Part shown: in pieces, positions 1 through 64,000 of the stretch
How positions within the stretch are numbered: the first letter of the stretch is position 1
Layout of the letters: every line of letters begins with the position of its first letter
From: Streptomyces sp. NBC_01476
GTDB lineage: Bacteria; Actinomycetota; Actinomycetes; Streptomycetales; Streptomycetaceae
Direction of reading: 5' to 3'
Length of the DNA stretch: 64,000 nt
Assembly (NCBI RefSeq): GCF_036227265.1
Contig: NZ_CP109446.1
Location: forward strand, 7,209,001-7,273,000
Position numbers and translations under genes: made by a program
The notes under the pieces: model-generated
What the model was told of the DNA's origin: nothing
Databases searched by the model: none
What the model saw: the letters and a program-made list of their open reading frames with translations, nothing else

Positions 1-1
1 G

Positions 2-547
2 GACGTCGTCCGGCGCACCGAAGAACGCTTCGGCTCCGTGGACATCCTGGTCAACAACGCGGGCATCGCGGATCCGGCTCCCCTGGAGCAGTGGGATCTC
101 GCACGGCTGCAACGCACCCTGGACGTGAATCTGATCGGTGTCTTCAACGGCATACAGGCCGTCGTCCCGGCGATGAAGCGGGCCGGCGGCGGCTCCATCG
201 TCAACATCGGCTCCGTCGGTGCGCTCCAAGGAGTGCCGAGGATGTCCGGGTACGTGGTCTCCAAGTGGGCGGTTCGCGGGTTGACCAAGACCGCCGCCCT
301 GGAGCTGGGCGCGTACGGGATCCGCGTGAACGCGGTGCACCCGGGCCAGATCAACACCCCGATGACCAACGGTGTCACCTTTGAAACCGGCAACATCGCC
401 CTGGGACGTGTCGGCGAACCGGACGACATCGCCGCCATCGTGCTCTTCTTCGCGGGCGACGACTCCCGCTTCGTCACCGGCAGTGAAGTGGCAGGCGACG
501 GCGGACAGATCGCCGGCCCGGCGGATTACCGGGGCCTCCCGCAGTAG
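2..547 (+). CDS. SDR-family oxidoreductase, 3' part (5' end outside window)
   Basis: The reading frame is open from base 2, so the gene begins upstream of the window. The visible 181 residues carry the short-chain dehydrogenase core: NNAG after strand 4, the catalytic Ser in NIGSVGALQG, Tyr and Lys in YVVSKWAV, and the PG motif in VNAVHPGQINTP. The C-terminus (GSEVAGDGGQIAG) is typical of classical NAD(P)-dependent SDRs resembling 3-alpha-hydroxysteroid dehydrogenases. The glycine-rich cofactor motif should lie just upstream and is not visible. A GTG at 38 falls inside the fold and is not a credible start. Substrate unknown. Confidence 0.93.
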   Translation, partial: DVVRRTEERFGSVDILVNNAGIADPAPLEQWDLARLQRTLDVNLIGVFNGIQAVVPAMKRAGGGSIVNIGSVGALQGVPRMSGYVVSKWAVRGLTKTAALELGAYGIRVNAVHPGQINTPMTNGVTFETGNIALGRVGEPDDIAAIVLFFAGDDSRFVTGSEVAGDGGQIAGPADYRGLPQ

Positions 548-556
548 GCGTCAGAC

Positions 557-853
557 TCACCCCGGACCCCTCAAGTCCTGGGCGCGGTCCCCGACTTCCG
601 GGGGTCCCTTGACTTCTCGGGGCCCCTTCGGCAGCCGTCCGCGCCGAGAACCTGCGCGAGCGCGTCGAGAGTGCGCCGACGACCGCGCGCAGTTGCTCCC
701 TCCGAGATCGGCGTCGACGTCGTAGCCGACCGCCTCGGCCGGCTCCTTCTCCTCGCGCTGGCGCACGGCGCGGTCGTGCAGTTCGCCGACCCGCTCGACG
801 ACGTCCTGTACATGTCCGTGGTGTCGGCTGCCGGTGTGCTCCGCATCGCTCAT
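557..853 (-). CDS. Small hypothetical protein
   Basis: A 98-residue frame begins at an ATG preceded by a good Shine-Dalgarno (GGAGG about 9 nt upstream). The first ~50 codons (MSDAEHTGSRHHGHVQDVVE onward) use G/C third positions and give a charged, helical, His/Glu-rich segment. The second half is Arg/Pro-rich with poor codon bias, which suggests that the frame was extended or frameshifted past its original stop. No family recognised. It is convergent with the upstream SDR gene. Confidence 0.45.
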   Translation of the reverse strand: MSDAEHTGSRHHGHVQDVVERVGELHDRAVRQREEKEPAEAVGYDVDADLGGSNCARSSAHSRRARAGSRRGRLPKGPREVKGPPEVGDRAQDLRGPG

Positions 854-941
854 GACGACGATCCTCCGCACACACCCCCGGGGACGGCAACCGCGCCGGG
901 GGGAGCAGTTGGTGACATGGGCGGTGTGGCGGCGGAGACGG

Positions 942-1676
942 TCAGTCGAGGCCCTTCTTGCCCGGGGTCCAGAAGGGTTTGGTGCGGACGCTGCGCCGCG
1001 GCCAGTGGCGGTCCTCGACGAGGTGGCGGCGGACGAGCTGGATCGTTCTGGCCTCGCCGGCCAGATAGGCGATGCCGGGATCGGCGGGCAGGTCGAGGGC
1101 GCGGACGGCGTCGACGAGGGTCAGCGCGGAGTCGGCCGGCCGGCCCCGGCGGTAGCTCCAGGCCAGGTCCCAGTCCTGGTTCCGGTCCTGGCCGAGGTCG
1201 AGGCGTTCGTCGGGGCTGTCGACCTCCAGGCGGCCGAAGACCCGGGCGCCGGCGGGCAGCGCCCGCAGCATGGCGCCGTACGCGACCTGGGCGGTTTCCT
1301 CGCCGGCGAACAGGTGGTAATCGGCAGGGGCGGTGGTGAAGTCGCCCTCGGGCTTGAGCAGCCGCAGCTCGTCGCCGCTCCGGGCGGTGCGGGCCCACTC
1401 GGCTCCCGGTCCGCTGCTGTCGCCGTGGTCGTACACGATCAGCTCAAGGTTCTCACCGTCGTAGTCCCACACGCTGTAGGTGCGCAGCGTGCCGATCAGC
1501 CAGTCGACGGCTCCGGGTGCCGCACTGACCTGGAGGCGTACGTGCTGGCCGGGCTGCCAGGCGAGCCCGGCCAGCGCCGGCCCGGTCAGGGTGATGTGAC
1601 GCAGCCGCGGCGCCCGCTGCTCGACGGTGTGGACGCGGGCAGGCAGCAGCAGACGGTCCAGCAAGCGGCGTTTCAC
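942..1676 (-). CDS. Siderophore-interacting protein (FAD-dependent ferric-siderophore reductase family)
   Basis: The 244-residue protein belongs to the SIP/ViuB family: flavoproteins that reduce ferric siderophores in the cytoplasm to release iron. The FAD-binding RTYS motif lies at about residues 65-68, followed by a PEGDF segment and the NAD(P)-binding half (HLFAGEETA, YLAGEA). I chose GTG at 1676 because GAGGAG sits 7 nt before it; the ATG at 1691 would place that SD inside the coding sequence. It lies 43 bp downstream of the ABC permease on the same strand, so the three genes probably form one operon for siderophore export and iron release. Confidence 0.9.
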   Translation of the reverse strand: MKRRLLDRLLLPARVHTVEQRAPRLRHITLTGPALAGLAWQPGQHVRLQVSAAPGAVDWLIGTLRTYSVWDYDGENLELIVYDHGDSSGPGAEWARTARSGDELRLLKPEGDFTTAPADYHLFAGEETAQVAYGAMLRALPAGARVFGRLEVDSPDERLDLGQDRNQDWDLAWSYRRGRPADSALTLVDAVRALDLPADPGIAYLAGEARTIQLVRRHLVEDRHWPRRSVRTKPFWTPGKKGLD

Positions 1677-1719
1677 GAGTCGTCTCCTCATCGGGTGGTT
1701 CGGCAGGGGGTGTTCGGGG

Positions 1720-2583
1720 TCAGTCCGCGGCGCGGCGCCGGTAGAGGACGGTGGCCGTGGGGACGAAGACGAGCAGGAGCCCGATGGACCAGAACAGCGT
1801 GGCGTGGATGGGGTGTTGCATGGGCCAGGAGTGGATCGAGGCCGAGGGGTTCGGGTTGCCGAGCAGTTCGCGGGCGGCCGCGGTGACCGCGCTGACCGGA
1901 TTCCAGGTGGTGACGTCGCGCAGCCAGGGCGTCATGCGCTGGGTGGGCACCAGGGCGTTGGACATGAACAGGACGGGGAACAGGACCAGCAGGCCGAGTG
2001 CCTGGGCGGTTTCGACGCCCCTGCTGGCCAGCCCCAGGCACGCGCACCCCCAGGAGACCGCGTAGCCGAAGAGCAGGACGAGGGCGAACGCGGCGATCGC
2101 CTTGCCGGCCCCGTTGTCGGGCGACCAGCCGATGGCGAAGCCGGTGGCGGTGACGATACCGGCGCCGAGCAGTGCGGTCAGCAGGTCGGTGACCGAGCGG
2201 GCCACCAGCACCCCCGGCCGCCACATCGGCAGGGTCCGGAACCGGTCGACGATCCCGGTGTTGACGTCCGAGCTGAGCCCGACGCCGGTGCCGACGGTGG
2301 CGGTGACCTGGTTGAAGACGAGCAGGCCGGGGATGGCGAAGTCCTTGTAGCCGGCGCCGCCGGGCAGTACGACCCCGGCACCGAAGACGTAGATGAACAT
2401 CAAAGTGAACAGCACCGGTTGGATGGTGACGTCGGAGAGCTGGAACGGCTCCCGGGAGATGTGGATCAGATTCCGCATCGAGAGTACGGCGATGTCGGAG
2501 AGTTTGCGCAAGCCGCCGTGGGTCCGCGCCACCGCGGTCGGCAGGGTCGGCGGCGTCGCCCTGGTCAGGGTGGTGGTGCTCAT
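1720..2583 (-). CDS. ABC-2 type transporter permease (DrrB-like)
   Basis: A 287-residue integral membrane protein with about six hydrophobic segments and the ABC-2 permease pattern seen in DrrB: an N-terminal amphipathic stretch, a long loop (DRFRTLPMWRPGVLVARS) and PVLFMSNALVPTQRMTPWL. The ATG at 2583 overlaps the stop of the ATPase gene (ATGA) and has AGGAGG upstream, which implies translational coupling. Together with the ATPase it forms an exporter of a small molecule. The neighbouring SIP gene makes a siderophore a reasonable substrate, but that is inference. Confidence 0.92.
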   Translation of the reverse strand: MSTTTLTRATPPTLPTAVARTHGGLRKLSDIAVLSMRNLIHISREPFQLSDVTIQPVLFTLMFIYVFGAGVVLPGGAGYKDFAIPGLLVFNQVTATVGTGVGLSSDVNTGIVDRFRTLPMWRPGVLVARSVTDLLTALLGAGIVTATGFAIGWSPDNGAGKAIAAFALVLLFGYAVSWGCACLGLASRGVETAQALGLLVLFPVLFMSNALVPTQRMTPWLRDVTTWNPVSAVTAAARELLGNPNPSASIHSWPMQHPIHATLFWSIGLLLVFVPTATVLYRRRAAD

Positions 2584-3605
2584 GCCCGTGCCTCCTGGGT
2601 CTTTGTGCCGGACTGCCCTTCCCCACCCGGTCGGGGGCCGGGACCGGGATCGCTTGTGGTGGGCTGCCCGTCGGCCGGACGGCCGGTCAGGGCGAAGAAC
2701 ACGTCGTCGAGCGAGGGCGGGCGGACCTCGACGTCGTCGACGCTGATCCCGGCCTCGTCCAGGGCCCGCACCACCGCGCCGGCCAGTCCCGGACCGCTGC
2801 TCACCGGGGCCCGCAGGTGCCGCCCGTCCTGGCTCACCGCCACCGCCCCGGCCGCGAACCGGCGCAGTGCGCCGGCGGCCTCCGGATGGGCGGTCGTGAG
2901 AGTCACCCGCAGCTGGGCGCCGCCGGTCCTGGCCTTGAGTTCGGCCGCGCTGCCCGCGGCGATCACCCGGCCGTGGTCGATGACGACGATCCGGTCGGCG
3001 AGCTCGTCGGCCTCTTCGAGGTACTGGGTCGTCAGCAGTACGGTGGCGCCGTCCGCGATGAGCCCGCGGATCACGCTCCACATCCGGACCCGGCTGCCCG
3101 GGTCAAGACCGGTGGTCGGCTCGTCCAGGAACAGCACCGGCGGCCGGGTCACCAGGCCGGCCGCCAGGTCCAGGCGGCGCCGCATCCCGCCCGAGTACCC
3201 CTTCACCACCCGGTCCCCGGCGTCGGTCAGTTCGAAGCGCTCCAGCAGAGCCCCGGCCAGCCGCCGGGAGTCGCCCCTGCGCAGCCCGCTCAACCGGCCG
3301 ATCATCACCAGATTCTGACGACCCGTCAGCATCGTGTCGACCGTCGCGTCCTGTGCGGTGACCCCGATCACGGCCTGCACCGCCCGGGGGTCACGCACCA
3401 CGTCGTGCCCGGCCACCCGCGCCCACCCGGCATCCGGCCGGGTGAGCGTGGTCAGCATCCGGACCGTGGTGGTCTTGCCTGCCCCGTTCGGCCCCAGCAC
3501 CCCCAGCACCGTCCCGGCCGGCACCCGCAGACTCACCCCGGACACCGCCTCGGCGTCGCCGTATCGCTTCACGAGGCCCTCGGCCTCGATCATCAACTCC
3601 GTCAC
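2580..3605 (-). CDS. ABC transporter ATP-binding protein (DrrA-like)
   Basis: The 341-residue ATPase has Walker A GPNGAGKTT (residues 38-46), signature YSGGMRRR (137-144), Walker B LFLDEP (158-163) and the C-terminal extension typical of DrrA-type daunorubicin-resistance exporters (VRPPSLDDVFFALTG). The GTG start at 3605 has GGGAG about 8 nt upstream. It is first in an operon with the DrrB-like permease and SIP gene and is transcribed away from the AraC regulator gene, a probable local controller. Confidence 0.95.
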   Translation of the reverse strand: MTELMIEAEGLVKRYGDAEAVSGVSLRVPAGTVLGVLGPNGAGKTTTVRMLTTLTRPDAGWARVAGHDVVRDPRAVQAVIGVTAQDATVDTMLTGRQNLVMIGRLSGLRRGDSRRLAGALLERFELTDAGDRVVKGYSGGMRRRLDLAAGLVTRPPVLFLDEPTTGLDPGSRVRMWSVIRGLIADGATVLLTTQYLEEADELADRIVVIDHGRVIAAGSAAELKARTGGAQLRVTLTTAHPEAAGALRRFAAGAVAVSQDGRHLRAPVSSGPGLAGAVVRALDEAGISVDDVEVRPPSLDDVFFALTGRPADGQPTTSDPGPGPRPGGEGQSGTKTQEARA

Positions 3606-3816
3606 GGGTTGTCTCCCTCATCTGTGCGGCTCGGGTCGGCGTGGCGGGCGGGTGGCCGTGCCGGGCACCTCCGGGCCGTCACCACGCGGTCGGGCACGCC
3701 CAACGCTAGGCTGGCTGGTGTGCGCGTGGCGGCCGATGAATACCCCGCAACGGCCAACCCTTGCGGAGGGTCCGTCCGCGACAGCGACAGCGACAGCGGA
3801 GAGCGGGGCCACCACC

Positions 3817-4665
3817 ATGAGCAGCCCGGACCATGTGCCGGCAGCGCTGCCCACCGCGCTGCCCACCGCGCTGCCCACCGCGCCGCCCGCGCGGCCGACC
3901 CCGCCGGCACTGAGCACGCCGCCGGCGAGGTCGCCGATCCTGAGCATCGACCGTGGCGAGGACGAGTCGTACGAGCAGTACGAGACGGCGCACTCCCACG
4001 CCGAGCCCATGCTGCTGTGGACCTCGACGGCGACCTTGACGGTCAGCACCGCCGCGCGCGACTGGCTGATCCCGCCCGGCTACGGGCTGTGGATCCCCGG
4101 CGGGGCCGAGCACGCGGTGGCCGCGCTGCGCGAGGGCGAGGGGTCCGTCATCACCTTCGCCCCCGACCGCTGTCCGATCACCTGGACCCGGCCCACCGGT
4201 GTCCCGGTCGGGCCACTGCTGCTCGAACTCATCGCGCACCTGCACCGGACCGGGCCGCAGGACCGGAGCCGGCCGCACGCCGAGGCGCTCATGTTCGAGC
4301 TGCTCACCCCGCTGCCCACGCACGACATCCAGGTGTCGATGCCGGCCGACCCGCGGGTGCGGGCCATCGCGGAACGTCTCATCGCCGACCCCGCGGACCA
4401 GCGCGAACTCGGCGCCTGGGCCGATCATGTGCACGCCGGAGTCCGGACCCTGTCGCGGCTCTTCCTCAGCGAGACCGGGCTCAGCTTCGCCCGCTGGCGT
4501 ACCCAGGTGCGCATCCGCGCCGCCGTCCAACTCCTCTCCAACGGCGCGACGGTGGACGCCGTGGCCCGTGCCGTCGGCTACCGCAAGACCAGCGCGTTCA
4601 TCAACGCCTTCCGCCGCGCGACCGGCCAGACCCCGGGCACGTACATCCACGAGCCGCCGCCATGA
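3817..4665 (+). CDS. AraC-family transcriptional regulator
   Basis: A 282-residue regulator. The N-terminal cupin-like domain (ETAHSHAEPMLLW to AEHAVA) is followed by two C-terminal helix-turn-helix motifs (ELGAWADHVHAGVRTLSRLF; VDAVARAVGYRKTSAFINAF). The first ~35 residues are Ala/Pro/Thr-rich because of a 12-bp tandem repeat, so the start is uncertain. ATG 3817 has GGAG upstream and is preferred; in-frame ATG 3736 is the alternative. It is divergent from the drrAB-like/SIP operon and resembles AraC regulators that control iron or exporter genes. Confidence 0.88.
   Translation: MSSPDHVPAALPTALPTALPTAPPARPTPPALSTPPARSPILSIDRGEDESYEQYETAHSHAEPMLLWTSTATLTVSTAARDWLIPPGYGLWIPGGAEHAVAALREGEGSVITFAPDRCPITWTRPTGVPVGPLLLELIAHLHRTGPQDRSRPHAEALMFELLTPLPTHDIQVSMPADPRVRAIAERLIADPADQRELGAWADHVHAGVRTLSRLFLSETGLSFARWRTQVRIRAAVQLLSNGATVDAVARAVGYRKTSAFINAFRRATGQTPGTYIHEPPP
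3845..3885 (+). repeat. 12-bp tandem repeat within AraC gene
   Basis: The unit GCTGCCCACCGC occurs about three times head to tail and encodes repeated Ala-Leu-Pro-Thr in the disordered N-terminus of the regulator. A smaller AGCGAC repeat sits just upstream (about 3780-3797). Confidence 0.7.
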
Positions 4666-4758
4666 GCGGCCGCCCTCTGCGCGACGTCGAGCCTCTCCGT
4701 CACCGGCCGGGTGGGGTGGTTGGTGTCGCGCCCGGACCGCCGGCCCGTGGTGCGTCGC

Positions 4759-4842
4759 TCGCGCAGTTCCTCGCGGCTGCGGGGGGCTGGGGGGTGCGAT
4801 TCGGCACGAGGGTGCCCCCCAGGGGCGCGGGGAACTGCGCGA
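4759..4842. repeat. Large compound hairpin, streptomycete intergenic repeat; likely bidirectional terminator
   Basis: Outer arms TCGCGCAGTTCCTCGCG (4759-4775) and CGCGGGGAACTGCGCGA (4826-4842) pair with one mismatch. An inner stem pairs CTGGGGGG with CCCCCCAG. The GGGGCGCGGGGAACTGCGCG core is, from memory, a very common intergenic element in Streptomyces genomes. It lies between the convergent AraC and glycoside hydrolase genes, so termination in both directions is the simplest role. Confidence 0.65.
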
Positions 4843-4919
4843 TCAGCCACGATGGTGCCGCACTCCGTCACCGGACCGAGGGGGCAGTCGGGGCCCAGCG
4901 GGCGGGGCGGGCGGCGCGA

Positions 4920-6677
4920 TCAGGCGTAGACGCCGAACTCGTAGAGCGAATACCCGTATCCGGTGCCGCGCTGGCTGCCCAGCACCCGCACGTAGCGGCC
5001 GGTGGCATTGACGTCGAGGTCGTCCGCGTTGCCGTTGCCGTCGGTCACCGAGGTGGCCGTCCGCCAGTTCTGGCCGTCGTCGGAGACCTGGATGTCGTAC
5101 GCCTTCGCGTAGGCCGTCTCCCAGACGAGCTGGACGTGGTGGATCGCGGTCGACGCGCCGAGGTCCACCTGCAGCCACTGCGGGTCGCTCCAGTCGCTGG
5201 ACCAGCGGGTGGTGAGCTGCCCGTCCACCGCGTCCGCCGCGGTGCACGGGCAGCCGCCGGTCGGGTCGCTCTGGTACGAGGACGCGGTCGCGGGCCTGCC
5301 GAGCGCGACGTTGGTGCCGGCCGGCTTCGGGGCCACCACGCGCAGGGACTTGGAGCCGTAGCCGACGTTGCCGTGGCCGTCGGTCGCCTTGACGTACACC
5401 TTCCAGACCCCGATCTTGTCGGGCGCCTTGACGGTCAGCGTGCCGTCCCCGTGGCTGGTGGAAGCGGCCGGGGTGAGCGCGCCGTTGTTGTCGATGTAGA
5501 GGCTGCTGTAGAGGACCTGGTACGTGATCGGGTCGTTCTCCGGGTCGGTCGTCCTGGTGCTGATCGTCACGTCGCCGCCCGCGGGAACGCCGTCGGTCGC
5601 GCCGCTCACCGTCATGTCGCCGACGTTCGGGGGCAGGTTGTCACCCGCGGTGCTGCCGCCGTAGGCGCGCTTGACCGCGTAGTACGACGGCCGCTTGAGG
5701 CCCTCGGGCACCAGGTTGAACCAGATGCCGCCGAAGTCGCTCTCGTTGCCGTAGTGGAAGAGGGTGGCGCCGAGCGAGACGCCCTGGTGGCCGGTGACGC
5801 AGTTCCAGGCGCTGGTGTAACCGTCCGCCTTCTGCTGGTCGGTGGGCTCGTCGGGAACGCCGTTCGCGTCGTTCGGCACCTCCCAGGAACCGGCCGGGCC
5901 GCCCTCGGTGATGATGTACGGCTTGGTGTAACCGCCTGACTCCCAGGCCGACTTGACGTTGCACACGTCCTTGTAGGAGTTGACCGCGTACAGGTCCAGG
6001 TCGGGCGCGTTCTTCTTGTAGTACGGCCAGGCGCCGGTCCACGCGTCGGTCGACGTCACCGGATGGTTCGGGTCGACGGAGTGGATCTTCTGCGCGATCT
6101 GGTTGACGAAGGAGGTGTACGCGTCGCGCTCCTGCTCCAGCTTGTCGCCGCTGTAGCAGTTCTGCAGGCCGAGCACGGACTCGTTGCCGACGTCCCACAT
6201 CAGCACGCCGGGGTTGTCCTTGTAGGTGTCCACCCACTTGGGGAACTCGGTGAGCATGCTGTTCTTGTACGCGTCGTCGGTGAGGTAGTCGACGCAGCCG
6301 CCGGAGCCGGGGCCGCCGCCGGGCTGGAGCCAGAAGCCGGCGATGACCTTCATGCCGTTGGCCGCGGCGGCGTCGAAGAGCGGCGCGCTGGTGGCGTCGG
6401 TGCCCCAGGTGCGGACCGTGTTGACACCCGCCCGGGCCAGGTCGGGCAGGTCCGTGGCGGCGTCGTTCGGAGAGGGCCCCCAGGTCAGACCCTTGACCTG
6501 CCAGGCGGAGCCGTCGACGGTGAGTTGCCAGTTGCCCTGCGAGCCGGTCACTTTGACGACGCTGCCCGCGGCGTGGGCGGCGGGGGCCTGGGCGGCCACG
6601 AGTCCGGCTGCGAGCAGCGCGGCGGCGGTCACCGGGACGGCGGCGCGGCGGGCGGCGGACAGGACGGAGGAGTGCAT
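4920..6677 (-). CDS. Secreted glycoside hydrolase (TIM barrel) with F5/8 type C (discoidin) domain
   Basis: 585 residues. A signal peptide (AAALLAAGLVAAQAPAAHA) is followed by a TIM-barrel domain (about 40-330) resembling GH2/GH5/GH72-type beta-glycan enzymes: WDVGNES supplies the probable acid/base Glu166 and IITEGGPAG the probable nucleophile Glu258. An Ig-like region (about 340-440) and a C-terminal discoidin/CBM32-like domain (NVALGRPATASS to YEFGVYA) follow. The start at 6677 has GGGAG upstream. A GGGAGAGCGCTCTCCC palindrome about 80 bp upstream suggests LacI-type, sugar-responsive control. The exact polysaccharide is unknown. Confidence 0.88.
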   Translation of the reverse strand: MHSSVLSAARRAAVPVTAAALLAAGLVAAQAPAAHAAGSVVKVTGSQGNWQLTVDGSAWQVKGLTWGPSPNDAATDLPDLARAGVNTVRTWGTDATSAPLFDAAAANGMKVIAGFWLQPGGGPGSGGCVDYLTDDAYKNSMLTEFPKWVDTYKDNPGVLMWDVGNESVLGLQNCYSGDKLEQERDAYTSFVNQIAQKIHSVDPNHPVTSTDAWTGAWPYYKKNAPDLDLYAVNSYKDVCNVKSAWESGGYTKPYIITEGGPAGSWEVPNDANGVPDEPTDQQKADGYTSAWNCVTGHQGVSLGATLFHYGNESDFGGIWFNLVPEGLKRPSYYAVKRAYGGSTAGDNLPPNVGDMTVSGATDGVPAGGDVTISTRTTDPENDPITYQVLYSSLYIDNNGALTPAASTSHGDGTLTVKAPDKIGVWKVYVKATDGHGNVGYGSKSLRVVAPKPAGTNVALGRPATASSYQSDPTGGCPCTAADAVDGQLTTRWSSDWSDPQWLQVDLGASTAIHHVQLVWETAYAKAYDIQVSDDGQNWRTATSVTDGNGNADDLDVNATGRYVRVLGSQRGTGYGYSLYEFGVYA

Positions 6678-6755
6678 GGGGTTCTCCCGTGGGGGGATGG
6701 AAAGGGGATCTGGGCGACCGGGCGGGATCAGGGGGCAGGGGTCAGGGGCGATGCG

Positions 6756-6771
6756 GGGAGAGCGCTCTCCC
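6756..6771. promoter_or_regulatory. Palindromic operator, copy 1 (LacI/CebR-like)
   Basis: GGGAGAGCGCTCTCCC is a perfect 16-bp inverted repeat 79 bp upstream of the glycoside hydrolase start. The CGCT-centred form resembles operators of LacI-family sugar regulators; the CebR box TGGGAGCGCTCCCA is a shorter relative. A degraded half-site (GGGAGAGCGC) follows at about 6795. Confidence 0.7.
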
Positions 6772-6814
6772 GAGGGGGCGGAAGGAACCCGCCCGGGAGA
6801 GCGCGCCGCCCGGT

Positions 6815-7951
6815 TCAGTGGATCAGCTGGTAGTTGCTGTCGAGCACCGCGCCCTTGCCCGGCTGCGACTGGTCGTAGCCGTGGTCGTCGCACTGGAGGC
6901 CGCCGTTGACGCAGTGGGTGACCATCGCGGCCTGGGTAGCGTTGTCCCAGTCGGCGAAGAAGTCGTAGTGGAAGGAGAAGCCGGCGCCGCTGGACAAGTG
7001 CACCTGCGACATGTCGCCGTTGACCGGCCACGCCATCTTGAACTCGATCATCGGCAGGGCCACGGGGTGGTCGGCCGGGCAGACGTTCTGATTCGCCCCG
7101 CTCGCCACCGGATAGGCCATGTGGCTCTTGTGATCCGGCGTGTCGAGGTGGATACCGTCCCAGCAACTCGGAGCCTGGAGGCGGAGGTTGAGCTGCGTGT
7201 CAGGGGTGTTCGGGCAACTCGCGGGGAAGTCGAAGTTCTTGTAACTGGTGCCGCACTCCCACCCCTCGACGGTGCCCTTGAGGTTCTTGAACTCGTCCTC
7301 GCTCTGCATGGGGTTGCCGACCACGAAGCGCAGGCCCTTGGGGAAGGGGCGCACGCTGGTGTAGTCGTTGACGCCCGACTTGTAGTAGATCGTCTGCGGG
7401 CCGACGGGCAGGATCTTCTGCGTACCGTTGTACAGACTCGGCATCCAGTACGCGGACTTGTCGCCGGGGGCCAGGCACGCGGTGCCGCTCGCCGCTTCCA
7501 GGGAGGCGGTGGTGGAGTTCGCGTTGGTGCTGACATTGCCCATGAAGGTGTGGTCGTGCGAGGCGCCGGGCTGGCCCGCGAAGACGATCGGGTCGTCCGG
7601 CGCGGTGTGGTCGGGCGCGCACTTGGCCTGGAACTCGTGGAAGTACGCGTGCGGCGGGTCGTAGGTGGACGGGGTGACGCCGGTGACCGGCGGGTTGGCG
7701 TAGATATAGCCGTCCCCGTCGGGGTCGTCGCCGGACGCGTGCGGGGCCGCGGCGGCCATGGACATCGACGACATCGACGTGTCCTGCCCGTGCGAGGCGG
7801 GGTGGGCCGCTGTCCGGCCGGCGGTCGATGCCGCCGTGTCCGAACCCGGCGTGCTCGCCGAGGCGTTGGCGGTCAGCAGCGCGCCACCCCCACCGGTGAC
7901 GAGCGCCAGGGCGACGAGCAGCCCGGGGATCTTTCCCCGTTTGTGTGCCAT
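6815..7951 (-). CDS. Secreted DUF1996 domain protein
   Basis: 378 residues with a signal peptide (GLLVALALVTGGGGALLTANASA), a low-complexity Ser/Met/His linker, then a DUF1996 domain from about residue 95 to the end. Family landmarks: ASHDHTFMGN, SAYWMPSLY, CWDGIHLDTPDHKSHMAYP, and conserved Cys suggesting disulfides. DUF1996 proteins occur in fungi and actinobacteria, often with carbohydrate-binding modules, and are thought to act on or bind glycans; the activity is not established. A strong SD (AAGGAGG) precedes ATG 7951. It shares its upstream palindrome with the adjacent glycoside hydrolase gene. Confidence 0.9.
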   Translation of the reverse strand: MAHKRGKIPGLLVALALVTGGGGALLTANASASTPGSDTAASTAGRTAAHPASHGQDTSMSSMSMAAAAPHASGDDPDGDGYIYANPPVTGVTPSTYDPPHAYFHEFQAKCAPDHTAPDDPIVFAGQPGASHDHTFMGNVSTNANSTTASLEAASGTACLAPGDKSAYWMPSLYNGTQKILPVGPQTIYYKSGVNDYTSVRPFPKGLRFVVGNPMQSEDEFKNLKGTVEGWECGTSYKNFDFPASCPNTPDTQLNLRLQAPSCWDGIHLDTPDHKSHMAYPVASGANQNVCPADHPVALPMIEFKMAWPVNGDMSQVHLSSGAGFSFHYDFFADWDNATQAAMVTHCVNGGLQCDDHGYDQSQPGKGAVLDSNYQLIH

Positions 7952-8033
7952 GGGACCTCCTTCTGCGAAGCGTGCGTGGGGGGAGAGGGGGAAGGGTCGG
8001 GTGTGACAGGGAGAGGGTGAGAGGCTGGAGGGG

Positions 8034-8053
8034 CTGGGAGAGCGCTCTCCCAG
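8034..8053. promoter_or_regulatory. Palindromic operator, copy 2 (LacI/CebR-like)
   Basis: CTGGGAGAGCGCTCTCCCAG is a perfect 20-bp palindrome 83 bp upstream of the DUF1996 start, containing the 16-bp core found before the glycoside hydrolase gene. Similar spacing to both starts supports one regulator controlling both secreted proteins. No LacI-family gene is in this window. Confidence 0.75.
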
Positions 8054-8190
8054 GCGCATATTGCGCCCGTGTGACGGGAGTGTCAACGGTTGCGGGTGCG
8101 GCGGACCACGATCATCGCGGTGAGCGGGGGCGCGGCGGCGCTGCGAGCTGGGGTGCGATGCGGGGCATGGGGATTTGGTGAAGAAACACC

Positions 8191-8320
8191 GGGGGTGGGT
8201 GGGCGGCCCGGTTGGTCCGGTGGCCCGGTGGTTGGTGGTGGTGGTGGCGGTCGGCGGCCCGGTGGCCCGGTGGCCCGGCGGTTGGTGGTGGCGGTCGGTG
8301 GTCGGTGGTGGGCGGCTGGC
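8191..8320. repeat. GGT/GGC-rich low-complexity tract
   Basis: Repeats of GGTGGCCCGGTGG and GGTTGGTGGTGG over about 130 bp, strongly G-rich on the plus strand. Many GG/GGG runs at short spacing make G-quadruplex formation possible. No coding function is apparent. Confidence 0.7.
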
Positions 8321-8827
8321 GGAGGCGGGCCCGGAACGGAGCGGGAACGCCCGCGTCTCCCTTCGGCGGCGTCCCGTCGGACGCGGAACGGGACCCTGAT
8401 GCACGAATACGCCTGCCGGCGCGGGTTCTTGGGGTCGCGCCGACCCCGGCGTAAGTCCTCTGACTACGCCGGCTCCCGCGTGAGACCTCCGACTACGCCG
8501 CTTGCGCGGGGGTGAACACCCGGAGGTAGGTGTTGAGCAGTGCCCGCTCGCCGTCCGGCTCGGCCGGCCCGCACTTGGCGGCCTGCAGGAGTGTCCGGTA
8601 GGCGCGGGGTCCCGGCCCAGGACGTCGGCCCGGGGCCCGCCCGCGGGACCGTCTTCCCGGTGCGGCATCTCCCGGTCCCCGGCGCGGGGCGGGGACCGAA
8701 GAGCGCCGCGGTGTGATCGTGTTCCTGTCCGCTCCGCAAAGCCGGCCGGCTCCGGCGCCGGCCTCCCGACAACCGGGTCGCCGACCCGCAGTCCGTACCG
8801 CAGAGACCGAGAAGAAAGCAGGCTCTC

Positions 8828-9178
8828 ATGTCCATCTTCGTGTTCGCCGTCACCTTCGACGCCCGTGACGCCAAAGCGGCCGCCACTTTCTGGGCCGAGG
8901 CCCTCGGCCGGACCGTCGACGAGGGCGCGGACGAGACCGCGGCCTTTGTCGCCTCCGACCCGGCCGTCCCAGGGTCCCGCATCGGCTTCCGCCAGGTTCC
9001 CGAGGACAAGACGGTCAAGAACCGCGTGCACTTCGACCTGGCCACGGGGGACTTCGACGTCGAGCTGGCCCGGCTGACCGCCCTGGGCGCCACCAAGCTC
9101 AACGAGGTGAACGCCGGTATCCGCTACGCCACCCTCGCCGACCCCGAGGGCAACGAGTTCGACCTGATCGCCCGCTGA
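8828..9178 (+). CDS. VOC-family (glyoxalase/bleomycin resistance-like) protein
   Basis: 116 residues forming one vicinal-oxygen-chelate domain: FAVTFDARDAKAAATFWAEA at the N-terminus, KNRVHFDLATGD in the middle, and YATLADPEGNEFDLIA at the end. Members bind a metal and act on small molecules or sequester antibiotics; dimers are usual and the substrate cannot be predicted. The start at 8828 follows a purine-rich AAGAAAGCAGG. A perfect 13-bp hairpin follows the stop. Confidence 0.88.
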   Translation: MSIFVFAVTFDARDAKAAATFWAEALGRTVDEGADETAAFVASDPAVPGSRIGFRQVPEDKTVKNRVHFDLATGDFDVELARLTALGATKLNEVNAGIRYATLADPEGNEFDLIAR

Positions 9179-9199
9179 ACACCACCGCACCACCCGCTC

Positions 9200-9232
9200 C
9201 CACAGCCGGCCGACCCGAACGGCCGGCTGTGG
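9200..9232 (+). terminator. Hairpin terminator after VOC gene
   Basis: A perfect 13-bp stem (CCACAGCCGGCCG pairing CGGCCGGCTGTGG) with a 7-nt loop, 21 bp after the VOC stop. There is no U-tract, as is usual in high-GC actinobacteria. Confidence 0.75.
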
Positions 9233-9353
9233 CACTCACCCCGCCGGGCAGCGGACCGGCACGGGCGCCCGGTTGAACCGCCTGCCCACGTCACGTAAGC
9301 CCGCACCCGGGATGCCGACTCCGGCAGCGGCACACCCGTACGCCTGGTGGACG

Positions 9354-9530
9354 TCAGGCCATCCACTCCTTGAGCTTGCGCGCGAGCCCCGCTGGGTCGT
9401 TGCCGGCCGGGGCCACCTGGATATTGGTCACTCCGGACTCGCGGAACGCGTCGATCCGCTCCCTGACGTACGACGCCGGGCCGACGGGGTTCACCTGCTC
9501 CAGTAGCTGGGCGGGACGTTCACCGCCGAA
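9354..9530 (-). pseudogene. C-terminal remnant of an LLM-class F420-dependent oxidoreductase
   Basis: The translated segment (QLLEQVNPVGPASYVRERID, then AFRESGVTNIQVAP and ARKLKEWMA) matches the characteristic C-terminus of luciferase-like monooxygenase/F420 oxidoreductases. Nothing upstream on this strand reads as the rest of the barrel. The fragment is about 50 codons of a ~300-codon gene and cannot be functional. Confidence 0.65.
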
Positions 9531-10087
9531 CGGACGGCTGAGGGTCCGTTCGCCCGAACCGGTTCCGCCAGCGTCGCCGTACCGGCCGGGCCGGCGGGCG
9601 GCAGGCCAGTAGCGGCCTTGAGGCGAGTGCCGCCCGGCTCCGGGACGCCAGTGTTTCCTGCAGGGCGTGAGCGAGCTCGGTGAGGACGCCCTTGCGCAGC
9701 GGACAGGCACGGGGGCTGTCGACCGGTCCGTGACCGCTGAGCCTCGCCAGGTTCGCTGACCGACTCGCCCCGTGACCGTCGCCCATCAGGGCATCAGCGG
9801 CGACCGCCTCCGCAACAGCGGCTTCGGGGCATCGATTCCGGCCCGATTCGACTGTGACGTGCTTGCGTCGCCGGCGCGACACACCTCATCCTCTTTGCAG
9901 GAGCCAACGACATCGCTGTCCGGTGCCGCTGAACCTTGACTGTTTGTCACCGAAGGTGGACCGGCGTGGATCCACATGGTTTCCCCGCACTTCTCCTGGG
10001 GTTGGGCGCCCTGACTCCGCCGGGGTTGTGGCGTGCGCGGTGGCGCGGCCTGACCCATCGGTGACGGAGTGATCATGAGGGGGGACC

Positions 10088-10540
10088 GTGGACCGGACTG
10101 CGGCGGCGATGGCTGGCGATGGGAGTGGGTTGCCGACCCAGTGGCGGGCCGGCAAGGGAATGCTTGTGAGCATCGGGCTGCTGAATCTCTTCCTCGTGGG
10201 CTGTCTCACCGTCGCGGTCGTCAGCGATCCCTCGTGGTGGCGCGACCCGCTCTACGCCCTTGCCTTCCTGCCTTGGGGAGCGGCCAATGTCCGTAGCCTC
10301 CGTTGGCGGATCACGGCCGTCCCGCAGGGCCTGCGCGTCCGGCTTTGGGGCAGAACCGGAACCCTCCCATGGGAATCTCTGCACAGCGTAGTAGCTGAGA
10401 GGGGCGGCAGCTTGGTCATCATCGGGAGCCAAACAGAGGTGATGATCACCATCCGTTTCGCAGGGCCCTTTGCCTCGGAACGGATCGCCGCGGAAATCGA
10501 CGCCATGATCGCGGATCCGACATTGCGACCGCACGTCTGA
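10088..10540 (+). CDS. Small membrane protein with PH-like cytoplasmic domain
   Basis: 150 residues. Two adjacent hydrophobic segments (MLVSIGLLNLFLVGCLTVAV and YALAFLPWGAANV) are followed by a beta-rich region with the bacterial PH-domain pattern (ITAVPQGLRVRLWGRTGTLP, WESLHSVV, then a C-terminal helix ERIAAEIDAMI). Such proteins are widespread in actinobacteria and of unknown function. GTG 10088 is preceded by GAGGGGGG at good spacing. It is flanked by gene remnants and has no clear operon partner. Confidence 0.7.
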   Translation: MDRTAAAMAGDGSGLPTQWRAGKGMLVSIGLLNLFLVGCLTVAVVSDPSWWRDPLYALAFLPWGAANVRSLRWRITAVPQGLRVRLWGRTGTLPWESLHSVVAERGGSLVIIGSQTEVMITIRFAGPFASERIAAEIDAMIADPTLRPHV

Positions 10541-10564
10541 CAAGGCCGGCATCGACGGTCGCCG

Positions 10565-10759
10565 GTCGGTATTCCGGGTGCGGGCCACGAGCAGTGGCTG
10601 GACGAATCCTGTCTCCTGCGACATCCGCCAGCCGGGGTCGACCAACCCGGCTTCGGCTGCGAGGTCGACCAGCCGGCCCTGGCAGAGTGCCCAGTAGGTG
10701 GTCCGGCGGACCTGGACGCGCCATTTTCCGACTGTCGGGAGGAGCTGGAAGCGCTCCAA
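10565..10759 (-). pseudogene. C-terminal remnant of a class I SAM methyltransferase
   Basis: The minus-strand translation (KWRVQVRRTTYWALCQGRLV, then DLAAEAGLVDPGW and ETGFVQPLLVARTRN) resembles the last strand-helix-strand of small-molecule methyltransferases, which commonly end in ETGFVQPLLTAR. No SAM-binding motif lies upstream, and the frame runs on into unrelated sequence. Treated as a truncated relic. Confidence 0.5.
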
Positions 10760-10834
10760 CCCGCGTAGCCCTCCGCGCGCCGCCGCCTCCCGGAATATGA
10801 CGGTGCGTCAATTTGCCTGTCCCATTGGGCATTT

Positions 10835-10950
10835 GGAGGTCAACGGTCGACCAGATCGTCGACCGCCTCGGTCCCGCGCTCGCCCCGCGGCCCTGCGTGG
10901 ACGGCACCCTGGTGCCCACCTATGACCACGTCACCGTTGAGCGGGCCGGC
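10835..10950 (+). pseudogene. IS5-type transposase remnant
   Basis: The translation STVDQIVDRLGPALAPRP followed by VDGTLVPTYDHVTVERAG matches the segment around the first catalytic Asp of streptomycete IS5-family DDE transposases (consensus VDGTLVPTRDH.IAERS, from memory). Only about 38 codons survive, and the frame then runs into the next gene. No inverted repeats were found. Confidence 0.55.
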
Positions 10951-10968
10951 ACCTGCGATCATGCGCAC

Positions 10969-11316
10969 GTGAGGTATGACCTTATGGTGTGGGACGGCAA
11001 GAGGCCGAGCGACGACGCCGAAGCCGGCGTGGTCTATGACGAGCTTTACGAGCGTTACGTCGATTCCGAGGAACCCGTGGTCGAGCTCACCCCCGGCATC
11101 GCGGCGTACGTCGACGCACTTGTCGAGCGGTATCCGGACGACGTGCACGGCAGCCCATGGGCCTCGCCGCCGGTCATCAATGAGGCCTCGGGCCCGGTCG
11201 TCTATCTGCTCATGTCCTACGGCAGGGCGGAGGAGGTCTCCGAGTACGCGGCTTCCCTCGCTCGTGATCGCGGGCTCGTCTGCTACGACCCGCAAGGAGA
11301 GACCCTGCGCGCCTGA
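10969..11316 (+). CDS. Conserved hypothetical protein
   Basis: 115 residues starting at GTG 10969 (VRYDLMVWDGKRPSDDAEA). The sequence resembles a small acidic family in streptomycetes that begins (M/V)xYDLxVW and ends with LVCYDPQ, with central Trp/Pro motifs (SPWASPPVI) and YGRAEEVSEYAASLARDRGL. No catalytic motif is recognisable. Upstream codons belong to the transposase remnant, so the longer frame from 10813 is not the native start. Confidence 0.65.
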   Translation: MRYDLMVWDGKRPSDDAEAGVVYDELYERYVDSEEPVVELTPGIAAYVDALVERYPDDVHGSPWASPPVINEASGPVVYLLMSYGRAEEVSEYAASLARDRGLVCYDPQGETLRA

Positions 11317-11423
11317 ACCGGTTGCTGAGCAGGCCGACCGCCGCTGCCTGAGTTGGTTGACGCACCGTCAGACGGTGTTGCGCTGCCTGTACGCGCGCTC
11401 GTACCGCCGTACGGCGGCCCCCC

Positions 11424-12608
11424 TCAACCCGTCGCCGCCGTCCGGTAGGGGCGGAAGAAGGCGCGCAGTTCCTCCGCGTAGAGTTCGGGCTCCTCGAACG
11501 GGGCGAAGTGGCCGCCGCGCGCGGGTTCGGTCAGGCGTACGACGTTCGCCGACCGTTCGAGCCAGGCCCGTGGCGGGCGGACGACATCGCCGCGGAAGAG
11601 CGAGAACCCGGACGGCACTTCGACCCGGCGGGCGAGTTGGTGGGGCGGGATCGCGGCGTTCGCGTGGTACATGCGCATCGACGAGCCGATCGTCCCGGTG
11701 AGCCAGGAGATCGTGACGTTCGTGAGGATCTCGTCCTTTGTGAAGCTCCGTTCGAGGTCGCCGTCGCAGTCGCTCCATGCCCGGAGCTTCTCGACGATCC
11801 ACGCGGCGAGCCCGGCCGGCGAATCGGTGAGCCCGACCGCGGCGGTCTGGGGCTTCGTACGGTGCATGGCACCGTAGGCGCCCTCGCTCGCGCCCCAGGC
11901 CGCGACGTCGTCGAACCAGGCGAGTTCCTCGGGGGTGAGATCGGCCGGGTCACCGGTGAAGACGGGCAGGCCCGCGTCCATGCGGTGGACGGCCACCACC
12001 CGGTCGGGGTGGTCGAGCGCGAGGTAACGGCTCACGTGGCTGCCGATGTCCCCGCCCGCCGCGCCGAACCGCGGGTAGCCGAGGACGCCCATGAGTTCGG
12101 CCCACAGGCCGGCGACGGCGACGGAGTCGAGCGGTGGGCCGGCGGGCCGGTCGGAGTACCCGTAGCCCGGCACGTCGGGCACGACCACGTCGAACGCGTC
12201 GGCCGGGTCGGCGCCGTGCGCGCCGGGATCGGTGAGGAGCGGGACCACCTTGGAGTAGCGCCAGAACGAGTCGGGCCAGCCGTGCGTGAGGACCAGCGGC
12301 AGGACCGGACCGGTGGGCGCGACGGCCCGGGCGTGCACGTAGTGGATCCCCAGGCCGCCGAGCCGGACGCGGAAGCGGGGCAGCTGGGCGAGCGCTGCCT
12401 CCTGCGCCGGCCAGTCGAACCCGTCCGCCCAGTAGGCGACCAGCTCACGAAGGTAGGTGACGTCGGTCCCGAGCGACCACCCGGCCTCCTCGGGCGCGTC
12501 CGGCCAGCGGGTCGCGCGCAGCCGCGCCCGCAGGTCATCGAGCGCGGCGGGCTCGGTCCGTGCGGTGAACGGTTCCAGGCGGGGCGGTACGTCCGGCATG
12601 GCACGCAT
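11424..12608 (-). CDS. Epoxide hydrolase family protein (alpha/beta hydrolase with EHN domain)
   Basis: 394 residues. The N-terminal EHN domain (LDDLRARLRATRWPD, GWSLGTDVTYLRELVAYWA) is followed by an alpha/beta-hydrolase core: oxyanion motif HGWP (109-112), nucleophile Asp187 in AGGDIGSHVS and catalytic His367 in GGHFAPFEEP. These place it in the microsomal-type epoxide hydrolase family, which opens epoxides to diols; its substrate may be a secondary metabolite or xenobiotic. ATG 12608 or 12599 could be the start; neither has a strong SD. It stands alone next to decayed SDR sequence. Confidence 0.88.
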   Translation of the reverse strand: MRAMPDVPPRLEPFTARTEPAALDDLRARLRATRWPDAPEEAGWSLGTDVTYLRELVAYWADGFDWPAQEAALAQLPRFRVRLGGLGIHYVHARAVAPTGPVLPLVLTHGWPDSFWRYSKVVPLLTDPGAHGADPADAFDVVVPDVPGYGYSDRPAGPPLDSVAVAGLWAELMGVLGYPRFGAAGGDIGSHVSRYLALDHPDRVVAVHRMDAGLPVFTGDPADLTPEELAWFDDVAAWGASEGAYGAMHRTKPQTAAVGLTDSPAGLAAWIVEKLRAWSDCDGDLERSFTKDEILTNVTISWLTGTIGSSMRMYHANAAIPPHQLARRVEVPSGFSLFRGDVVRPPRAWLERSANVVRLTEPARGGHFAPFEEPELYAEELRAFFRPYRTAATG

Positions 12609-12650
12609 GCTAAGCCGCCCGACCCGACCGCGGCTCGGTATCCGCCCGCC

Positions 12651-12702
12651 CGGCGGACGTGGCGCGGCGGACGTGGCGCGGCGGACGTGGCCCGGCGGAT
12701 GG
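12651..12702. repeat. 14-bp tandem repeat (3.7 copies)
   Basis: The unit CGGCGGACGTGGCG recurs at 12651, 12665, 12679 and partly 12693. It lies exactly between the epoxide hydrolase start and the point where the SDR remnant becomes readable, so it may mark the junction where the 5' part of the SDR gene was lost. Confidence 0.75.
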
Positions 12703-12721
12703 CAGCCCGGCGGCTCGTCCC

Positions 12722-13131
12722 GAAGCAGCTACGACGCCTACGCCACCTCGAAGCAGTGCAACCTGGCCACCGTGCTGGAGTTCGCCCGTGAGATCCCGAG
12801 GCTCCGCTTCAACGCGGTCGAACCCGGCTTCAACCCGGGCGCCGGCCTCGGCCGCGACGCGAACGCCGCCGCCCGTTTCCTGGGGAAGTACGTTGCCTCG
12901 CCGCTGGCGCCCTTCATCAAGTACTGGAGCACCCCGAAGCGTGCTGCCCGGGTGATCACCGAGATCTTCACCGACTCCTCGGATGTGACGGGGGAGTACT
13001 TCGACGAGAACGGCAAGCCGATGGCCGGCTCCGCCCAGGTGCGCGACCCTGCCTTCGCCGGCCGGATCGTCGCCGAGACCCGGGCCCTGCTCGCCACTGC
13101 CCCGCCGGCCGCGGCGCCCGCCGATCGCTAG
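12722..13131 (+). pseudogene. 5'-truncated SDR-family oxidoreductase
   Basis: From about 12722 the frame reads SYDAYATSKQCNLATVLEFA, which contains the SDR YxxxK active-site motif, then RFNAVEPGFNPGAG and a C-terminal half like protochlorophyllide-reductase/WWOX-type SDRs (IFTDSSDVTGEYFDENGKPM). The nucleotide-binding N-terminal ~150 residues are absent and the upstream DNA is repeat. The surviving part keeps good codon bias, so the truncation is probably recent. Confidence 0.75.
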
Positions 13132-13214
13132 GCCGCAGAGAACGCACACCCCCGAAGGACAGGGAGGCGGCGGCTCCCGCCTCGCCCCCCGTGAACCCCG
13201 GTGGCGAACCGGCC

Positions 13215-13256
13215 GGACCGGTGTGCCCGGACCGGTGTGCCCGGACCGACGTGCCC
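13215..13256. repeat. 14-bp tandem repeat (3 copies)
   Basis: The unit GGACCGGTGTGCCC occurs at 13215, 13229 and 13243 (last copy with two changes), in the region just before the phosphatase gene. Its period equals that of the unrelated repeat at 12651. Confidence 0.75.
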
Positions 13257-13285
13257 GGTGGGACAAATCGGTGTATTGAAGAACT

Positions 13286-14461
13286 ATGCTCCCGACGCGT
13301 CGGCACGGTGCGGGCTGGTCCTGGCGGTCGAACCGGGTCCTGGTGCTGGTACCTCTTACGCTCATCGTGATGATCACGATCGCCGACGTGCTCTCACCCC
13401 AGGACATCCACCTCGGGCCGCTGCTCGTGGTGGCCCCGGCACTCACCGCGTCCTTCGGAGGGCCCCGGCTCACCGCGGTGGTCTCGGGCGTGGCGGTCCT
13501 GGCGCTGGTGACGATCTCCGTCGTGCGCAACAGCGTCTTCAACGCCAACCACGAGACCCAGATCGCGGGCTTGGTGATCATCTCCGTCTTCATCGTGGTC
13601 TTCTCCTGGCTGCGCGAGCGGCAGATGGCCGAGCTGCGGCAGGTGCGGTCGGTGGCCGAGGCGGCGCAGCAGGTCGTACTCCAGCCGCTGCCGGAGCGCA
13701 TGGGTCCGCTGCGGGTCGCCGTCGCCTACCAGGCGGCCGCGGACCACGCGCGGATCGGCGGCGATCTCTACGCGGCCGTCCGCACCCGCAACGGGACCCG
13801 GCTGCTCATCGGGGACGTCCGCGGCAAAGGGCTGATGGCCGTGGACGACGCGGGCCTGCTGCTGAGCGCCTTCCGCAGCGCCGCTCACCGTGAACTGACC
13901 CTGGCGGCGCTGCAGGACGACCTGGAGGCGACGGTCTGCTGGAGCCTGGAACAGCCCGCCAGGGTCGGGGCCGACGCGGACGAGTCGTTCATCACCACGG
14001 TGCTGGTCGACATCCCCGACGGTGAACCGGTGGTGCACGTCGTCAACAGCGGGCACCCGCCGCCGCTGCGCCTGCACGCCGGCCGCGTGACGCTGCTCTC
14101 GCCCCACCACTACTCGCCGCCCATGGGCCTGTGCCTGCCGCACGAAGGAGAAATGGGCCCGGACACGTTCCGTTTCGAGCCGGGCGACATGCTCCTGCTC
14201 CATACCGACGGCGCCACCGAGGCCCGCGACGCGGCCGGCGGCTTCTACCCCTTCACCGCGCGGGTCGCCGCCTTCGCGGACGGAGCCGCGCCCGATCGGC
14301 TCGTGGCGCGTCTGCGCGAGGACCTGCTCGCCCATACCGGCGGCGCCCTGGGGGACGACGCGGCCCTGGTCGCCGTGGAGCGCGAGCCGGCCGCCGGACC
14401 GGGGGCCGCACCGGGCAGGACCCGGTCCGTCCAGCAGGGGGCAACAGGGTGCGGGTCATGA
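13286..14461 (+). CDS. Membrane-bound PP2C/SpoIIE-family serine phosphatase
   Basis: 391 residues. Three or four N-terminal transmembrane segments (about 17-115) are followed by a SpoIIE-type PP2C domain with metal-binding and core motifs IGGDLYAA, GDVRGKGL, NSGHPPPLRL, HTDGATEARD and DDAALVAVE. Such phosphatases typically dephosphorylate anti-anti-sigma factors in actinobacteria; the sensor here would be the membrane domain, since no PAS or GAF is present. GAAGA upstream of ATG 13286 is a modest SD. The Pro/Gly-rich last ~25 residues look disordered. Confidence 0.92.
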   Translation: MLPTRRHGAGWSWRSNRVLVLVPLTLIVMITIADVLSPQDIHLGPLLVVAPALTASFGGPRLTAVVSGVAVLALVTISVVRNSVFNANHETQIAGLVIISVFIVVFSWLRERQMAELRQVRSVAEAAQQVVLQPLPERMGPLRVAVAYQAAADHARIGGDLYAAVRTRNGTRLLIGDVRGKGLMAVDDAGLLLSAFRSAAHRELTLAALQDDLEATVCWSLEQPARVGADADESFITTVLVDIPDGEPVVHVVNSGHPPPLRLHAGRVTLLSPHHYSPPMGLCLPHEGEMGPDTFRFEPGDMLLLHTDGATEARDAAGGFYPFTARVAAFADGAAPDRLVARLREDLLAHTGGALGDDAALVAVEREPAAGPGAAPGRTRSVQQGATGCGS

Positions 14462-14678
14462 ACTGCGTCACAGTGCGGTGAGCCGGACGGTGTGCGCGGT
14501 CGGGGGCGTCGTGCCGGCAACGGCCCACCCCTGTCGGCCGATACGGGACTGCCGTGCCGGGCCGCCGGGGAGACCGTTTCTCCGGGGGTGTTCCGGGGCG
14601 ACTTAGGTGACCCTTCCCTGCCGTCCTGAATGCCTGGTACAGATGGTGGAGTACCCCCCGTACGTCGGAAGTCTCGCC

Positions 14679-14930
14679 ATGAACCAGGACAACGCCAGCG
14701 ACCTCACTCCCTTCACGATCGACCTGACCTTCGAGGAAGGCAGGCGACGGGCCGAGGTGGTAGCCGCGCTCGGGCCCGACTGGGACCCGGTGGCCGCCCT
14801 CCGGGGCGAGGACGAGGCTTATGCCCTCCTCTACTCCGGCCTGGACGCCGAGCAGCAGCGCGTTTACGACATGCTGGTCGCGGCCGGTGTCCTGCCGGGG
14901 GAGGAGCCGGGCCGTGCGGCTGCCCATTGA
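14679..14930 (+). CDS. DUF6400-like small protein
   Basis: 83 residues (LTPFTIDLTFEEGRRRAEVV, then AALGPDWDPVAALRGEDEAY and LLYSGLDAEQQRVYDMLVAAG). I recognise this as a conserved actinomycete small acidic protein, probably DUF6400; function unknown. The ATG at 14679 precedes the family's usual N-terminus; a longer frame from 14607 is possible but unlikely. It overlaps the following gene by 17 bp, so the two are probably cotranscribed and coupled. Confidence 0.75.
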   Translation: MNQDNASDLTPFTIDLTFEEGRRRAEVVAALGPDWDPVAALRGEDEAYALLYSGLDAEQQRVYDMLVAAGVLPGEEPGRAAAH

Positions 14931-15159
14931 CCCGCAGGCGGACTTCTCCCGCCGCGCCTGGGTGGCCTGCCCCGTCTGTGACGACGCCCGCCACTGCGCG
15001 ACCTGCGCCGACCGCCGCAACTGCGGCGAGCACTGGCGCTATCTGCTCTCCAACGCGGGGCCGGTCGTCCACCTTCAGTGCCCGCGATGCACGCACCTGT
15101 GGTCGCTCGACACCCGTCCCGAGGCCGGCCGCCCCGACGGCAGCACCCCCTGCGCCTGA
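14914..15159 (+). CDS. Small cysteine-rich zinc-ribbon-like protein
   Basis: 81 residues from GTG 14914, with a very good SD (GGAGGAG) inside the end of the previous gene. Cys/His motifs CPVCDDARHCATCADRRNCG, EHW and CPRCTHLW give at least seven Cys, which suggests a zinc-binding fold. The overlap with the DUF6400-like gene argues for joint function, for example a protein-protein adaptor. No enzyme motif is present. Confidence 0.75.
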   Translation: MRLPIDPQADFSRRAWVACPVCDDARHCATCADRRNCGEHWRYLLSNAGPVVHLQCPRCTHLWSLDTRPEAGRPDGSTPCA

Positions 15160-15231
15160 CCCACCGCGCCGCGGGCGGGCCGTACACAGATCTGTTTCCG
15201 CTGGGCGCGCCTTCGGGCTACCGTGGTCCGC

Positions 15232-15843
15232 ATGCCGACCTACGCAGCACCTCAGGACAAGGTCCGCGACCGGGTGCTCGACGCCGCGTGCGAGCTCTTC
15301 GCGGCCAGAGGAATCAACACGACAGGCGTGGACCTGATCGCGGAAGTGGCGGGGGTCTCGAAGCGCAGCCTGTACCAGCGCTTCGCCAGCAAGGACGACC
15401 TCATCGCCGCGTACCTGCCGGTGGCCACGGACAGGTTCCTGAACGACCTGATCCCGCCCGCGGACGCCGGTCTTTCGCCGGTGGAGAGCATCCTGCGGGT
15501 GTTCACCGCGTCACAGCGCGCGTCGCTGGACCCCGGGTTCGGGGGCTGCCCGGTGCTCAACGCGAGCGCCGAGATCCGTGACGCGACGCACCCGCTGCGT
15601 TCCGCCGCGGTCGCCTACAAGGACCGCTTGCAGGAGTGGTTCGCCGCCCACGCCGAAGCCGCCGGTGCCACCGACCCCGTACTGCTCGCCGAACAGCTGG
15701 CCATCCTCTTCGACGGCGCGATGTCGTACACGTCCGTACGTGCCCGGCCCATCCCGGACAGTGTGTACGTGACGGCGCGCGCACTGCTGACCGCCCAGGG
15801 GCTTCCGCTCCCCGCAGAACAGCCCGCGCCGGCCGCTTCCTGA
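15232..15843 (+). CDS. TetR/AcrR-family transcriptional regulator
   Basis: 203 residues. The N-terminal TetR HTH is clear (RVLDAACELFAARGINTTGV, AGVSKRSLYQRFASKDDLI), followed by a helical ligand domain (PGFGGCPVLNASAEI). No adjacent divergent target is obvious: the next gene is convergent and ends 48 bp away. GTG 15223 is an alternative start. Confidence 0.92.
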   Translation: MPTYAAPQDKVRDRVLDAACELFAARGINTTGVDLIAEVAGVSKRSLYQRFASKDDLIAAYLPVATDRFLNDLIPPADAGLSPVESILRVFTASQRASLDPGFGGCPVLNASAEIRDATHPLRSAAVAYKDRLQEWFAAHAEAAGATDPVLLAEQLAILFDGAMSYTSVRARPIPDSVYVTARALLTAQGLPLPAEQPAPAAS

Positions 15844-15891
15844 GACACACCCGGGTCCAGGCGCGTGGCGGGCCGAACCCCCGCCGGGCGC

Positions 15892-17025
15892 TCACCGGGG
15901 CTGGTCGTGTCCGGCGAACATGCTGATCAGGCCGTAGGGCGCGCTGTCGCCGAAGCACAGATCGTGGATCTGGGCGGCTTCGGCGGCGGCCGCGGCGCTG
16001 CGCGGGAACAGGGCCTGCTCGTACGCGGTGAGCGCGGCTTCGACGTCCTCGGGGTGCGCGGCGATGGCCGTGCCGAGTGCGGCGCCGTCGAACATGGCCA
16101 GGTTGGCGCCTTCGCCGGACGGGGGCATGAGGTGGGCGGCGTCACCGAGCAGGGTCACCCCCGGTACGCGGTCCCACCTGTGCTCGGCCGGCAGCGTGTT
16201 GAGGGTGCGCAGGACCGGTGCGGTCTCGCCCTCGGTGATCAGCGCGGTGAGCTCCGGCGCCCAGCCGTCGAACTCCGCCGCGATCCGCGCGGTGGCCGCG
16301 GCCGGATCGGTGAAATCGATTGCGGCGAACCACTCCCGCGGCTTGGTGAGCGCCACATAGGTGTGGAGGATCCCGCCGTTCTCCCGGTGGGCCATGATGC
16401 CCTTCCCCGGCGCGAGCGCGGAGAGCCCGCCGCCGCCCACCGCCTTCGCGCACGCCGGGTGCCGGGTGTCACCGTCGAACAGGTAGGTCTCGACGAACGA
16501 CGTGCCGACGTACGCGGGTGTGGCGTCGGAGAGCGCCGGCCGGACCCGTGACCAGGCGCCGTCCGCGCCGACCAGCAGGCTCGTGACGACAGTGGTGCCG
16601 TCGGCGAAGGCCACCTCGTGGCGGCTGTCGCCGAGGGCACGGACACCGCTGACCCGGTGGCCCCACCGGACGGTGCCGGCGGGCAGGGAGTCGAGCAGGA
16701 TCTGCCGCAGCTCCCCGCGCAGCACCTCGGGGCGCCCACCGGTGCCGTCGTCGGCTTCGTCCAGCAGGACGGTTCCGTGCGGGTCGAGGATCCGTGACGC
16801 CTGGTGGCCCTCCAGGACGAGGCCGCGGAACGCGTCCGTCAGGCCGGCCGCCCGGAGTGCGGGCTGCCCGTTGTGCTCGTGGATGTCCAGCATGCCGCCC
16901 TGCGTGCGGGCGCTCGGCGACGGCTCCGCCTCGTAGACGGTCGCCGGGATGCCGTGGACGTGCAGGACGCGGGCGAGGGTCAGCCCTCCGAGTCCGGCGC
17001 CGATGATCGTGACGTCAGTGGTCAT
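15892..17025 (-). CDS. FAD-dependent monooxygenase (TetX/PHBH-like)
   Basis: 377 residues. Rossmann motif GAGLGGLTLA (about 10-19), a DG-type motif (VGADGAWSRVRP) and FAD-ribityl motif GDAAHLMPPSGEGANLAM identify a class A flavoprotein aromatic hydroxylase. The sequence is close in style to TetX-type enzymes that hydroxylate and inactivate tetracyclines, but the substrate is unproven. GGAAGG precedes ATG 17025. Three CTGGAACG-type palindromes separate it from a divergent TetR gene, so it is probably induced by the regulator's ligand. Confidence 0.92.
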   Translation of the reverse strand: MTTDVTIIGAGLGGLTLARVLHVHGIPATVYEAEPSPSARTQGGMLDIHEHNGQPALRAAGLTDAFRGLVLEGHQASRILDPHGTVLLDEADDGTGGRPEVLRGELRQILLDSLPAGTVRWGHRVSGVRALGDSRHEVAFADGTTVVTSLLVGADGAWSRVRPALSDATPAYVGTSFVETYLFDGDTRHPACAKAVGGGGLSALAPGKGIMAHRENGGILHTYVALTKPREWFAAIDFTDPAAATARIAAEFDGWAPELTALITEGETAPVLRTLNTLPAEHRWDRVPGVTLLGDAAHLMPPSGEGANLAMFDGAALGTAIAAHPEDVEAALTAYEQALFPRSAAAAAEAAQIHDLCFGDSAPYGLISMFAGHDQPR

Positions 17026-17078
17026 GGGTGGTTCCTTCCGGGGCGCGCCTGCCGGGCTGACACGCGGCAGGAATTCTC

Positions 17079-17146
17079 TGGAACGACGTTCCACACCCCA
17101 GCCTGGAACGCCGTTCCAGAGTTGTCAAGCTGGAACGGGGTTCCAG
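17079..17146. promoter_or_regulatory. Triple palindromic TetR operator
   Basis: Three inverted repeats with the same half-site: TGGAACGACGTTCCA (17079-17093), CTGGAACGCCGTTCCAG (17103-17119) and CTGGAACGGGGTTCCAG (17130-17146), with centres 25 and 27 bp apart. They fill the 141-bp divergent promoter region of the monooxygenase and TetR genes. The last ends 20 bp before the TetR start. Confidence 0.85.
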
Positions 17147-17166
17147 GGCTGTGCCAGGATGTCCGC

Positions 17167-17853
17167 ATGGCAACCAGGACGCGTCGTCCGGAGCGACGCG
17201 GGGAACCGCTCTCCCGGGAGCGCATCGTCGAGGCCGCGATCGCGCTCCTCGACACCGCGGGCGAGGGCGGACTCACCTTCCGGGCGCTTGCCGAGCGCCT
17301 CGCCACCGGCCCCGGCGCGATCTACTGGCATGTCACGGGCAAGGACGAACTCCTCAGCGCCGCCACCGACGCCTGTCTCGCCGGCACCATGACCGCCGCC
17401 ACCGCCGGTACGACGCCGCAGGAAGCGATCCGCGTCCTCGCACTCGGTGTGTTCGACGCGATCGACGCCCACCCGTGGATCGGCACGCAACTCGCCGGCG
17501 CCCCGTCGACGTCACCGATGCTGCGGGTCTTCGAGCTCCTCGGACGCCAGGTCCAAGCACTCGGAGTGCCGCACGCCGCCCAGTTCACCGCCACGTCCGC
17601 GCTGCTGAACTACATCCTCGGAGTGGGCGGACAGAACGCGGCCAACGCCCGCGGGCACCACCCGGACACGGACCGCACCGCGTTCCTGAACGCCGCCGCT
17701 GCCGCGTGGGCGAACCTCGACCCCGACGACTACCCGTTCACCCGGAACGTCGCAGGGCAACTGCGCGATCACGACGACCGGGCGGAGTTCCTGGCCGGCA
17801 TCGACCTCGTCCTCACCGGAATCATCGCCCGGCACTCGTCGCAGGCCGACTGA
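17167..17853 (+). CDS. TetR-family regulator divergent from the monooxygenase
   Basis: 228 residues from ATG 17167. The HTH (RERIVEAAIALLDTAGEGGL, LAERLATGPGAIYWHVTGKD) and C-terminal domain resemble antibiotic-responsive TetR regulators. The short leader and the flanking triple operator indicate autorepression together with repression of the divergent flavin monooxygenase, the classic tetR/tetX-like arrangement. The ligand is unknown. Confidence 0.93.
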   Translation: MATRTRRPERRGEPLSRERIVEAAIALLDTAGEGGLTFRALAERLATGPGAIYWHVTGKDELLSAATDACLAGTMTAATAGTTPQEAIRVLALGVFDAIDAHPWIGTQLAGAPSTSPMLRVFELLGRQVQALGVPHAAQFTATSALLNYILGVGGQNAANARGHHPDTDRTAFLNAAAAAWANLDPDDYPFTRNVAGQLRDHDDRAEFLAGIDLVLTGIIARHSSQAD

Positions 17854-17974
17854 CCCGGCGCGGTGGCCGCACGGCCCGGGGACCCTGCGGCGCCGCCCCG
17901 AAAAGGGCTGGAGCGACGGTGACCGGGCTGGTAGCTTGCGGTCGATCGTGACGCCGCCCGAGGAGGTGAGACCC

Positions 17975-18028
17975 ATGAACGCTGTACGACATGGGTGCTC
18001 CCCCTTCCCGTCACGGCCGGGCGATTGA
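17975..18028 (+). CDS. Putative 17-residue leader peptide
   Basis: ATG 17975 is preceded by a near-ideal Shine-Dalgarno (GAGGAGGTGAG) and encodes MNAVRHGCSPFPSRPGD. It ends 55 bp before the hydrolase start, with an imperfect hairpin at 18041-18070 between them. The arrangement fits a translated leader that tunes the downstream gene. Not tested; the ORF is too short for codon statistics. Confidence 0.5.
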   Translation: MNAVRHGCSPFPSRPGD

Positions 18029-18040
18029 CGTAGGTGTCGC

Positions 18041-18070
18041 CGGGAGCGCCTCGACAACAAGGCACTCCCG
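18041..18070 (+). promoter_or_regulatory. Hairpin between leader ORF and hydrolase gene (possible attenuator)
   Basis: CGGGAGCGCC pairs with GGCACTCCCG around a 10-nt loop, with one C/A mismatch. The 3' arm ends at the hydrolase SD (GAAAGG, 18070-18075), so folding could affect ribosome access or transcription. The geometry is suggestive only. Confidence 0.4.
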
Positions 18071-18083
18071 AAAGGCAACACCT

Positions 18084-18848
18084 GTGCGCTCTCTGCGCTT
18101 CACCACCGAGTCGTCGTCGAACGGCGTGGCCGAACGCGACTTCACCGTGGGCGAGATCCCCGGCGTCCTCTGGTCACCGGCCTCCGGTGCCGATCACGCG
18201 CCCCTGGTGCTGATGGGCCACGGCGGCGGCACGCACAAGAAGGCACCGGCCATGGCGGGCCGGGCCCACCGCCTCGTGACCGGCTGCGGCTTCCACGTCG
18301 CCGTCATCGACGCCCCCGGTCACGGCGACCGGCCCCGCTCGGCGCACGACGAGCGGGAGATCGCCGCGCTGTACCGGGCGAGGTCGGCGGGCGAGCCGGA
18401 AGGCCCGGTCGTGGTCCGCTACAACGCGCACCTGGCGGAACTGGCCGTGCCCGAATGGCGGGCGACCCTGGACGCCCTCCAGGAAGTGCCCGAGATCGGC
18501 GCCGACGGGCCGGTCGGCTACTTCGGTATCAACATGGGAACCGCGATCGGAGTGCCGCTGGTGGCGGTCGAACCCAGGATCACGGCCGCGGTCTTCGGTC
18601 AGCACTGGCCCGATGCCCTGGCCGGGAAGGCGCAGCAGATCACCATCCCGATCGAGTTCGACCTGCAGTGGGACGACGAGCACATCCCGCGCGCGGCCGG
18701 TCTCGCGCTCTTCGACGCCTTCGCCTCGAAGGAGAAGACGCTGCACGCCAACGCGGGCAGGCACAAGGAGCTGCCCCGGTTCGAGGCCGACAGCGCGGTC
18801 CGGTTCTTCGCCCGGCACTTCGGCCGGACGGTCGCCTCGGCGGTCTGA
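18084..18848 (+). CDS. Alpha/beta hydrolase-fold protein lacking the nucleophile serine
   Basis: 254 residues from GTG 18084 (SD GAAAGG). Alpha/beta-hydrolase features: LVLMGHGGGTHKK oxyanion region, VIDAPGHGDRP, a nucleophile elbow, and a C-terminal His in NAGRHKELP. The elbow reads GYFGINMGT: Asn150 replaces the expected Ser (AAC instead of AGC at 18531-18533). Unless another residue serves, esterase/lipase chemistry should be lost, so it may be a non-catalytic binding protein. A leader-like ORF and hairpin lie upstream, and a strong terminator follows. Confidence 0.85.
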   Translation: MRSLRFTTESSSNGVAERDFTVGEIPGVLWSPASGADHAPLVLMGHGGGTHKKAPAMAGRAHRLVTGCGFHVAVIDAPGHGDRPRSAHDEREIAALYRARSAGEPEGPVVVRYNAHLAELAVPEWRATLDALQEVPEIGADGPVGYFGINMGTAIGVPLVAVEPRITAAVFGQHWPDALAGKAQQITIPIEFDLQWDDEHIPRAAGLALFDAFASKEKTLHANAGRHKELPRFEADSAVRFFARHFGRTVASAV

Positions 18849-18853
18849 GGTAC

Positions 18854-18895
18854 GCGGTGACGGCGTCCGGCTTCCCGGCCGGGCGCCGTCACCGC
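18854..18895 (+). terminator. Hairpin terminator after hydrolase gene
   Basis: A perfect 12-bp stem GCGGTGACGGCG/CGCCGTCACCGC encloses an 18-nt loop that can itself fold (CCGG...CCGG). It starts 6 bp after the stop. Confidence 0.8.
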
Positions 18896-19010
18896 GGCGG
18901 GGCCGGCCGTCGCCGGCGGTGGGACAGGCCGTTGGCGGCGGTGGGGCCGTGGCTGTCGTGCCGGCAGGAAATGCGGTGGACGGTGATCGCCGCAACGGGA
19001 CACTGGTCCG

Positions 19011-19598
19011 ATGACCGAATCGGATGCGAAGGCGGATCTCCGTCTCTACTTGCAAGATGCCCGTGACGCGCTGGTGTGGAAGCTGGAAGGTCTGCCGGAG
19101 TACGACATCCGCCGGCCGGTGACCGCGACGGGCACCAACCTGCTGGGGCTGGTCAAGCATCTGACCGGCGCCGAAGCGGCGTATTTCGGCGAGACGTTCG
19201 GGCGGCCGGTCGAGGCGCCGCCGCTGTGGATCGCGGGAGCCGCCGAACCGAACACCGACCTGTGGGCGACCGCCGGCGAGACGCGTGAGCGGATCGTCGG
19301 CGACTACCGTCGGGTGTGTGCCCACGCGGATGTGACGATCGCGTCGCTTCCCCTCGACGCCGTCGGCCGGGTGCCGTGGGGTCAGCGGTCCGAACTGTCA
19401 CTCCACCGGATCCTCGTCCACATGATCGCCGAGACCCAGCGGCACGCCGGGCACGCCGACATCGTCCGTGAACTCATCGATGGGGCCACGGGACAGCGGC
19501 CCGGCCACGACAATGTGGCGCCCGGCGACCCGGCCTGGTGGGAGGAGTACCGCAGCCGAGTGGAGCAGGCGGCCAAAGAGGCGGAGCCGGCGCCGTGA
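19011..19598 (+). CDS. DinB-family protein (DUF664)
   Basis: 195 residues of a four-helix bundle. Predicted metal-ligand histidines lie in LVKHLTGAEAAYFG, LHRILVHMIAETQRHAGHAD. DUF664/DinB proteins in actinobacteria are related to mycothiol- or bacillithiol-dependent transferases, though most have no assigned reaction. It is a single gene between terminators. Confidence 0.9.
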   Translation: MTESDAKADLRLYLQDARDALVWKLEGLPEYDIRRPVTATGTNLLGLVKHLTGAEAAYFGETFGRPVEAPPLWIAGAAEPNTDLWATAGETRERIVGDYRRVCAHADVTIASLPLDAVGRVPWGQRSELSLHRILVHMIAETQRHAGHADIVRELIDGATGQRPGHDNVAPGDPAWWEEYRSRVEQAAKEAEPAP

Positions 19599-19848
19599 GG
19601 TTGTGACGTGACGCGCTCCCAAGCCGCGTATACGGCGCAATAGCACGACATAGGGTGCATGATTCTTCTGCGTGCAGCTTCCCAGCCCCTCAGGAGCCGG
19701 GCCGGTGGTGCGCCGCGCGGCGTTCCACCGGCCGGTTGGCCGGAGCGCGGTGACTGTCGGTCACACCGCCTGCCGCGGGCAGCCCGTGGCAGGCGCGGGC
19801 CGACCGGGTGCGTCCACTCGACGGCATGACACGGAAACAAGGACCTTC

Positions 19849-20307
19849 ATGCACCTCATCACCTACCTGGACTTTCTGCGGACCGCGGAAGAGACCCTCG
19901 GGCGCAGCTACCGGCTGGTCTCCGACGGTCACGCGGCCGACGCCGACGTGCGCTGGACCACTGCTCGCTTCTGCGGTCAGTGCGCCGAGCACGCCGGGGC
20001 GCTGGCACCCCTGCGGGAGCGGTCCGAGGCTCCACGCGAACCCGTACCGGAACGCCCGCACGCCCAGGGGCTGACCGCGGCGCGGACCGGCCCGGCCGGG
20101 TTGCTGCGTGACCTGCAGGACCTCTACCAGCTGGCGACCCTCGTCGACATCACCTGGGAGCTCATCGGCCAGGCCGGACACGCCGTACGGGACCGCGGTC
20201 TGCTCCGGGTCGTCGACGACTGCGCGTCCGAGACCCGTGCCCAACTCGCCTGGCTGCGCATGCGCATGAAATCCGTCGCCCCGCGGACGCTGGTCGTGGC
20301 CGGGTAA
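19849..20307 (+). CDS. Conserved helical protein (ferritin-like bundle predicted)
   Basis: 152 residues from ATG 19849 with AAGGA upstream. The sequence is almost all helix (ITYLDFLRTAEETLGRSYRL, RFCGQCAEHAGALAPL, LLRDLQDLYQLATLVDITWE, ETRAQLAWLRMRMKSVAP), with scattered Glu/His that resemble ferritin-like or DUF-type four-helix proteins of streptomycetes. No complete di-metal motif is identifiable, so function is unassigned. A 13-bp tandem repeat and a terminator follow the stop. Confidence 0.75.
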   Translation: MHLITYLDFLRTAEETLGRSYRLVSDGHAADADVRWTTARFCGQCAEHAGALAPLRERSEAPREPVPERPHAQGLTAARTGPAGLLRDLQDLYQLATLVDITWELIGQAGHAVRDRGLLRVVDDCASETRAQLAWLRMRMKSVAPRTLVVAG

Positions 20308-20317
20308 GGCGTCCGGG

Positions 20318-20366
20318 GCCGTACGCAGAAGCCGTACGCAGAGGCCGTACGCAGAGGCCGTACACA
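20318..20366. repeat. 13-bp tandem repeat (about 4 copies)
   Basis: The unit GCCGTACGCAGAG recurs at 20318, 20331, 20344 and, degenerately, 20357. It lies between the stop of the helical protein gene and the terminator. Confidence 0.75.
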
Positions 20367-20368
20367 CA

Positions 20369-20412
20369 ACCGGGCCGCCGCCTCCACCGTGATGGTGAGG
20401 CCGCGGCCCGGT
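20369..20412. terminator. Bidirectional terminator between convergent genes
   Basis: ACCGGGCCGC pairs with GCGGCCCGGT; an inner partial stem (GCCTC...GAGGC) extends it. It is positioned between convergent genes ending at 20307 (+) and 20441 (-). Confidence 0.75.
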
Positions 20413-20440
20413 TCCTGACGCGAGTGCCGTCCTGCGTGCG

Positions 20441-20995
20441 CTACTTACCGATGCGCGGGAGGTCGTTGAGCCGTCCGGGCAGTGCGGTGCCGGTCTGCTG
20501 GGCCCGCATGAGCGCGACCACCGCGCCCACGCCGCTGAGGATCAGACTGACCCAGAAGCTGAAGCCGTGGCCGCCGGCCGGGCCGAAGTCGGAGTGGGCG
20601 AAGATCGCGATGAGGTAGAGCACGAAGCCGACGGCGAAAGCCAGGAAGGTCAGCACCCGGGCCGGCGCGGGCAGGGTGACCGTGGGAGCGAAGAGGCTGA
20701 TGGCGAGCACGACAGCGCCGACCACCGTGACGGCCATCGCGAACCAGGCGATGAAGAGCCCGTGATCGAAATGCCAGGCGCTCCAGCTCACGCTGCCCAG
20801 GCTGATGCCGTATCCGCGGCCGAAATCCCAGGAGTAGTAGCTGAAGAACGAGAAGATGAACACGATGAACCCGATACCGAGAATGGTCCAGTCGAGGCGG
20901 TCGACCGATGCCGGGTCGAAGGAACTCCTCGACGTGCCATTGGCGTTGGGCAGTGGAGCCGGCTGGTCGGGCGGCGGCGGCACATCGTGCGTCAT
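20441..20995 (-). CDS. Four-TM conserved membrane protein
   Basis: 184 residues with a Pro-rich cytoplasmic N-terminus (MTHDVPPPPDQPAPLP), then four hydrophobic segments (ILGIGFIVFIFSFFSYYSWD; LFIAWFAMAVTVVGAVVLAI; VLTFLAFAVGFVLYLIAIFA; FWVSLILSGVGAVVALM). The pattern matches small streptomycete membrane proteins related to DUF5336; no function is known. ATG 20995 has GGGGAG upstream. A frame extending further upstream is unlikely to be translated. Confidence 0.8.
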   Translation of the reverse strand: MTHDVPPPPDQPAPLPNANGTSRSSFDPASVDRLDWTILGIGFIVFIFSFFSYYSWDFGRGYGISLGSVSWSAWHFDHGLFIAWFAMAVTVVGAVVLAISLFAPTVTLPAPARVLTFLAFAVGFVLYLIAIFAHSDFGPAGGHGFSFWVSLILSGVGAVVALMRAQQTGTALPGRLNDLPRIGK

Positions 20996-21268
20996 GGTGT
21001 CTTGTCTCCCCTGTTGGCGGCGCTCGACGAACATTTTGGGCTGAGAGTAGCGGCACGCGGCCTTGCACCGTGAGTAGTTGGACCGACATGAATCGCATGG
21101 GTTCAATGGGCCCTGTCGGGACACCTGGATACGCCAGGGAAACGAGTCGACTTCGGTTGCTCCGCCCGGCCCTTTACGTCACATTTGCCGCTGCTTGAAT
21201 CCGGTGCACGGCACTGTCCGCCCCCGTCGACCGGCTGCGGTGGGCCGCCGGCGAGCGGCCCCGAGGTC

Positions 21269-22354
21269 TCAGCGGACCGCGATCCGGGGGACGTACCAGA
21301 GGCAGAAGCCGGCCAGGGCCGCCGCGGCCGCCAGGCAGATGCCGGTCTCGATGAGCTGCATCAGGGGCAGTTGGCCGATGTGGAAGCTGCGGCTGTACTG
21401 GCCCACGATGCCGTTCGTCCGAAGACAGGTCGCCGAGTCCATCCGGGAGGGGCACGATGGGTAGGTGTCGGTGAGGCTGCCGTCCGCCCGGACGTACCCG
21501 CCGCCCAGATACCAGCTGTCCAGCGGTGCACGGCGGAAGTGAAGGCCGGCGCTCCGCTGGATGTGCGCGGTCAGGAGGTGCGGGCGCAGCAGGTCGAGCG
21601 CGAGCTGCAGGCCCTCGCTCGCGGCGGCGGCGACCGCCACGGCGGCCAGCGTGCGGCGCAGCAGCAGCCCGGTGGCCGCCCCCGTCAGGAGGGCGAGGAG
21701 CAGGTGGGCGACCCCGACAGGACCGGCGTACGAGGAGAACGGCCAGCCGTCCCAGAAGGCGGTGGTGCGCCACGCGTAGCCGTTCAGGCCGCCGGCGTGG
21801 TGCCCGCGCCAACTGGTGTACCACCACCAGGAGACCGGCACGGTGAACACAATGGCGGCGAAGGCCGTCACGGCCGTGGCGGTGGCGAGTTTGGCCGCCG
21901 CCCACTCGCGGCGGCCCACCGACTGGGTCCAGGCCAGCCGGCTGGTGCCGCTCTCCATGTCCTGCGCGAACAAGGGCGCGCCGACCAGGGCGCCGACCAC
22001 GACCGGCAGGAGGCGCAGCACCGATGACGCCTGACGGAGGAGCAGGAGGGCGGTGCCCCACTCGTGCGAGGCCGAACTGATGCCGTTGGGGTCCTGGGGG
22101 CAGGCCTCGGGTATCCGGCGGCAGGTCCTGACCTGATCGTGGATACCGGCGACGAGCTGATGGTGCTCCCACACCGCCCACAGCGCGCCGAGGACAGCGA
22201 GGACGGCGACCGTCCGGTAGGCCGCGCGGTGCCGGCGCCAGGCCAGCCAGAGTGCGCCGGCCGGCCGGGGGAGCGGCAGGGGCAGCGTGAAGGGCAGCCA
22301 GGCGGGGCGGTGCCCGCTCGGGGTCCAGGCGACGTAGCGGCCGAGGGTGCTCAT
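21269..22354 (-). CDS. ABC transporter permease protein
   Basis: 361 residues with about six hydrophobic segments. A large extracytoplasmic region (LHFRRAPLDSWYLGGGYVRA, with Cys-containing PSCPSRMDSATCLR) lies between TM5 and TM6, as in many streptomycete transporter permeases linked to YtrA-type GntR regulators. GRREWAAAKLATATAV fits an ABC-2-like coupling region. It starts within the stop of the ATPase gene (ATGA at 22351-22354). Substrate unknown; a role in cell-envelope stress or antibiotic extrusion is inferred from similar operons. Confidence 0.87.
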   Translation of the reverse strand: MSTLGRYVAWTPSGHRPAWLPFTLPLPLPRPAGALWLAWRRHRAAYRTVAVLAVLGALWAVWEHHQLVAGIHDQVRTCRRIPEACPQDPNGISSASHEWGTALLLLRQASSVLRLLPVVVGALVGAPLFAQDMESGTSRLAWTQSVGRREWAAAKLATATAVTAFAAIVFTVPVSWWWYTSWRGHHAGGLNGYAWRTTAFWDGWPFSSYAGPVGVAHLLLALLTGAATGLLLRRTLAAVAVAAAASEGLQLALDLLRPHLLTAHIQRSAGLHFRRAPLDSWYLGGGYVRADGSLTDTYPSCPSRMDSATCLRTNGIVGQYSRSFHIGQLPLMQLIETGICLAAAAALAGFCLWYVPRIAVR

Positions 22355-23562
22355 ACGGCGGGCCTTCCGCCGCGGCCGGGCCGGCGCCATCGGCTGCCGC
22401 TTCCCGGGCCGGGGCGGTGGTTCCGGCGCCATCTGGGAGCCGAACCGCCGGCGGCAGGTCCGGCTGTCCCGGCTGTCCCTTCGGTGCCTTCGGTGCCGGT
22501 GCGCCCGGCGGGCCGCTCGCCGGAGAGGCCGCCGGGGAGGATGCCGGGGAGGATGCCGGGTGGTTCGTCGGGTGGTTCGTCGGGTGGTTCGTCGGCGGGC
22601 GCGAGGAGGGGCGGGGCGTGGGGGTTGCGCAGGTAGGCGAGGAGGACGTCCTCCAGCGTGGGCGGTTCGGCACTCTCGGCCCCGTCGAGGGACGTCGGCA
22701 GCTGGAGCAGCGCGGTGAGCTGACGGCCGGTGGTGCGGGCCTCGACCACTGTGTGGCCGCGCAGATCGGGTGGGAGCGCGGCGATGGGCGCGGGCCGCCC
22801 GGCGGCGGCTCGGCCGGGCAGATCGCGGGGTGCGTCGGCGAGGGTGCGGGTGACCCGGGTATGGGCGGCCTGGACGAACTCGACGTCGTCGGCCATCAGC
22901 ATCCGGCCGTGCGCGAGCAGCAGCACGTAGTCGCAGACCAGGTCGAGTTCGGCCAGGACGTGCGAGGACATCACCACGGTGGTGCCGTGCTCGGCGGCCG
23001 TGGTCATCAGAGCGGCCATCATGGCGTGCCGCCGCAAGGGGTCCAGGTCGGCCGTCGGCTCGTCGAGCAGGAGCAGGTCGGGGCGCTTGCCGAGGACGAG
23101 GGCCAGGGCGAGACAGGTGCGCTGGCCACCCGAGAGGCGGCCGACCCGGGCGGTCAGCGGCACATCGGCGTCGGCCACCAGCGCTCGCGCGGTCGCCCGG
23201 TCCCACCGGGGGTTCAGTTCGCGCCCCAGCCGCAGCGTCTCGGCGACCGTGAACGCCGGATGCAGCGGACGGTTCTGGAGCAGTACGCCGACGCGGGGCA
23301 GAACCTCGCGCGAGCCCGGCCGCCGGCCGAGGACCCGCATGCCTCCCTCGGCGGGCGCGAGCAGCCCGGCGGCGATCGCGAGCAGCGAGCTCTTGCCGTC
23401 ACCGTTCGGCCCGACCAGGCCGGCGATCCGGCCGAGCGGGACCCGGAAGTCGCAGTGGCGCAGCGCCCAGCCGGACCGGTCGCGTATGCCCAGGTGGCGG
23501 GCTTCCAGCGCGGCCGTCTCCGGGCCGCCGGGCACGGCGGCGAAGGCGGGGTGGTCGGTCAT
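22351..23562 (-). CDS. ABC transporter ATP-binding protein with repetitive C-terminal tail
   Basis: 403 residues. The ATPase domain has GPNGDGKSS (Walker A with Asp where Ala is usual), signature LSGGQRTCLALAL and Walker B LLLLDEPTADLDP. After a C-terminal domain ending in TLEDVLLAYL, about 95 residues are low complexity: three DEPP units, two GILP units and a TEGTEGTAGTAG stretch. This tail is unusual for the family. It lies 13 bp downstream of the GntR regulator gene and is coupled to the permease. Confidence 0.92.
   Translation of the reverse strand: MTDHPAFAAVPGGPETAALEARHLGIRDRSGWALRHCDFRVPLGRIAGLVGPNGDGKSSLLAIAAGLLAPAEGGMRVLGRRPGSREVLPRVGVLLQNRPLHPAFTVAETLRLGRELNPRWDRATARALVADADVPLTARVGRLSGGQRTCLALALVLGKRPDLLLLDEPTADLDPLRRHAMMAALMTTAAEHGTTVVMSSHVLAELDLVCDYVLLLAHGRMLMADDVEFVQAAHTRVTRTLADAPRDLPGRAAAGRPAPIAALPPDLRGHTVVEARTTGRQLTALLQLPTSLDGAESAEPPTLEDVLLAYLRNPHAPPLLAPADEPPDEPPDEPPGILPGILPGGLSGERPAGRTGTEGTEGTAGTAGPAAGGSAPRWRRNHRPGPGSGSRWRRPGRGGRPAV
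22529..22598. repeat. 12-bp tandem repeats inside the ATPase gene
   Basis: Two adjacent arrays with 12-bp period: GGGGAGGATGCC (two copies) and GGGTGGTTCGTC (three copies). They encode GILP and DEPP repeats in the C-terminal tail, so copy-number change would stay in frame. Confidence 0.8.
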
Positions 23563-23575
23563 GGGGCCTCGCTCA

Positions 23576-23980
23576 CTACCGCACCCGGGCCTCGGCACCG
23601 CGTGGGAACGCGTCGTCCAGCGCGGCCGACACCAGCGCGGCGACATCCTCGCGGTCGAGCCCGGCGCCGCGGGCCGCGGTCATCCAGGTGCCCAGGCTCT
23701 CGCGCAAGGGGGAGTCGGCGGCGGCGCCGGGCTGTGCGAGCGACCTGCGCACGAAGGTCCCGACGCCCTGCCGGGCCTCGACCAGGCCCTCGTTCTCCAG
23801 CTCGCGGTACGCCTTGAGCACGGTGTTCGGGTTGATCGCCGTCGCGGCCACCACCTCGGCCGCCGAGGGCAGCTTGTCCCCCGGCGTCAACTGGCCCAGC
23901 CGGAGCGCCTGTTTGGTCTGCTGGACGATCTGCTGGTACGCGGCGACGCCGCTGCGGCGTTCGATACGGAAGGTCACCAC
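23576..23980 (-). CDS. GntR-family regulator (YtrA subfamily)
   Basis: 134 residues: winged HTH (AAYQQIVQQTKQALRLGQLT, PSAAEVVAATAINPNTVLKA, YRELENEGLVEARQGVGTFV) followed by the short C-terminal helix pair that defines YtrA-type GntR proteins, which lack a large effector domain. It heads an operon with the ABC ATPase and permease and is expected to repress it until a cell-envelope or antibiotic signal appears. The start is one of two adjacent GTG codons at 23980/23977, with little leader. Confidence 0.9.
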   Translation of the reverse strand: MVTFRIERRSGVAAYQQIVQQTKQALRLGQLTPGDKLPSAAEVVAATAINPNTVLKAYRELENEGLVEARQGVGTFVRRSLAQPGAAADSPLRESLGTWMTAARGAGLDREDVAALVSAALDDAFPRGAEARVR

Positions 23981-24293
23981 CGGCGCACCATACCACTAGG
24001 GAACAGGTGGACCAAGGCCGCGCCGTCGCCACGGCTCCCGCCCCCCTTGGGGCCGGCTCTTCGCATCGGCCGCGGTCCCGCGGCGGCCGGTCGTCCTCGC
24101 GGGAGGGCTCATCCATACCTGGTGAACTGGGACTTCCGCCAGGTGTTTGACAAGTGCGCCGGACTCGTCTGACACTCACTCCCCTAGTCAATTAGTGGAC
24201 CGGGCTGCCTGGCGGGAGGTCGGGACCCGTGACCGTAGGTGACGAGACGGGTCGCACGGCCGTGCGGTCACGGGGCCGGAAAGGAGCGAGCGA
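23981..24293. promoter_or_regulatory. Divergent promoter region of the GntR operon and the GT39-like gene
   Basis: 313 bp without genes. CCACTAGGGAAC at 23994-24005, just upstream of the GntR start, and CCCTAGTCAATTAGTGG at 24182-24198 share CTAG/TAGTGG elements and are candidate YtrA-type operators. The AT-richer stretch 24115-24200 probably holds the promoter for the plus-strand gene. Confidence 0.4.
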
Positions 24294-26213
24294 GTGTCGA
24301 CGGAGGTGGGTGAGGCGGCCCGGCGCGCAGCACGAACGGGCGGGCGGACCGGTGGACCGGTTCGCGGTCCGTACCGGGTGGGCGAGGGCGCGGGTGCGGG
24401 CCTGCCGGCCGGACGTACCGCTGAGGCCCCGACTGCCTGGCGCGCGGCGGCGGTTGCCGCGCCGCCTGGCCCGGTCGGTGTCGCCGTGCCCGTGCAGCCT
24501 GGCTCGGTCGGGGTTCCTGTGCCCGTGCCGCCTGCCCTGGTCGGGGTTTCCGTCTCCGCGCCGCCCGGCTCGGTCGGGGTCCCCGTCTCCGCGCCGCCTC
24601 GCTGGGTCGCCGTCCCTGCCCTGCTCCGCCCGTACCGCCGTGCCGGCCGTCGCGTCGTGGCGGCTTCGACCCGGCGGCCCGTGGTCCAGGCGGTGCTGCT
24701 GCTCGTGCTCTCCTTCGCGGTGCGCGCGCCCTCCTTCCGGCGGCCGTTCTGGAGTCCGGACGAGGGCTATCTCGCCACGGAGGCGGTCGTGCTCCGGCAC
24801 GGCGCGCGGATGTACGGGGACGCGGTGGACCGCAAACCGCCGCTGGTCCCCTGGCTGTACGAGGGGTGCGTGGCGATCGCCGGGCCGGACGCGCTGTGGC
24901 TGGTACGCCTGCTCGCGGTGGTGGCGCTCGCGCTGACCGCGGTGGTGACCGCCCGGCTCGCGGCCCGCATGATCGGCGGCTGGGCGGCGCTGCCGGCCGG
25001 GGTGCTCACCGTGGCGGCGACGACAGCGCTGCCCGCGCCGGACGCCATGGCGGCGACGTTCGAGATCTTCATGCTCCCGGCCACCGCGCTGGCGATCCAC
25101 TACGGGGTCCGGCGCCGGTACCTCGCCGCCGGGCTGGCGGTGGCGGTCGCCGCGCTGACCAAGCAGGTCGGCTTCGCACCGTTGCTGCCGCTGGCCGTGC
25201 AGGTGCTCACCGGCCGCCACCGGCTGCGCGCGGGCGCGGCCCTGGCGGCGGGCGTGACGGCGCCGCTGGCGGTCTGCGCCCTCGCGGTGGGCGTACGGCC
25301 GTTCGTCTTCTGGGTGTTCCTCTCCTCCGGGTCGTACGCGGGTTCACCGCCGGGCGCCGCGGCGGTGTTCGCGCACGCCTCCGGCAACCTGCTCCTCCTC
25401 CTCACCGCGTTCGCGCCGTTCGTGGTCGTCGTGGTCGTCGCGGCGCCGCGGTCCTGGCCGGCTCTGCGGCGCCGGATACGCGGGAGGGCGAACGGGCCCT
25501 GGCCCGTACCCGGTTGGCGACAGGGCACTGCCCCCGCCGGACCTGACGCCGGCCGTACGGTCGGGCTGTGGCTGCTCGCGTCAGCCGCCGGCGTCACCGT
25601 CGGATACCACTTCTACGGCCATTACTTCCTCCAACTCGTCCCGCCCGCCGTGCTGTTGGCACTCCGGGCGGTGGACGCGGCCGGCCGTGGCACGGCCACC
25701 GGGCGCCGCGGGCCGCGGTGGGCGGTCCACCGCGCCGGGCGCGCCCGGGTGGCGGCGGTGGCCTCCGGGTGCGCGCTGGCGGTGGCAGGAGGCTGGACGG
25801 CGGGCGCCCTGCACAGCCGGCCCCCGCAGATGGACACGTCCCTGGCGGTAGCCGCGGCGGTCGACGCGCACAGCACGCCGGGGCAGCGCGTTTTCCTGTG
25901 GGGGATGCACCCGGAGGTCTACTGGCTGGCCGGGCGGCGGCCGGCCGGCCGCTTCCTGACCGCGGGCCTGCTCAGCAACTTCAGCGGCAACGGCGACCCG
26001 CACCGTGTCGGCGCGGCTTACGCGGTCCCCGGCGCTTGGCGATCGCTCCGCCACGCGTGGGCGGCCACCCCTCCGTGCCTCGTCGTCGACGAGTCCGCCG
26101 GCACCCTCTACGCTCTGGCCGACTACCCGGTCCTCAAGGGCCTGCTGACCCGCGGCTATCACGAGATCGCGGTGGTGCGGGGGGTGCGGTTCTACCGGCG
26201 TGACCGCTGCTGA
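24294..26213 (+). CDS. GT39/ArnT-like membrane glycosyltransferase
   Basis: 639 residues. After a long disordered N-terminus (about 1-125) come roughly ten transmembrane helices of the GT-C/PMT-like fold. The first periplasmic loop has the acidic motif SPDEGYLATEA and the substrate motif DRKPPLVPWLY, characteristic of dolichyl/polyprenyl-phosphate sugar transferases. The C-terminal domain (GQRVFLWGMHPEVYWLAGRR) is extracytoplasmic. It should transfer a sugar from a lipid carrier to an unknown acceptor. GTG 24294 has AAGGAG 7 nt upstream. The N-terminus contains five degenerate ~13-residue repeats. Confidence 0.87.
   Translation: MSTEVGEAARRAARTGGRTGGPVRGPYRVGEGAGAGLPAGRTAEAPTAWRAAAVAAPPGPVGVAVPVQPGSVGVPVPVPPALVGVSVSAPPGSVGVPVSAPPRWVAVPALLRPYRRAGRRVVAASTRRPVVQAVLLLVLSFAVRAPSFRRPFWSPDEGYLATEAVVLRHGARMYGDAVDRKPPLVPWLYEGCVAIAGPDALWLVRLLAVVALALTAVVTARLAARMIGGWAALPAGVLTVAATTALPAPDAMAATFEIFMLPATALAIHYGVRRRYLAAGLAVAVAALTKQVGFAPLLPLAVQVLTGRHRLRAGAALAAGVTAPLAVCALAVGVRPFVFWVFLSSGSYAGSPPGAAAVFAHASGNLLLLLTAFAPFVVVVVVAAPRSWPALRRRIRGRANGPWPVPGWRQGTAPAGPDAGRTVGLWLLASAAGVTVGYHFYGHYFLQLVPPAVLLALRAVDAAGRGTATGRRGPRWAVHRAGRARVAAVASGCALAVAGGWTAGALHSRPPQMDTSLAVAAAVDAHSTPGQRVFLWGMHPEVYWLAGRRPAGRFLTAGLLSNFSGNGDPHRVGAAYAVPGAWRSLRHAWAATPPCLVVDESAGTLYALADYPVLKGLLTRGYHEIAVVRGVRFYRRDRC
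24462..24615 (+). repeat. Degenerate ~39-bp repeats in the GT39-like gene
   Basis: Translation shows repeated PPGPVGVAVPVQ / PGSVGVPVPVP / PALVGVSVSA / PGSVGVPVSA / PRWVAVPA blocks. They form a Pro/Val-rich, probably cytoplasmic, segment before the first membrane helix. Confidence 0.65.
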
Positions 26214-26652
26214 TCCCGCCCGCCGACCAGGCGCCGCCCCGGCTCGGCTCGGCTCGGCTCTGCTGCGGCGGGCCGGCCGACGCCGCGGATCAACCCCCCG
26301 TCTTCGCGCCGTCGCCGCGGTGGCCGGCCGGGCATCCGCTCGGATCATCGGCGTCGATGCGCGGTGCGCCCCGGACGGACGACCCGGCTGTGCGGAGACC
26401 GGAGTGACCGCCCGGAGCCGGTACTGCGAGCCCCGCCGCACGACGCTCATGCCCCCACTGATGCCGGAAGGGCCGTCGCGCCCGTGCGTCACGGGCTGGG
26501 GATCCGGAGCGGGACGTACGCCCGCCGGGGCCTGTCCGGCGGCTCGGTTGCTGCCGGACAGGCCCCGGGGGGCGAAAGGGCGACCCGGGATTCCCCTCGG
26601 GGAGGGGGCGGGCTGCTGACCTCGGCTCGGACAAGCCGGAACCTTCGGCCGG
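26214..26652. other. Non-coding region with GGCTC repeat and terminator
   Basis: A GGCTC pentamer repeat (about 26236-26258) follows the GT39-like stop. A 16-bp perfect hairpin at 26525-26568 serves the minus-strand gene ending at 26653. I see no supported gene. Confidence 0.5.
26525..26568 (-). terminator. Strong hairpin terminator after truncated DUF1062 gene
   Basis: A perfect 16-bp stem CCGGGGCCTGTCCGGC/GCCGGACAGGCCCCGG with a 12-nt loop. Its core GGCCTGTCC...GGACAGGCC also forms the hairpin behind the full-length DUF1062 gene at 35676-35708. Confidence 0.8.
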
Positions 26653-27018
26653 TCAGTCGCACCGGCCGCACAGATGCCCGCGCCGCAGAGCGGACCGGGA
26701 CCTGGCCGGCGTGGGCACGGGAGCCCACCGGCCGCGGTGCGCCCGGTGCGGCGGCGGACCGTACGGGGACTGCCAGGCAGGCCGCCCGGCCCGCCCCGGG
26801 CCGCCTGCCTCGCGGCGCCGTACGGCCAGCTCCTGGAGCGGTGCGGCTGCCGGGCCGCCGCACCCGGCGCACAGCGCGAGGGACCGGGCGTCGAGGGGTT
26901 CGTGGTTCACGTTGAGACGGAACGCGCCGTTCACCGGGAAGCGCCCGAAGGCGCAGCCTTGGCAACGGCGGAGAACGATCGGCGGGCAGGTGGGCAGGGC
27001 CACCCGGTTTGTGGACAC
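26653..27018 (-). pseudogene. Truncated DUF1062 paralogue (zinc-ribbon part only)
   Basis: The first ~50 residues (LPTCPPIVLRRCQGCAFGRF, FRLNVNHEPLDARSLALCAG, CGG) align well with the N-terminus of the full-length DUF1062 protein at 35727-36275, including both CxxC pairs. The remaining ~65 residues do not match and are Arg/Pro-rich, so the helical C-terminal domain is gone. A third CxxC (HLCGRC) occurs at the end. The upstream ~190 bp also matches the other copy. Either a decayed duplicate or a stand-alone zinc-ribbon protein. Confidence 0.65.
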
Positions 27019-27195
27019 AGAGGCACACCGGTTCCCGTGAGAAGACCGCAGCGAAAAGGGGCGCGGCGCACATGTGCGGCGCGCGACGGATCAGCGCTCG
27101 GGGAGTCTCACTCGGTGTACAACGGCACGTCCTTGACAGGGTGACGGCGGGCGGAAGCACCGTACCGGCACACAGGAGTACGGTTCCACCGATTT
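27019..27195 (-). repeat. Duplicated upstream region of DUF1062, copy 1
   Basis: This stretch matches 36276-36445 over most of its length: GAAAAGGGGCGCGGCGCACA against AAAAAGGAGCGCGGCGCACA, TCGGGGAGTCTCAC against TCGGGGGGTCTCAC, and GGTGTACAACGGCACGTCCT against GGTGTACAACGGTGCGTCCT. Conservation of a non-coding leader in both copies suggests promoter or RNA function. Confidence 0.7.
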
Positions 27196-27237
27196 CCCAG
27201 CCGCCGACGCCTCCCGGGCCGGGATCAGTACTCCGGG

Positions 27238-27468
27238 ATGTCGACCTTGCTCGCGGCCGAGACCGGCGCCGGCCCCTCCGACCCCTTGGCCCGGCTCGTC
27301 GCGGCCCAGCTCATCTCTCTGCTGCGCCTGCTCACCTCCCAGGAGGCCCGGCGCGCCGTCGGCAGCCGCCCGGAGGCCGAGCGCAGGGCCGCGCCGGCGG
27401 AGTGGATCGACACGTCTGCGGAGCTGGTCGGGGGCGGCTTGAAGGGCTACGCCGTCCGCCTGTCCTGA
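27238..27468 (+). CDS. Small hypothetical protein
   Basis: 76 residues from ATG 27238 with strong G/C third-position bias. A central helical segment (LARLVAAQLISLLRLLTSQE) is followed by charged residues and WIDTSAELVGGGLKGYAVRL. No family recognised and the SD is weak. Good codon use makes it more likely real than random. Confidence 0.5.
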   Translation: MSTLLAAETGAGPSDPLARLVAAQLISLLRLLTSQEARRAVGSRPEAERRAAPAEWIDTSAELVGGGLKGYAVRLS

Positions 27469-27707
27469 GCGGTCCAGCTGCCGTGGCGCTCGCCGTTCGC
27501 CGCTTGACGCTCGCCCTTCGCGGGCGGGCCCGGTCGCCGGGCCTGCGGGACGGCTGGTTACCCTGGAGACCGCGGCACCCGCACAGGTGGCCGCACGGCG
27601 GTGGGGCCCGCCGTACCCAACCGCGGCGCCGTCGCCGACAACGGTCCCTGCCTGACCTTTCCGCGCGCCTGCGCGCGGTCCCGGACGATCAGGTAGGAGC
27701 CTGACGC

Positions 27708-28226
27708 ATGGCCTTCGACGAGCCCCCGCACGCCGGATGGGACGCAGAACCCACCGACCCCGACACCGCGGTCGATCCGTGGCCGCCCGCGCCGGGCCGC
27801 AGCCGGCTCCGCGAGCAGGGCGAGATCATCGCCGTCATCGCGGCCGGCGGCGTCATCGGGGCCGCCGCCCGCTACGGCGCCACCCTCATCTGGCCCACCG
27901 GGGCGGGCACGTTCCCCTGGACGACGTTCTGGATCAATGTCACCGGCTGCGCGGCCATGGGCATCCTCATGGTCCTCATCACCGAACGCTTCACCGCCCA
28001 CCCGCTGACCCGCCCGTTCCTCGGCACCGGCATCCTCGGCGGCTTCACCACCTTCTCCACCGCCACCCTCGACACCAAGAAGCTCCTCGACGGCCACCAC
28101 CCCGGCACCGCCCTGCTCTATCTCGCGGCCACCCTCGCCGCGGCCATGCTGGCGATCTGGGTCACCGCGACCCTCACCCGGCTGATCGCCCTGCCGCGCG
28201 GCACCGGCGAAGGGAGCGGCGCGTGA
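27708..28226 (+). CDS. crcB: Fluoride efflux channel CrcB/Fluc, subunit 1
   Basis: 172 residues. A ~40-residue polar N-terminus precedes four transmembrane helices with CrcB/Fluc hallmarks: [11 protein letters not shown] (TM1), [14 protein letters not shown] with the pore Asn (TM2), and [12 protein letters not shown] (TM3 break with the Na+ site). Fluc channels are dual-topology dimers that export fluoride. The adjacent second copy indicates a heterodimeric pair. SD GGAG precedes ATG 27708. I found no convincing fluoride riboswitch upstream. Confidence 0.95.
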
Positions 28227-28597
28227 ACTGGCTGATGGTTCTGACCGGCGCCGTCGTCGGTGCCCCCTTGCGCTATCTCACCGACAGGGCCGTCCAGGCC
28301 CGCCACGACACCGTCTTCCCCTGGGGCACGTTCACCGTCAACATCGCCGCCTGCGCCGGCCTCGGCTTTCTCACCGGCGCCGCCACCGCGACCACGGTGC
28401 CCCAGGCGCTGCAGCATCTGATCGGGCCCGGCCTGTGCGCGACCCTGAGCACGTACTCGACGTTCTCCTTCGAGAGCCTGCGCCTGGCCGAGACCGGCTC
28501 GCGCTACTTCGCTTTCGCCAATGCCGGCGTCAGCATCGTCGCCGGTCTGGGCACCGCCTACGTCGGCGCCGGACTCGCCCAGGCGGTCTTCGGCTGA
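28223..28597 (+). CDS. crcB: Fluoride efflux channel CrcB/Fluc, subunit 2
   Basis: 124 residues from GTG 28223, overlapping the first crcB stop by 4 bp (GTGA). Motifs: [28 protein letters not shown] and [15 protein letters not shown]. The first Phe-box region is [10 protein letters not shown] instead of GGFTTFST, as expected for one partner of an asymmetric heterodimer. Translational coupling should keep the subunits at equal dose. Confidence 0.95.
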
Positions 28598-28688
28598 CGG
28601 CGGCCAGTCGCCCTGGTGACGCGTCCGGCCTGCGGTGGGGGAGGGGGCGTCCTACGGTGATCGGGGGGCTTACGGGAAGGGATGGCCG

Positions 28689-29603
28689 GTGCCGCCGATC
28701 TGGAGTGGAACCCTGACGTTCGGGCTGGTCAGCATCCCCATCCGGATGGAGCCGGCCACCCACTCCCACAAGGTGGCGTTCCGGCAGATCCACCGTGAGG
28801 ACCACGGCCGGGTGAAGTACCGCAAGGTCTGCGAGGAGGACGGCGCCCGGCTGCAGCCGGAGGACATCGGCCGTGCGTACGAGGCCCCGGACGGGACGCT
28901 CGTTCCGATCGCGGACGAGGAACTGGACGACCTGCCGCTGCCGACGGCCAAGACGATCGAGATCAGCGGGTTCCTGGAGATGGCCGACGTACCGGCGGAG
29001 ATGTTCGACCAGCCGTACTTCCTGGCCCCCGCCGCGCCGGGCGCCGACAAGCCGTACGTCCTGATGCGGGAGGCCCTGGCCCGGGCCGGGAAGGCCGCCG
29101 TGGGCAAGTACGCGCTGCGGGGGTCAGGTGAGGCTCTCGGCCTCATCCATCCGCAGGGCGATGTCCTCGTGGTGCACCGGCTGCGGTGGCCCGACGAACT
29201 CCGGCCGGCCGGTGACGCCGTGCCCACCGGCCAGGTCGACCTGTCCGACGAGGAGTTGCAGGCCGCGCTCGACTACATCGGGGCTGTCGGCGACGTCGAC
29301 ATGCAGGAGATGCACGACGAATACGCCGAAGCCGTCCGGGCTCTCGTTCTGGCCAAGGCTGAGGACAAGGCTCCGCCGAAGCCGGCCCGGCCGGAAGGCG
29401 AGGGCGCGGAGGAGGTCACCGATCTGATGGCCGCGCTGCAGGCGGCGACGGACAAGGCCAGGGCCGACCGGGGCGAAGAAGCGGCCGTGCACCGCATGGC
29501 TGACCGCAAACCCGCCAAGAAGACGGCGAAGAAGACCTCCGCCAAGAAAACGGCCGGCAAGAAGACCGCGGCGAAGAAGACCACGAGAAAACGGGCCGGC
29601 TGA
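28689..29603 (+). CDS. ku: Non-homologous end-joining protein Ku
   Basis: 304 residues from GTG 28689 (SD GGGAAGGG). The bacterial Ku core begins PPIWSGTLTFGLVSIPIRME and includes KYRKVCEEDGARL and EEVTDLMAAL. It forms a homodimeric ring on DNA ends and recruits LigD. The last ~35 residues are Lys/Ala/Thr-rich (AKKTSAKKTAGKKT), a histone-like tail known to promote threading along DNA. No ligD is in the window; Streptomyces often carry several ku genes. Confidence 0.96.
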   Translation: MPPIWSGTLTFGLVSIPIRMEPATHSHKVAFRQIHREDHGRVKYRKVCEEDGARLQPEDIGRAYEAPDGTLVPIADEELDDLPLPTAKTIEISGFLEMADVPAEMFDQPYFLAPAAPGADKPYVLMREALARAGKAAVGKYALRGSGEALGLIHPQGDVLVVHRLRWPDELRPAGDAVPTGQVDLSDEELQAALDYIGAVGDVDMQEMHDEYAEAVRALVLAKAEDKAPPKPARPEGEGAEEVTDLMAALQAATDKARADRGEEAAVHRMADRKPAKKTAKKTSAKKTAGKKTAAKKTTRKRAG

Positions 29604-29737
29604 CCCGGCGCCCGCTCTCGGTTGAGAGGCGCGCGCAACCCGGAGGCGTGACGACAGCGCGGAGTGCTCCGGTGCCCCCCGTGCCGCCCCCGTACAGCGT
29701 CACCGCACGGGTTCGTGCTGCCGCGTCGGACAGGCGC

Positions 29738-30202
29738 TTACCCGGCGTCCGGCCCGTCCTGTGCGGCGCCGGCGGACGAGAACAGCGGCGCCTCGGCGCC
29801 GTCGGGAACCACCTCGCACTCGGGTCCGTTGCGCCACAGCTGGTCGGCCGTCCCGGCCGTGAGGTGCCGGGCGTAGATCTCGACCTTCGCGTGGATGATG
29901 CCGAGCGCCTCCTGCAGGTCGGCGACCTGCTGCTGCACCTTCGCCTCATGCCGGCGCAGGACCTCCAGGCGCTCGGCCTCGTTTCCGGCGCCGGCCAGCA
30001 CCAGCTGCGCGTAGCGGCGGATCTCCGGCAACGGCATCCCCGACGAGCGCAGCTTCGTGCACACCTTCAGCCACTCCACCTCCTCCGGGGTGAACACGCG
30101 CCGCCCGGCCGCATTGCGCCGCACGGGTGCGAAGAACAGCCCCTCCTGCTCGTAGAAGCGAAGGGTGTGCGTGGTCAGGCCGGTCAGGGCGCTGACCGCC
30201 AA
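29738..30202 (-). CDS. MerR-family regulator, 5' end apparently frameshifted
   Basis: The 154-residue frame from TTG 30202 contains most of a MerR HTH (ALTGLTTHTLRFYEQEGLFF, RRNAAGRRVFTPEEVEWLKV) and a coiled-coil region. Helix 1 is incomplete. In another frame, ATG 30230 reads MAAAETTLSIG, the expected N-terminus (SIGAVSALTG), so loss of two bases near 30197-30203 (or gain of one) would explain the break. It may be a young pseudogene, a sequencing error, or a gene restarted at TTG. It is divergent from an SDR gene with a MerR-type promoter between them. Confidence 0.7.
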   Translation of the reverse strand: MAVSALTGLTTHTLRFYEQEGLFFAPVRRNAAGRRVFTPEEVEWLKVCTKLRSSGMPLPEIRRYAQLVLAGAGNEAERLEVLRRHEAKVQQQVADLQEALGIIHAKVEIYARHLTAGTADQLWRNGPECEVVPDGAEAPLFSSAGAAQDGPDAG

Positions 30203-30248
30203 TACTCAAGGTGGTCTCCGCGGCAGCCATACCGGCCAGTATACGGGT

Positions 30249-30279
30249 TTGACTTCGAGTCGACTTGAACTCATAGCGT
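30249..30279 (+). promoter_or_regulatory. MerR-type promoter/operator for the SDR gene
   Basis: TTGACT (30249-30254) and TAGCGT (30274-30279) are separated by 19 bp, the long spacing typical of MerR-activated promoters. The spacer holds the near-perfect dyad TTCGAGTCGACTTGAA (30254-30269). This is strong evidence that the adjacent MerR protein controls the SDR gene. Confidence 0.75.
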
Positions 30280-30308
30280 CGATGACGGACACCGACGAAA
30301 GGGACACC

Positions 30309-31145
30309 ATGCCCACCACCTGGTTCATCACCGGCACCTCTTCCGGCTTCGGCCGCATGCTCACCGAGCACCTGCTGGGCCGGGGCGACCGCGTCGCCGC
30401 GACCCTGCGCCGGCCCGAGGCGCTGGACGATCTGCGCGCCGAGCACGGCGACCGCCTCTGGGTCGCCCGACTGGACGTCACCGACCCCGCGCAGGTGCAC
30501 CGCGTCGTGACCGACGCCTTCGACGCGCTCGGCACGATCGACGTGGTCGTGAACAACGCCGGCTACGGCGTCTTCGCCTCCGTCGAGGAGGCCACCGACG
30601 AGCAGATCCAACGGGTGATCGACACCAATCTGCTCGGCTCGATCCACGTCATCCGCGCCGCGCTGCCGCGGCTGCGGGCCCAGGGGCACGGACGCGTCCT
30701 GCAGGTCTCGACCGCGGGCGGCCAGACGACCTACCCGAACTTCAGCTTCTACCACGCCTCGAAGTGGGGGATCGAAGGCTTCTGCGAGACCGTGGCCCGT
30801 GAGATCGCCCCGTTCGGCATCGGCCTGACCATCGTCGAGCCCGGCGCGACGCCGACCGGATTCGGCAGCGCCCTCGACAGCGCGCCGGTCATGCCGGAGT
30901 ACGACAAGACGCCCGCGGGGGATGTGCGGCGCGCGCTCGCCAGCGGTGACTTCGCCCTCCCCAACGACCCGCGGAAGATCGCGAAGGCGATGATCGACCT
31001 CGTCGACTCCGGCGCGACACCGCTGCGTCTTCCGCTCGGGTCCGACACCTATGACGACGTGCGGGCATCGCTCGCTGCCCGGCTCGCCGAACACGACGCG
31101 CATCGCGACGTCGCCTTCTCCGTCGTGACGGACGGGGCCGCCTGA
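30309..31145 (+). CDS. SDR-family oxidoreductase
   Basis: 278 residues from ATG 30309 (SD GAAAGGG; ATG 30282 is an alternative). Classical SDR motifs: TGTSSGFG cofactor loop, NNAGYG, catalytic Ser in QVSTAGGQ, and YHASK. The N-terminal sequence (TWFITGTSSGFGRMLTEHLL) resembles a common actinobacterial subgroup of unknown substrate. Regulated by a MerR-type promoter. A terminator follows the stop. Confidence 0.93.
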   Translation: MPTTWFITGTSSGFGRMLTEHLLGRGDRVAATLRRPEALDDLRAEHGDRLWVARLDVTDPAQVHRVVTDAFDALGTIDVVVNNAGYGVFASVEEATDEQIQRVIDTNLLGSIHVIRAALPRLRAQGHGRVLQVSTAGGQTTYPNFSFYHASKWGIEGFCETVAREIAPFGIGLTIVEPGATPTGFGSALDSAPVMPEYDKTPAGDVRRALASGDFALPNDPRKIAKAMIDLVDSGATPLRLPLGSDTYDDVRASLAARLAEHDAHRDVAFSVVTDGAA

Positions 31146-31201
31146 CCCGAGCCGTCAGTGCCGTCCGTGCCGTCAGTGCCGCAAGCGCCGGCCAGGGGCC
31201 G

Positions 31202-31228
31202 GCCGCACCCCCCGCGCAGGGGTGCGGC
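31202..31228 (+). terminator. Hairpin terminator after SDR gene
   Basis: A perfect 10-bp stem GCCGCACCCC/GGGGTGCGGC with a 7-nt loop, 57 bp past the stop. Confidence 0.75.
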
Positions 31229-31300
31229 TGCCCCGGGCCGGCGCGTGACACAGACGGCCAATGATCTGATCACGACGGATCTGGCCCCCCGCGGGGGCGC

Positions 31301-31789
31301 TTGGAAGAGTTGCCCTCGGTTCCACCGTTCGGTGGCACAACGGAGGTCTGCAGGAAAATCGAGCAATCCGTCGCTTTGGTGACGGGGGCGAACAGAGGCA
31401 TCGGCAAGGAGTTCGCCCGCGCCCTGCTGGAACGGGGAGCGTCCAAGGTGTACGCGGCCGTTCGCGACGCCGGGCGGCTCTCCGTCCCCGGCACGCAGCC
31501 CCTCCTTCTGGACATCACCGACGGCACCTCGGTGGCCGTGGCCGCCGCGCAGGCACCGGATGTGACGCTGCTGGTCAACAACGCCGGCGTCGCGCTCGCG
31601 CAGGACCTCGTCACCGGTGACCTGCGGGCGATCCGCACCGAGATCGAGACCAACCTCTTCGGCACCCTGTCGATGATCCGCGCCTTCGCGCCGGTCCTCG
31701 GCCGCAACGGCGGAGGCGGCATGATCAACGTGCTCTCCGCGGCATCGTGGTTCACCTACCTCCGCGGCCGGCCGTATGTCGCCCGGTAG
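31301..31789 (+). pseudogene. SDR-family oxidoreductase truncated before the active-site Tyr
   Basis: The frame reads a good SDR N-terminal half: SVALVTGANRGIGKEFARAL, LLVNNAGVALAQD, NVLSAASWFTYL. It ends at 31789 before any YxxxK motif, having lost about 90 residues. The expected ATG before KIEQSVALVTG is also missing (the frame opens only with an upstream TTG), so both ends look damaged. The stop lies about 100 bp before the AraC gene, which suggests a deletion between the two. Confidence 0.75.
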
Positions 31790-31886
31790 GTGGGTGCGCC
31801 CGCCCTCGCGACCCTCAGCGGGACCGGGACCGTGGCGTGCGGCCGTCGGCCTCCGGGGCCGGCCGGGTCCCGTACGCTCGGCGGGC

Positions 31887-32909
31887 ATGGCGAGAGTCTC
31901 CGCGCACGGCACGCCGACCCGCTCCGTCGCCGTCCACTATGTCCGGGCGGCACTGCGGGGCGCCGAGCGGCAGGGCCTGGACACCGCGGAACTCCTCACC
32001 CGCGCGGCCATCCCGCCGGCGCTGCTGGAGGTGCCGCTCGCCCGGGTGTCGCCCGCGCAGTTCGCCCGGCTCACCCGGGAGGTCTGGTACGCGCTCGACG
32101 ACGAGCTGCAGGGTCTCGGACCGCGGCCCCTGAAGGTCGGCACCTTCGCGATGATGTGCCACACCGTGGTGCACACGCCCGACCTGCGGTCCGCGCTGAA
32201 CCGCGCCGGCGCCTTCTACCGGCTCTTCCCCGATGGGCCCCGGTTCCGGCTGGAGGAAACAGCCGACGACGCGCGCGTGGTCCTCGATCTCACCGGCTTC
32301 CACGACCCCGATCACTACCTCGCCGAGTCCGCCACCGCCGTTGTGCACCGCTTCGCGGGCTGGCTGCTCCGCCGGAGGATCGACCTGACCCGCGTGGAGT
32401 TCAGCCATCCGGCGCCCGGCCATGTACGGGAGTACGACCTGCTCTACGGCACGCGGTGCGTCTTCCGGGCCCCGGCCACCGCCCTCGTCTTCGACCGCGC
32501 GGTCCTCGCGCAGCCGGTGCTCCAGGACGAAGCCGGCGTCCGCGACTTCCTGCGCCGCGCACCCGGTGACGTGCTGGCCCGGCTCAACCACGGCCGCACC
32601 GCCGCCGCCCGCGTCCGCCAACTGCTCGGGCAGTCGCTGCCGGACCGGATGCCCGACGCACAGGACGTGGCCGCCCGGCTGGCGGTGAGCGCGCAGACCC
32701 TGCGCCGCCGGCTGGCGGCAGAGGGCACCTCCTTCCAGCGGATCCGTGACCAACTGCGCCGTGACGAGGCCATCGCGGCACTCGCCGAAGGCACCGTTTC
32801 CCTCGCCGACCTGTCGCAGCGTCTTGGCTTCTCCCAGCCCAGCGCCTTCCACCGCGCCTTCAAGCGCTGGACCGGCTCTCCGCCCCGCTCCTACCGGCCC
32901 GGCGGCTGA
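31887..32909 (+). CDS. AraC-family regulator (OruR/ArgR-like, AraC_binding_2 type)
   Basis: 340 residues. The N-terminal effector domain (VAVHYVRAALRGAERQGLDT, LKVGTFAMMCHTVVHTPDL) matches the ~200-residue arabinose-binding-like domain of long AraC proteins. The C-terminal HTH is clear (DVAARLAVSAQTLRRRLAAE, SLADLSQRLGFSQPSAFHRA). ATG 31887 begins 97 bp after the truncated SDR, its likely former partner. Confidence 0.88.
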   Translation: MARVSAHGTPTRSVAVHYVRAALRGAERQGLDTAELLTRAAIPPALLEVPLARVSPAQFARLTREVWYALDDELQGLGPRPLKVGTFAMMCHTVVHTPDLRSALNRAGAFYRLFPDGPRFRLEETADDARVVLDLTGFHDPDHYLAESATAVVHRFAGWLLRRRIDLTRVEFSHPAPGHVREYDLLYGTRCVFRAPATALVFDRAVLAQPVLQDEAGVRDFLRRAPGDVLARLNHGRTAAARVRQLLGQSLPDRMPDAQDVAARLAVSAQTLRRRLAAEGTSFQRIRDQLRRDEAIAALAEGTVSLADLSQRLGFSQPSAFHRAFKRWTGSPPRSYRPGG

Positions 32910-32983
32910 GCGACCGCCCGGGTCAATGATCCTGAGCGCTACGGTCATGGCGGCCGGGCCGGATCGGCTCGTACTGTCCGGTC

Positions 32984-33109
32984 ATGGCCCAAGCACAGAT
33001 GCACGGCGCGGTCGGCGCCCCGGAACCGAACGCACAGCGCCCGTACGGCGCCTCCGGGGAGAAGCCAACGCCAGGGACACCGGCACCGAGTCGGGAGAGC
33101 GCGGCGTGA
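32984..33109 (+). other. Possible short upstream ORF coupled to the LLM oxidoreductase gene
   Basis: ATG 32984 opens a 41-residue frame (MAQAQMHGAVGAPEPNAQRP...) whose stop TGA overlaps the GTG start of the next gene (GTGA, 33106-33109). The overlap suggests coupling, but the codon bias is only moderate. Confidence 0.3.
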
Positions 33110-34011
33110 CGACGGCTGAAGAGGCCGGGCTGGGGCCCGTCGGGATCTGGACGGAGAGCCTGAACGCGGTGACCCCGGCGGTGGCCGGGCAGGCGGCAGC
33201 CGAGTTGGAGGCGCAGGGCTGGGGCACGCTGTGGTTCGGCGAGGCCTACGGCCGGGAGGCGTTCACCCAGGCCGGGCTGCTGCTCGCGGCGACCCGGCGG
33301 ATGCGGGTGGCGACCGGCATCGCCACCATTTGGGCACGTGACCCGGTCGCCGCCAACGCCGCCTCACGCACGCTGTCCGCGACCTACGACGGGCGGTTCG
33401 TACTCGGGCTCGGTGTCAGCCACCGGCCACTGGTCGAGCGGGTGCGCGGGGGCAGCTACACCCGGCCGGTGTCCGCCATGCGGGAGTACCTCACGGCGAT
33501 GGCCGGAGCGACCTTCTACGCCGCGGAGTCCGCCGAACCGCGCCCGCCCGTCGTGATCGCCGCCCTCGGCCCCCGGATGCTGGAGGTGAGCCGCGAACTG
33601 GCGGACGGCAGCCACCCCTACCTGGTGACACCGGATCAGACCGCCCTGGCGCGGGCCGCGTTGGGACCCGACAAGATCGTGGCCGTGGAGATGGGCGCCG
33701 TGCTCACTACGGACCGGGAGACGGCGCTGCGCCGGGCCCACGCCCACCTGGACATCTACACGGGCCTGCCGAACTACCGCAACAACTGGCTGCGAGGCGG
33801 CTTCGACGAGACGGATCTGGTACGCGGCGGCTCCGACCGGCTGGCCGAGGCGCTGATCGCCTGGGGCGACGAAGCGGCGATCCTGCGGCGGGTCCGCGAG
33901 CACCACGCGGCCGGGGCCGACCACGTCTGCGTCCAGGTCCTGATGGAGTCACCCTTCGGACTGCCCACCGAGCCCTGGCGGGAGCCGGCGCCGGCACTGG
34001 TGGGTGGATGA
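33106..34011 (+). CDS. LLM-class F420-dependent oxidoreductase
   Basis: 301 residues from GTG 33106 (SD GGGAGAG). The luciferase-like TIM barrel is recognisable from ELEAQGWGTLWFGEAYGREA, MRVATGIATIWARDP and FVLGLGVSHRPLVE, with PVVIAALGPRMLEVSRELAD near the deazaflavin pocket. It belongs to the TIGR03620-type subgroup of probable F420-dependent enzymes in actinobacteria; substrate unknown. It ends 11 bp before a convergent hydrolase gene. Confidence 0.93.
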   Translation: MTTAEEAGLGPVGIWTESLNAVTPAVAGQAAAELEAQGWGTLWFGEAYGREAFTQAGLLLAATRRMRVATGIATIWARDPVAANAASRTLSATYDGRFVLGLGVSHRPLVERVRGGSYTRPVSAMREYLTAMAGATFYAAESAEPRPPVVIAALGPRMLEVSRELADGSHPYLVTPDQTALARAALGPDKIVAVEMGAVLTTDRETALRRAHAHLDIYTGLPNYRNNWLRGGFDETDLVRGGSDRLAEALIAWGDEAAILRRVREHHAAGADHVCVQVLMESPFGLPTEPWREPAPALVGG

Positions 34012-34022
34012 CGCCGGGGGGA

Positions 34023-34763
34023 TCAGCCGAACTTCAGCAGGAGAGCGGCGAGTTCGGCCGGCACGGTGATCATGCAGTCATGGCCGCTCCGCAACTCCCA
34101 CACCTGCGACGGGGCGCCGTTGGGCTGGGTCGCGGGGACAGGGCGCCGGATCAAGCCCTCCGGCTCACTGCCGACACAGTGGATGTGCGTGCGGGGGATC
34201 GCGTCCGCCGCCGGGTTGCCCAGCCGGGCCGGCTGCTGGAAGCAGCGCACCGACTCGTCCGACACCATCGTGCGCAGCCAGGCGATGTCCGCCGGGTCGG
34301 TGACCCCGAACAGACCCATCGGCGGCGGCATTTCGGGCAGGGGCGGGATACGCCAGGGAGCTTCGGAGCCCGCCGCGAGGTCGATCATGGACTGCGTCAC
34401 GGGCATGACGTCGATCGCGCTCTCACCGTCGGCCGGGACCATCGCGTCGATGTGGACCAGCTCGGCGATCCGCTCCGGAACCCGGTGGGCCACCGATGAG
34501 GTGACCATCCCGGCGTAACTGTGCCCGACAAGGACGACATCGGTGAGATCTTCCCCGACGAGGAGACCGACGATATCGGCGACGTGCGTGTCGAGCCCCA
34601 CCTCAGGGCTGAGCAGATGCGCCTTCTCGCCGTGGGCGGTGAGCGACGGCGCGAACACACGATGACCGGCCCGGGCCAGCAGCGGGACCACCCGGTCCCA
34701 GACCTGGCCGCTGTGCCAGGCGCCGTGGACGAGAACGTAGGTCGTCGTGCTGGGCGTACTCAT
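34023..34763 (-). CDS. Alpha/beta hydrolase (salicylate esterase/HNL-like)
   Basis: 246 residues. YVLVHGAWHSGQVWDRV at the N-terminus, nucleophile elbow VLVGHSYAGMV (Ser intact) and C-terminal RSGHDCMITVPAE (catalytic His) place it with the esterases and hydroxynitrile-lyase-like hydrolases. AAGGAAA precedes ATG 34763. The HxlR regulator gene is divergent, 484 bp away, and probably controls it. Confidence 0.92.
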   Translation of the reverse strand: MSTPSTTTYVLVHGAWHSGQVWDRVVPLLARAGHRVFAPSLTAHGEKAHLLSPEVGLDTHVADIVGLLVGEDLTDVVLVGHSYAGMVTSSVAHRVPERIAELVHIDAMVPADGESAIDVMPVTQSMIDLAAGSEAPWRIPPLPEMPPPMGLFGVTDPADIAWLRTMVSDESVRCFQQPARLGNPAADAIPRTHIHCVGSEPEGLIRRPVPATQPNGAPSQVWELRSGHDCMITVPAELAALLLKFG

Positions 34764-35247
34764 GACATGTTTCCTTTCGATGGCTGACCATCAGGTGGTT
34801 GGCGCGATACCGGTGGGACCTCGGGGGCGAAAGACCCCGAGCTCGATCAGGAGAACGCGGCCCGCGTATTGATGTGTCCTGCGGATGTGCAGGTGTTGCG
34901 GATATCGGGGAACGCGGCGCTTGTGGACGCGGCGGCGCCGCTTTTGCGTTTCGCGGTGCCGGTGTCCGCGCTGATCTGGTCGGGTACGGAAATGGGTGGC
35001 ATTGGTGGCATGACAACTCGCGGCTGTTCAGATGGATGGTGCGCGGAAGGGGCAGGGCGGGCCTGCGCATCGGTCCGTCCGTGCGGTCGCCGAAACACCC
35101 GCGTCCGGGCGTCCCGCAGAGGGAATTCCGTCATTCCGCTGTCTCTGGCAGTCGTCCTCGCCGGGGTCTTTGTGTTTTCGTGCGACCGTCGGCCGCATGA
35201 GAGAGACGTTACTGAGCCAATAGGTACCTTCTGGTAACCTTTGGCCC
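34764..35247. other. Divergent intergenic region between hydrolase and HxlR genes
   Basis: 484 bp without a supported gene. An HxlR-type operator lies at 35222-35240. The stretch 34870-35200 has open frames but poor codon bias and no motif; its lower GC around 34930-35030 fits non-coding DNA. Confidence 0.5.
35222..35240. promoter_or_regulatory. HxlR-type operator
   Basis: AGGTACCTTCTGGTAACCT is an imperfect dyad (AGGTACC...GGTAACCT) ending 7 bp before the HxlR start, similar to known HxlR/MarR-type sites with GGTNACC half-sites. Its position implies autoregulation. Confidence 0.65.
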
Positions 35248-35622
35248 ATGACCAACTCGGCGGGAGACGTCTTCCTCGCCGACTGCCCCGCTCGGCTGGC
35301 GATCGAGATCATGACCGACAAGTGGGCCGTCGTCGTGGTGTTCGCACTCAGTCGTAAGCCGTGCCGGCACGGCGAACTCGTCGACCTCGTCGGCGGCATC
35401 TCGCGCAAGGTCCTCACCCAGACGCTGCGCCGCCTCCAGGGCTACGGCCTCGTCGACCGGCGCGCGTACGCCGAGACGCCCCCGCGCGTCGAGTACAGCC
35501 TGACCGACCTCGGCCGGACACTCGTCGAACCCATCGCCGTCCTCTCGGAATGGGCGAAGTCGTACGGCGAGGCCATTGTCAGCTTCCAGGAAGCGGCGGA
35601 AGGGGACGCGGCCGCCGGCTGA
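35248..35622 (+). CDS. HxlR-family transcriptional regulator
   Basis: 124 residues. A winged HTH with the conserved early Cys (DCPARLAIEIMTDKWAVVVV), SRKVLTQTLRRLQGYGLVDR and the wing RVEYSLTDLGRTL. HxlR proteins often sense reactive electrophiles or quinones through that Cys. It is divergent from the alpha/beta hydrolase gene, with an HxlR-like operator at its own promoter. It is followed by a 13-bp tandem repeat (GCCCCGTGCTCCG, 35628-35666). Confidence 0.93.
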   Translation: MTNSAGDVFLADCPARLAIEIMTDKWAVVVVFALSRKPCRHGELVDLVGGISRKVLTQTLRRLQGYGLVDRRAYAETPPRVEYSLTDLGRTLVEPIAVLSEWAKSYGEAIVSFQEAAEGDAAAG

Positions 35623-35627
35623 CATCG

Positions 35628-35666
35628 GCCCCGTGCTCCGGCCCCGTGCTCCGGCCCCGTGTTCAG
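35628..35666. repeat. 13-bp tandem repeat (3 copies)
   Basis: GCCCCGTGCTCCG at 35628 and 35641, with a degenerate third copy at 35654, in the gap between the HxlR stop and the DUF1062 terminator. Confidence 0.7.
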
Positions 35667-35675
35667 CCCCGCGCA

Positions 35676-35708
35676 GGGCCTGTCCTGCGGGTGTCGCCGG
35701 ACAGGCCC
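35676..35708 (-). terminator. Hairpin terminator after DUF1062 gene
   Basis: GGGCCTGTCC pairs with GGACAGGCCC (10 bp, extended by two pairs after a mismatch), lying 19 bp past the stop of the minus-strand DUF1062 gene. The core matches the hairpin behind the truncated paralogue. Confidence 0.75.
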
Positions 35709-35726
35709 CCTGGCCCCGGGGAGGGC

Positions 35727-36275
35727 TCAGCGCTTGAGCGTGAAGGTGAAGTCGCCGGGGAGTTTGCCGCTCAGCCGGACCGCTGAAACGAGCGTGCCCG
35801 CCGTGATCAGTCTCTCGGTCTCGGCCCGCGAGAGGCGGCAGCCTTCGGCGATCAGCCGCACCGGCCGGACCGGGATCCGTGCCGTGAAGCGGACCAGGAC
35901 ATCGATCACCTCGCGGTCCAGGTGCTCCCATCCGCCGGTGTCGAGGCGCCAGGCGCCGTCCCAGTCGAGGGCGATGCGATGACGGTGCAGGACCAGCGGA
36001 TCCTGGAGCAACTCGGCTGTCAGACCGGGGTCGTTGGCGTGCAGCCGGTCCAGCAGCCCGGGTCGTACGGAGCGCACGTTCTCCCGCTCCAGGACCGTGA
36101 GCTTCGCGGTTTCCCCGCAGGCGGTGCAGAGCACGAGGAGCCACGCGTCGATGAGTTTGTGGTTCGCGTTGACGCGGAATTTGCCGCTCGCCTTGAAGCG
36201 CTCGGACGCGCACGCGTGGCAGCGGCGGCGGACGAGCGGCAGGCAGGTGGGCATGACCACCCAGATATCGAGCAC
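35727..36275 (-). CDS. DUF1062 family protein, full length
   Basis: 182 residues. The N-terminal zinc-ribbon has CHAC and CTAC pairs (LVRRRCHACASERFKASGKF, RVNANHKLIDAWLLVLCTAC). The helical C-terminal domain contains EHLDREVIDVLVRFTARIPV, RLIAEGCRLSRAETERLITA and a conserved end (AVRLSGKLPGDFTFTLKR). DUF1062 proteins are widespread in firmicutes and actinobacteria; function unknown, though the zinc-ribbon plus HTH-like tail suggests nucleic-acid binding. The start is GTG 36275 or ATG 36254. A truncated paralogue lies 9 kb away. Confidence 0.9.
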   Translation of the reverse strand: MLDIWVVMPTCLPLVRRRCHACASERFKASGKFRVNANHKLIDAWLLVLCTACGETAKLTVLERENVRSVRPGLLDRLHANDPGLTAELLQDPLVLHRHRIALDWDGAWRLDTGGWEHLDREVIDVLVRFTARIPVRPVRLIAEGCRLSRAETERLITAGTLVSAVRLSGKLPGDFTFTLKR

Positions 36276-36445
36276 AGAAGTACACCGGTTTCAGTGAGAA
36301 GTCCGCAGCAAAAAGGAGCGCGGCGCACATGCGCGACGCGCTACGAATCAGCACTCGGGGGGTCTCACAGGGTGTACAACGGTGCGTCCTTGACTGGGCG
36401 ACTCGGTCCGGCAGCACGGTAGTTGCGCACGGCGCCGCGGTTCCA
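36276..36445 (-). repeat. Duplicated upstream region of DUF1062, copy 2
   Basis: Matches 27019-27195 (see that entry), including the TGTACA-containing segment and GTGCGC/GCGCAC symmetric elements upstream of the start. It probably contains the DUF1062 promoter. Confidence 0.7.
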
Positions 36446-36712
36446 CCGGTTTTCGGGCCGCCTCACCGCGAGGTCCCGTCCGTCGGAGCACAGAGGGGGC
36501 CGGTGCCGGCTCCGGTGCCGCTTCCGGTTCTGGTTCCGGTTCCGTGACGGGGCGCCCGGACGAGGCGTTCTTCGTCGAGCATCCGACCGTGTCCGTGATC
36601 GCCAGGACTCTCCGCCCCGACGCGCCCGGCCGGTGATCCGCCGGCGGCGTTGGTAGCGTCGAAGGCCGCCGTGCCGGCCGGCACGGTCACCCGGCCGACC
36701 GAGAGAGACCTG
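36446..36712. other. Intergenic region before galU with CCGGTT-like hexamer repeat
   Basis: A degenerate hexamer array (CCGGTGCCGGCT, CCGGTT) runs from about 36500 to 36545. The galU promoter should lie between it and 36700; no clear -35/-10 pair is obvious. No supported gene. Confidence 0.45.
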
Positions 36713-37630
36713 ATGCCCCCGACGATCCGCAGGGCCGTGATCCCCGCCGCCGGACTCGGCTCCCGCCTCCTGCCCCTGACCAAGGCCATCCCGAAAGAGA
36801 TGCTGCCGGTCGGCGACATGCCGGTGATCGAGCACACCGTCCGTGAACTGGTGACGTCCGGCATCACGGACATCACCATCGTCGTGTCCGGCGGGAAGTC
36901 CCTGATCCAGGATCACTTCCGCCCCAACCCCGCTCTGGTCGATCGGCTGCGCGCGGACGGGAAGAACGGGTACGCGGAGGCGGTGGAGGAGGTCGCGGAC
37001 CTGGCCCGCGAGGGCCACATCACCTACCTCGACCAGCAGGGCCCGTACGGCAACGGCACCCCGGTCCTGAACGCGGCGCGGAACGTCGGTGACGAGCCGA
37101 TGCTCGTGCTCTGGCCCGACGACGTCTTCGTCGCCGAGGTGCCTCGCGCCCAGCAGCTCATCAGCGCATACGAGGCGACCGGTTGCCCGGTGCTGGCCCT
37201 CATGCCGGTGGAGCCGGCGGAGACGCACCGGTACGGCGTGCCCGTGGTCAAGGAGGACCTGGACGACGGTCTGCTGCGGATCACCGGCCTGGTCGAAAAG
37301 CCCAAGCCCGAGGACGCGCCGTCGGCCTACGCCGCGATCGGCGGCTACGTCGTCACCCCTGGCATCGTCGACGAGCTCCGTGAGCAGACCAGACGGTGGT
37401 ACGAGCACCGCACCGGTGAGATCTATCTGACCGACGCGATCAACGCCTATGCGGCCGACCGCGCGGTGTACGGACAGGTCATCCAGGGCCGCTGGTACGA
37501 CACCGGCAACCCCGCGGCCTACCTGATCGCCCAGTTCGCCTCCGCCCTGGCCCATCCCGAATACGGTCCGCCGCTGCGCCGGCTCGCCCGCGACCTCGAC
37601 GCGGGCACCGACCTGTCCGGCGCGACCTGA
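36713..37630 (+). CDS. galU: UTP--glucose-1-phosphate uridylyltransferase
   Basis: 305 residues from ATG 36713 (SD GAGAGAG). Nucleotidyltransferase motifs: AAGLGSRLLPLTKAIPKEML at the N-terminus, LVLWPDDVF for Mg-UTP binding, VEKPKPEDAPS and GRWYDTGNPAAYL near the C-terminus. It makes UDP-glucose for glycans, trehalose and cell-wall polymers. No sugar-pathway neighbours, so it may be a second genomic copy. A bidirectional terminator follows. Confidence 0.95.
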   Translation: MPPTIRRAVIPAAGLGSRLLPLTKAIPKEMLPVGDMPVIEHTVRELVTSGITDITIVVSGGKSLIQDHFRPNPALVDRLRADGKNGYAEAVEEVADLAREGHITYLDQQGPYGNGTPVLNAARNVGDEPMLVLWPDDVFVAEVPRAQQLISAYEATGCPVLALMPVEPAETHRYGVPVVKEDLDDGLLRITGLVEKPKPEDAPSAYAAIGGYVVTPGIVDELREQTRRWYEHRTGEIYLTDAINAYAADRAVYGQVIQGRWYDTGNPAAYLIAQFASALAHPEYGPPLRRLARDLDAGTDLSGAT

Positions 37631-37664
37631 CGGCGGGCCCGCAGCGGCGCGCGGGCCGGCGCCG
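37631..37664. terminator. Bidirectional terminator between galU and rraA-like genes
   Basis: GGCCCGC (37636-37642) pairs with GCGGGCC (37651-37657), flanked by further GC-rich complementarity. It fills the 34-bp gap between convergent genes. Confidence 0.55.
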
Positions 37665-38414
37665 TCAATGGAGCTCGGACGACGCGCGCATGGCCTCCCG
37701 CAGGACGGAGACGGTGAAGCCGTCCTTCCGTACGGACGCCAGAAGCGCCTGCTCGCGGCGGGTCACCGTGCCCGCCGCCGCCACGACCTCGTCGACGAGG
37801 GAGGCCGGGACCACCACGGCACCGTGCTGGTCGGCGTGGACCAGGTCGCCGTGCCGGACGGCCATACCGTGCACCGTGACCGGCTCGCCGAAGGAGACGA
37901 CATGGGTGTGGGCGCGGGAGGGAACCACCCCGCCGGCCAGCAGCTGGAAACCCTCGGCGTTGTCCGGCACGTCGCGCACCGAACCGTTGGTGACCACGCC
38001 CAGGCTCCCGAGCCGCTGGTGGATCGTGGTGTTCACCTCACCCCACATGCAGCCGCTGCCGGCCAGTTCGCCGTCGAGGTCCTCCATCACCACGACCGTC
38101 GGACCGGGGCCGCGCGCGACGTACTCGTAGTAGGCGACGCGCAGCTCCGCGGTCGCGGCCCGGTCCCGGGGCGGTGTGGCCGCGCGGATCGTCGCGGTCC
38201 TGGCGAAGCCCACCATGGGGGGCAGGTGGGGGTAGACGCAGCGCAGCGGCCGGGAGGTGACGGCGTGCAGGCCGAACGCGGGGTCGACCAGGTCGAGGGC
38301 GTTGCAGACGGTCGGGGTGTCCAGCGCGCGCAGCGCGGCGAGTTGCGCGGCCCCGACCGCGGGACCGCTCCCGTCCTGCACGGTCCGCCCGGGCGCGGCG
38401 GCGGGCTCAGGCAC
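37665..38414 (-). CDS. RraA/HMG-aldolase family protein
   Basis: 249 residues from GTG 38414 (SD GGAG), overlapping the DUF4387 gene by 8 bp. Family motifs: DTPTVCNALDLVDPAF, VVVMEDLDGELAGSGCMWGE, GVVTNGSVRDV with the metal/substrate loop, and VHADQHGAVVVP. Relatives are class II 4-hydroxy-4-methyl-2-oxoglutarate/oxaloacetate aldolases or the RNase E inhibitor RraA; with a catabolic operon and no RNase E context, an aldolase or hydro-lyase role is more likely. It is the last gene of the operon. Confidence 0.9.
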   Translation of the reverse strand: MPEPAAAPGRTVQDGSGPAVGAAQLAALRALDTPTVCNALDLVDPAFGLHAVTSRPLRCVYPHLPPMVGFARTATIRAATPPRDRAATAELRVAYYEYVARGPGPTVVVMEDLDGELAGSGCMWGEVNTTIHQRLGSLGVVTNGSVRDVPDNAEGFQLLAGGVVPSRAHTHVVSFGEPVTVHGMAVRHGDLVHADQHGAVVVPASLVDEVVAAAGTVTRREQALLASVRKDGFTVSVLREAMRASSELH

Positions 38415-38787
38415 GACCGTCTCCTTCGTCGTCCTTGGCGCCGGCGGGCAGGTGACGGGCCGGCACCCGTACGCAGGCGAGCGGCACATGGTGCTGCCCC
38501 GCGTGGACGTCCCGGTCGCGCAGGCCCGCCTGGCTGACGGGGCGCGGGAAGGAGATCTTGACGACGTTGAGCGCCGGGAGGCGGAAGATCCGCACCGTCT
38601 CTGCGGGCACGGCGTACAGCTCTGAGATCAGCGCCTCGTTGACCAACTCCTCGTCGGCGGCGATGGCGTACCCGGCGGCGTCCCGCATGAAGAGCTCCAT
38701 GGTCACCCAGAAGGGGCCGGCGTTCTTCGAGCGGACCTCGATCGCGTAGTCGGCGAGTACGGGGGCTTCGGTGGCGGTGTCAGGCAC
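38407..38787 (-). CDS. DUF4387 domain protein
   Basis: 126 residues. The DUF4387 core (ADYAIEVRSKNAGPFWVTME, LFMRDAAGYAIAADEELVNE, RIFRLPALNVVKISFPRP) spans about 10-85; the last ~40 residues are variable and include a His-rich run. DUF4387 genes almost always sit next to AtuA/DUF1446 genes, as here (8-bp overlap), so the two products likely act as one enzyme or complex. Reaction unknown. Confidence 0.9.
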   Translation of the reverse strand: MPDTATEAPVLADYAIEVRSKNAGPFWVTMELFMRDAAGYAIAADEELVNEALISELYAVPAETVRIFRLPALNVVKISFPRPVSQAGLRDRDVHAGQHHVPLACVRVPARHLPAGAKDDEGDGRA

Positions 38788-40174
38788 GGGTCGCCGTCCA
38801 GTCGTGAGCGGTGCGGAACAGGCCGGTGGGGGAATCCACGTCGACGACGTGATTGAGCGTGAAGGCGTACGCGGCGCCCCGCTCGGTCTCGGCGGGCGAG
38901 GCGGGGAAGGCGAAGCTCGGCAGATACGCCATCTCCGGCAGCGGCAGGTGCAGCATCAGCGGATTGGCGACCTTGGCCACCGCGGTCGCGGTGCGCTGGT
39001 CCGAGGCGTTGACGACGAGCATCACACCGACCTCACGCGGCGGCCGCCCGTCGGGGTCGAGATTCTCCAGGATGGCGTTGTGGCCGTAGAGGCGGATGTC
39101 GAAGGCGTAGTCGTCCTCGGTGAGGCCGAGGGTCTGCGCCACCCGCTCGACGAGGACCGTCCGGAGCAGTTCGGCCCAGCGGTCGATGTTCGCCGCGATG
39201 TAGGGGTCACGGACACCGGTGAAGGAGACCGTCTCGTAGCCGGTGACCCGGGCACCTTCCAGCTTGATGGTGTGCTGCGCGGCCGGCTCGAAGCGCGAAC
39301 CCTCCACCCGGACCCGGCGCTCGTCGAGGGCTTCGTAGGTGGCGTCCGAGACGTCGAGAGTGCCGGCCGGCTCGCGCATCCGGTACGGGTCGACGGTCTC
39401 GTAGAGCATGTGCGCGGCAACGGAGATGGGGGTGCACGCGGTGTCGGGGTCGAGCGGCTCGATGGTGAAACCGCCGTGGTCGATGGTGGCGAACACCCCG
39501 CCGGTCCTGGGGTTGGTGGTGCACTGCCCGCCGCACTCGACGATCTTCGCCGCGTGCCAGGTCGGCCCGGCCGGCATGCCCCGCATCAACGGCACGGCCG
39601 CCGCGACGGCGGTGTCCGTGGCGCGCCCGGCCAGGACCACCTGGGCGCCGGCCGCGATGGCCTCGGCGAACGGCTCGTGCCCCATCATGCCGACGATGTG
39701 GGCGCAGTCCTCCAGGGTGGAAGCCGTCAGCGGCCCGGCCGGCGGCAGCGGGTGGATACGGCCGGCGTCGAGCTGCTCCTTGAGGAAGGACGCCTCCTGC
39801 TCGCTGTAGACCGTGGCGATCCGCAGATCCAGGCCCTCCTCCGCCATGACCTCCCGCACGATGCCGGCGACCCAGTCGACGCCGGAGTCCGTGCCGCTGG
39901 TGCCGCAGGAGCCCACCACGAGCGGGATACCGGCCTCGGCCGCGGCCCGCAGCAGGATGCGCAGATCACGGGCGACCGCGGCAGCGGTGGTCTTCGCGGT
40001 GCCGGTGCCCAGGTAGTACGGGCCGGAGTCGGTCGAACCGCCGTCGACGGCGATCACGTCGGGCCCGAGGGTCAGGCCGCGGGCGACCGTCGCCGGGTCG
40101 AATCCGGCACCCAGCATCCCAGAGGGCACCAGGATGCCGCAGCGCTCGGCGGCAGCATCAGTGGACGAGGGCAT
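38780..40174 (-). CDS. AtuA (DUF1446) family protein, acyclic terpene utilisation-like
   Basis: 464 residues matching the AtuA/DUF1446 family: the N-terminal GPDVIAVDGGSTDSGPYYLG loop, ARDLRILLRAAAEAGIPLVV, GSCGTSGTDSGVDWV, and ADTAVAAAVPLMRG. AtuA was named from the Pseudomonas citronellol/geraniol pathway, but the family also occurs with DUF4387 in gene sets unrelated to terpenes. Here it is tightly packed between an ABC ATPase (17-bp overlap) and DUF4387, inside an uptake operon. The biochemical role is not established. Confidence 0.9.
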   Translation of the reverse strand: MPSSTDAAAERCGILVPSGMLGAGFDPATVARGLTLGPDVIAVDGGSTDSGPYYLGTGTAKTTAAAVARDLRILLRAAAEAGIPLVVGSCGTSGTDSGVDWVAGIVREVMAEEGLDLRIATVYSEQEASFLKEQLDAGRIHPLPPAGPLTASTLEDCAHIVGMMGHEPFAEAIAAGAQVVLAGRATDTAVAAAVPLMRGMPAGPTWHAAKIVECGGQCTTNPRTGGVFATIDHGGFTIEPLDPDTACTPISVAAHMLYETVDPYRMREPAGTLDVSDATYEALDERRVRVEGSRFEPAAQHTIKLEGARVTGYETVSFTGVRDPYIAANIDRWAELLRTVLVERVAQTLGLTEDDYAFDIRLYGHNAILENLDPDGRPPREVGVMLVVNASDQRTATAVAKVANPLMLHLPLPEMAYLPSFAFPASPAETERGAAYAFTLNHVVDVDSPTGLFRTAHDWTATRA

Positions 40175-41279
40175 GGGTGGTCTCCTCGGGTCGGGGTTCG
40201 GGGTGGTAGATCCGTACGTCTTCCGGTGGGAAGCGGACGGTGAGGGTGCCGGTGCCGACCCGGCGGGTGGTGCTCACCGTCAGCGGGGAGCCGCCGACGG
40301 TGACGCCGTAGCGGTAGTGGTCACCGAGATAGGAGCTGCTCTCGACCGGCACGGTGATGGCGCCCGGCTCCGTACCGTCTGCCGCTTCGGCCCTGCGGAT
40401 CTCGACGTTCTCCGGGCGGACGCAGATGCTCACCGGGCCCAACTCGCGTGATCGGTGCGGCACCTTCAGCACGCCGTCCGGTCCGGCCACGCCGTCGAGC
40501 CGCACCACCGCGCAGGTGCCGTCCGCCTCGACGACAGTGGCCGGGAGGATGTTGGCGGTCCCGACGAAGCCGGCGACGAACAGGTCCGCGGGCTCCTCGT
40601 ACACCTCGGCGGGGGTGCCGATCTGCCGGACCCGGCCCTGGTCCATGACCAGGATCCGGTCACTGACCGACAGCGCCTCGTCCTGGTCGTGCGTGACGAA
40701 GACGGTGGTGACGCCGACCTGCTCCTGAAGGGTCTTCAGCCACTGGCGGGAGCGGTCGCGGAGCTTGGCGTCGAGGTTGGAGAACGGCTCGTCCAGCAGC
40801 AGCATGTCCGGCGGGTGGGCGAGCGCCCGGGCCAGCGCGACGCGCTGCTGCTGCCCGCCGGAGAGTTCGTGCGGATACCGCGACGCGTGCCTGCCGAGTT
40901 CGACCAGGTCGAGCACTTCCTCGACCCGGCGGGCCCGTTCCCGCCTGTCGACCTTGCGGATCTTGAGCGGGTAGGCGACGTTGTCGCGCACCGACATGTG
41001 CGGCCAGATCGCGTACGACTGGAAGACCACGCCGCAGTTGCGGTGCTCGGGCTCGACGTCGACCCGGCCGTGGTCGTAGACGACGCGGTCGCCGAAGGAG
41101 ATCGTGCCGGAGTCGGGCCGGTGCAGGCCGGCTATGGACCACAGCGTGGTGGACTTGCCGCAGCCGCTCGGGCCCAGCAGGGTGAAGATCTCACCGTCCT
41201 GCACGGTGAGGGTCAGGTCGTGCAGGGCGGTGTGGCCCGCGAAGCGCTTGCCGACTCCCGTCAGGTGGAGGCTAGGCAC
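40158..41279 (-). CDS. ABC importer ATP-binding protein (Fe3+/spermidine/thiamine type)
   Basis: 373 residues. Walker A GPSGCGKSTT, signature LSGGQQQRVALARAL, Walker B MLLLDEPFSNLD, H-loop FVTHDQDEAL, and a C-terminal TOBE domain (SICVRPENVEIRRAEA; SYLGDHYRYGVTVGG). This is the FbpC/PotA-type ATPase that pairs with double-domain permeases. It overlaps the permease gene by 8 bp. The TOBE domain may sense the cargo. Confidence 0.96.
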   Translation of the reverse strand: MPSLHLTGVGKRFAGHTALHDLTLTVQDGEIFTLLGPSGCGKSTTLWSIAGLHRPDSGTISFGDRVVYDHGRVDVEPEHRNCGVVFQSYAIWPHMSVRDNVAYPLKIRKVDRRERARRVEEVLDLVELGRHASRYPHELSGGQQQRVALARALAHPPDMLLLDEPFSNLDAKLRDRSRQWLKTLQEQVGVTTVFVTHDQDEALSVSDRILVMDQGRVRQIGTPAEVYEEPADLFVAGFVGTANILPATVVEADGTCAVVRLDGVAGPDGVLKVPHRSRELGPVSICVRPENVEIRRAEAADGTEPGAITVPVESSSYLGDHYRYGVTVGGSPLTVSTTRRVGTGTLTVRFPPEDVRIYHPEPRPEETTHALVH

Positions 41280-43005
41280 GAGGACGCACCCCCACCAGGG
41301 CGCGGCCGGCCCCGAGGACGACCAGGGTGATGACCATCTGGATCACTCCCAACGCGGCGACGGTGCCGCCGGTGCTTGTCGCTGCCAGCTGCAGCATGGT
41401 GAGTCCGAGGACCGGGGTCTTGTCGGTGACCAGGAAGACGGCCGGCTCGGCGTCGTTGAGCATGGCGACGAAGAGCAGGACGAACGAGGCGGCCATCGCC
41501 GGGGCCACCAGCCGCAGGACGACGGTCCGCATCGCCCGCCACCAGGACGCCCCCGAGGTGCGGGCCGCGTGGTCCAGATCGCGGCCGATGCCGGCGAGCG
41601 CCGGATAGAAGGCGCTGTAGCCGAAGGCCAGGCTCCGTACCGCCACCGCCAGGCCCAGACCCCACAGGCTGGCGCGCAGCGTGCCCGACCGGTCCAGGAG
41701 CGCGAAGCTCCAGAAGAACGCCATACCGGTGATCAGCCCGGGCATCATCCGCGGCCAGAGCATCCCCTGTTGCAGCGAGCCGCGGAAACGGAAGTCCGAG
41801 CGGTGTGCCACCACCGACAGCAGCGCGATGACGAGAGTGGTGAGCGCCCCTCCCACCCCGGCGATGAGAAGGCTGTCGGTGAGGGACTTGGTGTAGAGCG
41901 GATTGCCGAAGACGTCGGAGAAGTTCGCGGTGGTCAGCACCGACCACGGCGACACGAACGGCGACAGGATGGTGGTGAACGCGGTGAGCACCACCCCCAC
42001 CAGCGGCACGATCACGAACACCGCGAGGACCAGGCCGAGTACGCCGCTGAGCGCCCAGCGCACCGGGCCGATCCGGACCGCCCGTGCCGCGGTGGGCTTG
42101 CCGGTGGTCGTGGTGAACCTGGCGGTGTCGCCGACCAGCCGGTTGCGCAGGAACAGCAGTCCCGACACCGCGGCCAGCAGGCAGATCGCGCCCGCCGACA
42201 CCAGGCCCTGCCGGGAGGGGGAGACATTGACCCAGTTGTCGTACAGGTAGGTGGAGATCAGGTCGATCTTGCTGGAGAAGCCCAGGATCAGGGGCAGGCC
42301 CAGCACTTCGAGGGAGAGGGTGAAGACCAGCAGCGCGGCGTTGGTCACCGCGGGCCGCAGCAGGGGAAGGCTCACCGAGACCAGGGCACGCAGCGGCCCG
42401 GCCCCCGAGGTGCGGGCGGCGTCCTCCAGTGCCGGATCCACCGCCGTCAGGGTGCCGCGGCACAGCAGGAACACCACCGGCGCCGCCACGGTCGTACCGA
42501 CCAGCGCCATGCCCGGGATGCTGTAGAGGCCGACCGGCATGGACAGGAAGGTGTGCACCTCCAGCCACGACGAGGCGAACCCCGACGGGCTCCACATCTG
42601 CGCCCAGCCGAGGATCAGCACGATTCCCGGCAGCATCAGCGGCATGAGCAGGACCGTCGTCAGCACCCTGCGGCCCGGCAGGTCGGTACGGGTGAACAGG
42701 ACGGCGGACACCACCCCGAGGACGACCGAGCCCACCGTGTTGAGCACGGCGAACAGCACGCTGTTGGCGACCGCGGTCCACCAGTCGCCGTCGGCGAAGA
42801 GCGAGCGGAAGTTGTGCAGGGTCGGATGGCCGCCGTGCTCGTAGAGCGGGGTCGACCACAGCGACGCGACGGCGACGGGGACGACCGGTCCGACGATCAG
42901 CAGCAGGGCGGCGGCCCAGATCAGGTAGTGGCGGGCTGTGGTGGGCACCAGCGGTCGCCGGATTCCGGGGCTCCCGCGCCGCGGCCGGGACAAGGTGAGC
43001 GTCAC
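41272..43005 (-). CDS. ABC importer permease, fused two-domain (FbpB/ThiP-like)
   Basis: 577 residues from GTG 43005, which overlaps the binding-protein stop (GTGA). About twelve transmembrane helices in two homologous halves, each with an EAA-like loop: ALEDAARTSGAGPLRALVSV (half 1) and DLDHAARTSGASWWRAMRTV (half 2). Fused permeases of this kind occur in iron(III), thiamine and 2-aminoethylphosphonate importers. The upstream in-frame extension to 43134 overlaps the binding-protein gene and is not used. Confidence 0.94.
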   Translation of the reverse strand: MTLTLSRPRRGSPGIRRPLVPTTARHYLIWAAALLLIVGPVVPVAVASLWSTPLYEHGGHPTLHNFRSLFADGDWWTAVANSVLFAVLNTVGSVVLGVVSAVLFTRTDLPGRRVLTTVLLMPLMLPGIVLILGWAQMWSPSGFASSWLEVHTFLSMPVGLYSIPGMALVGTTVAAPVVFLLCRGTLTAVDPALEDAARTSGAGPLRALVSVSLPLLRPAVTNAALLVFTLSLEVLGLPLILGFSSKIDLISTYLYDNWVNVSPSRQGLVSAGAICLLAAVSGLLFLRNRLVGDTARFTTTTGKPTAARAVRIGPVRWALSGVLGLVLAVFVIVPLVGVVLTAFTTILSPFVSPWSVLTTANFSDVFGNPLYTKSLTDSLLIAGVGGALTTLVIALLSVVAHRSDFRFRGSLQQGMLWPRMMPGLITGMAFFWSFALLDRSGTLRASLWGLGLAVAVRSLAFGYSAFYPALAGIGRDLDHAARTSGASWWRAMRTVVLRLVAPAMAASFVLLFVAMLNDAEPAVFLVTDKTPVLGLTMLQLAATSTGGTVAALGVIQMVITLVVLGAGRALVGVRPRA

Positions 43006-44117
43006 CGGCCGAACGCCTTCTTCCAGCGCGCGACGATGGTGGGCTGCTGTTCGGACAGATCGGCCGGGTAGCCGCCGACGATCACATTCCCGGCCCCCAC
43101 CGCCTGCTGGATGGCGGGCAGCCCGTAGGCGCACTTCACGCCCGCCCGGTAGGGGGTGAACCCGCCTTTGCAGGCGGCTTCCTGGCCCTCCACGGACAGG
43201 ACGAAGTTCACGAAGACCCTTGCCGCCGCGGGTGACTTCGCGCCCTTGGTGACCGCGACGGCGCGCGGCACGAGGGGGGTGCCGTCGGTGAGGTAGCTGT
43301 AGTTGAGGACCTTGGCGGCGTCACCGGTGATGAGGGCGCGGACCGTGCCGCCGACGAAGTAGGTCGCCTCGTACTGGCCCTGGGCGAGCTTCTGCATCAG
43401 GTTGCCGGTGCCGGACTCGACGCCCGAGGCCGGGCCCAGGGCCTCGATGTTCTTCCAGCCCTCTTCGCCGTGCACCCCCAGGTAGCCGGCGACCGCCCCG
43501 AACTCGGTCGGGTTGCCGATGTCGGTGGTGGCGACCTTGCCCTTGGCCGACCGGGCGAACCGCGCCAGCGAGGCCATGTCCTTGGGCTGCCGGTCCTCCG
43601 GCACCAGCGCGGTGTTGAACGCGGCCACCACCGGGTCCTCGGACATCGCCACCACGCCGGGCGCGAGTCGCGCGTACGCCGGCAGGTTGGCCACGTTGGG
43701 ATCGGTGTAGTCGGCGACGTTGCCCTTCTTCACGAAGTCCAGCATTCCGACGGCGTCGGTGGTCATCACCACGTCGGCCGAGCGGGTGCCGGTCGCCGTC
43801 TCGGTGGCGTACCGCTGGAAGATCTGGGTGTCGTTCATGTCCAGCACCCGCAGCCGGATGCCCGGGTACTTCGCCTCGAAGGCCGCTGTGACCGGCTTCA
43901 TGAGCTGGTTGTCGGCGTTGGTGTAGAGCAGGAGCGACCCCTCTTTCCTGGCGGCGGCGAGGGTCGCGGCGTCCGGAGGGGTCACGGCCGAGGCCGCACC
44001 GACGTCGACGGCGGTGGCCGGCTCCTGGGACGCCGGTCCCGGGGACGAACTGCCGCACGCGGTCAGGCCGAGGGCGCATATGGCGCCCAGGACCAGGGCC
44101 TTGGTGGTTGAGGTCAT
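43002..44117 (-). CDS. ABC importer solute-binding lipoprotein
   Basis: 371 residues. The lipoprotein signal peptide with lipobox LTAC (GAICALGLTACGSSSP) is followed by a type II periplasmic-binding fold (AARKEGSLLLYTNADNQLMK, ADVVMTTDAVGMLDFVKKGN, FVGGTVRALITGDAAKVLNY). It resembles the iron/thiamine/phosphonate subgroup; there is no ferric-binding Tyr-Tyr pair that I can assign, so iron is not the default. GGAGG lies 6 nt before ATG 44117 (3 nt before ATG 44120). A GntR-type palindrome sits just upstream. Confidence 0.94.
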   Translation of the reverse strand: MTSTTKALVLGAICALGLTACGSSSPGPASQEPATAVDVGAASAVTPPDAATLAAARKEGSLLLYTNADNQLMKPVTAAFEAKYPGIRLRVLDMNDTQIFQRYATETATGTRSADVVMTTDAVGMLDFVKKGNVADYTDPNVANLPAYARLAPGVVAMSEDPVVAAFNTALVPEDRQPKDMASLARFARSAKGKVATTDIGNPTEFGAVAGYLGVHGEEGWKNIEALGPASGVESGTGNLMQKLAQGQYEATYFVGGTVRALITGDAAKVLNYSYLTDGTPLVPRAVAVTKGAKSPAAARVFVNFVLSVEGQEAACKGGFTPYRAGVKCAYGLPAIQQAVGAGNVIVGGYPADLSEQQPTIVARWKKAFGR

Positions 44118-44129
44118 CATTGTCCTCCA

Positions 44130-44142
44130 CTATTTGCAATAG
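44130..44142. promoter_or_regulatory. GntR operator upstream of the uptake operon
   Basis: CTATTTGCAATAG, a palindrome with perfect 5-bp arms, lies 12 bp upstream of the ATG 44117 start. It matches the site before the regulator gene at 44915-44927 in 10 of 13 positions. Confidence 0.75.
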
Positions 44143-44183
44143 CATCGACGGCCGCGTGAAGATCCGTCTCGGGGGGCTCTGGA

Positions 44184-44903
44184 TCAGCCGCTGAACCGCG
44201 CCGTGACGCGGGACCTGTTGGACGTCCGGCTGTGGGAACGCATCAGATCCTCCGCGAGGTCGCCGTCCCGGGCGACGATCGCGTCGAAGATGGCGCGGTG
44301 CTGTTCGTAGCGGGTCTCGGCCGCGCCGCGCCGGTCGCCGCCGACCTCGGCCAGGACGCTGCGCCGCCGTTCGTCCGCGCCGAAGGCGTCCACCATGTGC
44401 AGCATCTGGATCAGGGTCGGGTTGGCGCTCGCGCGGTCCACCAGGCCGTGGAAGCGGCGCATGTCATCGAGGATGGCGACGGCCAGTTCCCGCTCATCGG
44501 CGCTTCCGGGTTCGAGGCCCGCCCCTTTCTCCCGCACGGTGTCCGCGTGGTCGAGCAGCCGGCGCATCTCGCCGAGTTGCTCTTCGGTCGCCTTCTCCGC
44601 GGCGAGCCGCGCGGAGAGCGCGCGCAGGGCGTCCTCGATGAGGGTGACCTCGCGCAGTTCGTTCTCGTCGAACTTGGCGATCCGCACCTCGCGCGGACCG
44701 AGCCGCTCCACGAGCCGGTCCTGCTCCAGCCTCCGCAGGGCCTCGCGCACCGGGGTCGGGCTGATGGCCATGGACTCGGCCAGCCCCCGTTCGGTGACGC
44801 GTTCGCCCCGCTGCAGGGCACCGGAGATGATCGCACTGCGGATGGCGGTGTAGGCCTGGTCGCCGAGGGTCGCGGGGGAGGAGAGGTGCGGAAGCGTTCC
44901 CAT
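44184..44903 (-). CDS. GntR-family regulator, FadR subfamily (FCD domain)
   Basis: 239 residues. The N-terminal winged HTH (DQAYTAIRSAIISGALQRGE, AESMAISPTPVREALRRLEQ) is followed by an all-helical FCD effector domain (ENELREVTLIEDALRALSAR, LDDMRRFHGLVDRASANPTL, RYEQHRAIFDAIVARDGDLA) with His/Asp/Arg candidates for a metal-bound carboxylate ligand. FadR-type GntR proteins usually sense organic acids. Palindromes at 44915 and 44130 indicate autoregulation and control of the downstream operon. Confidence 0.94.
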   Translation of the reverse strand: MGTLPHLSSPATLGDQAYTAIRSAIISGALQRGERVTERGLAESMAISPTPVREALRRLEQDRLVERLGPREVRIAKFDENELREVTLIEDALRALSARLAAEKATEEQLGEMRRLLDHADTVREKGAGLEPGSADERELAVAILDDMRRFHGLVDRASANPTLIQMLHMVDAFGADERRRSVLAEVGGDRRGAAETRYEQHRAIFDAIVARDGDLAEDLMRSHSRTSNRSRVTARFSG

Positions 44904-45396
44904 GGCCGGACATACTATTCGCTATAGCAAGCCTGTCAACGGACCGTGCGGGCGGGGTCCGGCCCGGTGTCCCGGACGCCTTCGCCGTCTTGGCCGCCTT
45001 CGCCGCCGCCGATGTTCAACGCCGCGCACGCCGTCCACTGGGAACGCAGGCACGGCTTGCTTCTGTGGCGGGGACACGCCGCGGCACAGCCGCTCGGCAA
45101 GGGGCAGCTCTTCTACTTCTCGGACCGGAGTCCGGCCGCCGGCGCCAGTACGTAGTGCTCGGCGCGGTCTGCGAGGCGCCCGCCGGTGCCCGGTTCGGCG
45201 AGGAGTCCGGTGATCGCTCAAGTTCCGCCCGCCCGGCTGCCCGGCCGCGCCGTCGATGGGGCGCCACGACGAACGAACGAGGCGCGGGCGACGCCGGCCG
45301 CCTGAACCGTATGTGCCTGACCCGGCTGCCCACCCTCTGACCGCCGCCCGGGGAAAATCGCTGTCGTGGTGGGCGGAAGACGCTCAGACTCCTCCC
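44904..45396. other. Region without a supported gene
   Basis: 493 bp between the GntR gene and the TOPRIM gene. Apart from the operator, I see only open frames with poor codon bias and no motif. It separates the uptake operon from the conflict-system region. Confidence 0.5.
44915..44927. promoter_or_regulatory. GntR operator before the regulator gene
   Basis: CTATTCGCTATAG (arms CTAT/ATAG) lies 11 bp upstream of the GntR start, within the promoter region. It shares the consensus CTATTnGCnATAG with the site at 44130-44142. Confidence 0.75.
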
Positions 45397-46014
45397 ATGG
45401 CGGACATGGGGGCGTTCCGGGAGGCGGTCATCGCGTGGGCGGCCGGTGGTCCCGGCGGACCCGCGGGGGAGTTGGCCGCGCGGCTGCCCGTGCGGGCGGC
45501 CGTCCTGCTCGAAGGGCCGAGCGACGTCGCGGCCGTGGACGCGCTTGCCGCGCGCCGCGGCCGGGACCTGGCGGCAGAAGGAGTCTGTGTCCTGCCGATG
45601 GGCGGTGCGATGAGCGTCGGACGCTTCACCCGCCTCCTCGGGCCACCCGGCCTGGGCCTGCGCCTGACCGGACTGTGCGACGAGGCGGAGTACGGCTACT
45701 GCACCCGCGGCTTGGAGCGGGCCGGTGCGGCGCGGCAGGGGTTCTTCGTCTGCGCCGCGGACCTGGAGGACGAACTCATCCGCGCGCTGGGTGTGAGGAG
45801 GGTGGAGGAACTCGTCCGGGCGGAGGGGGACCTGCGCGCCCTGCGGACCTTCCTGCGCCAGCCCGCGCAGCGGGGCCGCACCTCACAGCAGCAGTTGCGG
45901 CGCTTCTTCGGCACGAAGAAAGGCCGCAAGATCCGCTACGGCCGCGTCCTGGCCGAAGCACTCGACCCCGACCGCGTACCCGCCCCCCTCGCCGGCCTGC
46001 TCGCCGCCCTCTGA
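45397..46014 (+). CDS. TOPRIM nucleotidyltransferase/hydrolase domain protein
   Basis: 205 residues from ATG 45397 (MADMGAF). A stand-alone TOPRIM fold: strand 1 with the catalytic Glu (AAVLLEGPSDVAAVDALAAR), PMGGAMSVGRFTRLL, the DxE/DxD-like LCDEAEYGY and CAADLEDELIRALG. The C-terminal basic region (FFGTKKGRKIRYGRVLAEAL) resembles the tail of OLD-type and RecR-like TOPRIM proteins. Likely a nuclease or nucleotidyltransferase without its usual ATPase partner. It ends 129 bp before the EACC1 gene, same strand, so a link to that module is possible. Confidence 0.82.
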   Translation: MADMGAFREAVIAWAAGGPGGPAGELAARLPVRAAVLLEGPSDVAAVDALAARRGRDLAAEGVCVLPMGGAMSVGRFTRLLGPPGLGLRLTGLCDEAEYGYCTRGLERAGAARQGFFVCAADLEDELIRALGVRRVEELVRAEGDLRALRTFLRQPAQRGRTSQQQLRRFFGTKKGRKIRYGRVLAEALDPDRVPAPLAGLLAAL

Positions 46015-46143
46015 CCGGGTCGGCGACCTGCGAGCCGCAGCGCGGTCGCCCGCACTCCCAACGACCGCTCCCCACCCGGCCGGTGCGGCGGAAGCCCGGT
46101 CAAGTGCCTGCCGGGGTAAGGGAATTGCTGCCACGATGTCCGT

Positions 46144-46527
46144 GTGGAAGTACGGGTGGAAGTTGCGGGTGAGCATGTCGCGGACGAGCTGCGGTCGTTG
46201 CGGGAGTGGCTTGTCGCGGAGGAATCACTGCGCGGACGGGTACGCCTGGTGGCCGTACCGTCCGGCGAGGGCACGCTCGGGACCGGGCTTGACGCCCTGG
46301 CGATCGCCCTCGGCAACGGCGGGGCCGCCACGGCCTTCGCGACGGTCGCGGTCACCTGGCTGAGGCGGCGGACGGGCCGGATCGAGGTGAAGTTCGTCAG
46401 GGCCGACGGTTCGACGGTGGAGATCAGCGCGGATCTGGTGAAGCCGCAGACGGCGCAGGAACTGCGGGAGACGGTCCGGGAGTTGGTGCGGGAACTCGGT
46501 CCCGTCGACGAAGGGACCGACGGCTGA
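46144..46527 (+). CDS. EACC1-like effector-associated constant component
   Basis: 127 residues. The pattern VRVEVAG...RSLREWLVAEESLRG, a hydrophobic glycine-rich helix (GTGLDALAIALGNGGAATAF), WLRRRTGRIEVKFVRADG and a C-terminal amphipathic helix matches EACC1, the small component defined computationally in actinobacterial NTP-dependent conflict systems with caspase or trypsin effectors. It probably bridges the membrane or a sensor to the effector. The stop overlaps the effector start (TGATG at 46525-46529), so the two are translated together. GTG 46144 is the start; 46142 is out of frame. Confidence 0.85.
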   Translation: MEVRVEVAGEHVADELRSLREWLVAEESLRGRVRLVAVPSGEGTLGTGLDALAIALGNGGAATAFATVAVTWLRRRTGRIEVKFVRADGSTVEISADLVKPQTAQELRETVRELVRELGPVDEGTDG

Positions 46528-49500
46528 TGGCTCCGCCCGGTCCACCGCACCGGCCGACCGCGCTGAGTTCCACCGGCTCCCGCGCCCTGATCGTGGGTTC
46601 GGGCCGCCACATCCCCGGTTCGCTGCTGCCCGACGTCCCGGCTGCCGGGGAGACCGTACGTGAGCTGGGCCGGACCCTGGTGGAACGGTGCGGTCTGCGG
46701 GCGGAGCATCTTCGTACCCTCACCGATCCCGAGGACCCGCGCGCCCTGGGTACCGCGCTGACGGAGGTGGCCGCCGAGGCGACCGACGTCCTGCTCCTGT
46801 ACTACGTCGGCCACGGCCTGGTCAGCCCCGGCAACGAGCTGTATCTGGCGACGCGGGCGACCAGCGACCCGGTGACCGGCCTGACGTACAACGCGCTGTC
46901 GTACCAGGCCGTGCGCGACACCCTCAGCGAATGCCGGGCCCGCTCGGTGGTCGTCGTACTCGACTGCTGCTTCGCCGGGCGCGCCCGCGGCGCGTTCGGC
47001 ACCGCGGCGACCCATGCCTTCGAACTCGCCTCTTTCGGCGGGACCTACGTGCTGACCTCCGCGTCCGCCGACGAGCAGGCCCTGGCGCCGGCCGGGGCGC
47101 GGTACACGGCGTTCACCGGAGAACTGCTCGCCCTGCTGCACGACGGCGACCGCACGGGGCTGCCCGATCTGACGGTCGAGGACGCGTACCGGCATCTGCG
47201 GCGCGTACTGCCGGCCCGGGGCCTGCCCGAGCCGCACCGGCATCTCAGCGACCGCGCCGGTGAGCTGGTGCTGGCCGGCAACCCCGCGGCCGGCCCGGCG
47301 CGCGTACCGGACCGGCCGCCGGGGACGGACCACGAAGGCCCCGAACCGCCCTGCCCCTACCGGGGTTTGCGCTCTTTCACCGCTGACGACGCGGCGTACT
47401 TCTTCGGCCGTGAGCAACTGGTCGGTGAGGTGCTGCGGAAGATGTCGGAGTGGTCCGACAACGGCGGCCCGGTCGCGGTCGTGGGACCGTCGGGGGCCGG
47501 CAAGTCCTCCCTGCTGCACGCCGGTCTGCTGCCGGCGATCCGGCGCGGCGAACTCCGGGTCACCGGCTCGGAGACCTGGCCGCACCTGTCGCTGGTCCCC
47601 GGCGAACACCCCCTGGCCACACTGGCCGGGCGGTTCACCCAGGACACCGGGGTGCCCGAGGAGGTGCTCGCCGCACGGCTGCGCGAGGACCCGGGACACC
47701 TCTCCGCGCTGGTCCGGCAGGCACTCACCCGGAAGGACGCGGGGACGGACGCCCGGAAAGACGGGACCGACACCCGGAAAGACGGGACCGACGCCGGAAC
47801 CGGCACAGCGGACGGCCGACTCCTGGTCGTGGTGGACCAGTTCGAGGAGCTGTTCACCCAGTGCGCCGACGAGGCCGAGCGCCGCGCCTTCGTCGAGGCG
47901 CTGTGCTCGGTCGGCGGACCGGACGGATCCCGGCCCGCGGCGGCGATGGTCGTGATCGCCGTCCGCGCCGACTTCTACAGCGACTGCCTGGCCTATCCGC
48001 AACTGGCCCCGACCTTCCGGGAGTTCCAGGTCCCGGTGGTGCCGATGACCCCCGGCGAACTGCGGGACGCCATCGAGCGGCCCGCGGCGGTGGCCGGCTA
48101 CCGGCTGGAGGAGGGCCTGAGCGGCCTCGTGCTGCGCGACCTGCGGATCGGTGCGGACCGGCCCGAGCCCACCGAGTCCGGTTTCCTCCCCCTGCTCTCG
48201 TACGCCCTGGAGCAGACATGGGTGCACCGCGACGGCCGTGATCTGCTCATCCAGGGGTATGAGGCGAGCGGCGGGGTGTGGCACGCCGTCACCCGGCAGG
48301 CCGACCTCGTCCACGACGGGCTCACCCCTGGCGCCCGCAAGGCCGCCCGGCAGCTGCTCCTGCGCATGGTGCACGTCAGCGAGGACTTCGAGGACACCCG
48401 GCGGCGGGTCGACCTGGCCGAACTCACCGCGGCCCGCCCCGAGGCCGAGGCGGCACACGTCGCGGCGGCTCTGGACGCGCTGGCCGGCGCCCGGCTGATC
48501 ACGGTCGACGACCGCACCGCCCAGATCGCACACGAGGCCCTGCTGCGCTCGTGGCCGCGGCTGCGGGCCTGGATCGACGAGGACCGCCGCGGGCTGCTGA
48601 TCCACCGTCAGCTCACCGACGCGGCACGCGAGTGGCACCGCACCCACGACCGTACGGTCCTGTACGGCGGCCCGCGGCTGGCCACGGCTCGCGAGCGGTT
48701 CGCGGACGCCGGCCACCGCGCGGCGCTGACCCCCGCGGAAAAGTCCTTCCTGGCGCGGAGCGTGCGCGGTCACCGGCTGCGCCGGGCATCGGTCGTGATC
48801 GGCGTCGGCGTACTGGTGGCCGCGCTGCTCAGCGGTCTGATCGCGGTGCGGCAGAGCCGGCTGGCGGCCGACCGGGCGGACACCATCGCGTCCCGCCAGC
48901 TCGCGCTGCTCGCCGACTCCCTGCGGGACGGCGACCCCGCGACGGCCCTCGGACTGAGCCTGGCCGCCTACGGCATCTCACCCACCGCCGAAGCCGGCGC
49001 CGGCGTCCTGCACTCGTACGTGACCGCCGCTCCGGTCACCCTCACCGGACCCACCGACCGGGTCTTCAACGTGGCCTACAGCGGCGACGGCCGCGTCCTC
49101 GCCGCCTCCGCCAGGGACCGGACCGTACGGCTGTGGGACGTCTCCGACCCCCGTCGGCCGGTCGCCCGCGGCGTCATCCGCACCGACGGGACCGCGGCGG
49201 TCGCCTACCGGCCCGGCGGAAGGACGCTCGCCGTGCAGACGGAGCACTCGCTGACCCTGTGGGACGTGACCGACCCCGCAGGTCCCGTCGCCACGGCGCA
49301 CCGGACAAGCCCCGCGATCAACCCGCCGCACATCGCCTTCAGCCCGGACGGCTCGGTACTCGCCGTGGCGGACGCGCACGGAGCCGTCCACCTGTGGGAC
49401 ACGGTCTCCGCCGGCCGGCCGGCGCCGCTCCCGGACCTGACGGCGGGCCCGGCGGACGTACGCGCCGTCGCCTTCGCGCCCCGGGGCAGGACGCTCGCCG

Positions 49501-51182
49501 TCGGCGCCGCGGCGACCGGTGCAGGCCGGGGCACCGCCAAGGTCACTCTGTGGGACATCGACGGTCACGGCCGGGCCGCCGGGAGCCCGGCTGCCACCGT
49601 CACGGCCGACTCCGTCGAGAGCCTGGCGTTCAACCCGCAGGGCACCCTGCTCGCGGCGGGCGGAGCGCAGGGGGCGATGGCGGTGTGGGACACCACCAGG
49701 ACCGGCCGGCCCACCGTCCGGCAGGTGCAGCAGTTCTCGGCGGACGGCGCGGGCTCCGTCCTGTCGATCTCCTTCGAACCGGACGGCAAGGTGTTCCTCG
49801 CCGCGGACACCACCGGGTCGGTCGAGCAGTGGGAGGAAGCGGGCGACGCCGGCCCCCCGGACATCCGGCGCATCGACGTCTTCACCAGTTTCCCCACCGC
49901 GCTGCCCGTCTACGCGGTCGCCTACAGCCCCGACGGCTCGACCTTCACCGGTGGCGGTGAGAAGGGCTCGGTGGGCCTGTGGAGTTCGGCGAGCGCGCCC
50001 GTCCTGCCGGGGTTCCTCGCTGCCGCCGGCTCGGACGTGCCGGGCAGCGGGTTCAGCGCCGACGGGCGGCTGCTCGCCGTCTCGGCGGGGTCCGATCCCC
50101 AGGGGAGGGTGCGGGTCTGGGACGTCACGGACCCCCATCGTCCGGCGAGCGCCCACACGTTCCCCCGGCAGTGGCGCAACGCCAACTTCATCGGTGACGG
50201 AAGAACGCTGATCACCCAGGACGGGAGCCGGACCAGGATCGCCCTGTGGGACATGCGCGACCCCCGCGGCTCCCGGCACCTGTCGGAACTCGCGGCGGCC
50301 GGCTCCGTGACCGTCTCCAACGACGGCCGGATGCTCGCGGTGGGCACCGCCGGCCGTCCGGCGGTGTCCGTCTTCGACATCAGCGACCCGAGCCGGCCCC
50401 GGCCGCACGGCGAGATCTCCGTACGGAGCGAGGACCAGAGCTCCGAGGTCCACGCACACTTCCTCAACGACACGACGATGCTGGTCTGGGACGACGCGGG
50501 GGCGAGCCTGTGGAGTGCCGGCGCCGTCGCCACGCCCCGGCGGCTGGACACCTTCCAACAGCCGGCGTACATCGGCGGCCTGGCGTACGACGACGGATCG
50601 CGTCTGCTGGCGATGTGGGACTCCGAAGGTCCGCTGACGATGTGGAACCTGAAGGATCCCCGGCACCCGAAGGGCATCGCCTCCGGCGGGATCTCGGCGA
50701 AGGTGCAGAGCGCGGGATTCGTCGGCGAGGACACGCTGGCGGTGGCGACCGCCAACGACTCCAGCATCACCTTGTGGGACGTCGGTGACTCCGCCGCACA
50801 CCCCCAGCGCGTCGGAGTGGTCACCGGCGACGGCAAGATGGCGGGTTTCTCGATCAGCCCCGACCTCAGGACGCTGGCCGGGCAGCCGGCCTTCGGCGGG
50901 CAGGCCCACCTGTGGGACGTCGGGAACCCGCGGCATCCGTCGGACGCGGGCACACTGCCGGACGCGTACGCGCAGGCGGGGGAGTTCAGCCCCGACGGCC
51001 GCACGCTCGCCATGACGAAAACCATCCTGCCCGGCGGTGGAAGCGGGATCGAGCTCACCGACTACAAGGCCGCGGACGCGTACCGCTATCTCTGCTCCCT
51101 CGGCCCGCACCCGATCAGCCGGGCCCGCTGGGAGCAGGTGGTGGGCCGGATCCACGCCTACCGGGAGCCGTGCGGCGACTGA
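46527..51182 (+). CDS. Caspase-like protease fused to nSTAND1 NTPase and WD40 propellers
   Basis: 1551 residues. (1) Caspase/C14-like domain, about 15-255: His96 in YYVGHG and Cys148 in LDCCFAG form the dyad. (2) nSTAND1 NTPase, about 274-740: CPYRGLRSFTADDAAYFFGR, Walker A GPSGAGKSS from residue 320, Walker B VVVDQFEELF with Asp437; a linker repeat RKDGTD interrupts it. (3) One hydrophobic helix (about 755-775) that could anchor it in the membrane. (4) About 14 WD40-type blades (about 830-1520) with recurring LWDV. Predicted to oligomerise on a trigger and activate proteolysis, killing or arresting the cell. Confidence 0.93.
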   Translation: MAPPGPPHRPTALSSTGSRALIVGSGRHIPGSLLPDVPAAGETVRELGRTLVERCGLRAEHLRTLTDPEDPRALGTALTEVAAEATDVLLLYYVGHGLVSPGNELYLATRATSDPVTGLTYNALSYQAVRDTLSECRARSVVVVLDCCFAGRARGAFGTAATHAFELASFGGTYVLTSASADEQALAPAGARYTAFTGELLALLHDGDRTGLPDLTVEDAYRHLRRVLPARGLPEPHRHLSDRAGELVLAGNPAAGPARVPDRPPGTDHEGPEPPCPYRGLRSFTADDAAYFFGREQLVGEVLRKMSEWSDNGGPVAVVGPSGAGKSSLLHAGLLPAIRRGELRVTGSETWPHLSLVPGEHPLATLAGRFTQDTGVPEEVLAARLREDPGHLSALVRQALTRKDAGTDARKDGTDTRKDGTDAGTGTADGRLLVVVDQFEELFTQCADEAERRAFVEALCSVGGPDGSRPAAAMVVIAVRADFYSDCLAYPQLAPTFREFQVPVVPMTPGELRDAIERPAAVAGYRLEEGLSGLVLRDLRIGADRPEPTESGFLPLLSYALEQTWVHRDGRDLLIQGYEASGGVWHAVTRQADLVHDGLTPGARKAARQLLLRMVHVSEDFEDTRRRVDLAELTAARPEAEAAHVAAALDALAGARLITVDDRTAQIAHEALLRSWPRLRAWIDEDRRGLLIHRQLTDAAREWHRTHDRTVLYGGPRLATARERFADAGHRAALTPAEKSFLARSVRGHRLRRASVVIGVGVLVAALLSGLIAVRQSRLAADRADTIASRQLALLADSLRDGDPATALGLSLAAYGISPTAEAGAGVLHSYVTAAPVTLTGPTDRVFNVAYSGDGRVLAASARDRTVRLWDVSDPRRPVARGVIRTDGTAAVAYRPGGRTLAVQTEHSLTLWDVTDPAGPVATAHRTSPAINPPHIAFSPDGSVLAVADAHGAVHLWDTVSAGRPAPLPDLTAGPADVRAVAFAPRGRTLAVGAAATGAGRGTAKVTLWDIDGHGRAAGSPAATVTADSVESLAFNPQGTLLAAGGAQGAMAVWDTTRTGRPTVRQVQQFSADGAGSVLSISFEPDGKVFLAADTTGSVEQWEEAGDAGPPDIRRIDVFTSFPTALPVYAVAYSPDGSTFTGGGEKGSVGLWSSASAPVLPGFLAAAGSDVPGSGFSADGRLLAVSAGSDPQGRVRVWDVTDPHRPASAHTFPRQWRNANFIGDGRTLITQDGSRTRIALWDMRDPRGSRHLSELAAAGSVTVSNDGRMLAVGTAGRPAVSVFDISDPSRPRPHGEISVRSEDQSSEVHAHFLNDTTMLVWDDAGASLWSAGAVATPRRLDTFQQPAYIGGLAYDDGSRLLAMWDSEGPLTMWNLKDPRHPKGIASGGISAKVQSAGFVGEDTLAVATANDSSITLWDVGDSAAHPQRVGVVTGDGKMAGFSISPDLRTLAGQPAFGGQAHLWDVGNPRHPSDAGTLPDAYAQAGEFSPDGRTLAMTKTILPGGGSGIELTDYKAADAYRYLCSLGPHPISRARWEQVVGRIHAYREPCGD
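47749..47800 (+). repeat. 21-bp direct repeat in the NTPase domain linker
   Basis: Two nearly identical 21-bp copies (CCCGGAAAGACGGGACCGAC core), preceded by a diverged third, encode repeated RKDGTD. They sit between Walker A and Walker B in a presumed surface loop. Strain-level copy-number variation is plausible. Confidence 0.75.
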
Positions 51183-51484
51183 CGCGACCGACCGGCGGCA
51201 GGCTCGGCGACTGCTCGGCGGCCGACCGGCGACGTGCCGGCCGGGCACGTTCAGGGCCGGGTCCTGCCGCGGGGCCGGCGGGGGCCGAGTGGCGGGAGTT
51301 CACACCTCGACTCCTCGCCGTTGTCGTCCGCTCATCAGGACATCGGCTGCCGGACATGATGTGACCTGCGCTTTCAGTCGTGGACAGACGCTTGATCTCC
51401 GTTTGTCATCTCATGTCTGCCCGGCTCGCGCCGCCCCTGGGTAGCGTCGCTGCTGTTTGAACTGTCGACCCGGGAAGAACCCTT
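51183..51484. other. Intergenic region before the metallophosphoesterase gene
   Basis: 302 bp with no supported gene and no clear hairpin. A comparatively AT-rich segment (51345-51415) probably holds the promoter of the downstream gene. Confidence 0.45.
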
Positions 51485-53461
51485 ATGTCCATGAACGGTG
51501 ACCACGCGTCACAAGAGCCGACCGGGCAGAGTCGGCGAGGTTTCCTGCGGAACACGGCGCTGGCCGGTGCGGGAGCGGCAGCGGCGGGAGTCGGCGCATC
51601 CGCGCTCGGCGGGACGCCCGCGTTCGCCGCGGAGACCGCCGCCACCGGCGCCGCGGACGCCGCCAAGAGCGGCGGAACCGGCAGGTGGAGCCCGGATCCC
51701 ACCGCCCTCCAGTTCACCCTCGCGGTCATGCCGGACACCCAGTTCCTCTACTGGGGCAGCCAGGACAGCGTCAACCGGACGCCGCAGGAGGAGTCGTTCC
51801 GCTACATCATCGACAACAGCGGGGGCGGCACCGACAACATCGTGTTCATGGCGCACCTCGGTGACCTGACGCAGGACGCCGACGCGTCGTCGTTCCAGCA
51901 GGTCGACAAGGCGTTCGCGCTGCTGGACTCGCACGGTGCCGCGTACAGCGTGCTGGCCGGCAACCACGACGTGACCGGCGACGACAGTCGCGGCGACACC
52001 CCGTATCTGCAGACCATGGGCCCGCAGCGGTTCAAGCACGCGAAGACGTTCGCCGGAGCGGACCCCACCGGCTACAACACCGCGCACATCTTCCAGGCCG
52101 CCGGCCGCTCATGGCTGGTGCTGGCCCTGGACTGGCGGACCACCGACCAGGGCTTCGCATGGGCCGACCAGGTCATCAAGTCCCACCCGAAGATGCCGGT
52201 GATCCTCACTTCGCACGACATCGTCGCCTCGCCGTACGATGACAACGTTTTCCCGTACGAGTCCGGCGACCCGGAGGACAACGCCGTGCTCTCCGGTTAC
52301 GGGCAGACGGTCTGGGACAAACTGATCAACGACAACGACCAGGTCTTCCTGACCCTCAACGGCCACTACTGGCCGCCCGGGCGTACGACCAAGAAGAACG
52401 CGGCCGGCAACGACGTGCACCTGCACATCACGAACTACCAGAACCGGTACTTCGGCGGTGGCGGCATGATCCGGCTCTACCACTTCGACCTGGTCCGCAA
52501 CACCATCGACGTCGAGACCATCAACCCGTGGATCCTGGCCCAGGAGCCCGAGTCCCGCAACGAACTGGCCGCGGAACACGCCCGGATCACCGGCCCGGTC
52601 GACAACTTCTCGATCCCGATCGACTTCGAGCAGCGCTTCTCCGGCTTCATCCCGGTTCCGGTCAGGCCCGCCCGGCCGGCCGGCAAGGAACTGGTGAAGG
52701 GCACGCTGGCGTACTGGCGCTTCGACGGTCAGGGCGCGCCCGGCACCTCGCTCAGCGCGGGCCAGACGATCCGCGACCTGTCCGGCAAGGGCAACGACCT
52801 GACGGTGGTGACCGTGCCGGGCACCGCCGCCGACGCGCTGACCTGGTCCGACGACCACCACCCCGACCAGCCCGGGCACGCCAGCCTGAAGTTCGCCGGC
52901 GGCAGGAACCCGGTCCACGGCACGTATCTGACCACCAAGACGAAGGCCCCGCTGAACACCGAGACGTTCAGGAGCGGGTACACGATCGAGACGTTCGTGA
53001 TGCTGCCGCTGGACTGGGACGCCGGCAACAACGGCAACGCGTCGATTCTCAGCCGGCGGGGCTCGGCCGGGGCAGCGGGCAAGCACGGCAAGAACACCGA
53101 CGTGAACGAGCCGCTGGCCCAGTTCGCCGTCACGAACAACGGCCGCGAGGCGCAGTTCAACCACTACCCGCTGAACGACACCTACCCGACGACCAACTGG
53201 GGTCACGGCATGGTGGAGCTCAAGTGGTGGCACCTGGCGGTGGTCAACGACGGCCGCTACACGAAGCTGTACGTCGAAGGCGCACCGGTCGTCGACAACC
53301 CGAACCGGCTCTCGGTCGGCCTCACTTCGCTGGGGCTGCCGTGGCTGGTGGGCGGCCACGAGTACGCGGGCGCCATCGATGTCATCTTCCACGGCAACGT
53401 CGGTGACATCCGCATCGTGAACCGTCCGCTGTCCAAGGGCGAGTTCCTGACCGCCAAGTAA
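51485..53461 (+). CDS. Tat-exported metallophosphoesterase with LamG (concanavalin-like) domain
   Basis: 658 residues. The Tat signal (SRRGFLRNTALAGAGAAAAG ending near AFAA) precedes a calcineurin-like phosphoesterase with metal motifs MPDTQF, LGDLTQD, GNHD, LTSHD and NGHYWPPG. From about residue 405 a LamG/concanavalin A-like lectin domain follows (GTLAYWRFDGQG, YTIETFVMLPLDWDAGNN, HLAVVNDGRYTKLYVEG). It would act outside the membrane on phosphoesters, perhaps while bound to polysaccharide. ATG 51485 or 51491 may be the start (GGGAAG upstream). Confidence 0.93.
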   Translation: MSMNGDHASQEPTGQSRRGFLRNTALAGAGAAAAGVGASALGGTPAFAAETAATGAADAAKSGGTGRWSPDPTALQFTLAVMPDTQFLYWGSQDSVNRTPQEESFRYIIDNSGGGTDNIVFMAHLGDLTQDADASSFQQVDKAFALLDSHGAAYSVLAGNHDVTGDDSRGDTPYLQTMGPQRFKHAKTFAGADPTGYNTAHIFQAAGRSWLVLALDWRTTDQGFAWADQVIKSHPKMPVILTSHDIVASPYDDNVFPYESGDPEDNAVLSGYGQTVWDKLINDNDQVFLTLNGHYWPPGRTTKKNAAGNDVHLHITNYQNRYFGGGGMIRLYHFDLVRNTIDVETINPWILAQEPESRNELAAEHARITGPVDNFSIPIDFEQRFSGFIPVPVRPARPAGKELVKGTLAYWRFDGQGAPGTSLSAGQTIRDLSGKGNDLTVVTVPGTAADALTWSDDHHPDQPGHASLKFAGGRNPVHGTYLTTKTKAPLNTETFRSGYTIETFVMLPLDWDAGNNGNASILSRRGSAGAAGKHGKNTDVNEPLAQFAVTNNGREAQFNHYPLNDTYPTTNWGHGMVELKWWHLAVVNDGRYTKLYVEGAPVVDNPNRLSVGLTSLGLPWLVGGHEYAGAIDVIFHGNVGDIRIVNRPLSKGEFLTAK

Positions 53462-53474
53462 CACGGTCCCTCCC

Positions 53475-53512
53475 GTCTCCCGCCCCCGGCCCGGCCGCCG
53501 GAGGCGGGAGAC
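53475..53512 (+). terminator. Hairpin terminator after metallophosphoesterase gene
   Basis: A perfect 10-bp stem GTCTCCCGCC/GGCGGGAGAC around an 18-nt GC-rich loop, 13 bp past the stop. Confidence 0.8.
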
Positions 53513-53563
53513 GCGCGTGCCAGGGCGGCGGTGCACGCCGGCGGTGTCCCGCTGTCTCGGATG

Positions 53564-53581
53564 TCTCAGAAGAAGCTGAGA
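53564..53581. promoter_or_regulatory. TCTCAG/CTGAGA inverted repeat before DUF2231 gene
   Basis: TCTCAG and CTGAGA are perfectly inverted with a 6-nt spacer. Related CTCAG/TGAG elements cluster between the response-regulator and ferric-reductase genes (56435-56523), suggesting a shared regulator. Confidence 0.5.
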
Positions 53582-53674
53582 AGTTGGCGTGGAAGGCTGC
53601 GATCTCCTTGCGAGCGGCTACGGGCGACTGTCCGCGGGCACGCTGCGCACGCCTTCTTCCCTGGAGCAACGCCC

Positions 53675-54205
53675 ATGAGCCTTACGCACATCGACGGTCT
53701 GCCGGCGCACATCCTCTTCGTGCACTTCGTGGTGGTGCTGGTGCCGCTGACGGCCCTGGCCGCGGTGGTCTGCGCGGTCCAGCCCCGGTACGCCCGGCGC
53801 CTGGGGCTGGTGCTTCCACTGCTGGGGCTGGTGACACTGGGCCTGGTCCCCGTCACCACCCACGCCGGGGAGTGGCTGGAGTCCCGGGTCGGCGACGACC
53901 CGCTGGTGCGCAAGCACACGGAGCTGGGCGACGGTCTGCTGCCCTGGGCGATCGGTCTGTTCCTGATGACGCTCGCGGTCTGGTGGCTGGGCCGTCGTCC
54001 GGTGCGGTCCGCGACGGCGGCAGACGGATCCCCGGCCGGCCGCGGCTGGTGGAGCTCGCCGACCGTGCTGCGCACGACGGCCGTGGTCGTGGCCGTCGTC
54101 GTCTCCGCCGGCGCCGTGGTGGATGTCTACCGCATCGGTGAGTCCGGCGCGAAGGCGGCCTGGCACGGCACCTACGACAAGTCCGCGAGCGGCGGGCGCC
54201 GCTGA
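53675..54205 (+). CDS. DUF2231-like membrane protein
   Basis: 176 residues from ATG 53675 (GGAG upstream). It begins LTHIDGLPAHILFVHFVVVL, typical of DUF2231 proteins, which have four transmembrane helices and conserved His residues (AHxLxVH; THAGEWLESRV). Some relatives may carry haem or take part in membrane redox reactions; this is not shown. It is convergent with the histidine kinase gene and shares a CTCAG-type motif with the redox operon, so it may belong to the same regulon. Confidence 0.85.
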   Translation: MSLTHIDGLPAHILFVHFVVVLVPLTALAAVVCAVQPRYARRLGLVLPLLGLVTLGLVPVTTHAGEWLESRVGDDPLVRKHTELGDGLLPWAIGLFLMTLAVWWLGRRPVRSATAADGSPAGRGWWSSPTVLRTTAVVVAVVVSAGAVVDVYRIGESGAKAAWHGTYDKSASGGRR

Positions 54206-54236
54206 CCGCGTCCGCCGGCGCGGACATGACGGTACG

Positions 54237-55679
54237 TCAGGTGGCGCGCGGCAGGGTGACGGTGAACACGGTGCCCCCAGGGCGGCTGCGCACCTCGGCG
54301 GTGCCGCCGTGGGCGGTGGCCACCGCGGTGACGATCGCGAGGCCCAGGCCGGCGCCGTGTTTCCCGGGCCCCGGCCGGGTGTGGTCGGCGCGGGCGAAGC
54401 GCTCGAAGACGGTGGGGAGGATGTCCTTTGGGATGCCGGGGCCGTCATCCCCGACCACGAGCCGGACGACTGCCCCGTCCTGCCGGAGCCGTACGGTGAC
54501 ACGGGTGCCGGGCGGGGTGTGCACGCGGGCGTTCGCCAGCAGGTTCCCGGTGATCTGCTGCAGTCGCAGCGGGTCCCCCGTCATCGTGATCGGGGCTTCC
54601 GGCAGATCGAGGACCCAGCGGTGGCCGGGACCCGCGGCGCGTGCGTCGTCGACCGCGTCCAGGACCAGCCGGGTGAGGTCGACCGGCTCGCGGGCCAGCG
54701 GCCGGCCGGCGTCGAGGCGGGCGAGCAGCAGCAGGTCGTCGACCATGCCGCCCATCCGCGCCGACTCGGCCGCGATCCGCTCCAGCGCGCGCGACACCCC
54801 GGACGGCACCGGGTCCGGGTGGAGCCTGGCCAGTTCGGCGTGGCCGCGGATGGACGCGACGGGGGTGCGCAGTTCGTGGCTGGCGTCGGCGGCGAAGCGG
54901 CGCAGCCGTTCCTCGCTGGAGTGCCGCTTGCCCAGCGCGCTCTCCACGTGGCCCAGCATCCGGTTGAGGGCGATGCCGACCTGGCCGACCTCGGTCCGCG
55001 GGTCGGTGTCCGGGACCCTGTCGGGCAGTGCCACCTCGCCGCTGGCCAGCGGGAGCGCGGTCACCGAGGCCGCGGTGGCCGCGACCCGGCGCAGCGGCCG
55101 GAGCGACCACCTCACCCAGAACGCCCCCGCCGCCCCCGCGACCAGCAGCGCGCCGCCGAAGACGGCGCCCTCCACGGCGATCAGCCGGGTCACCGCGCCC
55201 TCCACGCCGCTGAGCGGCAGCCCGGTCACCAGCACGTCCCCGTCGTCCCCGGCGACCGCCTTCACCCGGTAGTCGTCCAGGGCCGACAGCTCCAGTTTGT
55301 GGCTGTGCCCGTCGACGGGGACCGCGGCGATGGCCGCCTTGTCGGCGGCCGTCAGCGTCACGGAGGTGTCCGCTCCCGACCGCACGACGCCGGCCGCCGT
55401 GACCTCCCCCCGCAGCAGCCGGGCGCCGAACGTGCCGGGTACCTGGCGGCGGGTGTCCACATGGTCGTTGTCCGCGTCGGGTTCCCCGGGCCCGCGGTGT
55501 TCCAGGCTGGCCGGGAAGGTGCCGCCGGCCTGGGTGAGCTGCTGGTCCAGCCGCTCGGTGAGGAAGGAGCGCAGCGTGATGACGGCCGCGATGCCCACCG
55601 CGGCGCAGCTCAGCGCGAGCAGCACCACCAGGCCGCAGGTGAGCCGGGCCCGCAGCGTGTGCGGCAGCAGCCGCCTCAC
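54237..55679 (-). CDS. Sensor histidine kinase
   Basis: 480 residues from GTG 55679, overlapping the response-regulator stop (GTGA). TM1 (LTCGLVVLLALSCAAVGIAA), an extracytoplasmic sensor region of ~120 residues, TM2 (AVEGAVFGGALLVAGAAGAF), a HAMP linker, H-box ASHELRTPVASIRGH, N-box NLLANARVHTP, and ATP-binding GDDGPGIP and GAGLGLAI. The OmpR/EnvZ-type kinase senses something outside the membrane, plausibly redox or envelope state given the divergent electron-transfer operon. Confidence 0.96.
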   Translation of the reverse strand: MRRLLPHTLRARLTCGLVVLLALSCAAVGIAAVITLRSFLTERLDQQLTQAGGTFPASLEHRGPGEPDADNDHVDTRRQVPGTFGARLLRGEVTAAGVVRSGADTSVTLTAADKAAIAAVPVDGHSHKLELSALDDYRVKAVAGDDGDVLVTGLPLSGVEGAVTRLIAVEGAVFGGALLVAGAAGAFWVRWSLRPLRRVAATAASVTALPLASGEVALPDRVPDTDPRTEVGQVGIALNRMLGHVESALGKRHSSEERLRRFAADASHELRTPVASIRGHAELARLHPDPVPSGVSRALERIAAESARMGGMVDDLLLLARLDAGRPLAREPVDLTRLVLDAVDDARAAGPGHRWVLDLPEAPITMTGDPLRLQQITGNLLANARVHTPPGTRVTVRLRQDGAVVRLVVGDDGPGIPKDILPTVFERFARADHTRPGPGKHGAGLGLAIVTAVATAHGGTAEVRSRPGGTVFTVTLPRAT

Positions 55680-56419
55680 CGCGGCACGGCCTTCAGTACG
55701 TAGCCGGCCCCCCGCACGGTGTGGATCATCGGCTCCCGGCCGGCGTCGATCTTCCGGCGCAGATAGCTGATGTAGAGCTCCACCACATGGGCCTGGCCGC
55801 CGAAGTCGTAGGACCACACCTGCTCCAGGATCTGCGCCTTGCTCAGCACCCGGCGCGGGTTGCGCATGAGGTACCGGAGGAGTTCGAACTCCGTCGGTGA
55901 CAGGTCGATCGCCTCCCCGCCGCGGCTGACCTCCCGCGCGTCCTCGTCGACCGTGAGATCACCGACCACGAGCAGCGCCGTGTCGCCCCGCGCCCGTGTC
56001 ATCCCGGCCCGGCGCAGCAGGCCGCGCAGCCGGGCGAGCACCTCCTCCAGGCTGAACGGCTTGGTGACGTAGTCGTCCCCGCCGGCCGTGATGCCCGCGA
56101 TCCGGTCCTCCACCGAGTCCCGTGCGGTGAGGAAGAGCACGCACACATCGGGCCGGGCCGCGCGCAGGCCGCGCAGCGCCGCCAGCCCGTTACCGTCGGG
56201 CAGCATGATGTCGAGGACCACCGCGTCCGGCTCGAAGTCCCGCGCCTGGGCGAGCGCGGAGGAGACATCGCCCGCGGTGCGCACCTGCCAGCCCTCGTAG
56301 CGCAGCACCCCGGCGAGCACCTCCGTCAGATCGGGCTCGTCGTCGACCACGAGGACCCGGACCGGGGAGCCGTCCGGCCGGGTCAGGGGCGCGGGCTGAG
56401 CGCGCGGTGCGGTGTCCAT
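55676..56419 (-). CDS. OmpR-family response regulator
   Basis: 247 residues from ATG 56419 (GGAG upstream). Receiver domain: acidic pair VVDDEPD, phosphoacceptor Asp70 in VVLDIMLPDG, switch Thr in FLTARD, Lys in VTKPFS. The C-terminal winged HTH (LSPTEFELLRYLMRNPRRVL; AHVVELYISYLRRKID; HTVRGAGYVLKAV) is of the OmpR/PhoB type. It is cotranscribed with the kinase and divergent from the ferric-reductase operon. Confidence 0.96.
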   Translation of the reverse strand: MDTAPRAQPAPLTRPDGSPVRVLVVDDEPDLTEVLAGVLRYEGWQVRTAGDVSSALAQARDFEPDAVVLDIMLPDGNGLAALRGLRAARPDVCVLFLTARDSVEDRIAGITAGGDDYVTKPFSLEEVLARLRGLLRRAGMTRARGDTALLVVGDLTVDEDAREVSRGGEAIDLSPTEFELLRYLMRNPRRVLSKAQILEQVWSYDFGGQAHVVELYISYLRRKIDAGREPMIHTVRGAGYVLKAVPR

Positions 56420-56434
56420 GGTCACTCCAGCATC

Positions 56435-56523
56435 TCTCAGCCACGGGGTGGCGCGGCGCTGAGGTTCCTCTGAATCGGCTGTGAGCCTTCCGCGGAACCA
56501 CCGACTCAGAGCTGGTTGAGAGG
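56435..56523. promoter_or_regulatory. Cluster of CTCAG/CTGAG elements in divergent promoter
   Basis: Within the 149-bp gap between response-regulator and ferric-reductase genes: TCTCAG (56435), CTGAGG (56459), CTCTGA (56468), and CTCAGAGCTGGTTGAGAGG (56505-56523). GAGGTTCC is also repeated (56461 and 56520). Multiple spaced half-sites fit an OmpR-type regulator controlling both directions. Confidence 0.5.
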
Positions 56524-56568
56524 TTCCACCCGCACAGTGGCCGTGCAGGACGAAGGAAAGGATGTCCG

Positions 56569-57933
56569 ATGACCACCACATACGGCCCGCGCCAGGCACG
56601 GCACGCGGTGGTACCCACCGGAGCGCGCTCCCCGGCCGCACTGGTGCTCTTTGTCTGCTGGGCAGGGGCGGCCGTGGTCCTGGCGCTGTGGTGGCAGGAC
56701 ACCGGCGCCGTGGTCGGCACCGCGGACTGGCTCATCGGCGCCGGCCGGATCGCCGGCCTGCTCAGCGGCTACGGCTGCGCGCTGCTGGTCGGCCTGATGG
56801 CGCGGATCCCGGTCCTGGAACGGGGGGTGGGCAGTGACCGGGTGGCCCGCTGGCACGCCGCACTCGGCCGCTACACGGTGTGCCTGCTGATCGCGCACGT
56901 CACGCTGATCCTGTGGGGTTACGCGGTGCAGGCCCGTACCGGCGTGGCCGGCGAAGCCTCGACCGTCGTCCTGACCTACCCCGAGATGCTCAAGGGCACG
57001 ATCGGCGGGCTGCTGCTGCTCGCCGTCGGAGCCGTCTCCGCGCGGGCGGTACGCCGCAAGGTCCGCTACGAGACCTGGTACTACCTGCACCTGCTCACCT
57101 ACCTGGCGGTGTTCCTCGCCTTCTGGCACCAGCTCGCCCTCGGCGCGGACTTCGCCGCCCACCCACTGGCACGCGGCTTCTGGTACGCGCTCTACGGGGC
57201 GGCGGCGGCAGCGGTGCTGTGGTACCGGGTCACGGCGCCGCTGCGGCTGAACCTGCGGCACCGCTTCCGGGTGGCGCAGGTGGTCCAGGAGACGCCCGAG
57301 GTGGTGTCGGTGATCGTGCGCGGTGAGCGACTGCCGGAACTGGCGGCCCGCTCCGGCCAGTTCCTGCGGTGGCGCTTCCTGGCCCCCGGGCTGTGGTGGA
57401 CGGCGAGCCCGTACTCGCTGTCCACCGCGCCGCGGCCCGACCTGCTGCGCATCACCGTCAAGGCGGTGGGCGGCCACAGCGCGGCGCTGGCCCGGCTGCG
57501 GCCCGGCACCCGGATCTGGGCCGAGGGACCGTACGGCGCCCTGACCGCCGACCGCCGGACCCGCCAGAAGGTGCTGCTGCTCGCGGGCGGGGTCGGTGTG
57601 ACGCCGTTGCGCGCCCTGTTCGAGTCCCTGCCGGCGCAGCCGGGCGACCTCACGATGATCTACCGGGCCCGCACCCCGGACGACCTGGCGCTGCGCGGCG
57701 AACTGGAGTCGATAGCCCGCTCCCGCGGTGCCCGCCTCCACTACCTGCTCAACCAGGCCGACGGCCGCGGCCCACGGCTCACCGCGGACCTCCTGCGCGC
57801 CGCCGTACCGGACGTCGCCCGGCACGACGTCTACCTGTGCGGACCGCCCGGCATGGCACGGGCGTCCTACGAGGCGCTGCGCTCCGCGGGCGTGCCGGGC
57901 CGCCACATCCACCACGAGTCGTTCGAACTGTGA
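56569..57933 (+). CDS. Ferric reductase-like transmembrane flavocytochrome with NAD(P)H:flavin oxidoreductase domain
   Basis: 454 residues. Six transmembrane helices with paired haem-ligand histidines (RWHAALGRYTVCLLIAHVTL; WYYLHLLTYLAVFLAFWHQL) form the b-type cytochrome. The cytoplasmic C-terminal half is an FNR-type domain: FAD motif SPYSLSTAP, NAD(P) motif AGGVGVTPLRAL, and DVYLCGPPGM. It should pass electrons from NAD(P)H across the membrane to the adjacent FMN-binding protein. First gene of a three-gene operon. Confidence 0.95.
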   Translation: MTTTYGPRQARHAVVPTGARSPAALVLFVCWAGAAVVLALWWQDTGAVVGTADWLIGAGRIAGLLSGYGCALLVGLMARIPVLERGVGSDRVARWHAALGRYTVCLLIAHVTLILWGYAVQARTGVAGEASTVVLTYPEMLKGTIGGLLLLAVGAVSARAVRRKVRYETWYYLHLLTYLAVFLAFWHQLALGADFAAHPLARGFWYALYGAAAAAVLWYRVTAPLRLNLRHRFRVAQVVQETPEVVSVIVRGERLPELAARSGQFLRWRFLAPGLWWTASPYSLSTAPRPDLLRITVKAVGGHSAALARLRPGTRIWAEGPYGALTADRRTRQKVLLLAGGVGVTPLRALFESLPAQPGDLTMIYRARTPDDLALRGELESIARSRGARLHYLLNQADGRGPRLTADLLRAAVPDVARHDVYLCGPPGMARASYEALRSAGVPGRHIHHESFEL

Positions 57934-57940
57934 GACGCCC

Positions 57941-58423
57941 GTGAACAGTCTTTCCGGCCGCCCGCTGCGCCGAGTCCTGCTCAGCACCCTGACGACCGTC
58001 ACCGGCGTGCTGCTCCTGCTCAGCCTCAAGCCGCACACGACGGGAGGCGCGGACAGCGCCGCCGCCCGCCCGGCGGCCCCCCCGCCCGCCCCGTCCGCCT
58101 CCGCGACCTCCCCGGCGACCTCCCCGGCCGCCGGCGGCGCGACGGGGACCCGCACCGTGGAGGGCGACACCGTCCAGACCCGCTACGGACCCGTACGGCT
58201 CCGCGTCACCCTGCAGGGCAGCAGGATCACCGCCGTGTCCGCCGTCCAGGTACCGGACGGCAGCCCCCGCGACCAGGAGATCACCGGCTTCGCCGTGCCC
58301 CAGCTCACGCAGGAGGCGCTGTCCGCGCAGAGCGCGCGGATCGACACCGTCTCCGGGGCGACCTACACCAGCGAGGGCTACATCCAGTCCCTGCAGAGCG
58401 CCCTGGACAAGGCCGGTGGCTGA
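57941..58423 (+). CDS. Extracytoplasmic FMN-binding domain protein
   Basis: 160 residues from GTG 57941. An N-terminal membrane anchor (VLLSTLTTVTGVLLLLSL) is followed by an Ala/Pro/Ser-rich linker and one FMN-bind domain (TRYGPVRLRVTLQGSRITAV). The flavinylation motif DTVSGATYTSEGY provides Thr141 for covalent FMN attachment. It lies 7 bp downstream of the ferric-reductase gene and overlaps the apbE gene by 8 bp: electron donor, carrier and maturase in one operon. Confidence 0.94.
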   Translation: MNSLSGRPLRRVLLSTLTTVTGVLLLLSLKPHTTGGADSAAARPAAPPPAPSASATSPATSPAAGGATGTRTVEGDTVQTRYGPVRLRVTLQGSRITAVSAVQVPDGSPRDQEITGFAVPQLTQEALSAQSARIDTVSGATYTSEGYIQSLQSALDKAGG

Positions 58424-59177
58424 CACCGGCCCCCGGCTGCGCCGGGTCGAGCACACCATGGGCACGGTCTTCTCCTTCGATGTGCGCGGTGCCGCCCCGC
58501 GCACCGCCGCCGCCCTGGACGCCGCGGCCGCCTGGCTGCACCACGTGGACGAGGTCTTCTCGACCTACCGGCCCGGGAGCCAGATCAGCCGGCTGGCGGC
58601 CGGGACCCTGGCGCTGTCCGCGTGCTCACCGGAGGTGGGGGAGGTACTCCGCCTCTGCGAAGCCGCCGAGCGCCGCAGCGGCGGCTGGTTCAGCGCCGGG
58701 TACGCGGGCGGCTTCGACCCCACCGGGCTGGTCAAGGGGTGGGCGGTGCAGCGGGCGGCCGCGATGGTCTCCGCGGCCGGTCCCGAGGCGGTGTGCGTCA
58801 ACGGCGGCGGCGACATCCAGGTGCACGGCGGGCCGTGGCGCATCGGCGTGAGCGATCCGCTGCGCCGGGGCGGACTGGTGACCGTGGTGCACGCCGACGG
58901 AGAACTGGCCGTCGCCACCTCGGGTCCCGCCGAACGCGGCTGCCACATCCTCGACCCCCGCACCGGCCGGCCTCCGGCCGCCGCACTGGCCTCCCTCACC
59001 GTGATCTGCCGCGGCCTGACCGACGCCGACACGTACGCCACCGCCGGCTACGCCATGGGCGACCGGGCCCGCACCTGGCTGGAGTCCCTGCCCGGCACGC
59101 GTTCCCTCGCCATCGCGGCCGACGGCACCTCGTGGAGCACCGGCGGGCTCCGGCAGGGGCAGGCAGCGGAGCGGTGA
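58416..59177 (+). CDS. apbE: FAD:protein FMN transferase (ApbE)
   Basis: 253 residues from GTG 58416. ApbE motifs: HTMGTVFSFDV, FDPTGLVKGWAVQRA, NGGGDIQVHG, TSGPAERGCHILDPRTGRPP and DADTYATAGYAMG (metal site). It attaches FMN from FAD to Thr in exported proteins. Many ApbEs are lipoproteins, but this one has no signal peptide. The substrate is clearly the FMN-binding protein encoded directly upstream. Confidence 0.95.
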   Translation: MADTGPRLRRVEHTMGTVFSFDVRGAAPRTAAALDAAAAWLHHVDEVFSTYRPGSQISRLAAGTLALSACSPEVGEVLRLCEAAERRSGGWFSAGYAGGFDPTGLVKGWAVQRAAAMVSAAGPEAVCVNGGGDIQVHGGPWRIGVSDPLRRGGLVTVVHADGELAVATSGPAERGCHILDPRTGRPPAAALASLTVICRGLTDADTYATAGYAMGDRARTWLESLPGTRSLAIAADGTSWSTGGLRQGQAAER

Positions 59178-59216
59178 TCCGCGGGGAGGCGCGTACACGC
59201 GGGCCGGCTCGTACTT

Positions 59217-59720
59217 CTAGGGCTGGTGGCTGTCGTCGGGTGTGGGGCGGGGCGCGTTCCGCAGGGATGACGGTGCGAGGGGGGACTGGACCGTGGAGGT
59301 CGGCGGCGGCGTGCGCGTCGGGGTCGGGGTGGCGACGGCCGGGCCGGCCGGGGCCCCAGGGATCTGGGACGGGACTGCCCGGGTGGGCCGGGGACGCTGG
59401 GGCGGCCCGGAGGACGTCGGAGTGGCCGAAGGTGCCGAAGGGGCCGTTACGGGCGGCGGGGCGAGCGGGGCGGCCGGAGTCGCCGGGGCCGCGGGATCCT
59501 GAGGGGACGTCAGGCGGAGCGGCAGCGCGATCAGGGCGGCGACGGCACACGTCAGGCCGACCCCGGCCGCGGTACGCAGCAGCCGGCGCCGGGCGGATCT
59601 GCGGCGGATCGACCGGTACGTGCCGGGGGGCGGGCCGAAGTACTCGGGGGTGGGCCGCAGGATGACGGCCAGCGGGTCGTCGGATGTGAAGTCCGGACCG
59701 TCTTCAGCGTGTGTGATCAA
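59217..59720 (-). CDS. Membrane-anchored Pro-rich protein cotranscribed with an ECF sigma gene
   Basis: 167 residues: ~50 cytoplasmic residues (TSDDPLAVILRPTPEYFGPP), an Arg-rich stop (RSIRRRSARRRLLR), one transmembrane helix (TAAGVGLTCAVAALIALPLR) and a Pro/Ala/Ser/Thr-rich exterior. It overlaps the sigma gene by 17 bp. Position and topology suggest an anti-sigma-like or signalling partner, although no ZAS/anti-sigma motif is visible. Confidence 0.8.
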   Translation of the reverse strand: MITHAEDGPDFTSDDPLAVILRPTPEYFGPPPGTYRSIRRRSARRRLLRTAAGVGLTCAVAALIALPLRLTSPQDPAAPATPAAPLAPPPVTAPSAPSATPTSSGPPQRPRPTRAVPSQIPGAPAGPAVATPTPTRTPPPTSTVQSPLAPSSLRNAPRPTPDDSHQP

Positions 59721-60192
59721 GACTTCTCCTCAGATGGGCGCGGAGCAGCTCGCGGGCGGTGTGCAGGTCCGACATGACGGTGCCTTCCTTGCGCCCGGTC
59801 AGCAGGGACACCTCGCGGATCGGCATGTCGGCGTAGTAGTGCAGCAGGATCGGGACGCGCAGCCGTTCCGGCAGCGACTGCACGAGCATGCGGACCGACG
59901 GGTCGGGCTGCTCGGTCTGCGGGCGGACGGCGGTTTCCGCGGTGACCCGGTGGACCGTTCTCCGTTCGCGCTCCAGCTTGCGCCAGTGGTCCCGGACGAG
60001 GTTGGCCGCGGTGACGTAGAGGAATCCCTGGGGCTCCGCCACGGCTGTCCAGCGGGCCCACAGCCGGGTGAACGCCTCCGAGGCGATCTCGTGGGCCGTC
60101 TCGTCGTCGACGAGACGGCGGCACCAGCCGGCGAGGCGCGGATAGACGGCGGCGAAGAGCTCGGAGGCCGCCTTCTCACGGGACCGTTTCAA
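59704..60192 (-). CDS. ECF-type RNA polymerase sigma factor
   Basis: 162 residues. Region 2 (ELFAAVYPRLAGWCRRLVDD, EIASEAFTRLWARW, FLYVTAANLVRDHWRKLERE) and region 4 (SLPERLRVPILLHYYADMPI, VSLLTGRKEGTVMSDLHTAR) are complete; no extra C-terminal domain. Controlled, in all likelihood, by the membrane protein it overlaps. Its targets may include the adjacent sortase operon, but no matching promoter could be defined by eye. Confidence 0.93.
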   Translation of the reverse strand: MKRSREKAASELFAAVYPRLAGWCRRLVDDETAHEIASEAFTRLWARWTAVAEPQGFLYVTAANLVRDHWRKLERERRTVHRVTAETAVRPQTEQPDPSVRMLVQSLPERLRVPILLHYYADMPIREVSLLTGRKEGTVMSDLHTARELLRAHLRRSLDHTR

Positions 60193-60225
60193 CGCTCTCC
60201 ATGGTTGCGATGCGCGGGTGGGGAA

Positions 60226-60265
60226 GGATCCGGGCCGCCGGTGTGCGTCCGCCGGCCCGGGATCC
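60226..60265 (-). terminator. Terminator after the sortase gene
   Basis: GGATCCGGGCCG...CGGCCCGGGATCC forms a long stem with one bulge around GTGTGCGT, just past the sortase stop and before the sigma gene start. Confidence 0.7.
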
Positions 60266-60276
60266 TGTGGCGCGGG

Positions 60277-60927
60277 TCAGGGGCTCGCCGGCGTCAGCGC
60301 GGCGAAGACGATCACGTTGTCGAGGTAGCCGTCACCGGTACGGGGGCCGCCGCAGGTGATGAGCCGCAGCTCCGGACGGTCCACCTCCCCGTAGACCGCG
60401 TCCGTCGGGAAGGCGGCCTTGGCGACCGTCCGAACCGTGGTGACGGTGAACACCGCCGCCGTGCCGTTCGCCAGGCGGGCCACGATCCGGTCGCCCCGGC
60501 GCAGCTCCGCCAGGTGACGGAAGACCCCGTCCCCGTAGGCGCCGACCGTGACATGGGCGAGGATCACCGAAGGACCGGTCTGGCCGGGTGTCGGCGAGTA
60601 CCGGTACCAGCCCGCCCGGTCGTGTGCGGTGACCGGGGGGACCTGCACGCTGCCGTCCGGGGCCAGCCCCAGTCGTATGACCGGGGTGTCGACCCCGATG
60701 GCCGGGATCCGCAGGCCGACCGGGACGGAACGCGCCAGCGGACGTGCCGTGTTCGCGGACGGCCGCGAGGACGGGGTCGTCGCGGTCCGGGCGGGGGCGG
60801 TCGTGGTCCGGCCGCTCCGGCCCGCCGGGTCCGCCCCGTCGGCCCGGCCCGCCTGGTGGGCGCCGCAGCTCACGAGCAGCAAGGCCACCGCCACGGCGGC
60901 CGGCGCGCGCCTGACGGACGGGATCAT
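60277..60927 (-). CDS. Class F-like sortase
   Basis: 216 residues. An N-terminal hydrophobic segment with a lipobox-like LVSC, a Thr/Ala-rich linker, then a sortase domain: GLRIPAIGVDTPVIRLGLAP, VILAHVTVG (catalytic His) and LITCGGPRTGDGYLDNV (catalytic Cys and Arg). Class F sortases are typical of actinobacteria and poorly characterised. It overlaps by 4 bp (ATGA) the gene of a protein with a sorting-signal-like C-terminus, its probable substrate. Confidence 0.92.
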   Translation of the reverse strand: MIPSVRRAPAAVAVALLLVSCGAHQAGRADGADPAGRSGRTTTAPARTATTPSSRPSANTARPLARSVPVGLRIPAIGVDTPVIRLGLAPDGSVQVPPVTAHDRAGWYRYSPTPGQTGPSVILAHVTVGAYGDGVFRHLAELRRGDRIVARLANGTAAVFTVTTVRTVAKAAFPTDAVYGEVDRPELRLITCGGPRTGDGYLDNVIVFAALTPASP

Positions 60928-61277
60928 GCCCCGGCCGACCGCCGGCGACGTACGAGCAGGACCGCCGCGCCCCCGGCGGCCACGAGGGCGGCGGCGCCCC
61001 CGCCGATCAGTCCGCCGTCGGCTCCGGACCGCGTCGCCGTGGGCGCCACACCGGTGTCGGGCGCTCCCTTCGGCACGACGGCGACCCCACCGGGAACCGC
61101 GGTCGGTGCCGGCGCCTGGGCCGGTGCACGCGTCGGCGCCGGGGTCGGGGTCGCCAGCCGCGTCGGGGCGGCGCTCGGCACCGGGGTCGGGGTCGTCCCG
61201 TCGGCGAACGCGGGCACGGCGCCCGCGAGCACGGCGGTGCACGCGAGTGCCGTGACGCTGAGGATGGTTCGGCGCAT
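60924..61277 (-). CDS. Probable sortase substrate (cell-wall-anchored, PDTG-type sorting signal)
   Basis: 117 residues: signal peptide (SVTALACTAVLAGAVPAFA), a Pro/Thr/Ala-rich stalk, the motif APDTG at residues 72-76, a hydrophobic helix (LIGGGAAALVAAGGAAVLLV) and a charged tail RRRRS. This is a classical LPXTG-like tripartite sorting signal. The short stalk carries no other domain. Translational coupling with the sortase makes a dedicated pair likely. Confidence 0.88.
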   Translation of the reverse strand: MRRTILSVTALACTAVLAGAVPAFADGTTPTPVPSAAPTRLATPTPAPTRAPAQAPAPTAVPGGVAVVPKGAPDTGVAPTATRSGADGGLIGGGAAALVAAGGAAVLLVRRRRSAGA

Positions 61278-61461
61278 GTTTCGCTCTCTCTCGTCGACCC
61301 GCCCGCGCTCTTGCCCGGCGGGCTGGGTTGTGGATCGACAGGAGAGACGAGGGAGCGGCAGAACGAATTGTAAAGAGCAAGCAAAGCCCCCGAAGCCGCG
61401 GTGCGCTGCCCGGAGCGCGGGAACGAAGCGTCCGCCACCGCCCCACTCCCCGGCAGCTCCC

Positions 61462-61500
61462 CGGTGGCACGCCCGCGCACGGTGCGCGGGCGTGCCACCG
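61462..61500. repeat. Perfect 18-bp inverted repeat
   Basis: CGGTGGCACGCCCGCGCA pairs perfectly with its complement (61483-61500) around a 3-nt loop. Very stable; it could act as terminator or cruciform. It is also the first unit of the repeat array that follows. Confidence 0.8.
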
Positions 61501-61705
61501 AGATGGTGAACGGCGTCCGCAGGCACGGTGCGCGGGCGTCCCGCGGCGGGGTGCGCGGGCGTCCACCTGCACGGTGCACAGCGTCCGCTGGCGTGGTGCG
61601 CGGGCGCCCACCGGCACGGAGCACGGCGTCCAACGGCGCGACGCAGAGTCCACCGGCATGGCGCGCGGGTGCTCACTGGCGCGGGACACGGCGCCACCGG
61701 TCCTC
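61479..61705. repeat. Degenerate tandem array of ~20-24-bp units
   Basis: Eight to ten imperfect units built on GGCACGGTGCGCGGGCGTCC (variants GGCGTGGTGCGCGGGCGCCC, GGCATGGCGCGCGGGTGC). Units abut without conserved spacers, so it is not CRISPR. Confidence 0.6.
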
Positions 61706-61843
61706 CGCGCGGGCGCCCCGGCGCGGCCGGCGGTTGGCGCCGCGCTGAGGACGGTCGGTATGCGCCTGCGGGCTCTACGCACGCGATCATGGTGGGCGAC
61801 AGGCCGGTCGCCGCGACCGAGCGGCTGAGCGTAAATAGGAGAT

Positions 61844-64000
61844 ATGCCGAATTTCCCCCGCCGACCTGGACCGTCGCCTCCGCCGGAGGCCCCGGCCCCG
61901 GCCCCGGTCACGCGCCGGCGCGGTCGGCCGCGGCGGCGGGGTGAGGGCCTTCGGGCGCTGCTGAGCCCCCGCAGCGTGGTCGGGAAGCTGTTCATCCTCC
62001 AGCTGGTCATCGTCCTGCTGCTGGCGGCCGGCGCCCTCGGCATCCTCGTCCTCACCGTCGAGCACGCGAACACCCGCGACGCGGAACACCGCTCGCTCGC
62101 CGTCGCCCAGGGGTTCGCGCACGCCCCGGGGATCGCCGCGGCGATGAAGTCCCGCGACCCCACGGCGGCACTGCAGCCCCTGGCCCAGCAGGCGGCCGGC
62201 GAGGCGGGCGTGGACTACATCGGCGTCGTCAACCGGGAGGGCATCCGCTACACCGCGTCCACTCCGGCGCTCATCGGCAAACGCAGCCCGGTGAACATGG
62301 CACCGCTGCTGGCCGGAGAGACCGTTCAGAGCAAGGATGTCGGCGACCTCGGCCCCCGGGTGCGGGCGGACGTCCCGATCCGGGACACGGACGGCAGGAT
62401 CCTCGGCGCGGTGGGTGCAGGAGTCCGGATCAGCAGCATCACCGCGTCGGCCAACCGGCAGATGCCGTTGCTGCTGCTCGTGACCGGCGCCGCGGTGGTG
62501 CTCTCCACCGGCGGCACGGCGCTGCTGAGCCGGCGGCTGCTCCGGCAGACCCACGGCATGGGGCCGGCCGAGATCACCCGCATGTACGAGCACCACGACG
62601 CCGTACTGCACGCCGCACGCGAAGGCGTGCTCATCCTCGACCGGAACCGCTCGCTCGTCCTGGCCAACGACGAGGCCCGGCGGCTGCTGGACCTGCCGCC
62701 GGAGGTGGAGGGCCGCGACATCCACGACCTGGGCCTCCCGCCGGACATCGCCGAGCTGCTGGCCTCCGGCCGGGAGGCCGACGACGAGGTGCTGCCGGTC
62801 GGAAACCGGGTGCTCGCGGTGAACCAGCGGCTCATCGAACGGTACGGCGGCCCGCGCGGCTGCGTGGTGACCCTGCGTGACTCCACCGAACTCCAGCGGA
62901 TCTCCGGCAAGGCCCAGGCGGCCCAGGGGCGCCTCAAGGTGCTCTACGACGCGAGCCTCGGCGTCGGCACCACGCTCGACGTGACCCGCACCGCGGAAGA
63001 GATCGCCGAAGCGGCCGTGCCGAGCTTCGCCGAGTTCGCCACCGTCGACCTGGTCGAGGGCATCCTGCGCGGCGAGGAGCCGGTGGGCACCGAGCGGGTG
63101 CTGCGCCGCGTGGCCATCTCCGGCGTCCAGCCCGACCCGCCGCTGTTCGGCACCGGCGACACGGTGCACCTGCACGCGCAGGGCCCGCAGATGAGGAGCC
63201 TGGCCGCCGGCCTCGCCGTGTGGGAGAGCGATTTGAGCGACGCCGCCGGCTGGTCGGAGCAGGACCCCGAGCGGGCCGGGCGGGTGGTCGACTACGGCAT
63301 TCACTCCCTGATCAGCGCCCCGCTGCAGGCCAGGGGAGTGGTCCTGGGAGTGGCGACCTTCTGGCGCTCGCAGACTGCGGAGCCGTTCGAGGAGGAAGAC
63401 CTGGCGCTCGCCGAGGAACTCGCCAGCCGGGCCGCGCTGAGCATCGACAACGCCCGCCGCTACACCCGCGAGCACGCGATGGCCGTCACCTTGCAGCGCA
63501 GCCTGCTGCCGGGCAGCCTGCCCGAGCAGAACGCGCTGGAGGTCGCCTACCGCTACCTCCCCGCGCGGGAGAGCGTCGGCGGGGACTGGTTCGACGTGAT
63601 CCCGCTGCCGGGCGCGCGGGTGGCGCTGGTGGTCGGCGATGTCGTCGGGCACGGTCTGCACGCGGCGGCCACCATGGGCCGGCTGCGTACCGCCGTGCAC
63701 AACTTCTCCTCCATGGACCTGCCGCCGGACGAGATCCTGGGCCGCCTCGACGAGCTGGCGGACCGTATCGACCGCAGCGAGGACACCGAGGGCTACCCGG
63801 ACGCGGTGATCGGCGCGACCTGCCTGTACGCGATCTACGATCCGGTGGGCCGGCGCTGCAGCATCGCGCGGGCCGGCCACCTGCCGCCGGTGCTCGTACA
63901 CCCCGACGGCGAGGTGGAGTTCCTCGAACTGGAGGCAGGGCCGCCGCTGGGGGCCGGCGGCTCCGTGTACGTGACGACCGAGGTGGACGTGCCCGAGGGC
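61844..64000 (+). CDS. SpoIIE-family PP2C phosphatase with extracytoplasmic sensor, PAS and GAF domains (3' end outside window)
   Basis: 719 codons are visible and the frame is open at the window edge. After a basic N-terminus: TM1 (LFILQLVIVLLLAAGALGIL), a Cache-like sensor domain (VDYIGVVNREGIRYTASTPA), TM2 (MPLLLLVTGAAVVLSTGGTA), PAS (EGVLILDRNRSLVLANDEAR), GAF (VLYDASLGVGTTLDVTRTAE) and a PP2C/SpoIIE domain (SVGGDWFDVIPL, VVGDVVGHGLHAA, ARAGHLPPVLVHP). A C-terminal anti-sigma-like ATPase domain is common in this architecture and may lie beyond the edge. AGGAG sits only 2 nt before ATG 61844; GTG 61976 is a weaker alternative. Confidence 0.93.
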   Translation, partial: MPNFPRRPGPSPPPEAPAPAPVTRRRGRPRRRGEGLRALLSPRSVVGKLFILQLVIVLLLAAGALGILVLTVEHANTRDAEHRSLAVAQGFAHAPGIAAAMKSRDPTAALQPLAQQAAGEAGVDYIGVVNREGIRYTASTPALIGKRSPVNMAPLLAGETVQSKDVGDLGPRVRADVPIRDTDGRILGAVGAGVRISSITASANRQMPLLLLVTGAAVVLSTGGTALLSRRLLRQTHGMGPAEITRMYEHHDAVLHAAREGVLILDRNRSLVLANDEARRLLDLPPEVEGRDIHDLGLPPDIAELLASGREADDEVLPVGNRVLAVNQRLIERYGGPRGCVVTLRDSTELQRISGKAQAAQGRLKVLYDASLGVGTTLDVTRTAEEIAEAAVPSFAEFATVDLVEGILRGEEPVGTERVLRRVAISGVQPDPPLFGTGDTVHLHAQGPQMRSLAAGLAVWESDLSDAAGWSEQDPERAGRVVDYGIHSLISAPLQARGVVLGVATFWRSQTAEPFEEEDLALAEELASRAALSIDNARRYTREHAMAVTLQRSLLPGSLPEQNALEVAYRYLPARESVGGDWFDVIPLPGARVALVVGDVVGHGLHAAATMGRLRTAVHNFSSMDLPPDEILGRLDELADRIDRSEDTEGYPDAVIGATCLYAIYDPVGRRCSIARAGHLPPVLVHPDGEVEFLELEAGPPLGAGGSVYVTTEVDVPEG

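Follow-up and report, generated by a model that had tools for sequence, protein, structure and literature searches.

We analysed a window of 64,000 nucleotides, the whole stretch of DNA presented above, from Streptomyces sp. NBC_01476, which is assigned to the genus Actinacidiphila; genus-level counts below refer to that genus. Near the end of the window lie the following genes and sites.

53565..53585, + strand: operator upstream of the DUF2231 gene, CTCAGAAGAAGCTGAGAAGTT, an 11-bp-period direct repeat with the ATG 89 bases downstream
53675-54205, + strand: DUF2231 membrane protein, 176 aa (PF09990, 36.6 bits; cut-off 26.4)
54237-55679, - strand: sensor histidine kinase (Pfam HAMP, HisKA, HATPase_c)
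55676-56419, - strand: OmpR/PhoB-type response regulator (Pfam Response_reg, Trans_reg_C)
56458..56474, - strand: weaker, putative autoregulatory repeat facing the regulator gene, TTCAGA-N5-CTCAGC, half-sites 11 bp apart
56505..56525, + strand: operator upstream of the operon, CTCAGAGCTGGTTGAGAGGTT, a direct repeat with the reductase ATG 43 bases downstream
56569-57933, + strand: NOX/ferric-reductase-type flavocytochrome (Pfam Ferric_reduct, 60.7 bits; NAD_binding_1, 46 bits, cut-off 22)
57941-58423, + strand: N-terminally anchored FMN_bind carrier (Pfam FMN_bind, 35.8 bits)
58416-59177, + strand: ApbE flavin transferase without export signal (Pfam, 138 bits)

The 7-base gap between the reductase and FMN_bind genes and the 8-base overlap between FMN_bind and apbE make it plausible that the three form a single operon. 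The kinase/regulator pair diverges from this operon, and the regulator is of the OmpR type; its nearest NCBIfam models are PhoB and MtrA, with the best 25 of 102 matches all under their cut-offs.

The reductase carries a C-terminal FAD/NAD(P)H module (FAD_binding_8 at 20.5 bits, slightly below the Pfam cut-off of 22) and a heme-ligand pattern, predicted from sequence, of H96/H110 and H174/H187; all four histidines are present in 30/30 aligned sequences (rows including the window protein, drawn from 83 loci and filtered by three sequence motifs). The carrier has a hydrophobic N-terminal anchor, read from its translation and measured in relatives, and the flavinylation motif DTVSGAT, which fits Dxx[S/T]GA[T/S]; the SGAT threonine is residue 141, exactly as the original prediction had placed it. 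Its relative in the PDB, 8p2a (E 1.3e-25), is probably one domain of the Streptomyces azureus protein SaFMN3. SaFMN3 bears covalent FMN when co-expressed with ApbE and, in the part of that report available, has a homologous FMN_bind domain with a predicted N-terminal membrane sequence, as in the window carrier; it has three FMN sites, whereas the window protein has one (PMC10339131).

The same prediction had read the operon as a ferric-reductase-like donor, an FMN carrier and ApbE, and both the Pfam domains and a published cluster class agree: the core operon is of an already known kind, the 'MsrQ-like' flavinylation cluster. As described in the portion of the source available (Meheust 2021, PMC8238504), these clusters contain a PF01794 protein, often with a C-terminal PF00175 domain, typically together with apbE and an FMN-binding gene, and show broad conservation across Actinobacteria (1797 clusters, of which 1437 have the NAD-binding domain). 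The window matches in its PF01794 protein, encoded next to apbE and an FMN-binding gene, in its C-terminal PF00175 domain, in its two heme sites and in its anchored component. It differs from that description by a divergent kinase/regulator pair, an operator, DUF2231 and a signal-less ApbE. In the main text of that paper DUF2231 does not occur, and two-component appears once, in a reference title. Literature queries returned nothing on this system among the best 15 of 53 matches for streptomycete ApbE, FMN-binding and two-component terms, nor among the matches listed for OmpR-family regulators of streptomycetes combined with CTCAG repeats. The novel part is the proposed regulon, in which one operator is shared by the operon and the DUF2231 gene.

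CTCAG/CTGAG elements had been proposed before both the operon and DUF2231. These elements exist; they are not loose words, however, but one operator, a direct repeat with an 11-bp period (YTSAGAR-N4-YTSAGAR), whose two copies span 53565-53582 and 56505-56522. Such a repeat is expected for an OmpR-type regulator. The pattern YTSAGARNNNNYTSAGAR has two exact matches in the whole 8.4-Mb genome, one before the operon and one before DUF2231, versus none for its reversed control; since it was derived from the two window sites themselves, the independent test is the comparison across relatives.

We found the exact pattern TCAGARNNNNYTSAGARGTT in 67/297 family genomes and its reversed control in 2. 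Target labels, assigned by hand, placed 48 of the 84 exact family sites in the regulator-reductase gap, 15 before DUF2231, 2 before DoxX genes and 19 elsewhere (3 in the genus, 14 in genera g3 and g14, 2 in g9), so the operator is not exclusive to the operon and DUF2231. These relatives share ancestry and the counts ignore kinship; the operator matrix, for its part, was built on operon sites collected with a pattern already informed by both sites in the window. At one locus (L186) the site lies within the regulator-reductase gap yet is oriented toward the regulator. A chance origin of the elements was dismissed on the match counts in this genome and in the family genomes against the reversed controls and on the DUF2231 upstream counts against background.

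For the latter, DUF2231 genes were found without using the motif. The repeat lies upstream in 64/70 separately placed genes and is lacking in 6, against a background of 4/1401 random segments; 12 of the 79 DUF2231 loci overlap contigs of the genus scan, and excluding these leaves 54/58 in the separate class (by subtraction), while three loci (L262, L301, L310) had also turned up as motif-first sites. Where DUF2231 diverges from the regulator, the repeat is present in 3/4 loci. In five Streptomyces loci DUF2231 is the fourth gene, following apbE; genes in this position have no site of their own (0/5), whereas the operon promoter has one (5/5). The operon and divergent classes were assigned by hand. 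With an operator copy of its own when the gene stands apart, and an operator at the operon promoter when it follows apbE, DUF2231 very probably acts as a functional partner of the flavin electron-transfer system. The suspicion that the regulon takes in DUF2231 is strongly supported by the comparative promoter analysis together with the five operon loci.

DUF2231 might instead lie outside the electron path, as an independent membrane protein that responds to the same stimulus, and we regard this as a serious possibility although not the favoured one. Within the genus, DUF2231 has matches in 17/35 genomes versus 26/35 for FMN_bind, so the operon can occur without this DUF2231, and several genomes indeed have the operon and no DUF2231 match. 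Structure comparison likewise yielded no lead: the AlphaFold2 model has four long helices (mean pLDDT 80.4), Foldseek gave no match at E <= 0.001, and VIA-align 2 returned generic four-helix bundles with Z up to 12.3, a level about which the tool cautions; neither outcome bears on function. The alternation between a place in the operon and an operator of its own nevertheless suggests a tight functional link. As to a possible heme-ligating histidine pair in the membrane helices, of the b-type cytochrome kind, His12 is invariant in 45/45 aligned relatives, and His81 is kept in 13/13 close relatives and in 24/45 sequences of the wide alignment (L184, with an in-frame stop in DUF2231, was excluded from one DUF2231 alignment). 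The family has matches in 56/119 sampled genomes of the phylum; a literature search for DUF2231 with Streptomyces found none, and the one paper in the literature searched that contains the term DUF2231 was unrelated by title.

The original prediction had also remarked that ApbE lacks an export signal, and this absence is both real and general in this ApbE group. By hydropathy and reading of N-termini, the window ApbE has neither a hydrophobic N-terminus nor a lipobox, its genus relatives are likewise without a hydrophobic N-terminus, and one occurs in 1/81 ApbE hits (153 loci, nearly all from actinobacterial genomes; the window ApbE served as seed for the set, which contains a few fragments). 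A mis-annotated start was dismissed, as relatives show no upstream hydrophobic segment. Klebsiella ApbE is likewise without a signal peptide; in the part of that source available it acts on a soluble fumarate reductase, whereas the target here is an anchored and presumably exported domain (PMC12052999).

We tentatively add to the main explanation a route in which cytosolic ApbE would flavinylate the folded FMN_bind domain, and Tat would then export the flavoprotein by a twin-arginine anchor. The near-universal lack of a hydrophobic ApbE N-terminus fits such a route, as does the twin arginine ahead of the anchor in the window carrier (RPLRRVLLS). Arginine pairs precede the anchor in 71/88 FMN_bind relatives with a detectable anchor, compared with 33/175 other single-anchor ORFs; the window protein is not included, and 35/123 hits were set aside (fusions >420 aa, no motif or no clear anchor). 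The pair persists even where the residues further upstream are lysines. Against this, the arginine and ApbE counts are rough, the control ORFs include false genes, a few pairs precede the likely true start, and the pair may merely follow the positive-inside rule; MRK or KR forms also stand beside a signal-less ApbE in six loci (L124, L125, L178, L390, L392, L393). A search for Tat and flavinylation gave nothing on this system among the matches listed. The conserved twin-arginine anchor is no more than suggestive of cytosolic flavinylation followed by Tat export.

Another OmpR-type regulator could be the main protein bound at the operator, leaving the operon and DUF2231 with a common motif and no dedicated circuit. 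A 72-74% paralogue does occur in all 35 genus genomes, and in three loci (L131, L132, L134) DUF2231 adjoins a distinct regulator/kinase pair with the operator between them. Exact operators, however, occur in 22/25 genus genomes with the operon-type regulator versus 0/10 without it; with one mismatch allowed, two of the latter (G017, G025) have one site each, away from the operon and DUF2231. In almost all operon loci the operon-type regulator adjoins the operator, and the 10.5 kb around this genome's paralogue (L335) hold no operator-like site of at least 8 bits. In four genomes (G039, G058, G191, G272) the sole exact site is at DUF2231, and each has an operon-type regulator divergent from a reductase gene. 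The universal paralogue was set aside as the regulator, since the operator tracks the operon-type regulator, and we consider control by another regulator improbable.

The best PDB match of the reductase is 8qt6, which we take to be SpNOX. SpNOX likewise fuses a ferric-reductase-type heme domain to a FAD/NAD(P)H domain; in the part of the source available it passes electrons directly to oxygen, whereas the window reductase gene adjoins that of a flavoprotein carrier (PMC5676040). That the reductase is a free superoxide-making NOX with the flavoprotein as an accessory, as the 8qt6 match might suggest, is very improbable given that the operon consistently includes FMN_bind and, in most loci, apbE.

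Our preferred reading, which we hold with good confidence, is a two-component-controlled transmembrane electron-export system with DUF2231 working with the chain. The kinase would phosphorylate the OmpR-type regulator. Bound to tandem YTSAGAR half-sites spaced 11 bp apart, the regulator would activate, rather than repress, the DUF2231 gene, the reductase-FMN_bind-apbE operon and probably the gene that encodes it. NAD(P)H would supply electrons that travel via FAD and two b hemes to the membrane's outer face, where the anchored FMN_bind protein would accept them via FMN attached to Thr141 by ApbE. As a small membrane protein in which one histidine is invariant, DUF2231 may work with this chain, most simply as a membrane acceptor or relay. 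A fuller version, rather unlikely in its entirety, would combine cytosolic flavinylation by the signal-less ApbE and folded Tat export with DUF2231 as a hitherto unrecognised membrane redox carrier, possibly heme-bearing, that serves the chain as its dedicated partner or acceptor, in one two-component regulon across the Streptomycetaceae.

DUF2231 is a functionally uncharacterised family. Its alternation between the operon and the same operator elsewhere connects the streptomycete members with flavin-based electron export and opens the way to a direct test of function. With the operator, a regulon is at hand for this group. The lack of a signal on ApbE raises a specific question, namely how a flavoprotein outside the cell is supplied with flavin; if cytosolic flavinylation and folded Tat export hold true, no flavin export would be needed.

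The genome is a single contig of 8,397,038 bp, with the window at 7,209,001-7,273,000. Gene models and domain matches resolved the locus as follows:

53565-59177: DUF2231 gene (plus strand), histidine kinase (minus strand), OmpR/PhoB-type regulator (minus strand), then the rightward operon
Rightward operon, in gene order: ferric-reductase-type flavocytochrome, FMN_bind protein, ApbE

The reductase carries the histidine pairs H96/H110 and H174/H187 (spacings of 14 and 13), kept in 30/30 motif-filtered relatives; such spacing marks the two stacked hemes of NOX/FRE proteins. Its best PDB match was 8qt6, which we take to be SpNOX. The FMN_bind and apbE reading frames share 8 bases, and the window FMN_bind protein is the only FMN_bind match in the whole genome. 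Its domain matched PDB 8p2a (E 1.3e-25), and Thr141 is the predicted flavin attachment site. Work on SaFMN3 of Streptomyces azureus shows covalent FMN once the protein is co-expressed with ApbE (PMC10339131). The operon arrangement is that of the 'MsrQ-like' cluster as outlined by Meheust et al. 2021 (PMC8238504), so the electron-transfer core is of a known kind.

Neighbouring window genes include a 1551-aa protein (46527-51182; by eye a caspase-like N-terminus, nucleotide-binding core and WD40-like repeats), a secreted-looking protein (51485-53461) that starts with a twin arginine (RRGFLRN), contains Laminin_G_3 and by eye resembles a calcineurin-type phosphoesterase, and, on the minus strand, a Sigma-70-family (ECF-like) factor adjoining an ORF with a sortase-like domain by eye (59704-60192 and 60277-62163).

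The CTCAG/CTGAG elements of the original prediction are present, and are refined here to paired half-sites in the same orientation, 11 bp apart: CTCAGAAGAAGCTGAGAAGTT ahead of DUF2231 and CTCAGAGCTGGTTGAGAGGTT ahead of the operon. The pattern YTSAGARNNNNYTSAGAR had 2 exact genome matches, ahead of DUF2231 and the operon (reversed control, 0); because it was derived from these two window sites themselves, the real test comes from relatives.

An exact TCAGARNNNNYTSAGARGTT occurred in 67/297 family genomes, versus 2 for the reversed control. Within the genus, 33 exact sites were distributed among the reductase operon (20), upstream of DUF2231 (10) and other places (3); outside it, the 51 sites fell at the operon (28), upstream of DUF2231 (5) and elsewhere (18, 2 of them before DoxX). 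DUF2231 lies far from the operon or on a separate contig in most genus genomes with both, and the operator is often retained at these distant genes. The 19 of 84 exact sites away from operon, DUF2231 and DoxX include 14 in two other genera, g3 and g14, one of them at a Peptidase_A4 gene.

Among individual loci, the operator also precedes DoxX (PF07681), likewise a small membrane family, in two genomes from outside the genus (L168, L169), and, in its exact form, a second Ferric_reduct membrane protein with a ferredoxin/pyridine-nucleotide oxidoreductase (L127:3810-6607). It lies upstream of secreted-looking proteins at L180 (a Peptidase_A4), L182, L164 and L177, in whose genera it may serve another regulon.

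Conversely, 79 DUF2231 relatives were collected by protein similarity alone from the best 80 of 409, and scored with a matrix built on the promoters of 21 operons, all from Actinacidiphila genomes other than this one. Within this best-80 set, 60/79 genes scored at least 10 bits upstream, versus 11/1425 random segments. Allowing at most one mismatch, the plain repeat preceded 64/70 separately placed genes (background, 4/1401), 3/4 divergent from the regulator, and 0/5 placed after apbE in the operon; promoters of those five operons all scored (13.3 to 17.2 bits). By these counts DUF2231 is either an operon gene or is preceded by a separate copy of the switch that serves the operon (Fisher p 2.7e-5, kinship ignored).

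Five Streptomyces loci (L251, L263, L304, L311, L320) have reductase, FMN_bind, ApbE and DUF2231 consecutively, DUF2231 being the fourth operon gene, with the regulator (plus the kinase, on contigs that reach it) transcribed divergently. At L129 (also L247), DUF2231 and its operator adjoin fragments of kinase, FMN_bind and ApbE, a remnant of old linkage, with an intact operon on a different contig of the same genome. An intact operator at L184:5343-5846 precedes a DUF2231 frame with an in-frame stop (pseudogene or sequence error). Many Streptomycetaceae operons (within L190-L213) are enlarged to reductase-FMN_bind-reductase-FMN_bind-FMN_bind-ApbE behind one operator.

The operon-type regulator (75-100% identity) was found in 25/35 genus genomes, and the exact operator in 22/25 with it versus 0/10 without (Fisher p 1.6e-6, kinship ignored), all counts coming from related, non-independent genomes. 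In two exceptions (G010, G026) the site at the operon departs from the pattern by one mismatch, and the third (G006) has lost FMN_bind. Three genomes (G008, G009, G025) keep the reductase/FMN_bind/ApbE operon without this regulator and have no exact operator; a search tolerating one mismatch gave a single site, in an unrelated place, in each of G017 and G025, both of which lack the regulator. A 72-74% paralogue is present in 35/35 genus genomes and, being universal, does not account for the operator distribution. Four family genomes with an exact site solely at DUF2231 each encode the operon-type regulator, divergent from a reductase gene. Points against the regulon are the 19 exact sites elsewhere, the one-mismatch sites of G017 and G025, and a different regulator pair that adjoins DUF2231 at L131, L132 and L134.

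The predicted absence of an export signal on ApbE was borne out in relatives: 80/81 ApbE hits at the examined loci lack a hydrophobic N-terminus (the exception is L403), a count describing this ApbE group only, as the search for these hits started from the window ApbE. RR precedes the N-terminal anchor in 71/88 FMN_bind proteins versus 33/175 control ORFs (a noisy set), and MRK or KR replaces RR beside some signal-less ApbE. The carrier may be flavinylated in the cytosol and then exported through Tat, a possible route that would fit these sequences.

The DUF2231 model has four long predicted helices (pLDDT 80.4), and its fold comparison gave no informative match. His12 is invariant in 45/45 aligned wider-family members; His81 is kept in 13/13 close relatives and in 24/45 of the wide alignment, where this region is badly aligned. 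We propose DUF2231 as a membrane redox partner; that it binds heme is a guess.

The regulon including DUF2231 that had originally been suggested is supported, at the level of sequence, by the motif-first, gene-first and regulator comparisons. The new part would be a conserved, dedicated regulon that draws DUF2231 into a published cluster type, and the link between DUF2231 and the operon is firm enough for bench testing.
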